IMG/VR virus record: IMGVR_UViG_3300021961_006814
Span: 1-55,361 of that record
DNA length: 55,361 nucleotides
Source: a virus
Direction: 5' to 3' (one strand)
Every line of letters starts with the position of its first letter. Position 1 is the first letter of the stretch. The translations under genes and the position numbers were made by a program. Shown piece after piece: positions 1-55,361 of this stretch. A model generated the notes under the pieces. That model worked only from the letters and a program-made list of their open reading frames with translations. It was not told the DNA's origin and made no database searches.

Positions 1-423
1 GCAGTGTTACAATTTAGACAGGGACAAAATATATCTCCTAGGCCTAGCATGGGCGTATATCAGACAACTAACGACACTGATATGACCAGCCAACTTATAC
101 CCTGGTTTCAAAAAGGATATAGCACTGTTGCCCAAGCAGGTACACTGGACCAATTAAATAAATCTCCTGATTTTATGCTTAATTATTTTTGGGAAAACCA
201 AAAAGCAAATTTGCAATCAGTTACATTGTCAACACCTCGTTATAGGGTAGATTATAATCTTAGTCCAGCAGAAAGACAGGCAAATGCACTTGAATATCTA
301 ACAACACGACGAGCAGCAAGATCTCAAGCATTAAATAAGTTTAAAGCACAAACAGATTTGCGTGGCAAGGACTTTGTACTAGAGTTTTATAGACAAGTAC
401 GAGCAGGAAAGATTAAGTACTAG
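1..423 (+). CDS. Unrecognised baseplate-region protein, 5' end outside window
   Basis: The frame is open from base 1 to the TAG at 421-423, so the gene almost certainly begins upstream. The GTG at base 4 is only the first possible start inside the window and has no visible ribosome binding site. The visible 140 residues are polar, with a basic Arg/Lys-rich C-terminal helix-like segment and no transmembrane stretch. I do not recognise the family. Its stop codon overlaps the strong AGGAGG ribosome binding site of the gp25 gene, so the two are co-transcribed and probably translationally coupled. A role in baseplate assembly is inferred only from position next to gp25 and gp6. Confidence 0.6.
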   Translation, partial: AVLQFRQGQNISPRPSMGVYQTTNDTDMTSQLIPWFQKGYSTVAQAGTLDQLNKSPDFMLNYFWENQKANLQSVTLSTPRYRVDYNLSPAERQANALEYLTTRRAARSQALNKFKAQTDLRGKDFVLEFYRQVRAGKIKY

Positions 424-433
424 GAGGATAGAG

Positions 434-805
434 ATGAGTTTATATCGTGGCTTTAGCACATTAGAAGGTGAGTTTAAAAATTCCCGCTTAGTAGACAGTG
501 ACCTTATTAAAAGAGATCTACTTAACAGTTTTGCAATACGCAAGGGTGAAAAAATTATGAATCCTGCTTACGGAAGTAGTGTTATGGATTTGGTAATGGA
601 ACCCCTTACTGAAGAAGTAAAGAATTTATTAATTGAGGAAGTTACTACCACTATAAAAAGCGATCCTAGAGTAGCACTTAAAAACCTTGTATTAGTAGAA
701 TATGAACATGGAATACAGTGCCAAATAGAGTTATTGTATGTAAAAACAAATCAGGTCGAAAACCTATTAATTAATTTTAACAGACAAGATGGTACTGTTA
801 CTTAA
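434..805 (+). CDS. 25: Baseplate wedge subunit, GPW/gp25 family
   Basis: This 123-aa protein has the GPW/gp25 fold signature: a G-E-K-I-M-N-P-AYGSS segment near residues 36-48, followed by an acidic helix and a D-P-R-V motif near residue 74. In T4 and related contractile tails gp25 is a core wedge component that contacts the sheath-tube initiator and helps trigger sheath polymerisation. Its length is close to T4 gp25. The start is an ATG six bases after AGGAGG (422-427). A 46-bp gap separates it from the gp6 gene, and the gp25-gp6 order is the one known in T4-like phages. Family assignment is secure from motif and context. Confidence 0.92.
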   Translation: MSLYRGFSTLEGEFKNSRLVDSDLIKRDLLNSFAIRKGEKIMNPAYGSSVMDLVMEPLTEEVKNLLIEEVTTTIKSDPRVALKNLVLVEYEHGIQCQIELLYVKTNQVENLLINFNRQDGTVT

Positions 806-825
806 TATGCCCATATAAAATAACT

Positions 826-833
826 CATAAATA
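826..833 (+). promoter_or_regulatory. T4-like late promoter motif (CATAAATA)
   Basis: CATAAATA lies 18 bases upstream of the gp6-type gene and differs from the T4 late consensus TATAAATA at one base. The same NATAAATA core precedes two other structural genes in this window (17978 and 22191). A ribosome binding site (AAAAGG) follows before the ATG at 852. Use by a gp55-type late sigma factor is inference; AT-rich DNA makes chance matches possible. Confidence 0.5.
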
Positions 834-851
834 CTAAAAAGGTTTACATTT

Positions 852-3800
852 ATGGCGCATACAACACGATCAAGTAACTTATTTGCTACGGAAGACTGGA
901 CAAAAGTCTATGAAAGTTTTAAAGAAATAGACTTTCAGAGCTATGACTTTCAGACTATCCGTAAAGCAATGGTGGATTATCTCAGAGAGTTCTACCCTGA
1001 AGACTTTAACGATTTTATTGAAAGTTCAGAGTATGTTGCGCTCATAGATCTTATTGCATATATTGCACAAAGCCTTAGCTTCAGATCAGATTTAAATGCT
1101 AGAGAAAACTTTTTAGAAACAGCAGAGCGAAGAGATAGTATTCTCCGCCTTGCTAGAATGCTTAACTATACACCCAAACGAGCACAAATTGCTCGAGGTA
1201 TGTTGAAAGTAGACAGTGTTCAAACAACAGAAAACATATTTGATAGTAATGGCAATAACCTTGCTAATACAGAAATTTTTTGGGCAGACGAAACAAACCC
1301 AGACTTCCTAGAGCAGTTTACAACTGTAATGAACAGTGCAACTGTAAAGACACAGCGTTTTGGTGCTCCTAGTTTAAGAACTACAGTTGGCGGCATTAAA
1401 ATTGAAGAATATAATTTAAGCACTATACCCAACACAGTGGGTATTTTTGATTATTCAAATACTGTAGGCGGCCAGACATTTAACTTTGAAATTGTTAATG
1501 GAACTTATAGTGGAACAGACTTTTTGTATGAAGTTCCACCAAAGCCAGGTAGCACACTTAATACAATTTACAAAAACGATGCACGTGGTTTTAACAGTAA
1601 CAATACTGGTTACTTCTTTTACTTTAAACAGGGCAATCTACAGACTGTAGACTTTAGTATTGATGAAGCATTACCAAATCGTGTTGTAGAAATAGATGTT
1701 GCTGGTGTTGACAATAATGATATTTGGTTGTATGAACTAGACAGTAATGGCAATGAGCAAACACTATGGACAAAAGTTCCTGCTATTAGTGGTAATAATG
1801 TTATCTTTAATAGTTTAAGTAAAAACATCAAGAGTTTGTACAATGTACAAAGCCGTGCAGGCGACAGAATAAGCCTTGTATTTGGCGACGGTGTATTTAG
1901 TGATATTCCACAAGGCAACTACAGATGTTACTTTAGAACAGGAAATGGCTTCACATATAAAATAAGTCCACAGGATATGAACAATGTAACAATTACATTG
2001 CCCTATTTGAGCCATAGTGCACAGGTTGAAACACTAACTCTTAACATGAGTTTAAAACAAACTGTTGCTAATGCTATTGCTAGAGAAAACCTAAACGACA
2101 TTAAAGCAAGAGCACAACAGCAATATTATACTCAGGATCGTATGGTAACTGGCGAAGATTATCAGATTTTACCATTTACAAGTTTTAACAGTGTAGTAAA
2201 GAGTAAGGCAGTTAACCGTACAAGCAGTGGTATTAGTAGATATTTGGATGTTAGAGATACTACAGGAAAATATTCTAGCACAAACATTTTTGCAGAAGAC
2301 GGAATAATTTACAAAGATTCATTGCTTCCTACCTTTACATTTGACTTTATTACAGACAGTGATATTAGTAATGTAATAAGTACACAATTTGAACGAATTA
2401 TACAGGGTAAAAGCATGTTACATTATTTCTTGGATAAACAACCAAGAATAGATGTAAGTGGATTAAGTATTACCTGGGAACAATCAACTATAGGTACTGG
2501 CGTATGTACTGGTTACTTTAAAAATAGCAGTGGAAACCCACAACAAGTATCTACTTTTACAAGTAGTAACATGAAATACTTTAAGGAAGGTAGTTTAATA
2601 AAATTTAATGCACCCACTGGATATGTGTTCGATGTTAACAACAATCTTATAGTAGGCAGCGCCGGCGATTTAAACACTAAAACATATTTGTGGACAACTT
2701 GTAGTAACCTAGTTGAGGATGGCACAAATCAGGGAACTGGTAATTTGGATAGTGGCTTGGGTCCTGTTACACTTACTGAAGTTATACCTGACCTAGCAGA
2801 ATTAGATACAATTATTATTCCCTGGAATACAAGTTTAACCAGTGCAGTTAGGCAGGCATTAATAGCAGATATAGGTGATTATAAAACATTGGGTATACGC
2901 TATGATCAGGATACACAGGCCTGGACTGTTATTAACAGCGTTAACCTTAACCAATCCACTGCCTTTAGCACACAGTATGCTGGAGATACTTCAGGTAACA
3001 ATTTAGATGCTAGTTGGTACTTCCTGTTAACCAACGACGGCGAAACATATACTGTAAAATACAGACAATTAGATTACATTTTTGAAAGTTATTTAGAAAC
3101 CCGTTTTTATTTTGATAAAGACTTAAAGATTTTTGATCCACGTACTGGCAAAACTATCCGTGATAAAATTGTTATGCTCAAAGTTAACAGTTTGCCAGAT
3201 AGTAATAGTCCCTTTGCACAAAACTATGTAATGCATGTAGATGATACTGTTGTAGAAGCAGACGGTTTTGTACTAACAGAACGTATAAAAATTACTTTTC
3301 CGGATCAAGACAGCGATAACGCTATTGATGATCCTGATGTTTTTGACAAAGTAGTTGGACCAAATGTTAACAGTGCCTCCAAAATAGTGTTTTACAAAAC
3401 TTTCCTTGACAATTATGGTTATACTAGACTTGAGCCTGTTTCTAATACGTTAGTAGAAAGTTATTATACTACACTAACTGCGGCAAACGCAGTTAAAGAA
3501 ACCTATAGTGCTGGACAAGTTTTTTATACCAGTTCAACTGGAAAATTTTATATCCTAAGTGTTAACAGTGCTAACACAAAAGTTTTAACAGAAACAACGG
3601 AATATATTACAAAGGTAGGCAGATCTAATATACTATTCCAGTATACTCACAATGCACCTAATAATAGACGCATTGATCCTGCACCAAGCAACATTATTGA
3701 TTTGTATTTGTTAACACGACAGTATGACACAGACTATCGCAATTATGTTACTGATATTACTGGTAGTGTAACCAAACCAGTAAAACCTAGCACTAACGAA

Positions 3801-4388
3801 TTAAGAGATAGTTATGGAAGTTTGGAAACTTACAAGAGTGTAAGTGATGCTATTATTTTCAATAGCGTAAACTACAGACCATTATTTGGCGACAAGGCAG
3901 ACGCAGAATTGCAAGCAAACTTTAAAATTGTTAAAAACACTAGCACACTTGTAAGTGATAATGAAATTAAAGCAAGAGTAGTAGAAGCAATTAACAATTA
4001 CTTTTCTCTAGATAACTGGGACTTTGGTGACACTTTCTATTTTAGTGAACTTAGTGCCTATCTACACAATACACTATCTCCAGATGTATTAAGTATAATT
4101 ATTGTTCCTAAAAATAGCACAAGTGGTTTTGGTAGTTTATATCAAATTGCAAGTAGTAGAGACGAAATTTTTATTAGTGCTGCAACAGTAAACGATGTAC
4201 AAATAATTGATGTTATTACTGCTGCTCAACTACAAGCAAGTGGTGCAGTCATTAATTCAACTGCTGACATTTCTAGAGTTGAAAGTGTATCTACTGGCAG
4301 TGCTAACACAGTTGTGGAAACAACTACTAATATAAGTGTAGGCGGAAGTACTACAAGAATTACTGGTGCAGGAGGTTATAGTTACTAA
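852..4388 (+). CDS. 6: Baseplate wedge protein, gp6-like (baseplate J family), enlarged
   Basis: The N-terminus (residues 1-120) has the gp6 pattern: an aromatic, acidic segment, a YLREFYPEDFNDFIESSEY stretch, then LIAYIAQSLSFRSDLNARE and a M-L-N-Y-T-P-K-R motif typical of baseplate J/gp6 proteins. The last 200 residues also match gp6-type C-termini, with repeated alpha/beta segments ending in V-S-I-I-I-V-P-like strands. In T4, gp6 forms the dimeric ring that joins the wedges. At 1178 aa it is nearly twice T4 gp6 (about 660 aa); the extra length is a beta-rich central insertion from about residue 450 to 1000. The ATG lies nine bases after AAAAGG. The stop TAA overlaps the next ATG by one base. 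Confidence 0.88.
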   Translation: MAHTTRSSNLFATEDWTKVYESFKEIDFQSYDFQTIRKAMVDYLREFYPEDFNDFIESSEYVALIDLIAYIAQSLSFRSDLNARENFLETAERRDSILRLARMLNYTPKRAQIARGMLKVDSVQTTENIFDSNGNNLANTEIFWADETNPDFLEQFTTVMNSATVKTQRFGAPSLRTTVGGIKIEEYNLSTIPNTVGIFDYSNTVGGQTFNFEIVNGTYSGTDFLYEVPPKPGSTLNTIYKNDARGFNSNNTGYFFYFKQGNLQTVDFSIDEALPNRVVEIDVAGVDNNDIWLYELDSNGNEQTLWTKVPAISGNNVIFNSLSKNIKSLYNVQSRAGDRISLVFGDGVFSDIPQGNYRCYFRTGNGFTYKISPQDMNNVTITLPYLSHSAQVETLTLNMSLKQTVANAIARENLNDIKARAQQQYYTQDRMVTGEDYQILPFTSFNSVVKSKAVNRTSSGISRYLDVRDTTGKYSSTNIFAEDGIIYKDSLLPTFTFDFITDSDISNVISTQFERIIQGKSMLHYFLDKQPRIDVSGLSITWEQSTIGTGVCTGYFKNSSGNPQQVSTFTSSNMKYFKEGSLIKFNAPTGYVFDVNNNLIVGSAGDLNTKTYLWTTCSNLVEDGTNQGTGNLDSGLGPVTLTEVIPDLAELDTIIIPWNTSLTSAVRQALIADIGDYKTLGIRYDQDTQAWTVINSVNLNQSTAFSTQYAGDTSGNNLDASWYFLLTNDGETYTVKYRQLDYIFESYLETRFYFDKDLKIFDPRTGKTIRDKIVMLKVNSLPDSNSPFAQNYVMHVDDTVVEADGFVLTERIKITFPDQDSDNAIDDPDVFDKVVGPNVNSASKIVFYKTFLDNYGYTRLEPVSNTLVESYYTTLTAANAVKETYSAGQVFYTSSTGKFYILSVNSANTKVLTETTEYITKVGRSNILFQYTHNAPNNRRIDPAPSNIIDLYLLTRQYDTDYRNYVTDITGSVTKPVKPSTNELRDSYGSLETYKSVSDAIIFNSVNYRPLFGDKADAELQANFKIVKNTSTLVSDNEIKARVVEAINNYFSLDNWDFGDTFYFSELSAYLHNTLSPDVLSIIIVPKNSTSGFGSLYQIASSRDEIFISAATVNDVQIIDVITAAQLQASGAVINSTADISRVESVSTGSANTVVETTTNISVGGSTTRITGAGGYSY

Positions 4389-7300
4389 TGGCCGTGAGAA
4401 AAAGTAGTATACTTTTACCTGAAGTTTTTAGAACCTCTAAAAACACTAAGTTTTTAAATGCCACACTTGATCAATTGATCAGTGAGGAAACAAAAAGAAA
4501 ATTCAGTGGATTTATTGGTAGAAAAAATGCTGAAAACTTTACTAGTAAAGACACATACCTTACTGAAATTAATAACACAAGACAAAATTATCAGCTAGAG
4601 CCTGGTGTAGTTTATCAGGATAGTACAGGTGACATCAAGAGTGTTAGTAGTATTATTGATGCTTTAAACACAATTAATTACAATAACGGACAAACAGCCA
4701 ATCAGGACAAACTATACAGACAAGAATTTTATAATTGGAGTAGTTTTATTGACTTTGACAAATTAATTAACTACGGTGAGTATTTTTGGTTACCCTCAGG
4801 TCCAGACGCTGTTAATGTTTTTGCTGGCACAGTAGATTCTACTCAAGATTATACCGTACTTAGATCAGCAAGTGAAACTGTATACAGATTTGACAGTGCA
4901 ACTGCTAGTGTTAATCCTACTCTTTATCTTGCTAGAGGAGGTGAATATACTTTTAGAGTAGATCAACCTGGCATTCCTTTTTGGATTCAAACAGAGCGTG
5001 GCTTGTCAGGAATAGATAGCCAACAGAAAAATATTAGTACAAGAGAAGTGCTAGGAGTAATTAACAATGGCGAAGACGCTGGCACAGTAACATTTAGAGT
5101 TCCACTAGCAGACGCTCAGAGTAACTTTACAGATATGACTACTGATGCAGTAGTTGACTTAGCAACAGAACTAACATACAGTGAGTTGCATAACCAAACA
5201 CTAAGTGCTTTTCTTGCATCATATCCAACGGGCATAGACAATCTTACACAACTCGATGGCAAAGATATAATTATGATAAACGATACCCTGGACGAGACTC
5301 GTTGGAACCAGGGTGCAAATTTTGACGCTGAAGGCTATGATAGCGGTACTGTAGAGGGCAGTGCCGGAACATTTGATCCTGTTACTGCTCTAACACATGA
5401 ACAACGCTACAGTGTGTTCCGTTTAGATGTGAATGCAGTAGATGGTGTAGACACAATTCAGTTAAGCCTTATTCAAAGTATTACGCAGGGAAACAAAGTT
5501 TATGTCAGTCAGGGTACTGCATATGGTAGTAGAGAATTTTATAAAGATCCAGAAGGTTTCTTAAGATTAATTCCTAATATAACTGCTGGTCAAAGTGAAC
5601 TTTTTTATCAGGACGGTGCAGATGTTAATCGCAACGGTAAAATTATACTTGTTGATCAAGGTGCAAGTTCTACTATAGACCTTGTAAATGATGTTCTAGG
5701 TAGAGAGACTTATACTAGCCCTAACGGTGTAGCATTTACAAACGGTCTTAAGGTAGAGTTTGACACCAGTGTAACTCCGGCATTATATCAAAATAATAGG
5801 TATTATGTTGAGGGAGTGGGATCTGCTATAAAATTAGTTGCTGTAGATGATTTAGTAACACCAGAAAGTTATGTAAAGAGTGCGAATCTTCCTTATGATA
5901 GTACATTATATGATGAGGGCAATTTTGAATCCACTCTTAATAGTCCTGTAAATCAAGATTATATTGTTATAAATCGTAGCAGTGGTGATAACAATGCATG
6001 GAGCCGCGGTAATCGTTGGTTCCACCGTAATGTAATTACTGCTACTGCAAGTTATAATAATTTTAATACAATTATTGATGATGCGGCAAGAGCAAAACGT
6101 CCTATTATAGAATTTGACAGTGGCCTAAAATTGTTTAACATGGGCATAACGAGCAAAACACCAGTCACAGTTATTGATACTGTACAAACTGATGCTTTCA
6201 GTAATGTTAATGGCACACTAGGTTACTATAGTGACGGAATAGAGTTAACACCTGGTGTTACGATTATCTTTAGTGCAGATCCTGATATCCGTCAAAACAT
6301 TTATCGTGTAGATCATATAGATCAGGATGCTAACATTGCTACTGCTCCAATTATTAACCTTGTAAAAATTGATACAGTTAGTATCAATGATAGCGTTTTA
6401 AGTAGTCTAGGTTCGACTAACCAGGGTAAAGTATTTTACTATACAACGGACAGCGCAGGCAATAATATCTGGAAACTAGCGCAACAAAAGACTAAGTTAA
6501 ATCAAGAACCATTATTTGATGTATTTGATGGCGATCATGTAAGTTTTGGTGACACAACAAAATATGCCAGCACAAACTTTACTGGCAATAAACTTTTTAG
6601 TTACAAAAGAAATAATAATGCAAGTGCTGACACAATCCTAGGTTTTGGTCTAACTTACAAAAACATTGCTAATGTTGGTGACATTGTTTTTGAAAACAAC
6701 TACATAACTGACAAATTCCAGTACACCAGTAGTACAGGCAGTGTAAATGTCATTATAAAAAGCGGGCACGCCCACAAATATAACGGAACAACCAGAACTT
6801 TACATAATGGTTGGACTAAAGTAAAACATGAAAGTAGACAGTGGCAGCAAATACAGCACATCGTCGATTCAGAAAAATATGTTTTTGAAATTGGCAGTGA
6901 GCCCAAGGAAATAATTGGAGATGTCACACTACAAGTATTTGTAAATGGTACATTCCAAACAGCAGACAAATATAGTCAGTTAGCACAAAACGACAAATTC
7001 TATGTTACATTTAACAGTGCTTTGGCAACAGATGATGTTGTTCTTATAAGAGTATACAGTGACACTGTAAACCCACTGGGATTTTATGAAGTTGCCAGTA
7101 ACCTAGAGAACAATGCTAATAATGCAGATTTTGAGACACTAACACTAGGTCAATGCAGAAACCATTTTATTGAGATAACAAGAAACATTGCTGGATTTAC
7201 TGGGAAAAGTTTAGGTTCCAACAATGCTAGAGACTTAACTTACAAAAATTACAGTGGTAAAATCCTACAACATAGTGCAGGTGGTACCCTGGCTCACTAC

Positions 7301-10300
7301 TTGTTAACAATGGATGATAATCTATTTGTTAGCAGCATGAAGTATTCATTAGAGGAATACACACGATTCAAAAACAGGCTCTTAGATAATCTGGACAAAC
7401 TAGATATAGATCTCAGAAATCCAAGCGGGGCTCTTGATACAATCTTAACTTTTATGGTTGGCAGTAAAAGCAGTGATTTCCCATTTTACTATACAGATAT
7501 GCTACCTTGGGGAAGTGAAAAAACTGTAACTAATATTACTCTTGACCAAACTACAGAAAGAACATTTGAGTTTACTACACAATTTGATTTAACAAGTGTT
7601 AGTAGCCAGGGTGTCCTAGTATATCTAAACGAGGATGGAAAAAAGACTCAACTAGTTTATGGCAAAGACTATACCTTTGATACTGTACAAGCAAGTGTAA
7701 CACTCAATGATAAGATCGATCTTGCAGTAGGTGATGTTATAGAAATTGTTGAGTATGCTAATACAAATGGTAGTTTTGTACCCCCTACACCATCTAAACT
7801 GGGCTTATATCCAAAGTTTCAACCAAGCATAAGCCTTGATGACACTTATCAGACTGGCACAAGTTCAGGTACTGGTCCATTTAAAATTTATGGTACCAGT
7901 GATAGTCGTTATGTTCAGCGTAGCCAAGGACAAACTGGCTGGTATTATCCACTTTATACAACTAGTGCAGCGGCAGCAGCGGCCGATTCCGCTGGCCAAT
8001 CACATCCTCATAAGTTTGAAGGTACAGATAGAATATTCTATATGCCCTCAACTAATCAGGCACATGGCGCTATAGACACTGACGCTTATGAAGAATATAA
8101 AAATTATACTCCAGTTATAGTTGGTCATGATGGTAGCCGTTGGGTAGCCTATAAAGATTTGCGTGACCGTATAATACTTGAATACGAAACCAGAGTTTAT
8201 AACAATATTAAAACTAATTACAATCCTGATGTTTTTAATATATTAGAAATATCCAGTGGATATTTTAGAGATACACTAGCTGATTTTGCACTAGACAATA
8301 ATATAATAGGAAAGTATTTTGCTACCTGGGCACACAAAAATCAACTAGATTATATAACAAATACACAGCACCAAATTGAAAATCAATTTACCTGGAATTA
8401 TAATTATGCAACTACAAAAGACAAAAATAGTAGATTGCCAGGATATTGGCGTGCAATATATCGTTGGCTATATGACACTGAAACTCCACATTTAACTCCC
8501 TGGGAGATGATTGGATTTTATGAAAAGCCAAGTTATTGGGACACACGATATGGTAGAGCACCTTATACACGAGGTAACTATGTACTCTGGCAGGATCTAG
8601 AAGATGGTAAGAGATTTCAGAGTGCAGATGAAGATTCCGCCTATACAACAAATGATTTATGGAAGCGACCAGGACTTACAAACCTTATCCCAGTTGATGA
8701 TCAAGGAAAACTCATACCTCCTGGACAATTTCTGACCCAGGGAAGTTTTGAAACAAACACCGCAAATGATTGGAGAATTGGCGATACTGCGCCTGTAGAA
8801 GCAGCATGGAAACGTAGCAGTGAATGGCCTTTTGTTGTACAAATTCTAGCAGCCCTAAAACGTCCAGCAAAATATTTTGCACTATTATGGGATGCTAACC
8901 TTGTTGAAAAAAACACTGGTTATGATCAAATACTACAGAAAAATAAATCTTATAGACATAAAATAAGTGATTACAAACTTAATGGTACAACTATAGGCAC
9001 AACTACTAGCGTTAACCGCGTAGAAGGGTATAATCAATTCCTAGAAAGTTATCTTAAATTTAAAAGTTTAAGTATTGGCGATCTACAAACAAGAGTTCAA
9101 AATTTACAACTAAAACTAGTTCATCCAATTGCAGGTTATACAAACCTAGCAGAATGCAAATTAATAATTGAAAGCACTACTCCAAGTAGTACTAGTAACA
9201 ATATCTTTGTGCCGGACGAAAACTTAAATCTTTACTTAAACAAAAGTACACCGCTAGAAAGAATTACATACAGTGGCGTAAATGTAACAAAGAGAGTTAA
9301 TGGTTATGAGGTTACTGGTTTTGATACTGATAATCCATTCTTTAAAATTATACCAAGCCTAAAGAGTCCAAACAATATTACAGTTACAGTTGGTAATACT
9401 ACTACTGTAGTATATCAAGACTCACAAAAATTCATTAGTAATATTCCTTATGGTACAATAATACCAACAAAGCAACAACTATGTGACTTCATGGTAGCCT
9501 ATCAGCGTTATCTTGTTGCAAAAGGATTTATATTTGAGGATAAAAATAGCAATGATGAGACTAAAGACTTTGCGCTTGCTATTAAAGAATTTTTATTATG
9601 GGATCAACAGGGCTGGCCAGTTAATAGCGTAATTGGTATTAGTCCAGCTAATAACGAAATAAGAGTTAATAGACCATTTACTACTATTGATAACCTTGCT
9701 AAAACAGGAAACATTAAAAATCCAAGCAATAAGGCTCTTAGAGCAACTGAATACAATGTAAGTAGAATAGATAACTTGAGTGTAGTTACGGTTAATGCAG
9801 ATACAAATCAGATCTATAGTGCTCAATTAGACCCTATTCAATACGAACACTATCTTGTTGTAGACAACACAACTATCTTTAATGATGTAATTTACCAACC
9901 AGAACTTGGTAACAGACAAGCAAGAATTAAGTTTGTTGGTTTCAAGAGTAATCCTTGGAACGGTACACTACATAGTCCAGGCTTTATTAACAATGCAAAC
10001 AAATTTGATGTTTGGGTAGAAAATACTGACTATAAAAAAGGCGACATTGTAAATCATAACAAAAAACTATATGCTGCTGTAGATAATCATACTGGGGAAA
10101 CAAAGTTTAACTTTAACAATTGGCGTCCAGTAACTGATATGAAAACAGGTTTATTGCCTAATATAACACAGAAAGCAGATAGATTTACAGATTTTTACGA
10201 CTTTGATAAAAGTAATTTGGAAAGCAGCACAGATAAGGCTGCCAAGGGTCAAATTGGTTTTAGACCTAGAGACTATCTAGATCAATTGGGCTTAGACGAT

Positions 10301-13300
10301 GTTAGCCAGGTTAAGTTCTATCAGGGAATGGTGCGTAACAAAGGTACCAAGAATGTTATTGATAGATTAACTACTGCGGAACTAACAAATCTAAACCAAG
10401 AGATAGAAGTTTTTGAGGAATGGGGCTTTAGGGCTGGTGCATTTGGTAGCATAGACAGCAACCAGGTAATTGAACTTATTGTTGATGAAGCTCGTGCACA
10501 GGAAAATCAAGTAACAGTAGAATTGCTTAATGCAGGAGACACTGGGTCAGGATTGGGATTAGCATATTACTCAGGCGACCTGCTAAAGATTCCAAACAAG
10601 TATGATAAAAACATTTTTAATACTAGAACAAGCAATGTAAAGAAAACAGACATAATTGGTGCGGGACATGTCCGTATAGATGACGCCGACCTTACTGTGT
10701 TTGATTTAGAAAACAATTTAGATCAAATTACTGCTAATATTGCTACAATTGGCAGAGGCACAACAATATGGAATGCCAAGGGCAATCTAGACTGGGACAT
10801 TTATCGTGTTACAGAGATAAATGCCGAAATTATAAGTTTAAACCAATCAGGTACAGGTTTTATTACCTATACTACTAATAGAACACACACCCTAGTTAAA
10901 GATGATTATATTGTAATTAAAAGTGCAGACCAAATAATTGGCGGTGCTAAACAAGTACATAGTACATATGGATCTACCCAATTTACAATAAGAGTAGATG
11001 ATGATGTTGAAATAGATGAAATAACTGGCTTAGTAATTGCAATTTACAAATTAACAAGCAGTAGATTCGCTAACACAAGTAATATTGCAACCTTCACACC
11101 TCCCTATGGTTGGCAAGAAAACGAACTTGCCTGGGTAGATTATGATGAGAATCAGAACTGGGCTACATTTAAAAAGAGCACTCCGTGGAACTATAAAAAT
11201 GTATCATACAATATTGAATCTGTAGGTGATAGTAAATTTGGTACAAGTTTAGCAATCACTGATGACAGTTTAAGTTTGTTTGTTGGCTCTCCAGAACAAT
11301 CAGTTGGCGTGGTATACCCTTACAGCAGGGATAGCAATGGCGTATTTAATCCTGGTACATCTATAGTAGCCCAAGACATTAGAACCAGTATAGACGCTTA
11401 TGGTTTCGCCGTAGCAGCAGGTACGGAATGGTTAGCAGTAGGTGCGCCAAGTAGTGAAAGTAGCATTGGCTATGTATTCATGTACAAGCGTGATTACACA
11501 GGTGTCTTTACCAATCTTACACAAAGTATAAGACTTCCAAGTCCAGGTGCTGCTGCTAAGTTTGGTTACAGTGTCTCAATTAGTAAAGACGACAGATATT
11601 TGTTTGTTGGTGCTCCTGGCGAAAATAAAGTTCATATATATACCCTTGTAGAAGTTGCATCATCAAAAGTTACAAGCCAAACATTTACTGGCGATAATAG
11701 CACTACAGCATTTACACTAGATACAGCAGCAGACAATTCATACCAACTTTACATTAAAGATGGGAATGGCAAAGAATACTTGCCATTTAAAGATTGGACA
11801 GTTTCTGGAACTACATTAACATTTACAACTGCGCCTGCTGCAAGTCTTAGTTTAGTAGTTCGAAGACAAAGTTACTTTAATTATTCGGGAAGCGTTACAG
11901 GATCTTCTACTCTTTCAGGAGACCAATTTGGCTTTAGTTTAGATGTTGATACTACAGGTGAAACATTAATTGTAGGTGCACCTTATAGTGATGTAGATGG
12001 CAAAACTGATGCAGGCAGTGCATATATGTTCCATCACATTGTGGAAAGATTTACAGGCAATGGGACATCACATGAATTTACAGCAACCACAACCCTGCCA
12101 GACAATTTTTACATAGAAGTAGATGGTGTAAAACAGTCTCTTGCAACAGGCTCCTTTGGTGGTTTTGATAGTGATAGTAGTGAAAACAGATATACTGTAG
12201 TAGGCAATACTATCAGTTTTAGATATATTCCTGCTCTGGGAACTAACATTAGAGTATACACTGGTAGTTTTGTTGAAATGCAAATATTTACTCAACAAGA
12301 TGCTATTGTTAGTGGTGAAACGCCACAAGATAATGAAAACTTTGGTTATAGTGTTGCATTAGATGCATACGGTGCTATAGCAACTGTGGGTAGTCCTGGC
12401 GAAGACGAAACAAACCCAAATACAGGAAGTGTTTTTGTATTCATAGACGAAGGTTTAAGATTCGGTGAAGTTACTACTACGAGCACCAACAAATCAACTT
12501 TTACTACACAATTTGATAGTATTAGCGTAGATGATTTTGAAGTTACCATGAGTTTTAATACTAGTGCTGACCCTGCTCGTTTTGCAACTCCTATTAATAC
12601 AAGCACAGACCTAGTTAATATAAATGCAACCCTTACTACAAATGGCCAGGTTAAAATTACTTCTACAAGTACTGTACCCAACAAAAAACTCAAAGTAAGA
12701 CCAGGCGTTGGCACAACATTTAGAGCGTTAGCAGAAGTTAGACCATTTAAATTTGCACAAAAGATAAACCATCCTTTTGCTGGCGAGAATGAAAATTTTG
12801 GTCGTGTAGTGGAAATGGATAAGTTTATTCCAGTTGATGGTGCAGGCAAACAACGATTAGTAATTAGCAGTGACAGAGCAACTACACTTTTGCCAGCAGA
12901 GTTTGACATAGATACTAACACTTCTAGCGTAACATATGACGAGCCACTAACTACATTTGATGCAAACAGCACTAAATTTATTGATAAAGTTTCACAAAGT
13001 GGAGCTGCTTATGTATACGACTTACTTGACAGTAGCAATACAATTAGTAATCCACAAAGCAGTGCCAATCCGCCAAAATTTGCATTTGGACAACAACTTA
13101 GAAGCATTAATATTGGAACACTTGATGAGTTCGGTGGCAGTGTAGCAATAAATGCAGGCAGAATATTTGTTGGCAGTCCTGCAGATGATATATGGCTATC
13201 AAACGCAGGAAGTTTTTACTTATTTGAGAATACAAACAATACTGATACCTGGAACAAATATCGTGTACAAACACCCAAAGTTGATATTGATGTTATTAAC

Positions 13301-16300
13301 AGAATTGTTACTTATGATAAGACCACAAATGAAATACAAGACTTTATAGACACTGTTGACATTTACAAAAATAAATTGCCTGGCATTGCACAAGGCGAAC
13401 TAGACTATATTCTTCCTATTGATCCTGCTGTATACAATGTAAGTACAATTCAGGATCAAGTAACCTATGCTGAAAATAACAATTGGAATGATGAAAAAGT
13501 TGGTAGACTATGGTGGGATTTGAGCACCTGTAGAGTCATAGAATATGAGCAAGGTGACTTAGAATATAGAAGCCAACACTGGAATCAATTCTTCCCTGGC
13601 AGTAGCATTGATATTTACGAATGGACAGAAAGTACAGTACCTCCTAGCCTACATGTTGCCAGTGGTTTACCTGGAACTCCAAAGCATACAGACGACAGTG
13701 CATACAGTGTAAGTTTACAATATAACAGCATTACAAATACTAGTGTTACCAGATATTACTATTGGGTAACAGGCTTAACTACATTCCCTAACGACGAACG
13801 CAGACAGATTAGTACTGAAGGTGTAAGACAACTTATTGAAAATCCAATGAGTACGGGTACAAAATATATTAGCATTATAGATAAAAATGCCTTTGTTATG
13901 AACAATATGTCCAATTCCTGGGCAGATAGAAATACTGTTCTAAGTATTAACTATGATGTAGTAAAAAATGAAGGCATTGTTCACAGCGAATTTGAATTAG
14001 TAAGTGAAGGAGATGATGCTCAAATATTGCCAGCAAACATTAAAGCAAAACTTATTGATAGTTTAGCAGGTGCTGACAAAACTGGAGCAGTAGTTCCTGA
14101 TGCAACGCTAAGTGCTGGAGAAAGATACGGCATAGCAATTCGTCCACGACAAACAATGTTTGTTAATAGACAAGCAGCTCTTAAAACTTTTGTAAATTAT
14201 TGCAATAATATATTTGCAAGCAGACCTATTGCAAGACAATTTGTTCTTACAAGTTTGTTTGCAAGCGATCCACAGCCATCCAGTCTTACATATGACAAAA
14301 AAGTACCAAATGTAGAAACAAGAGACTTTTTAGCAGTCCTAACTTTGCCTGCAGGTTATAAAGTTCTTGTAGAAAAGGACGAAACTAATAATGATAATTG
14401 GTCCTTGTATACATTACAGATTGCAACCGATAATACTCGTACATGGAACCTAACAAGGGTTCAAGGGTATAATACTGCTCGTTACTGGGATTATGTGACC
14501 TGGTATGCTACAGGTTTTGATAATACAACTATTCCAAAATATACAGTAAGTACAGAACCAGATTTATTAACACTTACAAGTGCTGCTAGTGGTGACATTG
14601 CCAAAGTATTAAGCAATGATGATGGTAATTTTAGTCTGTTCCAGTACAATGGTACTATCTGGACAGAAGTTATTATTGAAAAAGGCACAATTAAAATATT
14701 AGATACAGTGTATGATTTTAACAATATAGAAACTGGCAGTTTTATTGGTTTCGATACTGGTGTGTTTGAATTTGCAAACTTTGATAGAGTTCCACACCAA
14801 GAAGTAAGAACGATAGCAACAGCAGTATTTAATGAAATATTTACAGGTGAACTAGCACTCAATGCTAACATACTGTTCTTTAGAATGGTTGAATATGCAT
14901 TACATGAAGTCAATGTTGGTAATCCTGACTGGTTGTTAAAAACTAGTTTCATAAGAGTACTTCATAAAATTAGAGATCTAGACCAGTATCCAACCTATCA
15001 GTTAGACAATAGCACTTTTGTTGAGGAATATATTAATGAAGTCAAACCTTATCATACAACTATAAGGGAATATGTAGCAAAGTATGATGGCGTCGACAAC
15101 TGGAATGGCGATGTAACTGACTTTGACTTGCATAGTTTTTATGATAGCAGCCTGGAATATTTCCGTAAGCCAAGTGGAGACTATGGTGGAGATGAAATAA
15201 CTAGAACACAGGGCCTAAACCAACCCTGGAGTCAAAATTACACTTATTATGTTGATAGCATTGTTATAGTTAGTGCAGGCACTGGATTCCTGGACAATCC
15301 TGTATTAACAATTAGTGCACCTGATGTTGCTGGTGGTACACAGGCTACTGCTATTGCTGTCACAAATGGCAGCGGCATTGTTAGAGTAACAATGACTAAC
15401 AAGGGTAGCGGATATACTAAGAATCCAACAATTACTATAACTGGGCAAGGCACTGGCTTAAAACTTTCACCTAGACTTAAAAATGACCAGGTTAGAGAGT
15501 TTGATACAACACTAAAATTTGATAGAATAACATATAGTACGACTGTTAAAGATTGGGCTGCTAGCACAACTTATGCCAATAATGATTTAGTTGCTTATTA
15601 CAATACTACTACAAAGATTCAGGAAGTGTATCAGGTTAATAAAGTAGGCGGGTTTACGACTGGTACGACCTTTAGTGTAGAAGATACTACAGGTGCTACA
15701 GTGCTTGTTCCATATGCTGATGAAAACCTAACCAGTGCAGCAGATCGTATTGGTGCTTACTATGTCCCTAGTGTGGGTATGATAGGCGATGATCTAGAAC
15801 TACTACAGCCAGGAACAGGGTATTTGGCTAATAAGGTTAGTGGACTAGGGTTCGATAAAGAGCCTGGTTTCGACAGTTCACAATGGGATGTTGGTGCTTT
15901 TGATGATTTTGAAATAGACACTGATGGATTGACTACTGTAAGTGGTTTAGATACAGTTATAAAAAGTACATTTAGTGATCTAGCACTGGGAACTAGACCA
16001 GAGGATATAGATGTAGATGGCGGCAAATTTGTTGATGTCTACAACAGTCATGCTCCAGAAGAGTTTGTGCCTGGTATTGTTTTTGACAACCTTGACATGG
16101 AAGTATACACTGACCCAAGTGATGACTTCCTCGGCGATGGTAACAGTTTTAAAACAGTAAGCAGAACTTATATTGCAGACGGGCTTAACAACAAATTTTC
16201 ATACGGATCTCAAACAAGAAAAGAACTAGTTGATTACTTGGTGGTATATCAAGGCAGCACAAGAATATTTAACTTTACAGTAGATTATGAATATCGCACA

Positions 16301-17959
16301 ATAAGTTTTGCAAGTACCCCTGTTAGTGGAACAAACATTAGAATTTATGGTTATGGTGTTACTGGAGAAAAATTAACTCATGAAGAAGTTATTATTGGCG
16401 ACGGCAGCACATTACAATTTACACTTGGTTTAGAATATAGACGCTTTACACAACTAATAGTATTAGTAGACGGCGTTCCTACAGATGTTACAACGTCTCA
16501 GCAAAATTTAGTTGTTAATTTAACTTTTTATTCAGCGCCTAGTGATGGTGCAGTAATACATGTACTTGTAAGCAACAGAAGTGAAGATAAGCCAGCATTT
16601 ACATATGGCCAAACCCAGGAAATTACACTAACAAGTGGTACATACATTTACAATTTAGATCAAGCATTTGACGATGATTTTGCTAATCCGCTTACTGGTA
16701 ATATTATAGTAGAACTTGGTACTGAAAGATTGCGTCCAGCCAATAGTGAATATTACACTCTAGATGGCAGCACACTTTCATATCTAGTACCACACACTGC
16801 TCAAGAAACAGCAGTCAATACAAGTACTGGTGACATCAGCGTAACACGACTTGACAAGACTAACAATGTTACACAAAATCTTGCTTACATACAAGATTAT
16901 ACAATTACAGAGACAGTTGATGCAACTAGTACTGCCGTTTATCAAGTCAACTTGCTTAGTGCTTATAATTCAGGTGATACATTAATTGTTAGTGTAGAAA
17001 ATAGAAATGAGTTTTATATTGATGCTGGTGATTTAAGAATAGATCCAAGTGTAAGTTTTGTTACAGGCGATAAAGTTTATGTAACATCATTTAACAATCA
17101 CGATCCCTTAAGAATACAAACAAAGGTGTTTATTGGTCAGGGTAGTGAATTAGTTGCATCAATTGATGAGTTCGATGAAGTAGGATACGATAGCGGAGAT
17201 TTTGACGCTGAAGCACTAACTGGTCTTGCTCTTAACAAGTATACTCTTGATAGAACACCTACAAGCGGAAACAATCTCTGGGTAACACTTGATGGTATAA
17301 GATTACATGCAGGTGAATTTACTATTGATAATAATGGTAGAATAGATTTAAGCAGTCAAATTGTAAATGCAAACAGTGAAATCATAGTTACACACTTTAG
17401 TGAAAACAAAATAGAACCAACTATAGGTTATAGAATGGTTAACGATATGTTGGGTAACTACGAATACTTTAGACTTTGTAACGACGGACAAACCCAACTT
17501 TCACAAGACTTACTCGCAGGTGATACCAAAATTTATGTAGAGGATGCTCGCAAACTACCACTTGCAAATCCAACAGGCGATAAACCAGGTGTAATTTATG
17601 TTGGTAACGAACGTATAACATACTGGGAAATCAGTTATGAAGACAACTATGTTACAAACATTAGACGCAGCACTATGGGGACTCGCTGGGCACCAACTCA
17701 TCTAAAAGGAACTCAGGTTTACGATACAACAGATAATCAAAGGTTACCTGCTACTGATACACATACAAAAACCTGGTACACTGTTGGTAACAGTAGTGCA
17801 GCAGATGGCAATGGTTTGCAAAGCAGTGTCAGTGTAAACGCTGCATTCTTAAAAGCATGCGAAGCAGCATTGCCTAACTTTATAGCAGAAAACAATAGTC
17901 CAAAATATATAGAAGATGGCTATGTAGATCCAGGATACGTGGAGGAGTTGGAGTTATAA
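4388..17959 (+). CDS. Giant (4523 aa) baseplate/tail structural protein with FG-GAP propeller
   Basis: This is one uninterrupted 13.6-kb frame that overlaps the gp6 stop by one base. It sits where T4 carries gp7, gp8 and gp10, so it may do the work of one or more of those wedge proteins; that is inference. The N-terminus (VRKSSILLPEVFRTSKNTKF) resembles N-termini I associate with very large structural proteins of marine T4-like phages. Residues about 2284-2948 contain seven FG-GAP blades. Several modules of the form G-D-G-S-T-x-F-T-L followed by V-D-G-V occur inside and after the propeller (about residues 2430, 2553, 3927 and 4003). Near residue 4380 there is a G-D-T-K-I-Y-V-E-D-A-R module of the type that decorates phage adhesins. 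No transmembrane segment is evident. Confidence 0.85.
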   Translation: MAVRKSSILLPEVFRTSKNTKFLNATLDQLISEETKRKFSGFIGRKNAENFTSKDTYLTEINNTRQNYQLEPGVVYQDSTGDIKSVSSIIDALNTINYNNGQTANQDKLYRQEFYNWSSFIDFDKLINYGEYFWLPSGPDAVNVFAGTVDSTQDYTVLRSASETVYRFDSATASVNPTLYLARGGEYTFRVDQPGIPFWIQTERGLSGIDSQQKNISTREVLGVINNGEDAGTVTFRVPLADAQSNFTDMTTDAVVDLATELTYSELHNQTLSAFLASYPTGIDNLTQLDGKDIIMINDTLDETRWNQGANFDAEGYDSGTVEGSAGTFDPVTALTHEQRYSVFRLDVNAVDGVDTIQLSLIQSITQGNKVYVSQGTAYGSREFYKDPEGFLRLIPNITAGQSELFYQDGADVNRNGKIILVDQGASSTIDLVNDVLGRETYTSPNGVAFTNGLKVEFDTSVTPALYQNNRYYVEGVGSAIKLVAVDDLVTPESYVKSANLPYDSTLYDEGNFESTLNSPVNQDYIVINRSSGDNNAWSRGNRWFHRNVITATASYNNFNTIIDDAARAKRPIIEFDSGLKLFNMGITSKTPVTVIDTVQTDAFSNVNGTLGYYSDGIELTPGVTIIFSADPDIRQNIYRVDHIDQDANIATAPIINLVKIDTVSINDSVLSSLGSTNQGKVFYYTTDSAGNNIWKLAQQKTKLNQEPLFDVFDGDHVSFGDTTKYASTNFTGNKLFSYKRNNNASADTILGFGLTYKNIANVGDIVFENNYITDKFQYTSSTGSVNVIIKSGHAHKYNGTTRTLHNGWTKVKHESRQWQQIQHIVDSEKYVFEIGSEPKEIIGDVTLQVFVNGTFQTADKYSQLAQNDKFYVTFNSALATDDVVLIRVYSDTVNPLGFYEVASNLENNANNADFETLTLGQCRNHFIEITRNIAGFTGKSLGSNNARDLTYKNYSGKILQHSAGGTLAHYLLTMDDNLFVSSMKYSLEEYTRFKNRLLDNLDKLDIDLRNPSGALDTILTFMVGSKSSDFPFYYTDMLPWGSEKTVTNITLDQTTERTFEFTTQFDLTSVSSQGVLVYLNEDGKKTQLVYGKDYTFDTVQASVTLNDKIDLAVGDVIEIVEYANTNGSFVPPTPSKLGLYPKFQPSISLDDTYQTGTSSGTGPFKIYGTSDSRYVQRSQGQTGWYYPLYTTSAAAAAADSAGQSHPHKFEGTDRIFYMPSTNQAHGAIDTDAYEEYKNYTPVIVGHDGSRWVAYKDLRDRIILEYETRVYNNIKTNYNPDVFNILEISSGYFRDTLADFALDNNIIGKYFATWAHKNQLDYITNTQHQIENQFTWNYNYATTKDKNSRLPGYWRAIYRWLYDTETPHLTPWEMIGFYEKPSYWDTRYGRAPYTRGNYVLWQDLEDGKRFQSADEDSAYTTNDLWKRPGLTNLIPVDDQGKLIPPGQFLTQGSFETNTANDWRIGDTAPVEAAWKRSSEWPFVVQILAALKRPAKYFALLWDANLVEKNTGYDQILQKNKSYRHKISDYKLNGTTIGTTTSVNRVEGYNQFLESYLKFKSLSIGDLQTRVQNLQLKLVHPIAGYTNLAECKLIIESTTPSSTSNNIFVPDENLNLYLNKSTPLERITYSGVNVTKRVNGYEVTGFDTDNPFFKIIPSLKSPNNITVTVGNTTTVVYQDSQKFISNIPYGTIIPTKQQLCDFMVAYQRYLVAKGFIFEDKNSNDETKDFALAIKEFLLWDQQGWPVNSVIGISPANNEIRVNRPFTTIDNLAKTGNIKNPSNKALRATEYNVSRIDNLSVVTVNADTNQIYSAQLDPIQYEHYLVVDNTTIFNDVIYQPELGNRQARIKFVGFKSNPWNGTLHSPGFINNANKFDVWVENTDYKKGDIVNHNKKLYAAVDNHTGETKFNFNNWRPVTDMKTGLLPNITQKADRFTDFYDFDKSNLESSTDKAAKGQIGFRPRDYLDQLGLDDVSQVKFYQGMVRNKGTKNVIDRLTTAELTNLNQEIEVFEEWGFRAGAFGSIDSNQVIELIVDEARAQENQVTVELLNAGDTGSGLGLAYYSGDLLKIPNKYDKNIFNTRTSNVKKTDIIGAGHVRIDDADLTVFDLENNLDQITANIATIGRGTTIWNAKGNLDWDIYRVTEINAEIISLNQSGTGFITYTTNRTHTLVKDDYIVIKSADQIIGGAKQVHSTYGSTQFTIRVDDDVEIDEITGLVIAIYKLTSSRFANTSNIATFTPPYGWQENELAWVDYDENQNWATFKKSTPWNYKNVSYNIESVGDSKFGTSLAITDDSLSLFVGSPEQSVGVVYPYSRDSNGVFNPGTSIVAQDIRTSIDAYGFAVAAGTEWLAVGAPSSESSIGYVFMYKRDYTGVFTNLTQSIRLPSPGAAAKFGYSVSISKDDRYLFVGAPGENKVHIYTLVEVASSKVTSQTFTGDNSTTAFTLDTAADNSYQLYIKDGNGKEYLPFKDWTVSGTTLTFTTAPAASLSLVVRRQSYFNYSGSVTGSSTLSGDQFGFSLDVDTTGETLIVGAPYSDVDGKTDAGSAYMFHHIVERFTGNGTSHEFTATTTLPDNFYIEVDGVKQSLATGSFGGFDSDSSENRYTVVGNTISFRYIPALGTNIRVYTGSFVEMQIFTQQDAIVSGETPQDNENFGYSVALDAYGAIATVGSPGEDETNPNTGSVFVFIDEGLRFGEVTTTSTNKSTFTTQFDSISVDDFEVTMSFNTSADPARFATPINTSTDLVNINATLTTNGQVKITSTSTVPNKKLKVRPGVGTTFRALAEVRPFKFAQKINHPFAGENENFGRVVEMDKFIPVDGAGKQRLVISSDRATTLLPAEFDIDTNTSSVTYDEPLTTFDANSTKFIDKVSQSGAAYVYDLLDSSNTISNPQSSANPPKFAFGQQLRSINIGTLDEFGGSVAINAGRIFVGSPADDIWLSNAGSFYLFENTNNTDTWNKYRVQTPKVDIDVINRIVTYDKTTNEIQDFIDTVDIYKNKLPGIAQGELDYILPIDPAVYNVSTIQDQVTYAENNNWNDEKVGRLWWDLSTCRVIEYEQGDLEYRSQHWNQFFPGSSIDIYEWTESTVPPSLHVASGLPGTPKHTDDSAYSVSLQYNSITNTSVTRYYYWVTGLTTFPNDERRQISTEGVRQLIENPMSTGTKYISIIDKNAFVMNNMSNSWADRNTVLSINYDVVKNEGIVHSEFELVSEGDDAQILPANIKAKLIDSLAGADKTGAVVPDATLSAGERYGIAIRPRQTMFVNRQAALKTFVNYCNNIFASRPIARQFVLTSLFASDPQPSSLTYDKKVPNVETRDFLAVLTLPAGYKVLVEKDETNNDNWSLYTLQIATDNTRTWNLTRVQGYNTARYWDYVTWYATGFDNTTIPKYTVSTEPDLLTLTSAASGDIAKVLSNDDGNFSLFQYNGTIWTEVIIEKGTIKILDTVYDFNNIETGSFIGFDTGVFEFANFDRVPHQEVRTIATAVFNEIFTGELALNANILFFRMVEYALHEVNVGNPDWLLKTSFIRVLHKIRDLDQYPTYQLDNSTFVEEYINEVKPYHTTIREYVAKYDGVDNWNGDVTDFDLHSFYDSSLEYFRKPSGDYGGDEITRTQGLNQPWSQNYTYYVDSIVIVSAGTGFLDNPVLTISAPDVAGGTQATAIAVTNGSGIVRVTMTNKGSGYTKNPTITITGQGTGLKLSPRLKNDQVREFDTTLKFDRITYSTTVKDWAASTTYANNDLVAYYNTTTKIQEVYQVNKVGGFTTGTTFSVEDTTGATVLVPYADENLTSAADRIGAYYVPSVGMIGDDLELLQPGTGYLANKVSGLGFDKEPGFDSSQWDVGAFDDFEIDTDGLTTVSGLDTVIKSTFSDLALGTRPEDIDVDGGKFVDVYNSHAPEEFVPGIVFDNLDMEVYTDPSDDFLGDGNSFKTVSRTYIADGLNNKFSYGSQTRKELVDYLVVYQGSTRIFNFTVDYEYRTISFASTPVSGTNIRIYGYGVTGEKLTHEEVIIGDGSTLQFTLGLEYRRFTQLIVLVDGVPTDVTTSQQNLVVNLTFYSAPSDGAVIHVLVSNRSEDKPAFTYGQTQEITLTSGTYIYNLDQAFDDDFANPLTGNIIVELGTERLRPANSEYYTLDGSTLSYLVPHTAQETAVNTSTGDISVTRLDKTNNVTQNLAYIQDYTITETVDATSTAVYQVNLLSAYNSGDTLIVSVENRNEFYIDAGDLRIDPSVSFVTGDKVYVTSFNNHDPLRIQTKVFIGQGSELVASIDEFDEVGYDSGDFDAEALTGLALNKYTLDRTPTSGNNLWVTLDGIRLHAGEFTIDNNGRIDLSSQIVNANSEIIVTHFSENKIEPTIGYRMVNDMLGNYEYFRLCNDGQTQLSQDLLAGDTKIYVEDARKLPLANPTGDKPGVIYVGNERITYWEISYEDNYVTNIRRSTMGTRWAPTHLKGTQVYDTTDNQRLPATDTHTKTWYTVGNSSAADGNGLQSSVSVNAAFLKACEAALPNFIAENNSPKYIEDGYVDPGYVEELEL
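11237..13230 (+). repeat. Seven FG-GAP beta-propeller blades inside the giant protein
   Basis: Blades begin with (F/Y)G-x-x-(V/L) at codons near 11237 (FGTSLAI), 11399 (YGFAVAA), 11561 (FGYSVSI), 11927 (FGFSLDV), 12341 (FGYSVAL), 12797 (FGRVVEM) and 13130 (FGGSVAI). Most continue to a (V/I)G-(A/S)-P motif about 15 residues later, for example LFVGAPGENK and LIVGAPYSDVD. Blade 6 is degenerate (LVISSD instead of VGAP). Seven copies is the number that closes an integrin-alpha-type propeller. Two of the loops between blades carry inserted G-D-x-S-T modules of about 60 residues. Confidence 0.85.
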
Positions 17960-17977
17960 TACTAGATTATAAACCAC

Positions 17978-17985
17978 AATAAATA
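17978..17985 (+). promoter_or_regulatory. T4-like late promoter motif (AATAAATA)
   Basis: AATAAATA lies 26 bases upstream of the long fibre gene at 18012, in the 52-bp gap after the giant gene. It shares the ATAAATAC string with the motif at 826. A short out-of-frame ATG at 17995 opens only eight codons and is not treated as a gene. Function as a gp55-type late promoter is inferred. Confidence 0.45.
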
Positions 17986-18011
17986 CGAATAACAATGAAC
18001 GAGATAACGCC

Positions 18012-21000
18012 ATGGCAATAGTATTAAGAAGCAGTAGAAGTCAACCTTTAACCCATGCACAAATGGACGGGAACTTCACTGATCTAAACTCAAGAACCAC
18101 TGCTCTTGAAACAAATTATATCAAAACTATAAATGGTTTATCTGCTGATAGCAATGCTGTAACCATTACAACCGCAAATATAACAGAAAATACTAATCTT
18201 TATTATACTGATGCTAGAACTAGAGCAGCCATAAGTGTCGCTGACACTGGCGGAGATGGTAGTTTAAGTTATGACAGCTCAACAGGTGTCATAACATATA
18301 TTGGCCCGGCTGCGAGTGAAGTTCGTGCACATATAAGTGCTACAACAGCAAGTGGTGTTACATATGATAACAGTACAGGTATTATTGAACTTGCAAATAT
18401 TCCTAACTCTAGTATTAGTAACAGTAGTTTTTTTGTTGCTGCTAACAGCGGAAGCAATGCTATAGATCTAGGCGATACATTGACAGTAACAGGTAGTAGT
18501 GGTATTGTTACATCACAAAGTGGCGATACACTAACAATTACTATTGATGCTAATGGCGTAAACGATACACATATTGATTTTGGTACAGGCGCTAATCAGG
18601 TTAATACAGCAGACTTGCCGGAGGATCCAGCCGCAACAGGCAGCAGCGGTACAATGTACTATACTGATGCTAGAGCAGATGCTCGTATTGCCGCAGCAAG
18701 TATAGATGATTTAAGCGATGTTGTCCTTGGGTCAACAACAGACGGGTATGGACTAACTTGGGTTGCTGCTAATAATAGACTAGAACTTGCAGAACTTCCT
18801 GGTGCAGCAGGCGGTGAAGCAAACCAAATGCAAAACCAGGCTGTAGCAGATAGTGTTGGCTTATTTAAGACAAAAATTGGCGTTACATTCCAGATGAGAA
18901 GTATTACTAGCGATAGCAATGTAGTATTAACACAAAACGCAGACTACATTAATATTGCACTGGCTAGTTCACCAGAGTTTGGCAACATTAAGATCAACAG
19001 TGCAGCAAACACTATTGAAAATACAAGTACAAACAGTGACATTATTTTAAAACCAAATGGCACAGGTTCTGTATTAATTGATGGCACTTTAGAACCTAAT
19101 GCGGATAGTAGTTACACCCTGGGCGCAAGTGGCAATGAATGGTCAGTAGCATATATTGATACAGTTGCAGCAACTACTGTGTCAGCATCATCCTCTATTA
19201 TAGGCACACTAGGTACCGCAGCACAAACAAACATTACAAGTGTTGGCACACTAAATGGATTAACTATTGCTGGAAGTCAAACAGTGGATATGGGTGCTAA
19301 CAAAGTCACCAACATGGCTACTCCAACAGCAGGCACAGATGCAGCAACAAAGGCCTATGTAGACAGTGCATTGTCAAGTGGAACTACAATCTTTACACTA
19401 CAAGCAGATGGTGGTTCTAATGATACAGTTTCAACTGGTGACACTATAGATTTTGAGGGTACTGCAAACGAAATCCAAACTACAGTTAGTCCCAATAAAA
19501 TTACTATTGGACTACCAAACAATGTTACTGTTACTAATAACCTAACAGTAGGTGGTGATTTAACAGTTACAGGTACAACTACCACAGTAGATTCACAAAA
19601 CCTTAGTATTGCAGATAGCTTCATTTACCTAAACGGTGGTGATGCTATTGGCGATAGTGGCACAAACTTTGTAGGCAGCGGACTTGATGACGGCACATTT
19701 AAAGGTTACTTTGAAGGTGCAACCTCAACAACTTATTATGTTCGCATTGATGGTACTGGCACACCTGACACATTTGAATGGTCCAAAGACAACTTTAGCA
19801 CAACAGAAGCAACAGGTGTTAGTATTACAGGATCGCAACAAAGTCTAGACAATAATATTACCATAGAGTTTGCAGCCACAACTGGACACACATCAGGTGA
19901 TGTATGGTCAGGCACTGCGGCACCAATTGCAAGAGATGCAGGTTTTTGGGCAAACGAAAACAACGGCACAGGAAAGTATGGTTATACTCACGTTGGTATA
20001 TACTGGGATCAAAGCGAAAGAACTTGGAAAGCAGTAGGAAACTATACACCAGAACCCACAGGAACAATCAACACAGGCAGTTTGGGCTTTGAATACGGTA
20101 ACTTTGAAGTTAAAAACTTAAAAACTGGATCACTTGAAATCAGTGGCACAGAAATTAAAGCAATCAACAGTAATGAAGGTCTAGAACTAGCAGCTAGCGG
20201 CACAGGCACTATACAACTACAAAGCGACACATTGCTTACTGCACAAAGTGATTTACGTTTTGGCGATGCAGATAGTAGCAATTATGTTGCATTCCAGGCT
20301 CCTGCAACTGTAGCAAGTAATATAACCTGGACACTTCCTAATGCAGATGCAGCAGTAAGTGGTTATGCACTAGTTAGTAATGCCTCTGGCACATTAAGTT
20401 GGGCTGCTGCTGGCGCTACAACAACTAGTGACACAACAACAAATGCTGAAGAGCAACTATATTTTGGAGATATTACAAGTGGTGCTGTTACGGCAGTTCA
20501 TCATGATGCAGGATTAACATATAATCCCTCACTTGGTAGAATTACTGCTGATACATTTAATGGTGCACTAAGTGGTAATGCCGCTACAGCAACCAAATGG
20601 GCTACAGGCAGAACAATTTCATTAACAGGTGACGTTACAGGTACTAGTGGTACATTTGATGGTTCAGGTAACTTGTCATTTGCTACAACAATCGCTGCTA
20701 ACTCAGTTGCTTTGGGAACAGACACAACAGGGAATTATGTTGCTGCTGGTGCAGTAAGCGGTAACGGTCTCAGTGGTAGTGCTGCTTCAGAAGGTGCAAC
20801 ATTTACAGTTACATCAAATGCTACAAATGCAAATACAGCAAGTACTATTGTTTTCCGCGATGGTAGTGGTAATTTTAGTGCAGGTACTATTACAGCCGCA
20901 TTATCAGGCAATGCTACAACCGCAACTACCGCAGCAGCCTGTTCTGGTAACAGTGCTACAGCAACTACCTCTACTAATGTTACAACAACAGACAATACTG

Positions 21001-21500
21001 CAACTAACGAAACAGTTTATATTGCTTTTGTTGATGGCACAAGTGGTGCTCAAGGCATTGAGGTTGACAGTACTGGACTTACATACAATCCAAGTACAAA
21101 TACACTTTCAACCAGTGTGTTTAGTGGTACAGCGACCACTGCACAATACGCTGACTTGGCAGAAATGTACATTCCAGATGCCGGCTATGCAGCAGGAACC
21201 GTATTAAAAGTAGGCGGAGCGTTTGAAGTTACACAATGCAATAGCATAGATGTACCTGCTGGCGTAGTTAGTGAAAATCCGGCCTATTTAATGAACAGTG
21301 AACAAGAAGGTGGTATACCAGTTGCGCTAGTTGGACGAGTTAGAGTACGAATTGTAGGTCCAGTTGAAAAAGGTCAAGTTGTTAGAGCTGACGATAATGG
21401 AGTTGCTAGCGTAGCATCAACAGGTGATAGAGTAGGTATAGCATTAGAAACAAATACAGATACAGGTGAAAAACTTGTTGAATGTATGTTAAAGGTATAA
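18012..21500 (+). CDS. Long tail fibre-like structural protein
   Basis: This 1162-aa protein is rich in Gly, Ser, Thr, Ala and Asn with short beta-repeats typical of trimeric fibres: LYYTDAR units (about residues 62 and 215), G-N-A-A-T-A-T repeats and a DAATKAYVDS coiled-coil-like segment near residue 447 that also occurs in the fibre at 22227. The final ~170 residues form a cassette shared with that second fibre: NETVYIAFVDG, TYNPSTNTLS, then Y-A-D-L-A-E and a small beta domain with P-V-A-L-V-G-R-V. Such a terminal domain could cap or chaperone the fibre, but no intramolecular protease motif is certain. It probably contributes to host recognition. The ATG at 18012 is chosen because the frame begins with a compact SRSQPLTHAQMDGNF segment common in phage fibres. 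Confidence 0.8.
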   Translation: MAIVLRSSRSQPLTHAQMDGNFTDLNSRTTALETNYIKTINGLSADSNAVTITTANITENTNLYYTDARTRAAISVADTGGDGSLSYDSSTGVITYIGPAASEVRAHISATTASGVTYDNSTGIIELANIPNSSISNSSFFVAANSGSNAIDLGDTLTVTGSSGIVTSQSGDTLTITIDANGVNDTHIDFGTGANQVNTADLPEDPAATGSSGTMYYTDARADARIAAASIDDLSDVVLGSTTDGYGLTWVAANNRLELAELPGAAGGEANQMQNQAVADSVGLFKTKIGVTFQMRSITSDSNVVLTQNADYINIALASSPEFGNIKINSAANTIENTSTNSDIILKPNGTGSVLIDGTLEPNADSSYTLGASGNEWSVAYIDTVAATTVSASSSIIGTLGTAAQTNITSVGTLNGLTIAGSQTVDMGANKVTNMATPTAGTDAATKAYVDSALSSGTTIFTLQADGGSNDTVSTGDTIDFEGTANEIQTTVSPNKITIGLPNNVTVTNNLTVGGDLTVTGTTTTVDSQNLSIADSFIYLNGGDAIGDSGTNFVGSGLDDGTFKGYFEGATSTTYYVRIDGTGTPDTFEWSKDNFSTTEATGVSITGSQQSLDNNITIEFAATTGHTSGDVWSGTAAPIARDAGFWANENNGTGKYGYTHVGIYWDQSERTWKAVGNYTPEPTGTINTGSLGFEYGNFEVKNLKTGSLEISGTEIKAINSNEGLELAASGTGTIQLQSDTLLTAQSDLRFGDADSSNYVAFQAPATVASNITWTLPNADAAVSGYALVSNASGTLSWAAAGATTTSDTTTNAEEQLYFGDITSGAVTAVHHDAGLTYNPSLGRITADTFNGALSGNAATATKWATGRTISLTGDVTGTSGTFDGSGNLSFATTIAANSVALGTDTTGNYVAAGAVSGNGLSGSAASEGATFTVTSNATNANTASTIVFRDGSGNFSAGTITAALSGNATTATTAAACSGNSATATTSTNVTTTDNTATNETVYIAFVDGTSGAQGIEVDSTGLTYNPSTNTLSTSVFSGTATTAQYADLAEMYIPDAGYAAGTVLKVGGAFEVTQCNSIDVPAGVVSENPAYLMNSEQEGGIPVALVGRVRVRIVGPVEKGQVVRADDNGVASVASTGDRVGIALETNTDTGEKLVECMLKV

Positions 21501-21506
21501 TATAAT

Positions 21507-22169
21507 ATGCAGGAAGATAAAGACATGGAAGTAAAACAACAACAAGTCCAGCCAGAGTCTCCCCTCAGAGAAAAGGGAGGTGTCCTAATGGAAGGACATA
21601 TTCGTATCTTTGATCCTGATTCAGGCGAGGAATTTGTAAACAAACGAAATGCTATTCACTATGAAAACATGAGTGAAGCCCTTGCTCTTAGTGTAGCAAA
21701 TAAAACAACAGGCTTTATTCATGAAATGGCATTTGGTAACGGCGGTACAAACGTTGATCCTACAGGTGTTATTACATACTTGCCTGCTAATAGCAGTGGG
21801 CAGAACGCTAGCCTTTATAACCAAACCTATTATAAAGTTGTGGATGATAATTCAAGTTTGAATACTGACGCAGGTAGAAACAAACTTACAGTTAGTCATG
21901 TGAGTGGCCAAGTATATACTGACATCGTTGTTAGTTGCTTGCTTGATTACGGCGAGCCTAACGATCAACAAGCATTTGATAATACTAGTAATTTTAATGA
22001 CACATATACATTCGATGAACTAGGTCTTAAGAGCTGGATTGGCACAGTTAACACAGGAAAATTGTTAACCCATGTAATTTTCCATCCAGTACAAAAAAGT
22101 TTGAATAGACTTATACAAATAGACTATACTATTAGAATTCAAACTTTGACTAATCTAAGTGGTTTATAA
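21507..22169 (+). CDS. Structural protein of unknown family, two possible starts
   Basis: The protein is up to 220 aa, lies between two fibre genes and is beta-rich with no signal peptide. The first 27 residues are hydrophilic and Gln/Glu-rich; the compact domain starts at MEGHIRIFDPDSGEEF. An internal ATG at 21588 has a much stronger ribosome binding site (GGGAGG, 7-base spacer) than the upstream ATG at 21507 (AAAGG, 11 bases away), so a 193-aa product may be the main one or a second isoform. The C-terminus includes KLLTHVIFHPVQKSLNR. Baseplate or fibre-attachment function is inferred from position; I do not recognise the family. Confidence 0.65.
   Translation: MQEDKDMEVKQQQVQPESPLREKGGVLMEGHIRIFDPDSGEEFVNKRNAIHYENMSEALALSVANKTTGFIHEMAFGNGGTNVDPTGVITYLPANSSGQNASLYNQTYYKVVDDNSSLNTDAGRNKLTVSHVSGQVYTDIVVSCLLDYGEPNDQQAFDNTSNFNDTYTFDELGLKSWIGTVNTGKLLTHVIFHPVQKSLNRLIQIDYTIRIQTLTNLSGL
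21559..21590 (+). promoter_or_regulatory. Internal start with strong RBS that can pair in a hairpin
   Basis: CTCCC at 21559-21563 can pair with GGGAG at 21575-21579 across an 11-base loop. The GGAGG Shine-Dalgarno core (21576-21580) for the ATG at 21588 would lie mostly inside this stem. The pairing could modulate internal initiation. It is short, so its stability is uncertain. Confidence 0.4.
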
Positions 22170-22190
22170 TGTACCTACATTATAAAGCAT

Positions 22191-22198
22191 GATAAATA
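22191..22198 (+). promoter_or_regulatory. T4-like late promoter motif (GATAAATA)
   Basis: GATAAATA lies 28 bases upstream of the second fibre gene (ATG 22227) in a 57-bp gap. GGAG at 22212-22215 is the ribosome binding site. It shares the ATAAATA core with the motifs at 826 and 17978. Promoter function is inferred. Confidence 0.45.
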
Positions 22199-22226
22199 AT
22201 TTAAAGTCCGCGGAGATTTAAAAACA

Positions 22227-23909
22227 ATGGCATATACAGTAAATAAAACCAACGGATCTGTTTTAGCAACTGTTTCAGATGGTACAATTGATACCTCAAC
22301 AGATCTAGTTCTAATTGGTAAAAACTATGCAGGTTACGGTGAATTCCTTAACGAAAACTATGTAAAACTGCTCGAAAATTTCGCTAACACTAGCGCACCA
22401 AGTTCACCTCTTGCAGGTCAAATGTGGTGGGATACAACAAATAACCTACTTAAGGTTTATACAGGTAGTGCATTCAAAACCGTCAGTTCAAGTACAGCAA
22501 GTGCTACAACACCTTCTGGCAGTGTAACTGGCGATCTTTGGTGGGATACTACAAACGGACAATTAAAAGTTTATAACGGCAGTAGTTTTACTACAATTGG
22601 TCCAGCATTTACTAGCGGTTCAGGAACTTCAGGTGCCATTGTTGAAGTTGTAACTGATAATGCTGCTGCTGACCATGTAGTTGTAAAACTATATGTTAGT
22701 AACGTCGTTGTTGGTACAGTAAGTAAAGATACAGAATTTACTCCACAGGCAGCTTTAAGCGGGTTTACTACAATTAAACCAGGCATTCAACTTAGTACAA
22801 CAGTAACAGGTGCTAAACTACAAGGTACAGCAACCGATGCAGACGCTCTTGGTGGTGTTGCGGCAGCAAACTATTTGCGTAGTAATGCAAGTGACAGCAC
22901 AAGCGGCGTACTTAGTATTTTAAATGACACTGGCGTAGTAGTTGGTGTTGACAGTGATTTAACAATTACAATTAACGGTAGTAGCAATCCAGTATTAACA
23001 AATACAAATACAAATGGTAGCATTGTTCTTGCTCCTAATGGTACTGGTACAGTAGATGTTAGCAGCAAAAAAATTAGTGCACTTGCTACACCTACTGCAA
23101 GTTCAGATGCTGCTACTAAAGGATATGTTGATAGCCAAGTAAGTAGTGGCGTTTCAGTTTACCTTCCACTAGCTGGCGGCACAATGGCTGGTCCTATTAA
23201 TTTAGGTACTAACAGTATTACAAATGGTGGAACTATTACTGCTACAAACCTTGTAGGAACGCTTACTGGTAATGTAACTGGTAACTTGACAGGTAATGCA
23301 GATACTGCAACTAGTGCAACATCAGCAACATCAGCAACTACTGCAACTACAGCAACAAATGTTACAGCAACAGCAAACAACTCTACAAACGAAACTGTGT
23401 ACATTACGTTCGTTGATGGTGCAACTGGTGGACAAGGCATAGAGACTGATACCGGTCTTACTTACAATCCTAGCACTAATACACTAACAACAAGTATATT
23501 TTCAGGTACAGCAAGTTCAGCAGAATACGCTGACGTTGCAGAACGCTTCCAGGCAGATGCGATCTATGAAGCAGGAACAGTTGTTGCTCTTGGTGGTGTA
23601 GAAGAAATTACTCGAGTAAATGAAGAGCTAAGTGATCAAGTATTTGGCGTAATTAGCCATAAACCAGCCTATATGATGAACGCAGGTTTGCGTGGCGAAA
23701 CATCAGCACCAGTTGCTGTTGCGGGCCGTGTGCCAGTTAGAGTAGTAGGCTTAATAAATAAAGGTGAGAGACTTGTTAGTGCAGGAAATGGTCTAGCAAG
23801 AGCAGCACAACCCGGAGAAGCAACTAGCTTTAACGTTATTGGTCGTGCAATCGAAACCAAAACAACTGAGGATGAAGGCACAATCGAAGCCTTCGTTACA
23901 ATAAATTAA
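22227..23909 (+). CDS. Tail fibre-like protein with WWDTTN repeats
   Basis: Residues about 55-130 contain two tandem units of the form G-x-(M/L)-W-W-D-T-T-N-x-x-L-K-V-Y-x-G-S, a small beta module frequent in marine myovirus fibres. A shaft follows with Asn/Thr/Gly repeats, an SDAATKGYVDSQ segment near residue 293 and a Ser-Ala-Thr low-complexity run near residues 362-380. The last ~170 residues match the C-terminal cassette of the fibre at 18012 (NETVYITFVDG, Y-A-D-V-A-E, P-V-A-V-A-G-R-V). Host recognition or fibre tip assembly is the likely role. The ATG follows GGAG and a late-promoter-like motif. Confidence 0.8.
   Translation: MAYTVNKTNGSVLATVSDGTIDTSTDLVLIGKNYAGYGEFLNENYVKLLENFANTSAPSSPLAGQMWWDTTNNLLKVYTGSAFKTVSSSTASATTPSGSVTGDLWWDTTNGQLKVYNGSSFTTIGPAFTSGSGTSGAIVEVVTDNAAADHVVVKLYVSNVVVGTVSKDTEFTPQAALSGFTTIKPGIQLSTTVTGAKLQGTATDADALGGVAAANYLRSNASDSTSGVLSILNDTGVVVGVDSDLTITINGSSNPVLTNTNTNGSIVLAPNGTGTVDVSSKKISALATPTASSDAATKGYVDSQVSSGVSVYLPLAGGTMAGPINLGTNSITNGGTITATNLVGTLTGNVTGNLTGNADTATSATSATSATTATTATNVTATANNSTNETVYITFVDGATGGQGIETDTGLTYNPSTNTLTTSIFSGTASSAEYADVAERFQADAIYEAGTVVALGGVEEITRVNEELSDQVFGVISHKPAYMMNAGLRGETSAPVAVAGRVPVRVVGLINKGERLVSAGNGLARAAQPGEATSFNVIGRAIETKTTEDEGTIEAFVTIN
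23306..23372 (+). repeat. Low-complexity GCAACA/GCAACT run in fibre gene
   Basis: Short imperfect repeats of GCAAC(A/T) with TCA or ACT spacers, including two adjacent copies of GCAACATCA, encode a Thr-Ala-Ser tract in the fibre shaft. Such tracts can vary in copy number and act as recombination points between fibres; that is inference. Confidence 0.6.
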
Positions 23910-23927
23910 AGCAGGGGAATTGAACTT

Positions 23928-24857
23928 ATGGCATATAGTGCAGGTGGTACAATTGAAGCAGCACACTACAATGGCTTTGTAGATAGTGTTAATGCTATTT
24001 GGGGCACTGGCTCCGGAAATAAAGGCTTAGGACAAACTGCATTGTCCACTGTTAGTGCTGGTAATACAGTAACAGCGGCACAATGGTCATCACTTATGAA
24101 CACTATTAGAGCAATTAGTGATCATTATGGTACAGATGGCAGTATTACTATTGATACTACTAGTAACCCAAGCGCAGGCAACACAATTAGCGTGTTTAGC
24201 ACTATGGCTGGTGACATTACAACAATTACCAACGCACAAACCAGTGTTGGTAGTGTGGCAGCTGGTTACAGTGCAGCGGTAACAGGAACAATTTCAAACG
24301 CTGGTAACTTCCAGGGCACATTCACAGCAAGAGCAAGACTTACATTTGCTAGTGCAAACGCTGCTCGTTATTTCTGGAACGCAGGCGGACGCTGCTACTT
24401 CACAACAGACTTGTCAGGCCATACCAGTGATAGTAAAGCAAACGAATGGAACAACCTTGCCAGTGAAGTTGGTACATATTACATGTACAATACCACAAGC
24501 GGAAAGAGTGGTGGTAGTGGTTCAGTAAACATTAACACAACTAACGCAGGTTACTGGGATAGTCCAAACGGCGTTGTGTTCAGACAGTATGAAAACACTG
24601 GTCCATATACTGCTAACCGTATTGATTTTTCAATTTTAGCACCAAATGCAGGAACTGCAACTACTATGGATTTCCAATGGCAATGGGTTGATGATGCAGC
24701 AGACCAAACCGGCTATAACAAAAATGTTTATAATGTTCTTGACCAAGTAGACGGAACAAAGTATGCTTATTTCAATTACCAGAGACCAAATACTACTTAT
24801 ATTAGTGCTTCATGGGGAACTCCAACCTGGTCAACAGTAACTAATACAATCGGTTAA
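23928..24857 (+). CDS. Putative tail/fibre-associated structural protein
   Basis: This 309-aa protein follows the fibre gene after 18 bp with GGGG upstream of the ATG. The N-terminus (AGGTIEAAHYNGFVDSVNAI) and the V-T-A-A-Q-W-S-S-L segment near residue 48 form a helix-turn-helix-like repeat pattern (two units of x-A-x-x-(Y/W)-N/S-x-(F/L)). The remainder is beta-rich with Gly/Thr/Asn, including NAARYFWNAGGRCYF near residue 145, and a C-terminal YISASWGTPTWS. The aromatic, Cys-poor, secreted-like beta composition fits a virion surface protein. It is the last gene of the late block. I cannot name the family. Confidence 0.65.
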   Translation: MAYSAGGTIEAAHYNGFVDSVNAIWGTGSGNKGLGQTALSTVSAGNTVTAAQWSSLMNTIRAISDHYGTDGSITIDTTSNPSAGNTISVFSTMAGDITTITNAQTSVGSVAAGYSAAVTGTISNAGNFQGTFTARARLTFASANAARYFWNAGGRCYFTTDLSGHTSDSKANEWNNLASEVGTYYMYNTTSGKSGGSGSVNINTTNAGYWDSPNGVVFRQYENTGPYTANRIDFSILAPNAGTATTMDFQWQWVDDAADQTGYNKNVYNVLDQVDGTKYAYFNYQRPNTTYISASWGTPTWSTVTNTIG

Positions 24858-24907
24858 TATTTTAAACTTATTATTAGGGTCAAACTTCATATTTAAATTT
24901 ATATAAG

Positions 24908-24936
24908 TTGACAGGGGCGAAAGCCCCTGTTATACT
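24908..24936 (+). promoter_or_regulatory. Consensus sigma70-type promoter, -35 TTGACA / -10 TATACT
   Basis: TTGACA (24908-24913), a 17-base spacer and TATACT (24931-24936) match the bacterial sigma70 consensus, with TG one base upstream of the -10 (extended -10). The predicted start point falls about seven bases downstream, at or next to the ATG at 24943, so the first gene would be leaderless or nearly so. It likely drives the accessory operon with host polymerase. The spacer consists of a hairpin sequence. Confidence 0.75.
24911..24930 (+). terminator. 8-bp GAAA-tetraloop hairpin between late block and accessory operon
   Basis: ACAGGGGC (24911-24918), loop GAAA, GCCCCTGT (24923-24930) is a perfect eight-pair stem with a GNRA loop, 54 bases after the stop of the last structural gene. 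It is among the most GC-rich short stretches here. It lacks a downstream T-run, so it may be a transcript 3'-end or pause structure instead of a classical intrinsic terminator. In DNA it also overlaps the -35 element and fills the promoter spacer. Confidence 0.5.
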
Positions 24937-24942
24937 GACAAC

Positions 24943-25269
24943 ATGACAATAGAATCCTATGAAGAGTTTGCTCGCCAACGTCTGGATCATAATCGCCAAC
25001 GTCTGGCTCTTAAAGAACAACAAGAACAGCGTTTAACTATTACACATAGCGGCGGCCAATTTCGCATCACAGTTGAACTAATGGCATTGCTCAGTACCTG
25101 GGGTGATGAGCATATCTTATATCTCATAGACAATTATGACAATCCTGTGCGTATAGATGATACTGCGGATATGCTCGCAAAATGTAGAGAACGCTGGTAC
25201 GAAGTTATGAATGATTGGCACAATCAACATGAAGAACTGCGAAAAGTTAGGCGTGTAGAACAACTATGA
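24943..25269 (+). CDS. Hypothetical protein, first gene of accessory operon
   Basis: This 108-aa protein has a charged N-terminal helix with an internal repeat (two copies of R-Q-R-L-x-H/A-N/L... near residues 11-26) and a C-terminal Arg/Glu-rich helix. No motif identifies a function. No Shine-Dalgarno sequence precedes the ATG; the promoter -10 is only six bases upstream, which suggests leaderless translation. Its stop overlaps the next ATG (ATGA). Confidence 0.6.
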   Translation: MTIESYEEFARQRLDHNRQRLALKEQQEQRLTITHSGGQFRITVELMALLSTWGDEHILYLIDNYDNPVRIDDTADMLAKCRERWYEVMNDWHNQHEELRKVRRVEQL

Positions 25270-25670
25270 GAGTAGGTTTTACTTGTAGCTCGTTTGATTT
25301 ATTGCATGCTGGTCACGTAATAATGTTGCGTGAAGCTAAAGATCAATGTGATTATCTAATATGCGGGCTACAAATAGACCCTAGTATTGACAGGCCTGAA
25401 AAGAATAAACCAGTACAAACAGTAGTAGAGCGTTATACACAACTAAAAGCAGTTAGCTATGTTGATGAAATTATTCCATATGCTACTGAAGCTGATTTAG
25501 AAGACATATTGTTAATGTACAATATCCATGTTCGTATTATAGGAGAAGAATACAAGGACGGAAGATTCACTGGCAGAGCTATTTGCGCTAAACGAGGTAT
25601 AGAACTTTATTTTAATAAAAGAGAACACCGCTTTAGTACAAGTGATTTGAGGAAACGAGTAAATGGGTAG
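25266..25670 (+). CDS. Cytidylyltransferase-like nucleotidyltransferase (TagD/RfaE type)
   Basis: The 134-aa protein has the H-x-G-H nucleotide-binding motif in SFDLLHAGHV (H14, H17), a G-L-Q-x-D-P strand, an R-P-E-K-N-K-P-V-Q segment and a C-terminal F-S-T-S-D-L-R-K-R that corresponds to the ISSTxxR motif. Family members transfer CMP or AMP to sugar or alditol phosphates, for example glycerol-3-phosphate or heptose-1-phosphate, to make activated glycan precursors. It overlaps both neighbours by a few bases. In this operon it probably supplies an activated sugar or polyol; the substrate is unknown. Confidence 0.88.
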   Translation: MRVGFTCSSFDLLHAGHVIMLREAKDQCDYLICGLQIDPSIDRPEKNKPVQTVVERYTQLKAVSYVDEIIPYATEADLEDILLMYNIHVRIIGEEYKDGRFTGRAICAKRGIELYFNKREHRFSTSDLRKRVNG

Positions 25671-26448
25671 GGGTGCACTCTTACTTGCCACACCACATGA
25701 AACAATAGACTACATTGGTTTTGCTCGTTTAGCAGCAAAACTTGTAGAAAAACATTTAGGGATAGACACACATATACACATAGGTGAAGCACGTCCAGGC
25801 AATACTAGAGCATTTCGCTGGCATGCAGGCGAAGTTGTTACTGTACCCTGGTATAATAGTGATAGAACACTTGCATATGATTTAAGTCCTTATGATGAAA
25901 CACTACTAATAGATGTAGACTATCTCACATTCAACGACAATTTAAAACAATATTTTGGTAGCAACAACGAGTTTTTATGTTATGATCAAGTTTGGGACGT
26001 CACCTCCACGGATAGTTTTAAACATGATCGCTGGATGACTAGAGCTGGCCATCCAATGTTATGGGCTACGGTCGTTTATTTCCGCAAATGCGACCTAGCC
26101 TATAACATATTTGAAATGATGAAAAATGTACAAGCAAATTGGCGTTACTATGCAAAGTTTTGGGGATTTACTGCTGGCAAATATCGCAACGATTTTAGTT
26201 TAACTATAGCACACCAACTTATGAATGGCTATTCCAGTGGCACATACTTTAACCACCCACTAGCAAGTTTAAGCACTGTGGATAGTATATATGCAGTAAA
26301 GGATGATGAACTAAAGATACGCTATGTTGATGGTGATAAGTTTAATGCTGTTAAACTCAAAGGAGTAAATCTACACTGTATGAACAAAGCCTGTTTGCAG
26401 GATCCAGAAATATATGGAGCAATGGATGCATATTCTAATAGCAGGTGA
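25663..26448 (+). CDS. Glycosyltransferase-like protein (GT-A-like DVD motif)
   Basis: This 261-aa protein has an N-terminal A-L-L-L-A-T strand, then near residue 86 a hydrophobic strand ending in an acidic motif (LLIDVDYLTF) that resembles the DxD metal/nucleotide-sugar site of GT-A enzymes. A conserved-looking FRKCDLAYNIFEMMKNV helix and a C-terminal V-N-L-H-C-M-N-K segment follow. No signal peptide is visible. Glycosyl transfer is inferred from the DxD-like strand and from glycan genes on both sides; the family is not one I can name. The start is an ATG that overlaps the previous gene by eight bases. Confidence 0.55.
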   Translation: MGRGALLLATPHETIDYIGFARLAAKLVEKHLGIDTHIHIGEARPGNTRAFRWHAGEVVTVPWYNSDRTLAYDLSPYDETLLIDVDYLTFNDNLKQYFGSNNEFLCYDQVWDVTSTDSFKHDRWMTRAGHPMLWATVVYFRKCDLAYNIFEMMKNVQANWRYYAKFWGFTAGKYRNDFSLTIAHQLMNGYSSGTYFNHPLASLSTVDSIYAVKDDELKIRYVDGDKFNAVKLKGVNLHCMNKACLQDPEIYGAMDAYSNSR

Positions 26449-27130
26449 CAGTTGGAGTCAGGGCGAATGGGGAGAAAACTCAGAACGCGAGTATGTAGTG
26501 CTACATCGTGGTTTAACTGAATATTTACAGAACGATGGCCATACAGTTACAAATATAGGTCAAGGTGGTGGTGATAATTATAGTCAAGTGGTATTAATAC
26601 GAGAACAGCCCAATATATATGATAGAATTATATGGTTTCAAAGTGATCCCCTTAGAGAAAGATGGAATAAATGCAGGGCAAAATCAAATCTTTTTTATAA
26701 AGGGATTGATTCGATTGAGGATTTTTTGACACTAGAAAAAACTCTATTAGATCAGGCATACAAAGAGTTAAATGAAACTAATAAAAGAATTCATTGCTTA
26801 GGAGGATGTTTTCCTATTAACTTAGAATCAATAAAAAAATATAATAACTTAATTCCTGTAATAGAATATTTGCCAACTTGGCTAATACCCGATCAAGTTT
26901 TTCCTAGATGCATCAATCAAATGTGGAGTGTAAAAGAAGTAACTTCTAGGAATGAAAATTTTTTAAAATTCTTAGCAGATGATAGTTTCAATCATAGAAA
27001 TTATCTAACAGCGTATAAAAATAAATCTAGTCCTATGATAGAGAAATATTTTCGTCCAGACGGTCTTCATATGAACAGACATGGACATTTAAAAATATAT
27101 GATTATATGAAAGAAAAAGGCATTTTCTAA
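26426..27130 (+). CDS. SGNH/GDSL-type hydrolase-like protein
   Basis: MHILIAGDSWSQGEWG places the block I GDS nucleophile motif (GDSW) directly after the first strand, and the C-terminal P-D-G-L-H-M-N-R-H-G-H supplies the Asp/His block V. SGNH proteins hydrolyse or transfer acyl groups, often acetyl esters on glycans. The ATG at 26426 is preferred over one at 26414 because GGAG (26416-26419) sits six bases before it. About 235 aa. The gene is more AT-rich than the neighbouring nucleotidyltransferase. Two other SGNH-type proteins occur at 39030 and 48047. Substrate unknown. Confidence 0.75.
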   Translation: MHILIAGDSWSQGEWGENSEREYVVLHRGLTEYLQNDGHTVTNIGQGGGDNYSQVVLIREQPNIYDRIIWFQSDPLRERWNKCRAKSNLFYKGIDSIEDFLTLEKTLLDQAYKELNETNKRIHCLGGCFPINLESIKKYNNLIPVIEYLPTWLIPDQVFPRCINQMWSVKEVTSRNENFLKFLADDSFNHRNYLTAYKNKSSPMIEKYFRPDGLHMNRHGHLKIYDYMKEKGIF

Positions 27131-27142
27131 GGAAAAAATGTA

Positions 27143-27985
27143 ATGCAACCAAAGGACGAACCCAAGGGCTGGTTAACCTTTGCACAAAATAGTGCAGACA
27201 CGAATTATGTTGACCTTGCTTACCTGCTTGCTCTAAGCATCAAAGCAACTTGCAAGCACAATAGGTTTGCTGTAGTTGTTGACGATGAATCACTAGATAG
27301 TATTACAGATAAACAGCGACGAGTGTTTGATCATATTATTACAGTACCACGCACAGAGCCTTTTTATAATGAAGCCTGGATAATGCGTGTAACTCCTTTT
27401 AAGGAAACATTCAAAGTAGAAAGTGATATGCTTATACCACGCAGTTTGGATCACTGGTGGCCTGGTTGCAGATTGCAGGATGTATGTTATACTAACAAGG
27501 TAAGAGATTACCAGGGACGCATTGCTCAAACACGATATTATAGGAAGTTTTTTGATGCCAACAATCTTGATGATTCTTATAACGGCTTTTCATATTTTAG
27601 GTACAGTAGGACTAGTATGGACTTCTGCCGTGCTATTGAAACGGCGATACAACATTGGCCTGTTTTACGTGACAGCGTTCTTAAGTATAGTATCTATGAC
27701 AAACCTGATACTGATGTTTTATATGCTATTGCTCAATCATGTATTGGTCAACCTTGTGTAAATACACTTAGTTATCCAACATTTACACACATGAAGCCAG
27801 TAATAAACAACTGGTCGCCCAGTATGAAATGGCAAGATGCAGTACCCTGGACACTTACTGATAACTTTGACTTAATAGTTGGTGGCTATGCACAACAGTA
27901 TCCATTTCATTACTATGACAAAACATTTTGCACTCCAGAATTGATAGACAGATATGAGCACAGAATTAGAACAAGCCCTGCTTAA
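27143..27985 (+). CDS. Glycosyltransferase-like protein
   Basis: The 280-aa protein starts with GWLTFAQNSADTNYVDLAYL, a pattern seen in GT-A-like proteins that begin with a strand and an N-x-D-Y-V-x-L-A helix. Near residue 93 the segment F-K-V-E-S-D-M-L-I-P carries an E-S-D-M variant of the DxD motif, and NGFSYFRYSRTSMDF near residue 147 resembles an acceptor-site loop. AAGGAAA precedes the ATG at a suitable distance. Its 3' end overlaps the next ATG by 32 bases. Function as a glycosyltransferase is inferred from these features and operon context. Confidence 0.55.
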   Translation: MQPKDEPKGWLTFAQNSADTNYVDLAYLLALSIKATCKHNRFAVVVDDESLDSITDKQRRVFDHIITVPRTEPFYNEAWIMRVTPFKETFKVESDMLIPRSLDHWWPGCRLQDVCYTNKVRDYQGRIAQTRYYRKFFDANNLDDSYNGFSYFRYSRTSMDFCRAIETAIQHWPVLRDSVLKYSIYDKPDTDVLYAIAQSCIGQPCVNTLSYPTFTHMKPVINNWSPSMKWQDAVPWTLTDNFDLIVGGYAQQYPFHYYDKTFCTPELIDRYEHRIRTSPA

Positions 27986-28271
27986 CTTAAATAATCCTCG
28001 TAAGAAAATTGAACTTGAAGTTAGGTTGCGCTATAATAAAGATACTGGTGAAGTAATTGACAAACAACATGTAAACAAACTTGAGGCGTGGGAAGATGCA
28101 TACATCGTCATTGCAGACGAGACAGAAATACGTCCAGATAAAATGCGTGTAGTAGATGGAAAACTTGTAAAAATAGATACTAGTATCCATGTGTATTGGA
28201 CAGCAACACCAGCAGAGATTGCGAACAACAATCCATACTTTTGCAAAAGGGAAATAGATGCAGACAGTTAG
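27954..28271 (+). CDS. Hypothetical small protein
   Basis: This 105-aa acidic, soluble protein has alternating strands (KIELEVRLRYNKDTGEVI and DAYIVIADETE). It overlaps the gene before by 32 bases and the oxygenase gene after by 14 bases, so it is translated with both. I recognise no family. Tight coupling to the 2OG-Fe(II) oxygenase suggests a joint role but does not define it. Confidence 0.6.
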   Translation: MSTELEQALLNLNNPRKKIELEVRLRYNKDTGEVIDKQHVNKLEAWEDAYIVIADETEIRPDKMRVVDGKLVKIDTSIHVYWTATPAEIANNNPYFCKREIDADS

Positions 28272-29064
28272 TGACATGCCAATGGCACAGCCAAGCGACG
28301 ACTTTAGAGTAGTAAGGCCATTCGGACCAAGTATAGTACAGGGAAAAATGTCAGAAGAGTTGCAAAAAGTACTTTGTGATATTTTTGAACAACAACGTGC
28401 CAAGGAAGAACTAGAACAGCACGAAGACAACGCATGGACTCTAGCAGGTAATAACAAGAGAGAGTTCAATATACTTGCTGAACATTTGGGCAGCAACCTA
28501 AGAATGTTCCAAGAGTGCATTAACCAGGGCGCAAGTGAAATATTCTTAGCAAACACCTATGGCATATGGGAATGTCAGAAAGATGTTGCTACTCCCCTGC
28601 ATATAGAAATGGTAGAAGACAACCTTAAACACATTAATCTAGTAGTAAGCATACACGGTGTTTGGGGTAATATAAGTGTAGCAGGTGACTTTAATCCACC
28701 GCATCATCATGTAGGACAGGTGAGTGGAGTAGGATACTTAAAACTTCCTGAAGATATTGAAGAGGAATGGCTAAGAGAGGATCATGACCCAAGTGCAGGT
28801 ATGATAAATTTTTGGGACGGCCGGCCACTGTCTGGTGCAATACATATGTTTCGTAGAAAGCCTGTAGTAGGAGACATTTACTTTTTCCCTGCATGGTTAC
28901 CACATAGTGTCCATCCTTTCCGTAGCAAGGGTGAACGCTGGAGTTTTAGTTTTAATATTGATATAGGTAATACAAATTTAGATGTTAATTTAAGTGATCT
29001 ACAAAAAGAAGAACTTAAAAAAGAACGTCAACGATTAATTAAGGAGTATAATAATGGAAAATGA
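28258..29064 (+). CDS. 2OG-Fe(II) oxygenase-like protein
   Basis: Residues 148-161 (P-H-H-H-V-G-Q-V-S-G-V-G-Y-L) match the H-x-H...SGVxYL signature of the phage-common 2OG-FeII_Oxy_5 group, and FFPAWLPHSVHPF with a downstream E-R-W-S-F-S-F-N supplies the distal His and the Arg that binds 2-oxoglutarate. Members are Fe(II)/2-oxoglutarate hydroxylases of mostly unknown substrate, frequent in marine myoviruses. Length 268 aa is normal. It is embedded in glycan-related genes, so a sugar, lipid or protein substrate is possible. The gene overlaps both neighbours. Confidence 0.85.
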   Translation: MQTVSDMPMAQPSDDFRVVRPFGPSIVQGKMSEELQKVLCDIFEQQRAKEELEQHEDNAWTLAGNNKREFNILAEHLGSNLRMFQECINQGASEIFLANTYGIWECQKDVATPLHIEMVEDNLKHINLVVSIHGVWGNISVAGDFNPPHHHVGQVSGVGYLKLPEDIEEEWLREDHDPSAGMINFWDGRPLSGAIHMFRRKPVVGDIYFFPAWLPHSVHPFRSKGERWSFSFNIDIGNTNLDVNLSDLQKEELKKERQRLIKEYNNGK

Positions 29065-29284
29065 AGTATTTGTTCCATTACCACATATAGTGCAAAAGGG
29101 TGATTTAATATCAAGGGACCAACTAGAAGATAATCAAGCATTGTTTACACAACTAAAGGAATTCTGTGAAAAATCCTTGGAAGATGAATACGAACTTGAT
29201 CGTACAATATATGCCCGTGGTATTCGTGTGCTTACAGATAGTAATTCTAATGTAGCAAGGTTACACGAGTGGCTGGATCGCTAA
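29054..29284 (+). CDS. Hypothetical 76-aa protein
   Basis: The short acidic protein contains FVPLPHIVQKGDLIS, an Asp/Glu-rich helix and a C-terminal RGIRVLTDSNSNVARLHEWL. A clear AAGGAG lies eight bases before the ATG. It overlaps the oxygenase stop and the next start. No family recognised. Its size and position between an oxygenase and a glycosyltransferase-like gene do not settle a role. Confidence 0.6.
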   Translation: MENEVFVPLPHIVQKGDLISRDQLEDNQALFTQLKEFCEKSLEDEYELDRTIYARGIRVLTDSNSNVARLHEWLDR

Positions 29285-30195
29285 TAGACATTGCAGACTT
29301 AGACTGCATTTATCTAAGTTATGACGAGCCACAAAAGGAAGAATTCTGGGTTCAGATACAAAACATTGTACCCTGGGCAAAGCGAGTAGATGGCGTTGAA
29401 GGCAGTGATGCAGCACATAAGGCAGCAGCCGCGGCTAGTGATACAGAACGCTTTGTTCTTATAGATGGTGACAATATACCAGACGAATCCTTCTTTGATA
29501 TTCAATTAGATATTAAGCCTGAGTATAGTGATTGTGTGTTTCGTTGGAAAGCCCGTAATGCAGTAAATGGACTTATGTATGGCAACGGTGGACTAAGTTG
29601 CTGGACAAGAGAGTTTGTCAACAGTATGCAAACTCATGAAGCAACTGATGGGACTGACGAAACTGTTGTAGAGTTTTGCTTTGATGACAAGTATCTGCCC
29701 ATGAACAATGTGTACAGCACTACCTATCCCAACGGTGATGCTAAACATGCATGGAGAGCAGGATTTAGAGAAGGCGTCAAGATGTGTCTTAACAAAGGAC
29801 GCAAGCCTACACTGGAAGAATTCAAGCAACAAGTACACGCTAAGAACTTTGATAAATTGTGCGTCTGGCAGAGTGTTGGTGCTGATGCGGACTACGGATT
29901 TGAAGCAATGTATGGTGCTAGGCAAGGCACCTATATGCTTATGCTCACAGACTGGGACTGGCATGAAGTAAGAGACTTTGCTGCACTAGACCGTTTGTGG
30001 GAACGTGAACAAGAATGGTTGGATAGTAATTTCACAGAGTATGGTGCAAAACTTAGACGCATACTAGAACTTCCTATTGTAGATTATAATCCACAACAAA
30101 GTAAATTCTTCAAACACTATTATAGTCAAACCTATCATGCATATGATCCTATGACTACAGAAATAGAAGTTATTAGGAAGGTGGAGGGATGGTAA
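29269..30195 (+). CDS. Glycosyltransferase-like protein, paralogue of 49878-51122
   Basis: Starts at GTG 29269, the only usable start after the in-frame stop at 29248-29250. The 308-aa protein has a LDCIYLSYDEP strand, an A-K-R-V-D-G-V-E-G segment, and FVLIDGDNIPD with an intact DxD motif. It then has a R-N-A-V-N-G-L-M-Y-G-N-G-G-L block whose counterpart in the minus-strand protein at 49878 reads R-N-P-V-N-G-L-E-Y-G-H-M-G-I. A C-terminal W-R-A-G-F-R-E-G-V-K-M segment also has a counterpart there (W-R-T-A-F-R-E-C-V-K-L). The DGD motif supports a nucleotide-sugar glycosyltransferase; donor and acceptor are unknown. Confidence 0.7.
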   Translation: MAGSLIDIADLDCIYLSYDEPQKEEFWVQIQNIVPWAKRVDGVEGSDAAHKAAAAASDTERFVLIDGDNIPDESFFDIQLDIKPEYSDCVFRWKARNAVNGLMYGNGGLSCWTREFVNSMQTHEATDGTDETVVEFCFDDKYLPMNNVYSTTYPNGDAKHAWRAGFREGVKMCLNKGRKPTLEEFKQQVHAKNFDKLCVWQSVGADADYGFEAMYGARQGTYMLMLTDWDWHEVRDFAALDRLWEREQEWLDSNFTEYGAKLRRILELPIVDYNPQQSKFFKHYYSQTYHAYDPMTTEIEVIRKVEGW

Positions 30196-31136
30196 TTGAC
30201 CTTAGAAAATATTTAGGCGCTAATCATACTAGAGATTTACATTTGTTAGCATTGGAAATAGCGAGTATTCATTACAAAGGTTATCCTATTGTTCTAGAAC
30301 AATACAATGAGGGTTTTGATATTGTAGAGTCTGGCCTAGAAGAAGTAGTTAAAGAGTGTGCAGATAAATTGTCTATACCCTATGATAGAATAACAGTTAG
30401 GTCTACTGACAGACTTGTAAAAAGTAAAATTTTTAAGCATGTATTTAATAAAACTGATATGAATATTTGGCGGAAATCGTCAGATTTTATGCCTACTACT
30501 GTAACTATTCCTGAAAAAAATTATTATGCTCTACTAATAGGAAGGGCTACAAATGAACGTCTTTATGCATTTAGTATTAGTAGTGCACAAAATAGTATTA
30601 GAACCTGTCACTTAGATATTGAATCTATTTCCGAACATCAAAGTGATTTTACACAATTTATTTGTGAACATAATGACAAATGGCAAGCAATTAAACATCT
30701 ATTTCCCTATAGCGATATTGGCGAATATATTAAACCGCCTATTATTTTAGGAAATGTTAAGGACATACAGTTTTGGGAGAATGTTTACCGAAATGTAAGT
30801 ATAGAAGTTGTTTGTGAAACAAGCACTGCGTCAGATACTTTTTTTATGTCGGAAAAAACACTTAGGCCTATTGCTTATGGTAGATTGTTTTTGATAATAG
30901 GTAGTCCTGAATATGAGAAAAATTTAAAAGGATTAGGATTCGATATATTTGAAGACATACTAGACAAATCATATGATAGTGTAAGTGGTTATACTCGAGT
31001 AGATAAAGTTTTTAATAGTTTGCAAAAATATCTATCAAATCCAATAGATTATAGCACAATACTAGACAGGTTGGAAAGTAATCGTAAAAAGTTACGCGAG
31101 ATAAGAGGCGAAGGCATTGGACGAGATAAGAAGTGA
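30189..31136 (+). CDS. Glycosyltransferase-like protein with SEK(T)LRP motif
   Basis: The 315-aa protein ends with a conserved block: F-F-M-S-E-K-T-L-R-P-I-A-Y-G-R then LIIGSPEYEKNLKGLGFDIF and D-K-S-Y-D. This S/T-E-K-x-x-(K/R)-P plus GLGFDxF layout also occurs in the proteins at 39589 and 51902 and recalls the donor-binding TEK region of GT-B enzymes such as exostosin or GT10 families. An N-terminal Y-A-L-L-I-G-R-A-T-N-E-R segment corresponds to L-N-G-R-P or L-N-N-R-P in the paralogues. The gene is AT-rich. The ATG is adjacent to GGAGGG. Sugar specificity cannot be read from sequence. Confidence 0.65.
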   Translation: MVIDLRKYLGANHTRDLHLLALEIASIHYKGYPIVLEQYNEGFDIVESGLEEVVKECADKLSIPYDRITVRSTDRLVKSKIFKHVFNKTDMNIWRKSSDFMPTTVTIPEKNYYALLIGRATNERLYAFSISSAQNSIRTCHLDIESISEHQSDFTQFICEHNDKWQAIKHLFPYSDIGEYIKPPIILGNVKDIQFWENVYRNVSIEVVCETSTASDTFFMSEKTLRPIAYGRLFLIIGSPEYEKNLKGLGFDIFEDILDKSYDSVSGYTRVDKVFNSLQKYLSNPIDYSTILDRLESNRKKLREIRGEGIGRDKK

Positions 31137-32494
31137 GTGATTATCTAGCAGATGCAGAACTAGCAAAAGCACGACTAGCCGGTGTTAGCGGCAGTTTCTG
31201 CTTGGCTAAATGGAAGCAAGTAAGCCTACACCTAACTACTGGGCACACAAACAGTTGCTATCATCCTCCACTACACCGCATACCAACTGAGCCACTTGCA
31301 GATAATCCCAGTGCCCTGCACAATACAGCACATAAAAAACAAAGGCGTGCTGAAATGATTGATGGCATAAAGTGCACTGAATGTAACTATTGCTGGAACA
31401 TAGAACAAAACGGTAGTTTAAGTGACCGCCATTATCGTAGTGGCGAGCCCTGGGCTATGGAAGCATTTGAGGATATAGTAGCAAACCCACAAGCAGATGT
31501 TAACCCCAGTTATGTGGAAGTAAACTTTAATCATGCATGTAATTTGAAGTGTAGTTATTGTAGTCCACAGTTCAGCAGTACCTGGGAACAAGAAGCCAAA
31601 GAACACGGCGCTTATCCTACCCGCACACCACATAATGATCCAGCACACTTTACAGGCGAGCGTAAGCCTATACCTAATAGAGAAAACAATCCATATAGGG
31701 AAGCCTTCTGGCGGTGGTGGCCAGACTTGTATAAAGACCTAAAACACTTTCGTATGACAGGTGGTGAGCCTACAATGGATCCCAATACCTATAGAGTGTT
31801 TGATTATGTGCTTGAAAATCCAAAGTCAGACTTACACCTAAATGTTACAAGCAACTTTAGTGTTGACGATCGTGTATTTGAAAAGTATTTGGACTATGTA
31901 AAACGCCTAACACAGGCACCAGGTACCGTAGAACATTTTATGCAGTTTGTTAGTTTAGATACCTGGGGTCCACAAGCAGAATACATACGTCACGGACTGG
32001 ACTTTGACCTTGCCATAAATAGGGTTGAGCGTTTTGTTCGGGAGGTTCCAGAGCGTTCAAGTCTTACATTTATTATAACAATGAACAATTTAAGTATTAA
32101 TGGATTAGAGCAATTACTTGAATACATATTATATTTGCGTAAAACATATACAAAGACTTATCAGCGTATTTGGTTTGATACTCCACTATTGTATACACCA
32201 GACTGGCAAAACATACAGATACTTCCTAAAGCATATGAGCAATGCTTGTGGGATTGTATAAACTTTATGAACAACAACCTGGACGAAATGCACGGCTTTA
32301 AAGATTACGAAGTTTTAAAGATGCGTCGTGATCTTCAGTTTATGCAAAAAGGCACAAACAATATAGAGCACAAAAGAGCGGACTTTTATAGGTTTTTTAG
32401 TGAACACGACCGTAGACGCGGAACTAACTTTGAAAAAACATTTCCTGAAATGATAGAATTTTGGAACGAGTGTAGATACCTTGCGAACAAATAG
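31133..32494 (+). CDS. Radical SAM protein with N-terminal Cys cluster (twitch-like), A
   Basis: The radical SAM motif is CNLKCSYC (C136, C140, C143), followed by MTGGEP near residue 218, the usual SAM-contacting GGE. An N-terminal Cys group (C23, C42, C81, C84, C87) fits an auxiliary Fe-S twitch/SPASM-like domain placed before the core, as in the N-terminal-twitch radical SAM family. The 453-aa protein starts at GTG 31133, overlapping the preceding stop (GTGA). It is paralogous to 34602: both share N-terminal AKW, C-Y/H-H-P, C-x-Y-C-W and a C-terminal H/Y-D-R/K-R-R...F-P-E. The reaction is unknown; auxiliary clusters suggest peptide or sugar oxidation or epimerisation. Confidence 0.88.
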   Translation: MSDYLADAELAKARLAGVSGSFCLAKWKQVSLHLTTGHTNSCYHPPLHRIPTEPLADNPSALHNTAHKKQRRAEMIDGIKCTECNYCWNIEQNGSLSDRHYRSGEPWAMEAFEDIVANPQADVNPSYVEVNFNHACNLKCSYCSPQFSSTWEQEAKEHGAYPTRTPHNDPAHFTGERKPIPNRENNPYREAFWRWWPDLYKDLKHFRMTGGEPTMDPNTYRVFDYVLENPKSDLHLNVTSNFSVDDRVFEKYLDYVKRLTQAPGTVEHFMQFVSLDTWGPQAEYIRHGLDFDLAINRVERFVREVPERSSLTFIITMNNLSINGLEQLLEYILYLRKTYTKTYQRIWFDTPLLYTPDWQNIQILPKAYEQCLWDCINFMNNNLDEMHGFKDYEVLKMRRDLQFMQKGTNNIEHKRADFYRFFSEHDRRRGTNFEKTFPEMIEFWNECRYLANK

Positions 32495-32666
32495 AGAATA
32501 CAATAGAATATTTTGGATAACAAAGGGTCAATTAATACCAGATACTTGGCCAGACATGACTGTGCTAGACATGTATAATGACTATTTTAGAAGAATGTGG
32601 TATAATACAGAGTGCTATCAATGGGAAGCAGGATTCGAAGAGGCATATAAAGAAAAGTATGGATAA
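32481..32666 (+). CDS. Small aromatic-rich protein between two radical SAM genes
   Basis: A 61-aa frame starts at TTG 32481 within the end of radical SAM gene A and stops just before radical SAM gene B. It is rich in Tyr, Trp and Phe (NREYNRIFWITKG, DMYNDYFRRMWYN, YQWEAGFEEAYKEKYG) and has one Cys. The start codon is weak and no clear ribosome binding site is visible, so it could be coupled to A or could start later. It has no recognised family. It might be a partner or a peptide substrate of one of the radical SAM enzymes; that is speculation. Confidence 0.45.
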   Translation: MRTNREYNRIFWITKGQLIPDTWPDMTVLDMYNDYFRRMWYNTECYQWEAGFEEAYKEKYG

Positions 32667-32667
32667 T

Positions 32668-34131
32668 ATGGATATTTTACTTATTAATATTCCTATAAGT
32701 GGTTTGCAATATCCTCCAGCTGGTACGAGTCAGCTTATGGGTAGTGTTATTGATGCTGGGTTTAGTTGTAAAATATTAGACCTAAATTTAGACCTATATA
32801 ATAAAGCAGGCGACGATTATCTTAAACTTTTTGATTATTTTAGCGAAGCTATGCATAATGAACCCGAGATAGAAGCTAAAGTAGATAAGATTCTGGATTT
32901 ATGGGTAGAAGATGTTATAGCAATAAATCCTAAGTTTGTTGGTATCAGTGTTTTTACTATGATGTGTCAGTTAGCTACTAGACTGTTTACGAAAAAATTG
33001 AAACAAAAATACCATGGTAAAATAGTTATAGGTGGGGCCGGTATTAGTACAAATGGCATAGCCAGCATATACAATGACTTTGGTGCTGAAATGCTTAATT
33101 TAAAACAAATAGATTATTTTATAAGAGGCGATGGTGAATTAGCACTTGTAGAATTATTATCTGGAAACGAGAAATATCCAGGTATCAATAATGACAATTT
33201 TAAACAACTAAGTTTAGATACTATACCATTTCCAGTGTATGATGATCTAATAGATTTAAATTATCAGTATGATAATAACCAAAAGTTACTTCCTATTAAC
33301 GGAAGTCGTGGATGTGTTCGGGCATGTTCTTTTTGTGATATACATGAACATTGGAAAAAATTTACATTTCGTAGCGGGCATGTATTAGCACAAGAAATGA
33401 TTGCAAACTATGAAAAGCACGGGGTAACTCAATTTACCTTTACTGATAGCTTAATTAATGGAAGTATGAAAGCATTTAGGGATTTACTGATTACACTTAT
33501 TGAATATTATAAAAAAAATAATTTACCAGACGCTTACTTTAGATTTAATGGACAATTCATAGTTAGAAACTTAAAACAACAAATACCAGAAGATTATCAA
33601 TTAATGGCACAGGCTGGGTGTTCTCATGTCATGATAGGAGTCGAGACTGGAAGTGACCGTGTTAGAGAACATATGCGTAAAAAGTTTACTACGGCAGAAC
33701 TAGCGGCTGTAATTGATCAACTAGACAAGAATCAGTTAAATTGCTTTTTTAGTATGATTTGCGGATATCCTACAGAGCGTATAGAGGATCATCAACAAAC
33801 ATTAGATATGTTTACTAATTTTAGAAAGTATGCTTTAAACGGTACAATTACTGGTCTAAACCTGGGTGCTACGCTAAGTGTAGACGAGGGTACTCCCTTA
33901 TATAATGAAATGACTGAATTAGGTTTAATGCATTTGGGTCTACCCGGAGATCGCGTTGGTATAAACTGGCTTATGCCAGACAATCCCGAGTTAACTTTAA
34001 AAGAACGTATACGCAGACGTATTGAGTTACAAGAGCATGTAGTAGAATTAGGTTACCATGTTTGGAATGCGGACAGTCATTTAAAAAGGTTAAAGGTAAG
34101 TTACGAGAAAATTGCTAATGGAACGTACTAA
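32668..34131 (+). CDS. B12-binding-type radical SAM protein
   Basis: MDILLINIPISGLQYPPAGT opens a cobalamin-binding-like Rossmann domain with a G-I-S-V-F-T strand and KIVIGGAGIS near residue 118. The radical SAM core follows with GSRGCVRACSFCDIH (C216, C220, C223 from this start). Later blocks (FTDSLINGSM, VMIGVETGSDRVREHMRK, GYPTE) match B12-radical SAM proteins, which often methylate or rearrange unreactive carbons. About 487 aa. ATGs at 32659 and 32668 are both possible; the second is preferred because AAAGAAAAG lies about ten bases before it. No D-x-H-x-x-G base-off motif is evident. Substrate unknown. Confidence 0.85.
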   Translation: MDILLINIPISGLQYPPAGTSQLMGSVIDAGFSCKILDLNLDLYNKAGDDYLKLFDYFSEAMHNEPEIEAKVDKILDLWVEDVIAINPKFVGISVFTMMCQLATRLFTKKLKQKYHGKIVIGGAGISTNGIASIYNDFGAEMLNLKQIDYFIRGDGELALVELLSGNEKYPGINNDNFKQLSLDTIPFPVYDDLIDLNYQYDNNQKLLPINGSRGCVRACSFCDIHEHWKKFTFRSGHVLAQEMIANYEKHGVTQFTFTDSLINGSMKAFRDLLITLIEYYKKNNLPDAYFRFNGQFIVRNLKQQIPEDYQLMAQAGCSHVMIGVETGSDRVREHMRKKFTTAELAAVIDQLDKNQLNCFFSMICGYPTERIEDHQQTLDMFTNFRKYALNGTITGLNLGATLSVDEGTPLYNEMTELGLMHLGLPGDRVGINWLMPDNPELTLKERIRRRIELQEHVVELGYHVWNADSHLKRLKVSYEKIANGTY

Positions 34132-34609
34132 TTTTAGATTTGATTTTACTGTGTCGGGAATACCCTTGATAAAAGTACTTGTGGATGGAAAAATTTATGC
34201 TAACCATAAACTTTACAAACCCGGATCGATATCTATTGATTGTGATTTATCAGATGGCCGTCACGTTATAGAAATAGTGCATTATGGAAAAAATTATAAC
34301 ACAGACTCTGATACCTATTTTGAACTTCAAAAACTTTATATAAATGAGGTGGATATTAAAAACGAAATATACAACTGTATACAATATCCAGACTTACCGC
34401 CCTGGGAGGAATGGCATAATAATAATGACGTCATTAAATGGAAAAACAACTTATACCTTGGTCATAATGGCAAATTAGTGTATAATGAATTTACTACTCC
34501 TAGTGTACCATGGTACCATCAAAAATTTAGTAAAGTACATCAACCAGTAGGTATGACAAGTAGCAAAGATATTCTAGAAGAAATAAAAAAAGGGTTTTTT
34601 AATGAATAA
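34118..34609 (+). CDS. Hypothetical beta-rich protein
   Basis: This protein of about 163 aa has alternating strands at its N-terminus (FRFDFTVSGIPLIKVLVDGK, HVIEIVHYGK) that look like a small beta sandwich of a carbohydrate-binding type, then an aromatic C-terminal half with P-P-W-E-E-W and VPWYHQKF. The ATG at 34118 is chosen over TTG 34112. It overlaps the end of the B12 radical SAM gene and the start of the next radical SAM gene, so it is part of the same translational chain. Binding of a glycan is conjecture. Confidence 0.55.
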   Translation: MERTNFRFDFTVSGIPLIKVLVDGKIYANHKLYKPGSISIDCDLSDGRHVIEIVHYGKNYNTDSDTYFELQKLYINEVDIKNEIYNCIQYPDLPPWEEWHNNNDVIKWKNNLYLGHNGKLVYNEFTTPSVPWYHQKFSKVHQPVGMTSSKDILEEIKKGFFNE

Positions 34610-35954
34610 CAAAAAAACAGACCAGGGCTGGGACGATTTAACTTATAAACAACAAGTACTTGACAAATTGTCTCCTACGTTTTGCGGTGCTAAATGGTAC
34701 AACGCTACTATTTGGTTAGGTTCTGGCATGACTACTAGTTGCCATCATCCACTGCCACACAAAATAGATCCTGTTGCTGTAGAAGCAAATCCTAAATTGT
34801 TACATAATACCCCTGAGAAAAAAGAACAACGTAGACAAATGCAATGTGGAGAACGCCCTGCTGGTTGTGAATATTGCTGGAAAATCGAGGATATGGGCCC
34901 TAATTTTGTTAGTGATCGTATATATAAGAGTAACATATACACACAGGATGAATTACATGCCGCCAGAAATAGCCCGTATGATGGTGACGTCGACCTCAGG
35001 ACTCTCGAAATTGCATTTGATCGTACTTGCAATTTTGCTTGCAGTTATTGCAACCCCGGTTTTAGTAGTACTTGGGTCAGAGACCTAAAACAACATGGCA
35101 GTTATCAAAGCCTTATTAGTGATGGCAGGAATCACTATACTCACCTTCACAATAGTAGCCAAGTATATGGGCTGGCAGATCGCAATCCTTATGTAGAAGC
35201 CTTCTTTAAATGGTGGGAATCAGACTTGCATAGAACTCTTAGAGAGTTACGCATTACTGGTGGTGAACCAACAATGAGTCCAGACTTATGGAGGCTTATA
35301 GATTGGTTTAAAGATAACGTAGATAAAAGTCAAACTAAACTTGCTATTAATAGTAATTTGGGAGGCAAGCCTGAATTTATAAACAAACTAGTTGAGGCGC
35401 GAGAATACTTGCCTAGTTTAGATATCTACACTAGTTGTGAAAGTGTTGGAGCCAGAGCAGAGTATATACGTGATGGTTTAAACTATGACTATTGGTGGAA
35501 TAATATTGTCAAATTAAGTAAAGCTGGTATGAATACACATTGTATGATGACTATAAATGCTTTATGTTTAGAAACACTTCCTCAGTTAATTAACAATATA
35601 TTAGACATGAGAACGGAACTTGGCAGTCATTTTGGCGTAATTAGTTTAAATATATTACGTTTCCCAAGTTTTCAATCGCCACTTGTCCTTCCGCCTATAC
35701 TTCGCAATCGTTATGCAGACGCATTAGAGTTTTTGTTCAATACTAGAGGTTTAGACATGCATAAGTTCGAACGTGGGCAACTAGAAAGACTAATTACATA
35801 CCTGCGTACAGAGAAAACTCCACATAGTAACTCTTTTGACATGCCAAAACTATATAATGACTTTAAGAATTTTTACTCTCAATATGACAAACGTAGGAAC
35901 AAAAACTTTACAGAAACTTTTCCAGAGTTTGTAAAATGGTATAACACACTATGA
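34602..35954 (+). CDS. Radical SAM protein with N-terminal Cys cluster (twitch-like), C
   Basis: CNFACSYC (C143, C147, C150) is the radical SAM cluster motif and RITGGEP near residue 225 the GGE block. N-terminal cysteines C28, C47, C82, C89 and C92 correspond to those of the 31133 protein, with the same AKW, H-H-P and C-x-Y-C-W contexts, so the two are paralogues by duplication. 450 aa is about the same length as its paralogue. The C-terminal YSQYDKRRNKNFTETFPEF repeats the end of the paralogue. AGGG lies about eight bases before the ATG, and the gene overlaps both neighbours. Confidence 0.88.
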   Translation: MNNKKTDQGWDDLTYKQQVLDKLSPTFCGAKWYNATIWLGSGMTTSCHHPLPHKIDPVAVEANPKLLHNTPEKKEQRRQMQCGERPAGCEYCWKIEDMGPNFVSDRIYKSNIYTQDELHAARNSPYDGDVDLRTLEIAFDRTCNFACSYCNPGFSSTWVRDLKQHGSYQSLISDGRNHYTHLHNSSQVYGLADRNPYVEAFFKWWESDLHRTLRELRITGGEPTMSPDLWRLIDWFKDNVDKSQTKLAINSNLGGKPEFINKLVEAREYLPSLDIYTSCESVGARAEYIRDGLNYDYWWNNIVKLSKAGMNTHCMMTINALCLETLPQLINNILDMRTELGSHFGVISLNILRFPSFQSPLVLPPILRNRYADALEFLFNTRGLDMHKFERGQLERLITYLRTEKTPHSNSFDMPKLYNDFKNFYSQYDKRRNKNFTETFPEFVKWYNTL

Positions 35955-37249
35955 CAGACAAACAAAAGAAATATTATGAAAATTATGATTACAACAGTAG
36001 ACGACCTGTTTTTGTAGAGTTAGAAGATCTCAGAGAAGACCAGCAAAAGCGACTTATGGAAAGCAAATACTTTTGCATGATTCCCTGGACGCATATACAT
36101 GGGTTCCCTACGGGAGAAGCATATCCTTGCTGTTTAGGAGAAATGAACTATCCAATTGGCAACATGCGTACAAACACACTAGAGGATATCTGGCACGGTG
36201 ATGAATACAAACTGATGCGAGATAATATGCTTAATGAACGGCCCTGTAAAGAATGTACACGCTGCTATGAACAAGAAGAGCAGGGCTTTTTCAGTATGCG
36301 TAATAGCAGTAACAAGCACTTTGGACATCACATAGGCAAGGTAGATCAGGGAATAGATCCCGACTTCAAAATAGTCTACTGGGATATACGTTTTAGTAAT
36401 CAGTGTAATTTAAAGTGTCGCAGTTGTGGACCTATGTTTAGTAGTTTATGGTATGACGATCATGTTAAAATGTATGGAACAAAACCTCCCCATCAGAGAA
36501 TAGAATGGGCTGGCAGAAATAAAACAGATATATGGGAACAGATGATCCCGCATATAGATCACATAGAGCAGATATATTTTGCTGGTGGCGAACCTCTTAT
36601 TATGCAAGAGCATTATAATATTTTAAAGGAACTTGTTGCAAGAGAACGCTTTGATGTTAAACTTATCTATAACACAAACTTTAATGAAACAATGTACAAA
36701 GATCTAGATGTACTAGACTATTGGAAATTGTTTGACAGTGTAAGCATTGGTGCAAGTTTAGACGCAAGTGGCGCAAGAGCAGAACTTATGCGTAAAGGAA
36801 GTAACTGGGATAAAATAACTGAAAATAGATACCGCATGCTAGAGACCTGCCCCAACGTGGATTTTTATATTAGTCCTACTGTTAGTTTAATGAATGTTTT
36901 TCATGTAACAGACTTTCACAGAGATTGGATAGAACGTGGACTATTAAAGCCGCAGGATTTAAATGTTAACATACTACAGAGCCCCGAATGGTATCGTATA
37001 GACTGCTTGCCCCCAGACATGAAACAGGAAGTTACTGCTAAATTACAGGAACACATTAATTGGTTATCTCCTCAGGATCATTTACAGCGGGCTACTAATG
37101 GATTTAAAAGTACAATACAGTTCATGAACGCACAAGACAACACAAAACATTTAAGTAAATTTAATCAAGTCACAGAAAAATTAGATAATGTAAGAACAGA
37201 AAGTTTTTACGAAGTTTTTCCTGAATTAGTGAGATTGCAAAATGCATAA
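35951..37249 (+). CDS. Radical SAM protein with N-terminal Cys cluster (twitch-like), D
   Basis: This 432-aa protein has FCMIPWTHIHGFPTG then PCCLGE (C42, C60, C61) and C-K-E-C-T-R-C-Y-E (C99, C102, C105), which together form a SPASM/twitch-type auxiliary cluster region ahead of the core. The core motif is CNLKCRSC (C152, C156, C159), with FAGGEPL near residue 217. The P-C-C-L and ED-(I)-W-H-G pattern is typical of SPASM proteins but here lies N-terminal. It is more similar to the 37242 and 41373 proteins than to the 31133/34602 pair. ATGA overlap with the preceding stop. Confidence 0.88.
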   Translation: MTDKQKKYYENYDYNSRRPVFVELEDLREDQQKRLMESKYFCMIPWTHIHGFPTGEAYPCCLGEMNYPIGNMRTNTLEDIWHGDEYKLMRDNMLNERPCKECTRCYEQEEQGFFSMRNSSNKHFGHHIGKVDQGIDPDFKIVYWDIRFSNQCNLKCRSCGPMFSSLWYDDHVKMYGTKPPHQRIEWAGRNKTDIWEQMIPHIDHIEQIYFAGGEPLIMQEHYNILKELVARERFDVKLIYNTNFNETMYKDLDVLDYWKLFDSVSIGASLDASGARAELMRKGSNWDKITENRYRMLETCPNVDFYISPTVSLMNVFHVTDFHRDWIERGLLKPQDLNVNILQSPEWYRIDCLPPDMKQEVTAKLQEHINWLSPQDHLQRATNGFKSTIQFMNAQDNTKHLSKFNQVTEKLDNVRTESFYEVFPELVRLQNA

Positions 37250-38396
37250 ATGCATACTACCCTGGATAAGTTTAGAGACAACACCGCTTGGTGGTGTTAG
37301 GCCATGTTGTTTATACAAAGATGAAATACCTGAGGTAAATCTACGCACCCATACACTTGAAGAAGTGTTTACTGGCGAATACATGAATAACCTGAGAGAA
37401 GTGTTTGAGCGTGGCGATAAACCCAATGCATGTGAACGCTGCTGGATGGAAGAAGATTCAGGCAAAAAAAGCAAACGAGAGTATATGTTGGAAAAATTCA
37501 AGCATATACCCTACGAGACTAATCTAATATTTTTAGATTTAAAACTTGGCAATATATGCAACCTAAAGTGTCGTATTTGCGGCAGTTGGAGTAGCAGCAA
37601 GTGGGCACAGGAACAAATAGAACATTATGGCGATAAGCATGTAGCAAAGCAATGGCTTAAAGACGGGCAGTGGCCTAGAAAGAGTCCCGGCTTCTGGGAC
37701 AATTTGGATAGTCTATTGCCCAACATAAAGTACTTTGAATTTACGGGTGGCGAGCCGTTCCTTATCAAGCAGCATTTTGATTTATTACAGCGAGCAGTTG
37801 ATCTGGGTTATGCTAAAGACATAGACATACACTACAATACCAATGGTACCCAGTTCCCTAAACAGCACGAGGTATGGAAACATTTCAAACATGTACAGAT
37901 TGCATTTAGTATTGATAATACTGAAAAACGATTTGAATATGAAAGAGATGGTGCTAAATGGAGTACAGTTAATAATAATATCAAACGATTTTTAAAGATG
38001 CGTGATGAAGGTTATCCATTTAGTTTTCAGTTGTGTATTACGTGGAATTTACAAAACACTTACTACATGCAGGACATATTAACCTGGGCTAAAACCTCTG
38101 GTATAGATGACGTACATTTTAACCTTATGCATGATCCCGAAGAATATAGTTTAAAAAACTTGCCGGAAAAAGCATATATAAAACACTTACAACGACTGGA
38201 CAAAGCAATAGTAATGCACGGCAAATTTGCAAATCAAATTCGGAGTATTAAGAACTTTATGCTGTTAGATCCACAAGTTACTACTGATCGAATCATTGAA
38301 AAGATAAGAGTAACTGACGAACACAGGGAGGTAAGTTTTGCAGATACTCATCCTGAAGTAGCGGAATTAATTGGTTATGGAAGCACTAATAGGTAA
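37242..38396 (+). CDS. Radical SAM protein with N-terminal Cys cluster (twitch-like), E
   Basis: The 384-aa protein begins directly with MHKCILPWISLETTPLGG, then PCCLYKD and ACERCWMEE (C4, C22, C23, C64, C67), so the auxiliary region starts at residue 1. The core motif is CNLKCRIC (C106, C110, C113), followed by EFTGGEPFLIKQHF. It is shorter than the 35951 protein at the N-terminus but alignable throughout. The start overlaps the previous stop by eight bases. Fe-S enzyme, probably cytoplasmic; substrate unknown. Confidence 0.88.
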   Translation: MHKCILPWISLETTPLGGVRPCCLYKDEIPEVNLRTHTLEEVFTGEYMNNLREVFERGDKPNACERCWMEEDSGKKSKREYMLEKFKHIPYETNLIFLDLKLGNICNLKCRICGSWSSSKWAQEQIEHYGDKHVAKQWLKDGQWPRKSPGFWDNLDSLLPNIKYFEFTGGEPFLIKQHFDLLQRAVDLGYAKDIDIHYNTNGTQFPKQHEVWKHFKHVQIAFSIDNTEKRFEYERDGAKWSTVNNNIKRFLKMRDEGYPFSFQLCITWNLQNTYYMQDILTWAKTSGIDDVHFNLMHDPEEYSLKNLPEKAYIKHLQRLDKAIVMHGKFANQIRSIKNFMLLDPQVTTDRIIEKIRVTDEHREVSFADTHPEVAELIGYGSTNR

Positions 38397-39033
38397 CGGC
38401 CTAGTAGGAAAAATTGTAAGCAGTATAGTTAAACCTGCATACACTTTTACTAGTAGTAATATTGGGGATATACAAAATATATCCTGGGATACCATATGGT
38501 GTGCAGCGCCAAGTGGTAATAGAATTAAAGCCCATAATAATCCTGATCAGGACACTGCTAGTGTAGATAGACTAATAGATATTTTAAATAATACTTATAG
38601 TAATAAAATTGTACTTTTTAGCACAGGCGACACACAAGTAAAACCTAACACTGTATACGGCGCAAACAGATTAAAATTAGAACAGAGCGTTCAAAAAAAT
38701 AAAAACTATAGTATTATCCGTTTACCAGGATTAATTCATAAATCTATTACAAAAAATATACTTTACGATATTCGTAACAGAGTTTGGCTTGATAAAATTA
38801 ATCCAAATCATAGACTACAATGGTTAGATTTAAACAATTTACGAGATTGGATTTATACAACAGATAAGGAAGTAAATGTTTGTAGCGAGCCAATACTAGC
38901 ACGAGATTTACTAGAACGATTTGTGCCAGATATTAGTTTTAGTGATTTAGGACCCGGTGATTATTATGATTTAAAGCCATATAGTTATACACAAGCGGAA
39001 ATATTTGATAGTATTGAGGCATACTTGCGATGA
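38377..39033 (+). CDS. NAD-dependent epimerase/dehydratase-like protein, short
   Basis: MEALIGNGLVGKIV has the G-x-G-x-x-G dinucleotide-binding loop (G6, G8, G11) immediately after the first strand. F-S-T-G-D-T near residue 81 corresponds to the S-T-x-D-V strand and VYGANRLKLEQ near residue 93 to the catalytic Y-x-x-x-K helix, but position +4 after Tyr is Arg98 and not Lys. Length 218 aa is below the usual ~300 for this family, so it lacks part of the substrate domain. The ATG at 38377 is chosen over TTG 38371. It may make or reduce a nucleotide sugar, or be a binding-only variant. Confidence 0.7.
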   Translation: MEALIGNGLVGKIVSSIVKPAYTFTSSNIGDIQNISWDTIWCAAPSGNRIKAHNNPDQDTASVDRLIDILNNTYSNKIVLFSTGDTQVKPNTVYGANRLKLEQSVQKNKNYSIIRLPGLIHKSITKNILYDIRNRVWLDKINPNHRLQWLDLNNLRDWIYTTDKEVNVCSEPILARDLLERFVPDISFSDLGPGDYYDLKPYSYTQAEIFDSIEAYLR

Positions 39034-39605
39034 TTTATGTATGTGGTGATAGTTTTGCATGCACTGATGCTCAGAGCCAAATAGTGCCTTGGGTAGAACT
39101 TATGCCTTGCAAAACATTAGCACGACACTGTGCTACTAATTTACAAATTAGCCAACAAGTAGACCATGCGTTAGAACATGCTAGTTTTATTATTGTGCTA
39201 TTTACAACTTGTGTAAGATTTGAATACAACAATGACAGTTACACACTGCATAATTTATCAACAAGCAATCTAGATGAAAATCAAAAACGGATTGTAGAAC
39301 AGCATGCTAAACATTTTTTTAATTTAGACTTGGAAATTTACAGAAACAAGTGTATAATAGAAAGTGTTCTTCAACGTTTGGTTGATAGTAATATACCATT
39401 TATTTTTGATCAAGGTGGGTTTGAACATAGAAAGTTTGGTACTGTAAACAAATACTTTAGCAAGTATGATCAGTATCGTAGTCAATATAACCTATGGGAT
39501 TATGGCGATAGTAAACAATTCAGACCTTATTTTCACATCACAGATCAAACTGTACATAACAAGATAGCAGAATATTATCAAGAAAAAAATGCCACCAACA
39601 TTTAG
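39030..39605 (+). CDS. SGNH-like protein
   Basis: MIYVCGDSFACTDAQSQIVPW has the block I GDSF motif right after the first strand. YFHITDQTVHNKIAEYYQ at the end provides a block V-like His. At 191 aa it is short for an SGNH hydrolase. The ATG overlaps the preceding TGA. It lies between an epimerase-like gene and a glycosyltransferase-like gene, consistent with glycan acyl modification, although a binding or structural role is also possible. Confidence 0.6.
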   Translation: MIYVCGDSFACTDAQSQIVPWVELMPCKTLARHCATNLQISQQVDHALEHASFIIVLFTTCVRFEYNNDSYTLHNLSTSNLDENQKRIVEQHAKHFFNLDLEIYRNKCIIESVLQRLVDSNIPFIFDQGGFEHRKFGTVNKYFSKYDQYRSQYNLWDYGDSKQFRPYFHITDQTVHNKIAEYYQEKNATNI

Positions 39606-40587
39606 TAAATTTGACACTTTTTACGGTCCTCTAACAGACTTTAACTTTAGCTCTGATAAATTAATGGGTTCTACTCCTCTTGAATGTGGCAATGATTTAA
39701 ATTTTTTAGCAAATGTTAGGGATAAACAAAACACTTTTCTCGCAATAAGAGGAGATTGGAGTCAATCTTTGCCGCCATCCAATTACGATACCTATATTAT
39801 AACTAATCTAGGTGAGGCTGCGGATCATAATTGGCTAGAGCGTATAAATCAATTTCCTGGTAGAAAAATTATAATTACTAGTCAACACACAGGCGACACA
39901 ATAAATTCAAACAATACTACATATTTTTATATGGAACACATGCATTGGTATACAAAACTTTCATTTGATTGGTTTTCTAAGCAGTATAGAAAGCCATTGG
40001 CAGATCGACAGTTCAATTTTGGTTGTTTAAATGGCAGACCAGACTGGCATAAAGAAGAAATTTTAAAGACATTATTAGATAATTATAAAAATTTACAATA
40101 TACCTGGTTAGAGGATCCTATTAATCCAAACTATCAATGCAAATATAAAATACCTATACAAAAGGTAGATGGCCATGGCTGGACTTCTAATAATCACATA
40201 TACAATGACTGTAAATTAATATGGGTTACAGAAAGTTTATGTGATAGTATAGACAATAAACTTCAAGGATACATTACAGAAAAAACTATAAAACCAATAG
40301 TATCAAAGTGCATGTTTATAATGATAGGACAAAGACTAAGTTACGCCCGGTTACGTGGATTGGGATTTGAAACATTTGAAGATCATTTTGGTATAAATTG
40401 GGACGAAGAGTGGGACTTTGAAAGAGTAGAATACACTAAAAACTTAATAAGAAATTTTGATTTTGACCTAAACCAACAGGATCTAGTTGACTATAATTAT
40501 GACTACTTTTATAATAAGTTTTTTGATGTAATAGACAAGCGTAATACTCAAATGAAAGAGCAAATACTAGAGTTTATAAACGGTTAA
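39589..40587 (+). CDS. Glycosyltransferase-like protein with TEKTIKP motif
   Basis: This 332-aa protein has FNFGCLNGRPDWHKEE near residue 141 and, near residue 223, LQGYITEKTIKPIVSK followed by FIMIGQRLSYARLRGLGFETF. The TEK...KP...GLGFxTF layout is shared with 30189 and 51902 and recalls GT-B donor sites (GT10/exostosin-like). The paralogues are otherwise divergent, so they may use different sugars. The gene is AT-rich with poly-A near the start. The ATG overlaps the end of the SGNH-like gene. Confidence 0.68.
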   Translation: MPPTFSKFDTFYGPLTDFNFSSDKLMGSTPLECGNDLNFLANVRDKQNTFLAIRGDWSQSLPPSNYDTYIITNLGEAADHNWLERINQFPGRKIIITSQHTGDTINSNNTTYFYMEHMHWYTKLSFDWFSKQYRKPLADRQFNFGCLNGRPDWHKEEILKTLLDNYKNLQYTWLEDPINPNYQCKYKIPIQKVDGHGWTSNNHIYNDCKLIWVTESLCDSIDNKLQGYITEKTIKPIVSKCMFIMIGQRLSYARLRGLGFETFEDHFGINWDEEWDFERVEYTKNLIRNFDFDLNQQDLVDYNYDYFYNKFFDVIDKRNTQMKEQILEFING

Positions 40588-40594
40588 TAAAGTA

Positions 40595-41380
40595 ATGAAT
40601 ATAATAATTAAACTTTTTGACCAACCAGACATAAAGGTTTTAGTCAATGATACAGAATCTGGATCATTGTATTACAATCTGACAAAAAAAATCAATAATA
40701 CTCAACTACCTTTTTATCAGGATACTGCAATATACACACCAGCATATCTACTACAGTTAGCACAAGAAGCCAAGAGAGTATTGGGTTGGAACTGGATGTC
40801 AGATCATTATGATATTAGTGTTGCAACCAAATTGCACAAAGATTTAGAAAATTTCTTTAGTGAATTTTCGCATGATGACATCCCAGAAGAACATGACACA
40901 TTAATATATAATCTGCACCATTGTTTACATGCTATACAGTTTGGAAATTCAGGACGACAAACTAGCCCTTTCCAAATAGAATGGTTAACTGATGAATCAG
41001 TTGAACTTCCTGAATCCTTTGAGTTTACAGAACAATGTTCTTATGGTGATCTAATTTTGCTTAATCCTTATGTGGGTCATAATCCATTACAAATATATAA
41101 CGAGAATGATTTTAGTTCCCTTTCTACTACCTGTCGTTTTCATGATATTATCAAGCCCGGTATAGTGTTAGTGCAAAGTATTTCCGAAATTAGCAAAGAA
41201 AAAATACTTTCTGAATTTAAAAAGAATGATCCTGATTTTGTTAATCTACATGGTGAACAAAAAATTAAATATTATTCCGGCGCAGCAGTTATTGGCAAAG
41301 TTCAAGATGCAAACTTGTTCAAAAGTATAATGGAATTTCCAGGCACACTAGAATTAGACCGGGTAGAATTCTGTGACTAA
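40595..41380 (+). CDS. Hypothetical protein next to radical SAM gene
   Basis: The 261-aa acidic, cytoplasmic-looking protein has a TLIYNLHHCLHAIQFGNSGR segment near residue 105 and SYGDLILLNPYVGHNPLQIY near residue 150. The C-terminus (KYYSGAAVIGKVQDANLF) resembles a small alpha/beta end domain. I recognise no family. It is translated in the same chain as the radical SAM gene that overlaps its end by eight bases. Paired His residues could bind a metal, but this is not established. Confidence 0.6.
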   Translation: MNIIIKLFDQPDIKVLVNDTESGSLYYNLTKKINNTQLPFYQDTAIYTPAYLLQLAQEAKRVLGWNWMSDHYDISVATKLHKDLENFFSEFSHDDIPEEHDTLIYNLHHCLHAIQFGNSGRQTSPFQIEWLTDESVELPESFEFTEQCSYGDLILLNPYVGHNPLQIYNENDFSSLSTTCRFHDIIKPGIVLVQSISEISKEKILSEFKKNDPDFVNLHGEQKIKYYSGAAVIGKVQDANLFKSIMEFPGTLELDRVEFCD

Positions 41381-42650
41381 GCCAGATAACCTTTGCATGG
41401 CACCCTGGACTCATACCTATTTGAGTCCACAAACTGAGCGTAGATTGTGTTGCGCTAGTAGAGAACCTGCACAGAACTTTCGCCAGTACATAGACACTGC
41501 TGATGGCACTAATGAGTATAAGCCACAAACACTAGATGAATGGTGGAACGGAGAGCATGTACGCCGTGTAAGGCGTCAGATGCTAGCAGGCGACTTACCA
41601 CCAGAATGTGAAGTATGTGATAAGAAGTTACTTAACACTGATGTCTATCGTGATTATTTCTGGCATTTATTCAGACACAAATATGAACAAATAGCCGAGA
41701 CAACAGACGACTCAGGTTATACAACTATGAAACCTGTAAGCTGGGACTACCGTTTCAGCAATCTTTGTAACTTTAAATGCCGCATGTGTGGTCCTATGCT
41801 TAGTAGCAGTTGGGAAACAGAAGCCCGCAAACAGGGAAAAATAGAACCCTGGATGGAACCCAGTGTTAAAAAACAAATTAGCAACTATCAGGATACTCAA
41901 ATAGAAGCAGAGTTTGCTCAGGCAGTAGAAGAACATCGTATAGAAGAAATATACTGGGTGGGTGGCGAACCACTGATGTATGAACAGCACTGGCGGTACA
42001 TGAAACGCATAGTAGAATTAGGGGACGGGCCTAGACTATATGCGAGATATAACACAAATTTAAGCCGTGTTAACTATAAAGGCACGGACTTGTATGCTGA
42101 TATCTTGAGTAATATAAGAGACTGGCAAATATGTGCCAGCATAGATGGAACAGGTCCGGTTGGAGAATATATACGCACGGGATTAAACTATAACACCTTT
42201 GTAGATAATTTTAAACGTGGATTAAAATATAGCAGACATCCTAGACAGATGAGGTTAGACTTTACACTAACTACACCAGGGTTGTCTGAGATAGAAAACA
42301 TTACTAAACTTGCACAAGAGCTAGGAGTGGAAATACTTGCTAAAGTTTGCTTTGCATTTACACCAGACATTGCAATGAGTCCACTTTTTCTTCCACGTGA
42401 CATTTTAAATAAGATAATTAATAGTATAGTCCCAAAAACTACCGGCGCTTTACATAGTGTACTAACAAACCTATTGGAACGTCCTACATTTGAGGAAGAG
42501 TATCCAGATACATATCAATCAGCAAGAGTAAGAGCAAAGCAAAGAATGAGCAAATTAGACGATTTGCGAGGTGGTATGAGATTTGAAGATACACTGTGCA
42601 CAGAAGCACAGGAATGGTGGAAAGGTATACCAGATGAGATGGATTCGTAA
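41373..42650 (+). CDS. Radical SAM protein with N-terminal Cys cluster (twitch-like), F
   Basis: Starts at GTG 41373, overlapping the previous stop. NLCMAPWTHTYLSP and RLCCASRE (C8, C26, C27) with P-P-E-C-E-V-C-D-K (C79, C82) form the N-terminal auxiliary Cys region; CNFKCRMC (C132, C136, C139) is the radical SAM motif and WVGGEPL near residue 193 the GGE block. The 425-aa protein belongs to the same subfamily as 35951 and 37242. It is the last radical SAM gene of the operon and is followed by a microgene and the carbamoyltransferase. Confidence 0.88.
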   Translation: MTKPDNLCMAPWTHTYLSPQTERRLCCASREPAQNFRQYIDTADGTNEYKPQTLDEWWNGEHVRRVRRQMLAGDLPPECEVCDKKLLNTDVYRDYFWHLFRHKYEQIAETTDDSGYTTMKPVSWDYRFSNLCNFKCRMCGPMLSSSWETEARKQGKIEPWMEPSVKKQISNYQDTQIEAEFAQAVEEHRIEEIYWVGGEPLMYEQHWRYMKRIVELGDGPRLYARYNTNLSRVNYKGTDLYADILSNIRDWQICASIDGTGPVGEYIRTGLNYNTFVDNFKRGLKYSRHPRQMRLDFTLTTPGLSEIENITKLAQELGVEILAKVCFAFTPDIAMSPLFLPRDILNKIINSIVPKTTGALHSVLTNLLERPTFEEEYPDTYQSARVRAKQRMSKLDDLRGGMRFEDTLCTEAQEWWKGIPDEMDS

Positions 42651-42735
42651 ACTAATTAACAGAATTAAACTTGAAAGACAGTATCGTAAGAGACTAAAAG
42701 AACTACGCAAAAGAGATCCGTTTATTTACAAATGA
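42634..42735 (+). CDS. 33-aa basic microprotein between radical SAM and carbamoyltransferase genes
   Basis: ATG 42634, inside the end of the radical SAM gene in another frame, opens 33 codons and stops at 42733-42735 with an ATGA overlap onto the next gene. Translation begins MRWIRKLINRIKLERQY and ends RKRDPFIYK. More than a third of residues are Lys or Arg in an amphipathic helix pattern. It fills the only gap between these two genes exactly, which favours a real gene over chance. It may be a nucleic-acid- or protein-binding peptide; function unknown. Confidence 0.6.
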   Translation: MRWIRKLINRIKLERQYRKRLKELRKRDPFIYK

Positions 42736-44240
42736 GCCAAAAAACATACATGGGTGTAAGTGCCGGCTTTCATGACGCTGGTGTCAGCGTTATAGATGAT
42801 TCTGGCAACATACTATTTGCCGCCCATAGTGAACGCTACAGTAAAAAGAAAAACGATGCAGAACTTAACGCTGGCATAATGGCAGAAGCATTGAGTTATG
42901 GACAGCCCAGTCAAATAGCCTGGTATGAACGGCCATGGTTAAAAAAGACAAGACAACTATATAGTGGCGAGTGGCGCAAAACACTTACTGATAAAAGTCC
43001 ACGACAACATTTATATCCATATATCCTTACAGATTCTGGAATAGATGGGTTACCTTTAAACAATTTACGAACATATGGTCACCATAAGAGTCATGCTGCT
43101 GCTGGATTCCAAACAAGTCCTTTTGATGAAGCAATAGTAATTGTAATAGATGCTATTGGCGAATGGGATACTATGACAGCCTGGCAGGCCTATTATGATA
43201 AAAAGGGTCATGCCAAATATAAACGAATTTACAGACAGATATACCCACACAGTCTAGGTCTTTTTTATAGTGCAATGACAGACCGTGTAGGTTTAAAACC
43301 TATGGAAGAGGAGTATATACTAATGGGTATGGCTGCTTATGGTAGCAAAGCAGCCTATCGTGATGTATATGAAATGGCTATAGATGATGTTTGGAAGCCA
43401 ACATTTAGACGAAATTTCCATACTGGAATAGAAACAGTGTTTGGTAAAACTTACACAAATGAAGAGCTAGCTAATGCTGCTCAGTTAATTACTGAACATA
43501 CAGTACGGGCATTTATGGAGCAAATTGCAAGAAATACAAGCATAGACAACTGTGTTTTTATGGGCGGCGTTGCACTTAATTGTGTAGCAAATAGTGAAAT
43601 ACGAGACCTGTGGAATAAAGTATGGATTATGCCAAATCCGGGAGATTGTGGTAGTAGTTTAGGTGCTGCTGCTCTTGCATATGGCAAACAATTAAACTGG
43701 CAGGGACCTTATTTGGGTACTAATATTCCAGGCACATATCCTAGCGAAGAAATAATAAGTGAACTACAAACTACTGGCATTGTAGGGGTAGCAAGTGGCA
43801 GAGCAGAGTTTGGACCTAGAGCACTAGGTAATCGTAGTTTACTTGCAGATCCAAGAGGTCCTGATATCAAAGATCGTGTAAACGAAATTAAACGCAGGCA
43901 AAAGTTTAGGCCCTTTGCTCCAATGATTTTAGAAGAGCATGCACATGATTATTTTTCAATGCCACCATTTGACAATAATCCATACATGCAAAATACATAT
44001 GTGTGTACTAAAAAGGATAAATTCCCTGCTATTGTACACGCTGATGGAACTAGTAGAGTTCAAACAGTAGGGCGAAATGATAAAACTGGTGCTAGAGATT
44101 TACTAGAAAAATGGTATGTACTTACAGATTGTCCGATGCTACTAAACACTAGTCTTAACATCCGTGGCGAGCCTATGGTAAATGATCGTGCTGATGCAGA
44201 CCGTTTTGAAAAGAAATATGGAGTTAAGGTTTGTTCATAA
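42732..44240 (+). CDS. Carbamoyltransferase, NodU/CmcH family
   Basis: The 502-aa protein has MGVSAGFHDAGVSVIDDSGN at the N-terminus, the metal-binding HHKSHAAAGF motif (H117, H118, H121), FMGGVALNCVANS near residue 276, GRAEFGPRALGNRSLLADPR in the C-terminal domain, and KFRPFAPMILEE plus LNTSLNIRGEPMV. These are NodU/CmcH/TobZ landmarks: an ATP- and carbamoyl-phosphate-dependent O-carbamoyltransferase acting on hydroxyls of sugars or natural products. It is somewhat shorter than typical (about 570-600 aa). It likely performs a late carbamoylation on whatever this operon makes. Its 3' end overlaps the opposite-strand gene by six bases. Confidence 0.93.
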   Translation: MSQKTYMGVSAGFHDAGVSVIDDSGNILFAAHSERYSKKKNDAELNAGIMAEALSYGQPSQIAWYERPWLKKTRQLYSGEWRKTLTDKSPRQHLYPYILTDSGIDGLPLNNLRTYGHHKSHAAAGFQTSPFDEAIVIVIDAIGEWDTMTAWQAYYDKKGHAKYKRIYRQIYPHSLGLFYSAMTDRVGLKPMEEEYILMGMAAYGSKAAYRDVYEMAIDDVWKPTFRRNFHTGIETVFGKTYTNEELANAAQLITEHTVRAFMEQIARNTSIDNCVFMGGVALNCVANSEIRDLWNKVWIMPNPGDCGSSLGAAALAYGKQLNWQGPYLGTNIPGTYPSEEIISELQTTGIVGVASGRAEFGPRALGNRSLLADPRGPDIKDRVNEIKRRQKFRPFAPMILEEHAHDYFSMPPFDNNPYMQNTYVCTKKDKFPAIVHADGTSRVQTVGRNDKTGARDLLEKWYVLTDCPMLLNTSLNIRGEPMVNDRADADRFEKKYGVKVCS

Positions 44241-44939
44241 AAGATATGTTAGTTCTTTTGTTTTATCCATAACAAAGTCTAAATTATCCTGAATCCATTC
44301 TTTGTATATAGGTTCTCCAATATTATCAAAAATATTAAAACTAGGAATGCGATCATAAAACTCACATATAGCTATTGCCCATACATAGAAGTAGTCATTT
44401 TTAATTGATAAATTTATTGGCTTTACTGATTGCCTATATACTTCAACATATACTTCAAATTCTGTATATGAGCATGTTGGTAAATTTAACGAAGCAAGGA
44501 AATGGTTTAAAATATCACACGCTTGTGAAGTATTGGTAAACAGATCAATATATTCAATATTAGTATAGTCAGACTGATAGTTTATGATAAATTTACACTG
44601 GTTACAGATCCATTCAAAATCTTGTTCAGCAGTTGAGTTCGACGAATAGGGATCAACAGGAAGTAATATATTTTTGTATTGTCTAGACTCCAATTCATAA
44701 TTTATTCTTTTATAAACATAATTGGACCAAAAGTTAAATTTTGCATTAGAACTTGTAATGCTAATAATATTAGCATCAGATATATCCTCAACAAGAACAT
44801 CATGAAAACTAGGCACTGTGTTAGTATCATGCCAATTGACTGATTGTTTGGAAAATTCCGCCTGATTTATTATACAGTAGATAACATGACTTAACCAAGT
44901 TCCGCCGCTACCCTGGGGATATTCCACACATATTGTCAT
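44235..44939 (-). CDS. Sulfotransferase-like protein
   Basis: The N-terminus MTICVEYPQGSGGTWLSHVI has a glycine-rich G-S-G-G-T-W-L loop that resembles the 5'-phosphosulfate-binding loop of PAPS-dependent sulfotransferases, which usually read R-S-G-T-T-W-L. A later C-D-I-L-N-H-F-L helix fits that family loosely. 234 aa, no signal peptide, AT-rich. It stands alone on the minus strand next to the secreted-protein gene. Transfer of sulfate to a glycan would fit the neighbourhood, but a P-loop NTPase of another kind is possible. Confidence 0.45.
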   Translation of the reverse strand: MTICVEYPQGSGGTWLSHVIYCIINQAEFSKQSVNWHDTNTVPSFHDVLVEDISDANIISITSSNAKFNFWSNYVYKRINYELESRQYKNILLPVDPYSSNSTAEQDFEWICNQCKFIINYQSDYTNIEYIDLFTNTSQACDILNHFLASLNLPTCSYTEFEVYVEVYRQSVKPINLSIKNDYFYVWAIAICEFYDRIPSFNIFDNIGEPIYKEWIQDNLDFVMDKTKELTYLL

Positions 44940-44943
44940 AATA

Positions 44944-44951
44944 TATTTATA
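44944..44951 (-). promoter_or_regulatory. TATAAATA late-promoter-like motif, minus strand
   Basis: On the minus strand the sequence reads TATAAATA, an exact T4 late consensus, ending four bases before the ATG of the sulfotransferase-like gene. At that distance a transcript would begin inside the gene or leave no leader, so it may instead be chance in AT-rich DNA. Confidence 0.3.
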
Positions 44952-44974
44952 GGTAATATTATTAACTGAGTATA

Positions 44975-45448
44975 TTAATCAAACAATGCCCGTCTGCCAG
45001 GAAGTTTTTGGTGACACTCCTGAAGCATTAGAAAAATATCTCTTATAAATTCAGGTTTAAGTTTGCTATGTGCTGCATTAGAATTTAGCATATCTTTTAG
45101 TTCCATATATCGCATAAATTCAATTTGATCAGCCTGCACGCCATGATTTTGTTTAAGAGCATTTTTAATTTTACCAAGCAAGTCTTCATAACCATCAAAC
45201 ATGGGTTTAATACCAGCAACTGGACCGGGCATTTCGTAATTTTCTACATCTATTTTTTCTAAACCCTGTTTGAAACCCAGGTAAATATTATAGTAATTTA
45301 AAGCAACAGCAGCCGTTGATTGACACTGGAGGCCTGCCTCCATTAATTCAAACAGATCTTGCTTTTGTTGCTCAAGTTTTTCTTCAGCATATGCTGAAGA
45401 ATTTATAAAAAAACCTATAAAAAAGGCAAAAAATAAATTGCGAATCAT
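44975..45448 (-). CDS. Secreted/periplasmic protein with signal peptide
   Basis: MIRNLFFAFFIGFFINSSAYAEE is a typical Sec signal peptide with a probable cleavage after A-Y-A, giving a mature protein of about 137 aa. The mature part is helical with two Cys residues (QCQSTAAV after the first helix and QECHQKLPG near the end) that could form a disulfide. It contains YNIYLGFKQGLEKI. ATG 45448 is chosen over TTG 45454. It would be exported into the periplasm of the infected cell; a role in lysis, superinfection exclusion or envelope change is possible but not shown. Family not recognised. Confidence 0.65.
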   Translation of the reverse strand: MIRNLFFAFFIGFFINSSAYAEEKLEQQKQDLFELMEAGLQCQSTAAVALNYYNIYLGFKQGLEKIDVENYEMPGPVAGIKPMFDGYEDLLGKIKNALKQNHGVQADQIEFMRYMELKDMLNSNAAHSKLKPEFIRDIFLMLQECHQKLPGRRALFD

Positions 45449-45471
45449 TACCAAACCTAGTATAATAATAA

Positions 45472-45480
45472 TGTTATACT
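45472..45480 (+). promoter_or_regulatory. Extended -10 promoter element TGTTATACT
   Basis: TGTTATACT is identical to the extended -10 at 24928-24936. It lies 31 bases before the ATG at 45511 with AAGGAG in between, a plausible leader. No TTGACA-like -35 is seen at 16-18 bases upstream, so it may depend on the TG extension or a phage activator. It sits in the divergent gap between minus- and plus-strand genes. Confidence 0.5.
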
Positions 45481-45510
45481 ACAGTACTTATCGATAAGGA
45501 GTATATTTCA

Positions 45511-45804
45511 ATGAGTGATCAAGTAGACGACGCAGTAGAAGACGTTGCTGCTGAGACAGCAGAAGCACCAGTTTCACTAGGCGTTGCTGACTTAAATCTT
45601 ATGGCAAATGTTCTAGAAGCAGTTGCACAACGCGGTGCTATTAGGGCTAATGAAATGCAAGCAGTTGGTGTATTGTACAATCGACTAATGGCGTTTTTAA
45701 TTGCTAATGGTGCTAGACCTGCTCCAGGCGCAGCCGCGGCAGCAGAAGAAGCAGATGAAGCGGTAGAAGAAACCGCAGAAGCAGGAGAAGCAGATAATGC
45801 TTAA
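45511..45804 (+). CDS. Small acidic Ala/Glu-rich protein
   Basis: The 97-aa protein has an acidic N-terminal tail, a helical core (DLNLMANVLEAVAQRGAI and MQAVGVLYNRLMAFLIANG) and a very acidic C-terminal tail rich in Ala and Glu. AAGGAG lies nine bases before the ATG. It overlaps the next gene by eight bases. The composition suggests an abundant, soluble partner protein or a DNA-mimic-like tail, but I do not recognise the family. Confidence 0.6.
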   Translation: MSDQVDDAVEDVAAETAEAPVSLGVADLNLMANVLEAVAQRGAIRANEMQAVGVLYNRLMAFLIANGARPAPGAAAAAEEADEAVEETAEAGEADNA

Positions 45805-46432
45805 ACATGTAGGCAGACAGGGTCAATCCAGAGTTGTAGTTGTTTTCCGTGAAATTCCCGGAGAAGAACACATGGCTCTAGTAGCATACCCCCAGCAGTT
45901 GCCAACAGCATTTCATGATGATGTTATGAAATGTATTGAAAGTAATGCTGGACAAGCAGCCAAACATCTCGGCGACGCACTACACCGTGTAGTTGGCAGA
46001 GATGGTTCTAACCTTCTTAATAAAATGCACAGAGAAGGTTGGATGAAAAAAGTTCGTACACAGGACATTATTATGACACCAAGCCCAGGTGGTCAGGGTG
46101 CTAGGTTAGACGAAATTAACCAGATCATTCGTGACATGGAAGCAGGTGGCGATGCTGCTAGTAGACTAGCAGAACTAGATGCTACATCAGGCATGGCTGA
46201 TCCAGCAAAGCAGCGGGCAGGTAGAGAAGCCGCAGCGGCAGCTAGAACAGCACCAACACCTGGTGTGTTAACTGACGCTGATATTGCCCAAGACTTGCTT
46301 AAACAAGCTGATGGCATGAAAGCACAGATTAATGTTCTTACAGAAGAAATTAACAGGCTATTAGCCCAAGCACAGGATCTAGATCCAAGTCTAGCTCCTA
46401 AGAAGCGTGGACGACCAAAGGCTACTGCATAA
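45797..46432 (+). CDS. Hypothetical protein with C-terminal AT-hook-like tail
   Basis: The 211-aa protein has an N-terminal alpha/beta region (SRVVVVFREIPGEEHMALVA), a helical central part including an Ala/Arg-rich stretch, a coiled-coil-like helix (KQADGMKAQINVLTEEINRL) and the tail P-K-K-R-G-R-P-K-A. The R-G-R-P core is the AT-hook motif that binds the minor groove of AT-rich DNA, apt for this genome. It is coupled to the acidic protein upstream and to thyX downstream by short overlaps. DNA binding is inferred only from the tail. Confidence 0.6.
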   Translation: MLKHVGRQGQSRVVVVFREIPGEEHMALVAYPQQLPTAFHDDVMKCIESNAGQAAKHLGDALHRVVGRDGSNLLNKMHREGWMKKVRTQDIIMTPSPGGQGARLDEINQIIRDMEAGGDAASRLAELDATSGMADPAKQRAGREAAAAARTAPTPGVLTDADIAQDLLKQADGMKAQINVLTEEINRLLAQAQDLDPSLAPKKRGRPKATA

Positions 46433-47106
46433 TGAAAGTTAGCCTGGTTAGTTATAGCCAAGCCGCTCCAGAGTTTTTAACTGAACACGATCTTGCTGAT
46501 GCAGACGTGCAGGACCTAATTGCGTTCTGTGCTAGAGTTAGCAACCCTAGTGGTCAGTTAAACACGGAGACGAGCGCAAAGTTAATAAAATATCTAATTA
46601 AACATGCACACTGGTCACCATTAGAAATGGTCAGTGCATGCATGGAAATCGAAACTACAAGAGATATTGCAAGACAAATCCTGCGGCATCGTAGTTTTAG
46701 TTTCCAGGAATTTAGTCAACGCTATGCTGATCCTACAAAGGATCTAGAGTTTGTTACTAGGGAAGCTCGTTTACAAGATACTAAAAATCGTCAGAATAGT
46801 ATCGATACTGATAACAGTTATATCCACGAACGGTGGGAAGAAGAGCAACTTAGAGTCATAATGCAAGCTAAACAAGCATATGCGTGGGCTATTGAAAATG
46901 GTATTGCTAAAGAGCAAGCCAGAGCTGTTCTGCCAGAAGGCAATACAGTTAGCCGTATGTACATGAACGGTACATTACGAAGTTGGGTGCACTACATTGA
47001 GTTGCGTGGTGCAAATGGCACACAAAAAGAGCATATGGAAATAGCACACGCCTGTGCCAAAGTGATAGCAGCAATATTTCCATTAATGCAAGATTTACAA
47101 GGATAA
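46432..47106 (+). CDS. thyX: Flavin-dependent thymidylate synthase ThyX
   Basis: The ThyX signature RHRSFSFQEFSQRY (residues 85-98; consensus RHRxxSxxxxSxRY) binds FAD and dUMP. A C-terminal R-S-W-V-H-Y-I-E-L-R block carries the conserved active-site Arg region. 224 aa is normal. The enzyme makes dTMP from dUMP with methylene-tetrahydrofolate and NADPH. With the dCMP deaminase at 52863 it would supply thymidine nucleotides for phage DNA. The start overlaps the upstream stop (TAATGA). Confidence 0.95.
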   Translation: MKVSLVSYSQAAPEFLTEHDLADADVQDLIAFCARVSNPSGQLNTETSAKLIKYLIKHAHWSPLEMVSACMEIETTRDIARQILRHRSFSFQEFSQRYADPTKDLEFVTREARLQDTKNRQNSIDTDNSYIHERWEEEQLRVIMQAKQAYAWAIENGIAKEQARAVLPEGNTVSRMYMNGTLRSWVHYIELRGANGTQKEHMEIAHACAKVIAAIFPLMQDLQG

Positions 47107-47110
47107 AAAA

Positions 47111-47767
47111 ATGTTTTCAAAACTACTAGACGGTGTAGATAAGACTTTAGTGAGAAATTTAGTCATTCTACACACATTAGTAATTGCACTGAGTAATTAC
47201 TTGGTTACAATTAGATTCGATCTGTTCCCTGGCGCTGAATTGCCAATCTTTGGAAGTTTTCCATTGGCAGCAGCGGCATTTACATTTCCAATCGTAGTTG
47301 TAGCAACTGACCTCACAGTGCGTATGGTTGGTAAAGAAGCGGGTCGTGCTGTTGTAGCAATGGCAATTATTCCAGCCATTATTGCATCAGTACTAGTGCT
47401 ACTAGCACTTGGTGATGAGCATGCATACCGTGTAGGTTTTGCAAGTGGTACTGCTTATGCAATTGGTACAATGCTTGACGTATATGTATTCCAAGCAATT
47501 CGTGAACGAGCAAAAGCATGGTGGTTAGCGCCAGCAATATCAACTATTGTTGCTAACATTATTGACACTTATACCTTCTTCTATGTTGCGTTTGCAGGGT
47601 CAACAGGACCAGATGGTAAACTAAGTTGGATTGGTGAAAACTGGAGCGTGGTTGCCCAGAACAATACACTTACAAAGATTGTTGTAGGTTTGATTGTATT
47701 CCTCCCAGCTTATGGTATCCTACTTAACTACCTAAAAGGTAAGTTAAACGATACTGCCAAAGGCTAA
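47111..47767 (+). CDS. Queuosine-precursor transporter-like membrane protein (YhhQ/VUT family)
   Basis: The 218-aa protein has about six hydrophobic segments. Landmarks include a polar helix with N-Y-L-V-T-I-R, FTFPIVVVATDLTVRMVGKE and IGTMLDVYVFQAIRER, which match the family of inner-membrane importers of queuosine precursors (preQ0/preQ1). AGGAT precedes the ATG by a few bases after thyX. Uptake of a 7-deazaguanine precursor could feed phage DNA or host tRNA modification. No preQ0 synthesis gene is seen in this window. The family call is confident; the exact substrate is inferred. Confidence 0.82.
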   Translation: MFSKLLDGVDKTLVRNLVILHTLVIALSNYLVTIRFDLFPGAELPIFGSFPLAAAAFTFPIVVVATDLTVRMVGKEAGRAVVAMAIIPAIIASVLVLLALGDEHAYRVGFASGTAYAIGTMLDVYVFQAIRERAKAWWLAPAISTIVANIIDTYTFFYVAFAGSTGPDGKLSWIGENWSVVAQNNTLTKIVVGLIVFLPAYGILLNYLKGKLNDTAKG

Positions 47768-48030
47768 TGGGTTTAACCTACTCTATAACCGATGGTGATA
47801 AATCGTATCCATCCCCGGGCAGTGATTATGGCCCGGGGTGTGGATATAACAACAAATATACTTTTAATGTTCCTGTTAGGGATATTGGAGTAAGTTATCC
47901 AAGTATAGAGTGGACAAAAGAAAATTGTACTGGCAGATGGGGATGGTGGTTTACTACAGACCGAATGGCAGTAATGAGTTTCGAAAATCAGGATGACATG
48001 GTTTTTTGGTCTCTTAAATGGTTAAAATAA
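47767..48030 (+). CDS. Hypothetical 87-aa protein
   Basis: The start overlaps the transporter stop (TAATG). The protein is aromatic and Gly/Pro-rich with two Cys: DYGPGCGYNNKYTFNVPVRD, then NCTGRWGWWFTTDRM. It has no signal peptide and no recognised family. An unusually GC-rich inverted repeat lies inside its 5' part. A metal- or ligand-binding role is conceivable from the Cys and Trp content but unproven. Confidence 0.6.
   Translation: MGLTYSITDGDKSYPSPGSDYGPGCGYNNKYTFNVPVRDIGVSYPSIEWTKENCTGRWGWWFTTDRMAVMSFENQDDMVFWSLKWLK
47813..47838 (+). repeat. GC-rich inverted repeat CCCCGGGC/GCCCGGGG inside coding sequence
   Basis: CCCCGGGC (47813-47820) and GCCCGGGG (47831-47838) are perfect complements separated by ten bases; flanking ATCCA and TGGAT extend the symmetry imperfectly. 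The repeat encodes P-G-S-D-Y-G-P-G in the host gene. It is striking in a low-GC genome and could form a stable RNA stem. Confidence 0.6.
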
Positions 48031-48046
48031 GCAAGGGAAAAGTATA

Positions 48047-48736
48047 TTGGATTTAGGACGTGTAGCTTTTTTTGGTGATAGTTGGGTAGCTGGATGTGAA
48101 GCCAATGAGCTAGACGGAAGTGACGCACCAGAGTTTGCTTTTCCTAGTTATTTTCCTGGAAGTTTGAACTTGGGATATTCAGGCGGTAGCAATGATTACT
48201 TTGCACATCAGTTAGTAGAAAATTTACTAAACATAGAAACTGCTGTTTTTTGTTTAACCGATCCTTCTAGACGATATTGGATTGATAATAATGGCAACTA
48301 TATCAATGGAAGCAATGGAATTCAGAAGTTACCTGGCTATATTGACAAGTGCCTTTTAAGTTTAAGTAATAATGTAAATGATGATTTATTAACTAGTCAG
48401 TTATGTTTACTTTTATATTCAATATGTAAAATCAATAACATAAAAGCCTATTTTATAAACATGTTCGGGGGTCAACATTGTGAGAGTAAATTCTGGGATT
48501 TAATACCAGAAAGTGCTTGGCTTTTGCCTAAAGATAAATGTATTGTTCAGCAATGTTTTGATCAAAAAAACTGGTTTGTTGAGTTTCCGCATGTTGGAGA
48601 TTTTACATATTGGTTAGAAACTAATAATTCTGACGTTCAGAAGTTTATAAGACCATGCATAGCCCATCCTAACAAACTTGGGCATAAGGTAATTTCAGAA
48701 TTCATAATGGGTAAAATAAAAGAGCATAGGGAGTAG
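48047..48736 (+). CDS. SGNH/GDSL-type protein
   Basis: Starts at TTG 48047, nine bases after AAGGGA; no better start precedes LGRVAFFGDSWVAGCEAN, which carries the GDSW nucleophile block. The C-terminal IAHPNKLGHKVISEF supplies the block V His. 229 aa, AT-rich. It is related in layout to the SGNH proteins at 26426 and 39030 but only at motif level. Acyl-ester transfer or hydrolysis on a glycan is likely but the substrate is unknown. Confidence 0.72.
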   Translation: MDLGRVAFFGDSWVAGCEANELDGSDAPEFAFPSYFPGSLNLGYSGGSNDYFAHQLVENLLNIETAVFCLTDPSRRYWIDNNGNYINGSNGIQKLPGYIDKCLLSLSNNVNDDLLTSQLCLLLYSICKINNIKAYFINMFGGQHCESKFWDLIPESAWLLPKDKCIVQQCFDQKNWFVEFPHVGDFTYWLETNNSDVQKFIRPCIAHPNKLGHKVISEFIMGKIKEHRE

Positions 48737-48739
48737 ACA

Positions 48740-48976
48740 ATGGCTTTTGTAGACGTTCATAAAATTGTTACAACAACAGGAATGGCAAGGGTAGAGCTTG
48801 TTCACTATGCAGCAATGTTAAGTAGGACATTGCAAATAACAAGTGTACAGGCATTAGATATGATAGAAAATGGCGAAATTGGCATAGATGATTTAAAAGA
48901 ACAAATTATCGTTCATAACCAAACAGTAAAACCCGTAGAGCCCAGCGAAGATGAAGACGAAGATACGTCTCCATAA
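48740..48976 (+). CDS. Small protein with acidic tail, upstream of aminotransferase
   Basis: The 78-aa protein has a helical body (VELVHYAAMLSRTLQITSVQ) and an acidic C-terminus (EPSEDEDEDTSP). GGGAG lies six bases before the ATG. Its 3' end overlaps the aminotransferase gene by 26 bases. Fold suggests a small helical adaptor; no family recognised. Confidence 0.55.
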   Translation: MAFVDVHKIVTTTGMARVELVHYAAMLSRTLQITSVQALDMIENGEIGIDDLKEQIIVHNQTVKPVEPSEDEDEDTSP

Positions 48977-49937
48977 TTTAGATAGATTATATAAAGAGTT
49001 ACAGGGTCCGTTAACTCTTAAAGCAGAACAAGTTTATAAAACAGGCAGACACCTGTTAGGACCATTTACACAAGAATTAGAAAACAGAATCGCAAATGTA
49101 GCAGACGCAGAGTACTGCGTCATGACTGGTAGCGGAAGTGATTCATTATATTTAGGTCTACTAGCATGTGGGCTAGATGCAAATACAAGAATTAGTTATC
49201 CGAGTCAAACTTTTATAGCAACAAGAAATAGTATCCAAAGAAGTTATAACCTTCCTGTCCCTGCTGACGTAAAACCCAACGGCTTAATAAATTGGAAAGA
49301 TATTACGACAGATCATGTTGTATGGGTTGGATTGTTTGGAAATACGGAAAACATATCAACTAATCATATTGTTTATGAAGATGGTGCTCAACACTTTGGT
49401 GCACCATTACAGGGCGAGTTTGCATCTTACAGTTTTGATCCTACCAAAGCATTACCAAACTGGGGTAATGCTGGTGCAGTAGTAACGAACGACGTAGTAA
49501 TTGCTAATAATGTTAGAGAACTACGCAGACATGGCAGAGATATAGGTGGCAATAGTATTCCTAGCGAACGCGAATGTGCAGAGTTATTAGTTAAATTAGA
49601 CTTTTTTCCATTCTGGCAGGAACGTCGTCAAGAAGTTGCATTTGAGTACATAGATGAAATTGGCGATTTAGTTAAATGTGTAACTGACCCGTATGGTCAA
49701 ATTAGTAAGTTTGTAATAGATACAGCACAACGACCAGAACTAGAAAAGCACCTTGCAAATCATGGAATAGAAACCAAACGTGTATATGAACATCCGTTAG
49801 CAGATACGCCGCAGGCTATAAAGAATTGCAATACACAACTAGCACTGCCAGTTGATCCTTATATTACAGATGAAGAACTAGACTTTATTATAATTGCTAT
49901 CAAACAGTTCTTTGAGGAAAGCCCACTCGAAAGTTAG
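48951..49937 (+). CDS. DegT/DnrJ/EryC1-type sugar aminotransferase-like protein
   Basis: The 328-aa protein has the fold-type I landmarks: M-T-G-S-G-S-D-S-L near residue 58 for cofactor phosphate, Y-P-S-Q-T-F near residue 83, V-Y-E-D-G-A-Q near residue 141 for the pyridine ring Asp, and SFDPTKALPNWGNAGAV with K166 as the probable PLP lysine. Such enzymes aminate keto-sugars bound to nucleotides during glycan synthesis. It is a little short (typically ~370 aa). The 3' end overlaps the opposite-strand gene by 60 bases. Sugar substrate unknown. Confidence 0.82.
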   Translation: MKTKIRLHNLDRLYKELQGPLTLKAEQVYKTGRHLLGPFTQELENRIANVADAEYCVMTGSGSDSLYLGLLACGLDANTRISYPSQTFIATRNSIQRSYNLPVPADVKPNGLINWKDITTDHVVWVGLFGNTENISTNHIVYEDGAQHFGAPLQGEFASYSFDPTKALPNWGNAGAVVTNDVVIANNVRELRRHGRDIGGNSIPSERECAELLVKLDFFPFWQERRQEVAFEYIDEIGDLVKCVTDPYGQISKFVIDTAQRPELEKHLANHGIETKRVYEHPLADTPQAIKNCNTQLALPVDPYITDEELDFIIIAIKQFFEESPLES

Positions 49938-51122
49938 TTGCAAGTCGTTTCCATTTTGTACATACTTGATAGCATCTTGAGCACCTAGTACACTCCACTC
50001 ACCATGGGCACCATTACCGACATTACTCCATTGTTTTAGTCTATAACGACTTTCAATGTCTGCATTCTGAGTAAGTTTAACGCACTCACGAAAGGCTGTG
50101 CGCCAAGTTTCGTAAGGCGTAGTGTTAAAGTCTGCTATGCTACCTACTACAGGTATTACATTATGCTTTGCACTTAATGTAAAGTCCAGACCCCATTCTG
50201 TAGCATCTAATACCATTTGTTTATGGTATGCAATAATACCCATGTGTCCATACTCTAATCCGTTAACAGGATTGCGGCTATGGAATATCCAGTGTTTGGG
50301 TCCTTGTAGCCAGTCTGGTTGCCAGTCAAAGTCAAAGTCTGGCTGCACAATACACTTAGCAAACACATTAAAGAACCAGGGCGTTTCACTTATCTCTGCA
50401 CAGGCTTTGTATGCTTGTGCTCTGCCTGTAACACCATCTATACGCTTTGCTCTAGGACAGATATCTTTTAGTATCTCCCAGTTTTTATTGGCGTTTTTTT
50501 CACCATTACTCAAGTATACTACATCAAGTAGGTTTTCAGTTACTTGATACTCATTATGACGCAAGATGTATGGATAGTCGTAAAATTGTTCCTGAAAATG
50601 CTGTTTACAGTCTCTTGGCACTAGTAGTACGCTACCACTTTTTGTAAATGCATGTAAATCGCGTTTTTTCCACAAACTAGGTTCGTAATCAATAGTAGCA
50701 GGTGTTTGTTTATGCCAAGCATACAGACTGGTTTGTTCTTCTAGGCTAGTAACAGTAGGCCACTCTCTACGAGGCACACTGGGCTCACTGTGCCAGTTTA
50801 TGTGCTCATACCACTCTAGGAGTTTAAGCCCTGCTTCTTGCTTCTTGAAAGCCCTGACAGGGACGAGAAAGGTGTCACCAAATTGTTGGTTGCCGCTTGC
50901 CCAACAGTGTATTTGATCTGCTTCCCAGGGCACTGGTTGCCAGTTAAAATCAAAGTCTGAGTAGTCGCAACAGTCAGCAACTATCCATACAAACTCTGTT
51001 CTAGCACGATTAATACACCTGCGTATTGTGTCTAGGTGTGTTCCGTTCCAACGAGTATATTGTGTATGGGCTGGCAGATCCACCTCATCATTTGTAATCT
51101 GCATGCAGAAAATGTCAAACAT
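49878..51122 (-). CDS. Glycosyltransferase-like protein with tandem duplicated domain
   Basis: ATG 51122 with GGAA upstream is preferred over TTG 51164, giving about 414 aa. Two tandem units are visible: an N-terminal one with TEFVWIVADCCDYSDFDFNW and a C-terminal one with TPWFFNVFAKCIVQPDFDFDW, each followed by a W-Q-P segment and an H/I-x-x-W/F-x-S block. The C-terminal unit aligns with the 29269 protein (A-K-R-I-D-G-V-T-G; R-N-P-V-N-G-L-E-Y-G). The DGD motif of 29269 is absent from the C-terminal unit, so that unit may be inactive or binding-only. Confidence 0.65.
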   Translation of the reverse strand: MFDIFCMQITNDEVDLPAHTQYTRWNGTHLDTIRRCINRARTEFVWIVADCCDYSDFDFNWQPVPWEADQIHCWASGNQQFGDTFLVPVRAFKKQEAGLKLLEWYEHINWHSEPSVPRREWPTVTSLEEQTSLYAWHKQTPATIDYEPSLWKKRDLHAFTKSGSVLLVPRDCKQHFQEQFYDYPYILRHNEYQVTENLLDVVYLSNGEKNANKNWEILKDICPRAKRIDGVTGRAQAYKACAEISETPWFFNVFAKCIVQPDFDFDWQPDWLQGPKHWIFHSRNPVNGLEYGHMGIIAYHKQMVLDATEWGLDFTLSAKHNVIPVVGSIADFNTTPYETWRTAFRECVKLTQNADIESRYRLKQWSNVGNGAHGEWSVLGAQDAIKYVQNGNDLQLTFEWAFLKELFDSNYNKV

Positions 51123-51145
51123 AATATATTCCGGTAAAAAGTACT

Positions 51146-51886
51146 CTATTTCCTTGCATAACAATTATATACATTTGTGTCAGGATTATCAAACCAATTA
51201 GCAGATTCATATCTTATTTGAGGAAACATACTCATATTAGGGTTTTCATACAGTTGCCAATTACCTAGTAATTCGTACTCACTAAACCAAATTTGCTTTC
51301 CTGTAAAATCATTATCAAATATTTTATATATTGCATCAAACCAATTGGTGTTGTGTAATTTTTCTATTCTATGAATCATATTCAACCAAGATTGTTTTGT
51401 TATAGGCATAAACTCTGTAACAAAACAATCTTGTGTTTGTCTAGAAATATTTAAAATTTTTTCGATATAAGTGTAATACCCAGGACTATGTGTCTCATTA
51501 GGTATCACTAAAGGTTGTGCATTTGTATTGTCAAAAAAATTGTATGGTTTTAATAAATGTGCATCACAGTCTTGTATTAATATTTTTTCATTACTGCAAG
51601 CATCGATAGCTAATAATTTAATGAACTGTTGAGCTATCCAACCTCCAAATTTATAAAATTCTGTATGATAATTTGTAGTGTTTATTAACTCTACATCCTG
51701 ACAAACAGAAAAATTTGTAGTGTCTATACCAGCGTCATTTAATCGCCCTAACATGTCAAAATCTAAATCAGGGGGGCCATAATAGATAATTGTTTTGTCT
51801 ATGTCTAATAATAAATTATCATGCTGTAAAACATTAATAGCATCATACATATGGTTTACGCCGATAAAAAACAGCCGCGTAGTCAT
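51146..51886 (-). CDS. Glycosyltransferase-like protein (DUF6492-like)
   Basis: The 246-aa protein carries KILIQDCDAHLLKPYNFF with a D-x-D motif on a hydrophobic strand near residue 100, a Q-Q-F-I-K-L helix before it, and I-W-F-S-E-Y-E-L-L-G-N near residue 206, which matches the FSEYxLxG signature of DUF6492-type GT-A enzymes. It is AT-rich. The gene lies in a minus-strand run with two further glycosyltransferase-like genes. Sugar specificity unknown. Confidence 0.7.
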   Translation of the reverse strand: MTTRLFFIGVNHMYDAINVLQHDNLLLDIDKTIIYYGPPDLDFDMLGRLNDAGIDTTNFSVCQDVELINTTNYHTEFYKFGGWIAQQFIKLLAIDACSNEKILIQDCDAHLLKPYNFFDNTNAQPLVIPNETHSPGYYTYIEKILNISRQTQDCFVTEFMPITKQSWLNMIHRIEKLHNTNWFDAIYKIFDNDFTGKQIWFSEYELLGNWQLYENPNMSMFPQIRYESANWFDNPDTNVYNCYARK

Positions 51887-51901
51887 TTAACTATATTCCG
51901 A

Positions 51902-52870
51902 TTAAAATCCAAGATACTGTTCCTTATTATGTATTAAAAATCTAGTTTCCTGTTCGATCCAATCTAATGTTTGTAAGCAGTGTTTAGCATTTTTTAAAAA
52001 TGCATTTCTATTATTATGAAATCTAGATTCTAATTGCATTATGTCATAGTTGTTTAAAGGTATCTTGCTTAATCGTAAAACTTCTTGCTGAAAACGCCAC
52101 ATGCGTGTATTATGGTTTCGTTCATTATCAAAACTAGTATCAATGATATTATCGAACACGTCTAATCCTAAATCTTTAAGATATCTGTAAGTACCAGCTG
52201 GGCCATATATAAGCGGAATATAGCCCCATAAGAATGGTTTAATACTTTTTTCTGTTAGCCCAATGTAATCTTCAATATATGTTTCTGCACAAACATCAAA
52301 TAAAAAATTATGTACAGGATAATAGTACCCTATGCTTAAATTTGCGTCCTCATATACTTTATTTTCAATAAAATTTTTATATGGTTCTTCTATAAAGTTA
52401 TCTTTTGATCGGTGTCTATTTGCACTATTATTGTAACTAGCATAGGACATATCCAACAAGTTATTGTCTCTAAAAAAACAAAATAAATTTTTCCTCCATG
52501 GTGTAGGTCTATTATTAAGCAAACAAAAAGTTTTTTCTAATTTAACTTGTCTCAAATTAGGTATTTCATCAAAATTTATAAATTTTTGAGAGTTTAAAAA
52601 AATTAATTCGGGTTTATAAACATAATCAAAGTTTGGAAACCTGTTAGTGAATAAATTTGGATAATGGCAAAAACTATATAATCTATAATACTTACGATAA
52701 AGGTTATTTACTTTCACACACAATGAGTCAACCCAATCCAGGATATCTTTGTCAAAGTCATGATCCCAATGAATAAAAGTAACAATGTCAGACTGTTCTT
52801 TAACTAAAAACAGTTGGTAATCATAAAATTTATAATTCGACGAATCGTTGAATATACTTATTTTATGCAT
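51902..52870 (-). CDS. Glycosyltransferase-like protein with TEKSIKP motif
   Basis: The 322-aa protein contains KTFCLLNNRPTPWRKN near residue 110 and YIGLTEKSIKPFLWG near residue 215, followed by LIYGPAGTYRYLKDLGLDVF and D-T-S-F-D. This is the third copy in the window of the TEK...KP...LGxDxF layout (see 30189 and 39589). It is strongly AT-rich compared with flanking deaminase and oxygenase genes, suggesting separate acquisition. The start overlaps the deaminase stop. GT-B-like activity is inferred. Confidence 0.68.
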   Translation of the reverse strand: MHKISIFNDSSNYKFYDYQLFLVKEQSDIVTFIHWDHDFDKDILDWVDSLCVKVNNLYRKYYRLYSFCHYPNLFTNRFPNFDYVYKPELIFLNSQKFINFDEIPNLRQVKLEKTFCLLNNRPTPWRKNLFCFFRDNNLLDMSYASYNNSANRHRSKDNFIEEPYKNFIENKVYEDANLSIGYYYPVHNFLFDVCAETYIEDYIGLTEKSIKPFLWGYIPLIYGPAGTYRYLKDLGLDVFDNIIDTSFDNERNHNTRMWRFQQEVLRLSKIPLNNYDIMQLESRFHNNRNAFLKNAKHCLQTLDWIEQETRFLIHNKEQYLGF

Positions 52871-53321
52871 ACCAAAGTTTATCCATCTGCTCTACCGGAA
52901 TATTACATTCTCGTAAAAATTTAAGTCCATCAGCAAGTCTGTAGGGATGCACATAGTACACTTTCTTGATGCCGCTTTGGTATAATAGTTTGGCGCATTC
53001 CATACAGGGCTGATGTGTTACAAAAGCACTGGCACCTTCTCCGCTTTCACTGCTACGGGCCAGTTTAGCAACAGCATTGGATTCTGCATGGAGTACTTCT
53101 GGTTTGGTAACCAATCGTGTTTCGTATTCAATCTTGGATACTTTTTCTGTTATAGTATTCTCGCACTCGTTTGTCCAGCCACTGGGCATGCCGTTGTAGC
53201 CAATACTAATAACACGATTGTCTTTTACGATTACACAGCCTACTTGGAGACGCTTTGCAGTGCTACACTCAGCATAAGCAAATGCTGCTTTCATATGTGC
53301 TCGTTTATGTTTGTCTTTCAA
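52863..53321 (-). CDS. dCMP deaminase
   Basis: Zinc site residues are H78-A-E80 in LHAESNAVAKLA and C106-x-x-C109 in QPCMECAKLL. ISIGYNGMPSGW is the usual ISxGYNGxPxG block. 152 aa. The TTG start at 53321, with GGGAG six bases upstream, retains the N-terminal helix common in the family; the ATG at 53294 would remove it. The enzyme converts dCMP to dUMP, the substrate of ThyX encoded at 46432. It overlaps the next gene by eight bases. Confidence 0.93.
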   Translation of the reverse strand: MKDKHKRAHMKAAFAYAECSTAKRLQVGCVIVKDNRVISIGYNGMPSGWTNECENTITEKVSKIEYETRLVTKPEVLHAESNAVAKLARSSESGEGASAFVTHQPCMECAKLLYQSGIKKVYYVHPYRLADGLKFLRECNIPVEQMDKLWYA

Positions 53322-53324
53322 GTA

Positions 53325-54446
53325 CTACTCCCAAACATAAGGATCTTTTTTAGCAACAGCAAAGTCCAAATATGTTTTGATCTTTTTTATATCTTCTAGT
53401 GTTCTTAAGACAGTGTGTTCATTAGCAAAATGTAATTCTACTCCGCAATCAACTGCTACTTGTAAAATTTCTTCACGTCTTACAGTGTCGTCTGTTAATG
53501 AATACATGCTATTTAATACAATAACGTTAGGGCGTTGTTTTATAAAATACTCCAGGGAAGGTTGCCAGTCACAATGGTCATTTTCAAATTCATAATTAGT
53601 ATATGCAATTTTGTTTTTTTCACAATACTGGTCGATAATTGCACGTTGCATTGGTAATGGAATGTTGCGGCTAAAATCACTAGCCCAACCAGCATATGTG
53701 ATTGCACTCTTGCCAGTATAGTCTCCAATTTCTGCTACTTCATGATCACCGGGCAATCGCATGAAGCCGCCTGGATGTCTACGACCGTACTCCTCTCCTT
53801 CAATTAGGATACGCATATCCATGCTAACACGAGTATAACCTTCTTGATTGTTTACATTACCATGTAACATCTCTTGAAAAAATAAATGGCTCTGACCTGG
53901 TTTTAGTGTTACAGGAAATGCTACCCGTAAACACTCATCCTCGAACTTTACTAAATCCCATTTTTCTGTAACAAAATTTTTTGTAATACGTCTACTATTT
54001 TCTAAATCTACCATCCACATTGTGTTAGTGTCACGAGCTTCAGTAAACGGTGTCCAAATAGTTCTACACCCTCTGCCATTGCCTACAAAGATTCCCTGAT
54101 GGAATTGTAACCTTCTGCCTACTCGTGCTTGATCAGGAATAACTACACGAAGAGTTCCTTGTCGTTGTATCATGTATCGCTTGTTATTAATACGTTGTGG
54201 GATATACTCAGCAACAAAAGCATCAAAGCGTTCCATAAAGTCTTTACGACTGCAACTGTTCTGCACATGCTGAGAGACTCTAACAATTTCATTAGGTGTT
54301 AGAACTTCGTGCAGTGTTTCTAGTTCAGTAACCTGAGGAGCAATTTCTTGGATAACAGATAATGCCCATGCAGGCCAATTAAATCTTTCAAGGTCATAGT
54401 TTAGTGTAGCATTATTCCAATGCTTTTGTGTTGAAGTTAGTTCCAT
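53325..54446 (-). CDS. Fusion: 2OG-Fe(II) oxygenase-like domain + LIC12192-like domain
   Basis: Residues about 90-225 look like a phytanoyl-CoA-type 2OG-Fe(II) domain: LQFHQGIFVGNGRG (H116), TNTMWMVD, LFFQEMLHGN (H195) and R206 in YTRVSMDMR. Position 118, normally Asp or Glu of the H-x-D motif, is Gly. Residues about 248-373 resemble the LIC12192-type 'sporadic carbohydrate cluster' family: AITYAGWASDFS, IPLPMQRAIIDQYCEK, VIVLNSMYSLTDD, VELHFANEHTVL, TLEDIKKIK. I recall both domain types from carbohydrate clusters as separate genes; here they are fused in one 373-aa chain. A sugar-modifying role is inferred. Confidence 0.72.
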   Translation of the reverse strand: MELTSTQKHWNNATLNYDLERFNWPAWALSVIQEIAPQVTELETLHEVLTPNEIVRVSQHVQNSCSRKDFMERFDAFVAEYIPQRINNKRYMIQRQGTLRVVIPDQARVGRRLQFHQGIFVGNGRGCRTIWTPFTEARDTNTMWMVDLENSRRITKNFVTEKWDLVKFEDECLRVAFPVTLKPGQSHLFFQEMLHGNVNNQEGYTRVSMDMRILIEGEEYGRRHPGGFMRLPGDHEVAEIGDYTGKSAITYAGWASDFSRNIPLPMQRAIIDQYCEKNKIAYTNYEFENDHCDWQPSLEYFIKQRPNVIVLNSMYSLTDDTVRREEILQVAVDCGVELHFANEHTVLRTLEDIKKIKTYLDFAVAKKDPYVWE

Positions 54447-54454
54447 GTTATTCC

Positions 54455-54757
54455 TTATAGCCAGCCCATCTCTAACTTTACTTCTTCGGGAACCATATCT
54501 ATACTAAATGGAGGATCGAATACAGTATTTACGTGAACTTTTTCTATGCCAGAAACTTCGCCTGCTGTACGAATGTCGTTCACAATTTCATCCGCGAAAG
54601 GACAAAACGCACTGGTAAGAGTGTGCGTAATCGTTACTTCCGTATCTGCTATCTCTATGTCATATATTAGACCCAGGTCGTATACATTAACACTTATTTC
54701 TGGATCATATACTGTCTTTAGGTTAGCAATTATTTGTTCTTTAATGTTTGCTGTCAT
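54455..54757 (-). CDS. SufT/MIP18-type (DUF59) Fe-S assembly protein
   Basis: The ~100-aa protein has the family pattern: K-T-V-Y-D-P-E-I-S-V-N-V-Y-D-L-G-L-I-Y, VTITHTLTSAFCPFAD with the conserved Cys, and VNTVFDPPFS. Relatives (SufT, PaaD, CIA2) help mature Fe-S proteins. ATG 54757 is chosen over the upstream start at 54775; it overlaps the end of the VWA gene. In a phage with six radical SAM proteins nearby, a role in loading 4Fe-4S clusters is attractive but unproven. Confidence 0.88.
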   Translation of the reverse strand: MTANIKEQIIANLKTVYDPEISVNVYDLGLIYDIEIADTEVTITHTLTSAFCPFADEIVNDIRTAGEVSGIEKVHVNTVFDPPFSIDMVPEEVKLEMGWL

Positions 54758-55361
54758 AATATGCAAAGTTACCAAACGGTGGTTTTATATGATCTGGACC
54801 GTGTATAATAAACACAGTGTCACAGTAAAACTCATCGCCCCAGGTACCACTAGGATAACCGTCTGTAAACATAACAAAACGGTTAGGCTGTATGTCCTGT
54901 TCTTTCATAAAGTCCCAGTTACATTCAAAACTGGTACCACCACCTCCTGCTAGTTCATAGTTTTCAAACTCGTCGATATTGTGTGGTGTAAACTCTGCAT
55001 AGTTATATACTTTAGTATCAAAGCACCATACCTTTACACGGAAGTCCTGGAACTGTTCCATAATACCACGCACTTCACTGAGCATTTCCTTGCCCATAGC
55101 GTCACTAATACTGCCGCTCATGTCAAGCGCAAGGGCAATATCAATAGTTGTTTCGGGAACCATACCTGGCAAAAAGACATCCATACCCCAACCCTTACGG
55201 CTTGGACGCATAAAACTATAGTCGCTTTTAATAGTGCTTTCAATAGTTTGGGCAAGCAGCTCACGCCAGTTCATTTTAGGCTCAGTTAGGTCTTTGATAA
55301 TGCGTTTTACGCCACCAGGAATATCGCCAGCACCTGAACTTTGTTTGGCTGCATTAATAAG
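54741..55361 (-). CDS. VWA-like domain protein, 5' end outside window
   Basis: The frame stays open from the right edge (55361) to the stop at 54741; the ATG at 55274 is internal, so the gene is cut by the edge. Visible: DIPGGVKRIIKDLTEPK, M-N-W-R-E-L-L and F-M-R-P-S-R-K-G as in DUF2201-type proteins, then a VWA domain with MIDAS residues D-M-S-G-S, GGGGTSFE and MFTDGYPS. Relatives pair an N-terminal metallopeptidase-like domain with VWA and often work with a MoxR-type ATPase, which would lie outside this window. Probably cytoplasmic; no signal visible in this part. Confidence 0.85.
   Translation of the reverse strand, partial: LINAAKQSSGAGDIPGGVKRIIKDLTEPKMNWRELLAQTIESTIKSDYSFMRPSRKGWGMDVFLPGMVPETTIDIALALDMSGSISDAMGKEMLSEVRGIMEQFQDFRVKVWCFDTKVYNYAEFTPHNIDEFENYELAGGGGTSFECNWDFMKEQDIQPNRFVMFTDGYPSGTWGDEFYCDTVFIIHGPDHIKPPFGNFAYYDSKH

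Follow-up and report, generated by a model that had tools for sequence, protein, structure and literature searches.

Layout of the radical SAM cassette

The window analysed here is the whole 55,361-nucleotide stretch of IMGVR_UViG_3300021961_006814 (positions 1 to 55,361), a fragment of a marine T4-like phage in which a PHROG search found a baseplate wedge match. It carries six radical SAM genes, rSAM1 to rSAM6, in a single, co-directional and tightly packed cluster on the + strand, as are all features given below with both end coordinates. The original prediction had recognised these genes by their CxxxCxxC cores, and both their positions and their strand were confirmed: PF04055 matches six proteins of the record and no more, five of them above the curated cutoff and one, at 35951, just under it. 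The operon had also been drawn from 31133 to 42650; the genes within those limits hold, but the limits do not, and the cassette spans about 24943-44240. Gene frequencies refer either to the 86 viral loci of a survey seeded with rSAM4 or to the 68 loci left after dereplication.

At the cassette border stands a tail-fibre-like gene with PHROG matches (22227..23909; cluster 15), followed by a virion or tail-fibre-like gene (23928..24857; cluster 12), so called from its sequence character without a family match, which is the last before the cassette promoter. That predicted promoter (24908..24936) is of the sigma70 type, TTGACA-N17-TATACT with an 11/12 match; it lies 6 nt upstream of the ATG at 24943, holds the hairpin GGGGC-GAAA-GCCCC in its spacer and recurs at the same place in 32/52 dereplicated relatives. 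A transcript starting from it would probably be leaderless. Ahead of the tail-fibre-like gene is a late-promoter-like ATAAATA (22192..22198), which also precedes that gene's orthologue in 18 of 26 cases, with further sites at 827 and 17979. We used this shorter motif because the T4 consensus TATAAATA had one site only, against 8.7 expected by chance.

The first cassette gene encodes a small conserved protein (24943..25269; cluster 11, in 58/86 loci), and another small conserved protein is encoded at 27954. Between and beyond these lie an optional cytidylyltransferase-like gene of the RfaE/heptose type (25266..25670; PF01467 E=1.4e-13, phrog_7878 E=1e-31) and an optional 2OG-Fe(II) oxygenase gene (28258..29064; PF13759 E=2.5e-18). 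Three genes encode GT-A- or GT8-like glycosyltransferases. The first, a putative GT-A enzyme (25663..26448), is called from motifs only, an invariant DxD (D84, D86) and a late H238/K242, and a PDB profile search with it gave nothing usable. The second is GT8/glycogenin-like (27143..27985; glycogenin-1 profile match E=9e-4; 64/86 loci). The third, a putative GT-A enzyme with an LIDGDN motif (29269..30195; 67/86 loci), serves as a cassette marker; its AF2 model (pLDDT 83.5) has GT-A glycosyltransferases as best Foldseek matches, albeit weak ones (E 1.5e-3 and up). Glycosyltransferase genes (27143, glycogenin-like; 29269, GT-A-like, weak) thus adjoin the tail-fibre-like gene at 22227, the arrangement by which we recognise a host-recognition glycan cassette in a T4-like phage. 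Two variable GT-B-like candidates, at 30189..31136 (motif ET..TEK..P...GF..F) and 39589..40587, cluster with each other and are assigned by motif only; PDB profile searches with them gave nothing usable.

Of the remaining genes, the one called epimerase-like (38371..39033) encodes an optional protein (6 loci) that is weakly similar to NAD-sugar reductases/epimerases, by an RmlD_sub_bind match at E=0.009. The SGNH assignment at 39030 stays a judgement by eye, with no Pfam match behind it. The protein at 40595..41380, of no assigned function, is a possible remote relative (~20% identity) of conserved cluster 13, which adjoins rSAM6 in 55/86 loci and for which a PDB profile search gave nothing usable. 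The last gene (42732..44240) encodes a NodU/Nol-like carbamoyltransferase (PF16861 E=5.7e-50, PF02543 E=4.3e-34, phrog_1601 E=4e-91) with both Carbam_trans_N and Carbam_trans_C domains; scoring under the NodU equivalog cutoff, it is not NodU itself. It is present in 61/86 loci, and several lineages of bacteria likewise have such genes close to their N_Twi genes. A ThyX gene is found at 46432.

Five orthologues with a permuted twitch domain

Profile searches placed all six proteins in radical SAM families. Five match the N_Twi_rSAM model NF033640 over nearly its whole length at 298-405 bits, against a curated cutoff of 170 bits: rSAM1 (31133..32494, 324 bits), rSAM3 (34602..35954, 310 bits), rSAM4 (35951..37249, 405 bits), rSAM5 (37242..38396, 333 bits) and rSAM6 (41373..42650, 298 bits). 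The non-member, rSAM2 (32668..34131), is a B12-binding radical SAM protein (PF04055 plus PF02310, the latter at 27.6 bits where the cutoff is 32.1) with no twitch domain and an uncertain start codon, its reading frame being open from 32578. Its nearest NCBIfam models are PhpK/BchE types, every match being below cutoff, and an assignment as a B12-dependent radical SAM methyltransferase is not supported, all equivalog matches being sub-cutoff. Because rSAM2 occurs in only about 10/86 loci, it is treated as optional cargo and the unit is taken to be the other five enzymes; the single six-enzyme pathway first proposed is accordingly abandoned.

All five N_Twi proteins have the predicted N-terminal auxiliary Cys region. 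The cluster cysteines ahead of the core are C23/C42/C84/C87 in rSAM1 (core C136/C140/C143), C28/C47/C89/C92 in rSAM3, C42/C61/C102/C105 in rSAM4, C4/C23/C64/C67 in rSAM5 and C8/C27/C79/C82 in rSAM6, and they are invariant in all aligning dereplicated relatives (63-68 per group; 66/66 for rSAM1, 63/63 for rSAM6). A PW motif, claimed for all five, is replaced by KW in rSAM1 and rSAM3. In rSAM4, the part ahead of the core (profile 24-94) could be aligned to the twitch at the C-terminus of BtrN (4m7t 183-256), with matching Cys columns. Thus, the auxiliary domain is permuted to the N-terminus, the reverse of the usual SPASM order, as had been noticed. A literature search gave no match for an N-terminal twitch. 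The closest solved folds to the AF2 model of rSAM4 (pLDDT 95.1), all of them partial, are the peptide enzymes SkfB, CteB, anSME and SuiB, the sugar enzyme BlsE, and GDGT-MAS. Each group has one further conserved cysteine (rSAM1 C447, rSAM3 C322, rSAM4 C300, rSAM5 C265, rSAM6 C254), which we weighed as possible proof of epimerase chemistry. These cysteines stand at non-matching places between groups, which weakens the idea, and C300 lies just ahead of a strand in the AF2 model, away from the expected active-site location; we therefore keep them as a weak hint only.

Comparison of gene order in other phages showed that the enzymes are not unlinked singletons. Among the 68 dereplicated loci, rSAM3 was found in all, rSAM1 in 66 and rSAM6 in 63, and all five occur together in 61, of which 53 have the order 1-3-4-5-6 and 7 the order 1-3-4-6-5. 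In a tree of 118 sequences, each of the five orthologous groups forms one group (support 80-99). The five co-occur with the three GT-A/GT8-like genes and the NodU-like carbamoyltransferase, and co-inheritance is also seen in the correlation of the rSAM1 distance matrix with those of the carbamoyltransferase (0.87) and the glycosyltransferase 29269 (0.81). Fusions join rSAM4 to rSAM5 (locus L115), an rSAM5-like copy to rSAM6, and the carbamoyltransferase to a twitch radical SAM protein (locus L060). Sister copies of the cassette enzymes form an array (L039) on a Bacteriovoracaceae chromosome. A host-recognition island might gather unrelated mobile genes, leaving the radical SAM genes to act separately, and the region is indeed hypervariable, with many optional genes between the five (compare PMC7029224). 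Yet with the five orthologues joined in 61/68 loci, 60 of them in two almost identical orders, with fusions, and with sister copies kept together on a bacterial chromosome, such a hotspot is extremely improbable. On the joint occurrence and order in this rSAM4-seeded survey and on the orthologue tree, we rejected independent singletons. The number of radical SAM genes had been thought the most unusual signal here; it is exceeded by the 12 given in PMC5332604 and by up to 21 N_Twi matches in one 347-kb relative. What looks new is the retention of five distinct orthologues as a set.

Candidate substrates and products

To our knowledge, no substrate or product has been established for any N_Twi_rSAM enzyme. 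Among twitch radical SAM enzymes, BtrN is a dehydrogenase acting on an aminocyclitol and HygY an epimerase of aminocyclitol antibiotics; carbamoyltransferases act mainly on hydroxyls of sugars or small molecules. The cassette probably encodes an uncharacterised multi-step pathway for an unusual surface sugar. Our best explanation, which we would put at slightly under an even chance, is a conserved phage cassette for radical SAM epimerisation or oxidation of a glycan plus its carbamoylation. Its biosynthetic genes, lying in the part of large T4-like phage genomes devoted to host recognition, would be transcribed by host RNA polymerase from the cassette's own sigma70-type promoter. The GT-A/GT8-like enzymes 25663, 27143 and 29269 would make or lengthen a glycan, and rSAM1, 3, 4, 5 and 6 would tailor it by redox or epimerising chemistry: in each, a 5'-deoxyadenosyl radical formed at the CxxxCxxC cluster would take a hydrogen from the ring, and the electron may be handled by the auxiliary cluster at the N-terminus, by analogy with BtrN and HygY. 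The NodU-like carbamoyltransferase would add a carbamoyl group to a hydroxyl; the enzyme is present as predicted, but carbamoylation as the finishing step is not borne out. The product would most likely change the infected-cell envelope, in receptor masking or superinfection exclusion, or else decorate the fibres. Of the sugar, glycolipid or modified-peptide pathways originally envisaged, a sugar or glycan with a carbamoyltransferase is thus the best reading, short of naming the product.

Peptide maturases are as well represented as sugar enzymes among the nearest folds of rSAM4, which counts against a glycan. SPASM/twitch enzymes often act on peptides (PMC5682303), and the five could instead modify a protein, most likely a tail fibre or one of the small proteins 24943 and 27954, introducing cross-links, D-residues or other radical changes, with the glycosyltransferases glycosylating the same protein. 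The cassette adjoins tail-fibre genes, the small proteins are conserved there, and SkfB, CteB and SuiB are among the closest folds. No gene of the L039 array was recognised as a glycosyltransferase, and the five may therefore not need one; Bdellovibrionota arrays gave a single weak GT2-like match (E=0.005). However, the scanned cassette proteins include no RRE domain (Pfam) and no precursor-like gene, the small proteins have no conserved Cys/Gly-rich core peptide, and the auxiliary domain is N-terminal, so that the cassette does not resemble that of a RiPP maturase. The fusion and linkage partner is a carbamoyltransferase, with its mainly sugar or small-molecule hydroxyl substrates, and the cassette promoter stands apart from the late-type motif that precedes the fibre genes. 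We regard protein modification as somewhat unlikely.

The pathway might also end in a lipid, a glycolipid or a small metabolite that diffuses, and not in a polymeric glycan or a modified protein. This would accord with the GDGT-MAS fold match of rSAM4 and the distant kinship of rSAM2 to lipid and P-methyltransferase types, but these matches are generic and no sign of an acyl carrier, a ketosynthase or isoprenoid enzymes was found among the scanned cassette proteins, making such a product improbable. Some phage DNA hypermodification pathways use radical SAM proteins and glycosyltransferases, and a ThyX gene is present, so that these enzymes and the carbamoyltransferase might decorate a modified base. 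We consider this still less probable: no recognised DNA-modification enzyme lies within the cassette, and the same enzyme types occur on Bdellovibrionota chromosomes. A Tet/JBP search of 22 related contigs, the longest of 353 kb, gave no match, but neither did the control genomes. A literature search gave no match for hypermodification with a carbamoyltransferase.

Returning to the glycan, we tentatively propose an undescribed multi-step radical pathway that Bdellovibrionota share with uncultured large tailed phages. Its five permuted-twitch enzymes would act in succession and alter a carbamoylated surface glycan in stereochemistry or oxidation state, giving the phage a sugar that the host could not make. 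As catalysts, radical SAM enzymes are costly and sensitive to oxygen, and the retention of five different ones in about 70 phage loci implies strong selection for one product. Dozens of large phages, all uncultured, have the gene set, and relatives of predatory bacteria have part of it. If the product is a surface glycan, phages would be remodelling cell surfaces by complex radical chemistry, the N_Twi_rSAM family would gain its first function, and new enzymes for sugar editing would become available. Together with its promoter and the fusions, the gene set offers concrete handles on a question about marine phage 'auxiliary' genes so far treated at the annotation level only.

Relation to known families and phages

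NF033640 has the same N-terminal twitch order as the five cassette proteins, but this one model, whose name gives no function, spans all five, whereas the cassette holds five co-occurring orthologous lineages. The twitch of BtrN is C-terminal, in contrast to the N-terminal one of the cassette enzymes, and their cores are similar only in a general way. The bacterial neighbourhoods of single N_Twi genes proved very mixed and were abandoned as a guide to substrate. Among named phages, matches to rSAM4 and rSAM5 came only from Vibrio phages K566/K567, plus a single-cell contig, and tblastn of 50,697 phage records with the marker genes rSAM1 and 29269 gave no match. Cyanophages and HTVC008M encode Nol/NodU-like carbamoyltransferases that likewise belong to phrog_1601, and 42732 is about 26-37% identical to those of named phages, but by that tblastn search named phage records are without the radical SAM set.

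The T4-like environmental genome TARA_ERS488813_N000010 resembles this phage in having many radical SAM genes, 12, in a single T4-like marine phage; in the accessible text of PMC5332604 they are read as Fe-S metabolism and not as one pathway. In layout the cassette resembles the host-recognition clusters of pelagimyophages and cyanomyophages, T4-like hypervariable islands beside tail fibres with glycosyltransferases and radical SAM cassettes (PMC7029224, accessible text). There, as far as that text goes, radical SAM cassettes appear as additions in one genome pair, without an ordered five-enzyme set; in the cassette described here, unlike that case, a five-enzyme set is common to about 70 loci.

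Radical SAM genes and their conservation

The window, 55,361 bases long, spans a complete virus record in IMG/VR, possibly a piece of a larger genome, and carries T4-type baseplate genes. All six radical SAM ORFs of the original prediction are present where it placed them (rSAM1 to rSAM6, starting at 31133, 32668, 34602, 35951, 37242 and 41373, plus strand), and profile search bore out membership of N_Twi_rSAM in NCBIfam for five of the six (rSAM1, 3, 4, 5 and 6), with scores of 298-405 bits (curated cutoff, 170 bits). The sixth, rSAM2, also a radical SAM protein but of a B12-binding kind, falls under every curated NCBIfam cutoff; its relatives at loci L020-L032 lie in unrelated phage contexts, bear the signature SRGCxRxCxFCDI, and are in several cases followed by a 464-481 aa protein. 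From 24943 to 42650, genes lie on one strand, mostly overlapping or abutting. Elsewhere, a single 4523-aa ORF (4388-17959) sits between a baseplate wedge gene and tail-fibre genes, where VrlC is described in pelagimyophages, and a Vut_1-type transporter (47111-47767; PF02592, E=1e-21), of a family associated with uptake of queuosine precursors, adjoins the ThyX gene at 46432.

At least 590 relatives were confirmed in IMG/VR. Among the loci fetched, 86, window included, have at least four N_Twi genes, and dereplication at 90% identity of rSAM4 left 68. All five orthologues occur in 61 of these 68, a figure conditional on rSAM4 because the loci came mainly from rSAM4-like queries, and one in which related contigs are not independent. 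The gene-order comparison with other phages that had been proposed found the five kept together, in the order 1-3-4-5-6 (53 loci) or 1-3-4-6-5 (7 loci), 60 in all. A tree built from 118 sequences places the members of each orthologue in a single group (support 80-99) containing the window copy; thus, the five are old, distinct enzymes rather than recent copies of one another. The cluster cysteines are invariant throughout all five groups, which argues that all five enzymes are active. It is close to certain that they form one functional unit.

The conserved order opens with tail-fibre-like genes (22227 and 23928), followed by a small protein (24943), a GT-A-like protein with a DxD motif (25663), a glycogenin-like protein (27143, E=9e-4), another small protein and, by its predicted structure model, a second GT-A-like protein (29269). 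Next come rSAM1, a stretch of optional cargo (GT-like genes or others), rSAM3 to rSAM6, cluster 13 (a family of no assigned function, of which 40595 may be a remote relative) and finally the carbamoyltransferase (42732-44240). Protein distances correlate at 0.87 for rSAM1 and the carbamoyltransferase, 0.82 for rSAM6 and 29269, and down to ca. 0.4 for remaining pairs, as expected of any co-inherited block.

Marine T4-like phages with radical SAM genes, 12 in one genome, were known before (PMC5332604), as were radical SAM cassettes in host-recognition clusters (PMC7029224). We found no prior account of the five-orthologue set, its promoter, fusions or bacterial counterpart in the open-access literature. 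Because tblastn of 50,697 phage records gave no match to rSAM1 or 29269 and only distant matches to rSAM4 and rSAM5, the set appears to belong to uncultured phages. The named 255-kb Vibrio phage K566 has several clustered radical SAM genes, distant N_Twi relatives, and is a possible laboratory model.

A promoter at the head of the cassette

ATAAATA, which resembles the late promoter of T4-like phages, lies directly 5' of 852, 18012 and 22227, and upstream of 18 of 26 orthologues of 22227. The cassette head differs, with TTGACA-N17-TATACT at 24908, 6 nt 5' of the ATG. Among 52 dereplicated relatives, 32 have a -10 box (at least 5/6) ending 4-8 nt 5' of the start codon, 25 of them with a -35 box (at least 4/6) as well. 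Promoter scores of at least 10/12 were obtained for 26 of 56 upstream regions, versus 3.9% of shuffles; in the same scan, other cassette genes scored near the shuffled level. Given the -10-to-ATG spacing, leaderless mRNA made by a host-type RNA polymerase is predicted, and from promoter type and spacing we infer that the cassette would be expressed early. A hairpin (GGGGC-GAAA-GCCCC, 24914-24930) falls between the -35 and -10 boxes, so the tail-fibre transcript may have a terminator-like stem that overlaps the cassette promoter. The T4 late-promoter consensus TATAAATA has one site in the whole window, versus 8.7 expected by chance, at 44944-44951 on the minus strand, directly upstream of minus-strand gene 44235-44939.

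Bacterial counterparts and fusions

A Bacteriovoracaceae contig, L039, looks chromosomal because its eight N_Twi genes sit between rpmA/obg and lgt. In the 118-sequence tree its members are sisters to the phage rSAM1, 3, 5 and 6 groups, with one near rSAM4. Members of the rSAM1, rSAM3 and rSAM6 types occur in further Bdellovibrionota loci. L033-L036 carry the phage gene order and hence appear to be phage contigs that ended up in bacterial bins. Two Bdellovibrionota genomes, those of loci L054 (G024) and L038 (G026), have 17 and 13 N_Twi matches spread over several contigs.

Double N_Twi radical SAM proteins join rSAM4 to rSAM5 (L115:10001-12556, 851 aa) and an rSAM5-like copy to rSAM6 (L138:14637-17093, 818 aa). 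In a Bacteriovoracaceae MAG, a 934-aa fusion combines a NodU-like carbamoyltransferase, twitch and rSAM (L060:1084-3888, minus strand). Carbamoyltransferase genes occur within 2.5-10 kb of N_Twi genes at L041/L042, L055, L060, L063/L064 and L105, with 0-4 copies per genome tested. These observations suggest that the link between carbamoyltransferase and N_Twi proteins may extend beyond phages. A second phage lineage (L014-L017) carries a carbamoyltransferase, then seven consecutive radical SAM genes, including rSAM1-like and rSAM4-like ones, together with a PhyH-type oxygenase and a QueC-like protein.

Fold and putative substrate

The original prediction's auxiliary Cys region ahead of the core, the reverse of the usual order, held up in comparison with the PDB using profile A3 (43 sequences): matches were weak, and the N-terminal part (24-94) aligned to the C-terminal twitch of BtrN with coincident cysteine columns. 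The AlphaFold model of rSAM4 is confident (pLDDT 95). Solved structures cover it poorly, with a top query TM-score of ca. 0.39; partial matches include anSME, SkfB, CteB, BlsE and viperin. Among predicted viral proteins, most of the fold is common to many phage proteins, including one of the cultivated T4-like Vibrio phage KVP40.

The simplest account, which we favor tentatively at somewhat short of even odds, is a glycan pathway in which the glycosyltransferases would assemble a glycan, the five radical enzymes would tailor it and the carbamoyltransferase would modify a hydroxyl. The substrate is the main doubt, since the L039 enzymes have no recognised glycosyltransferase neighbours and twitch enzymes frequently act on peptides; modification of protein by the cassette enzymes is the less likely of the two readings. 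As functional models for a glycan pathway, BtrN and HygY fit best, since both, like the five, are twitch enzymes and their substrates are sugar-like rings. HygY is reported to be an epimerase in which dehydrogenase activity emerges upon mutation of one cysteine.
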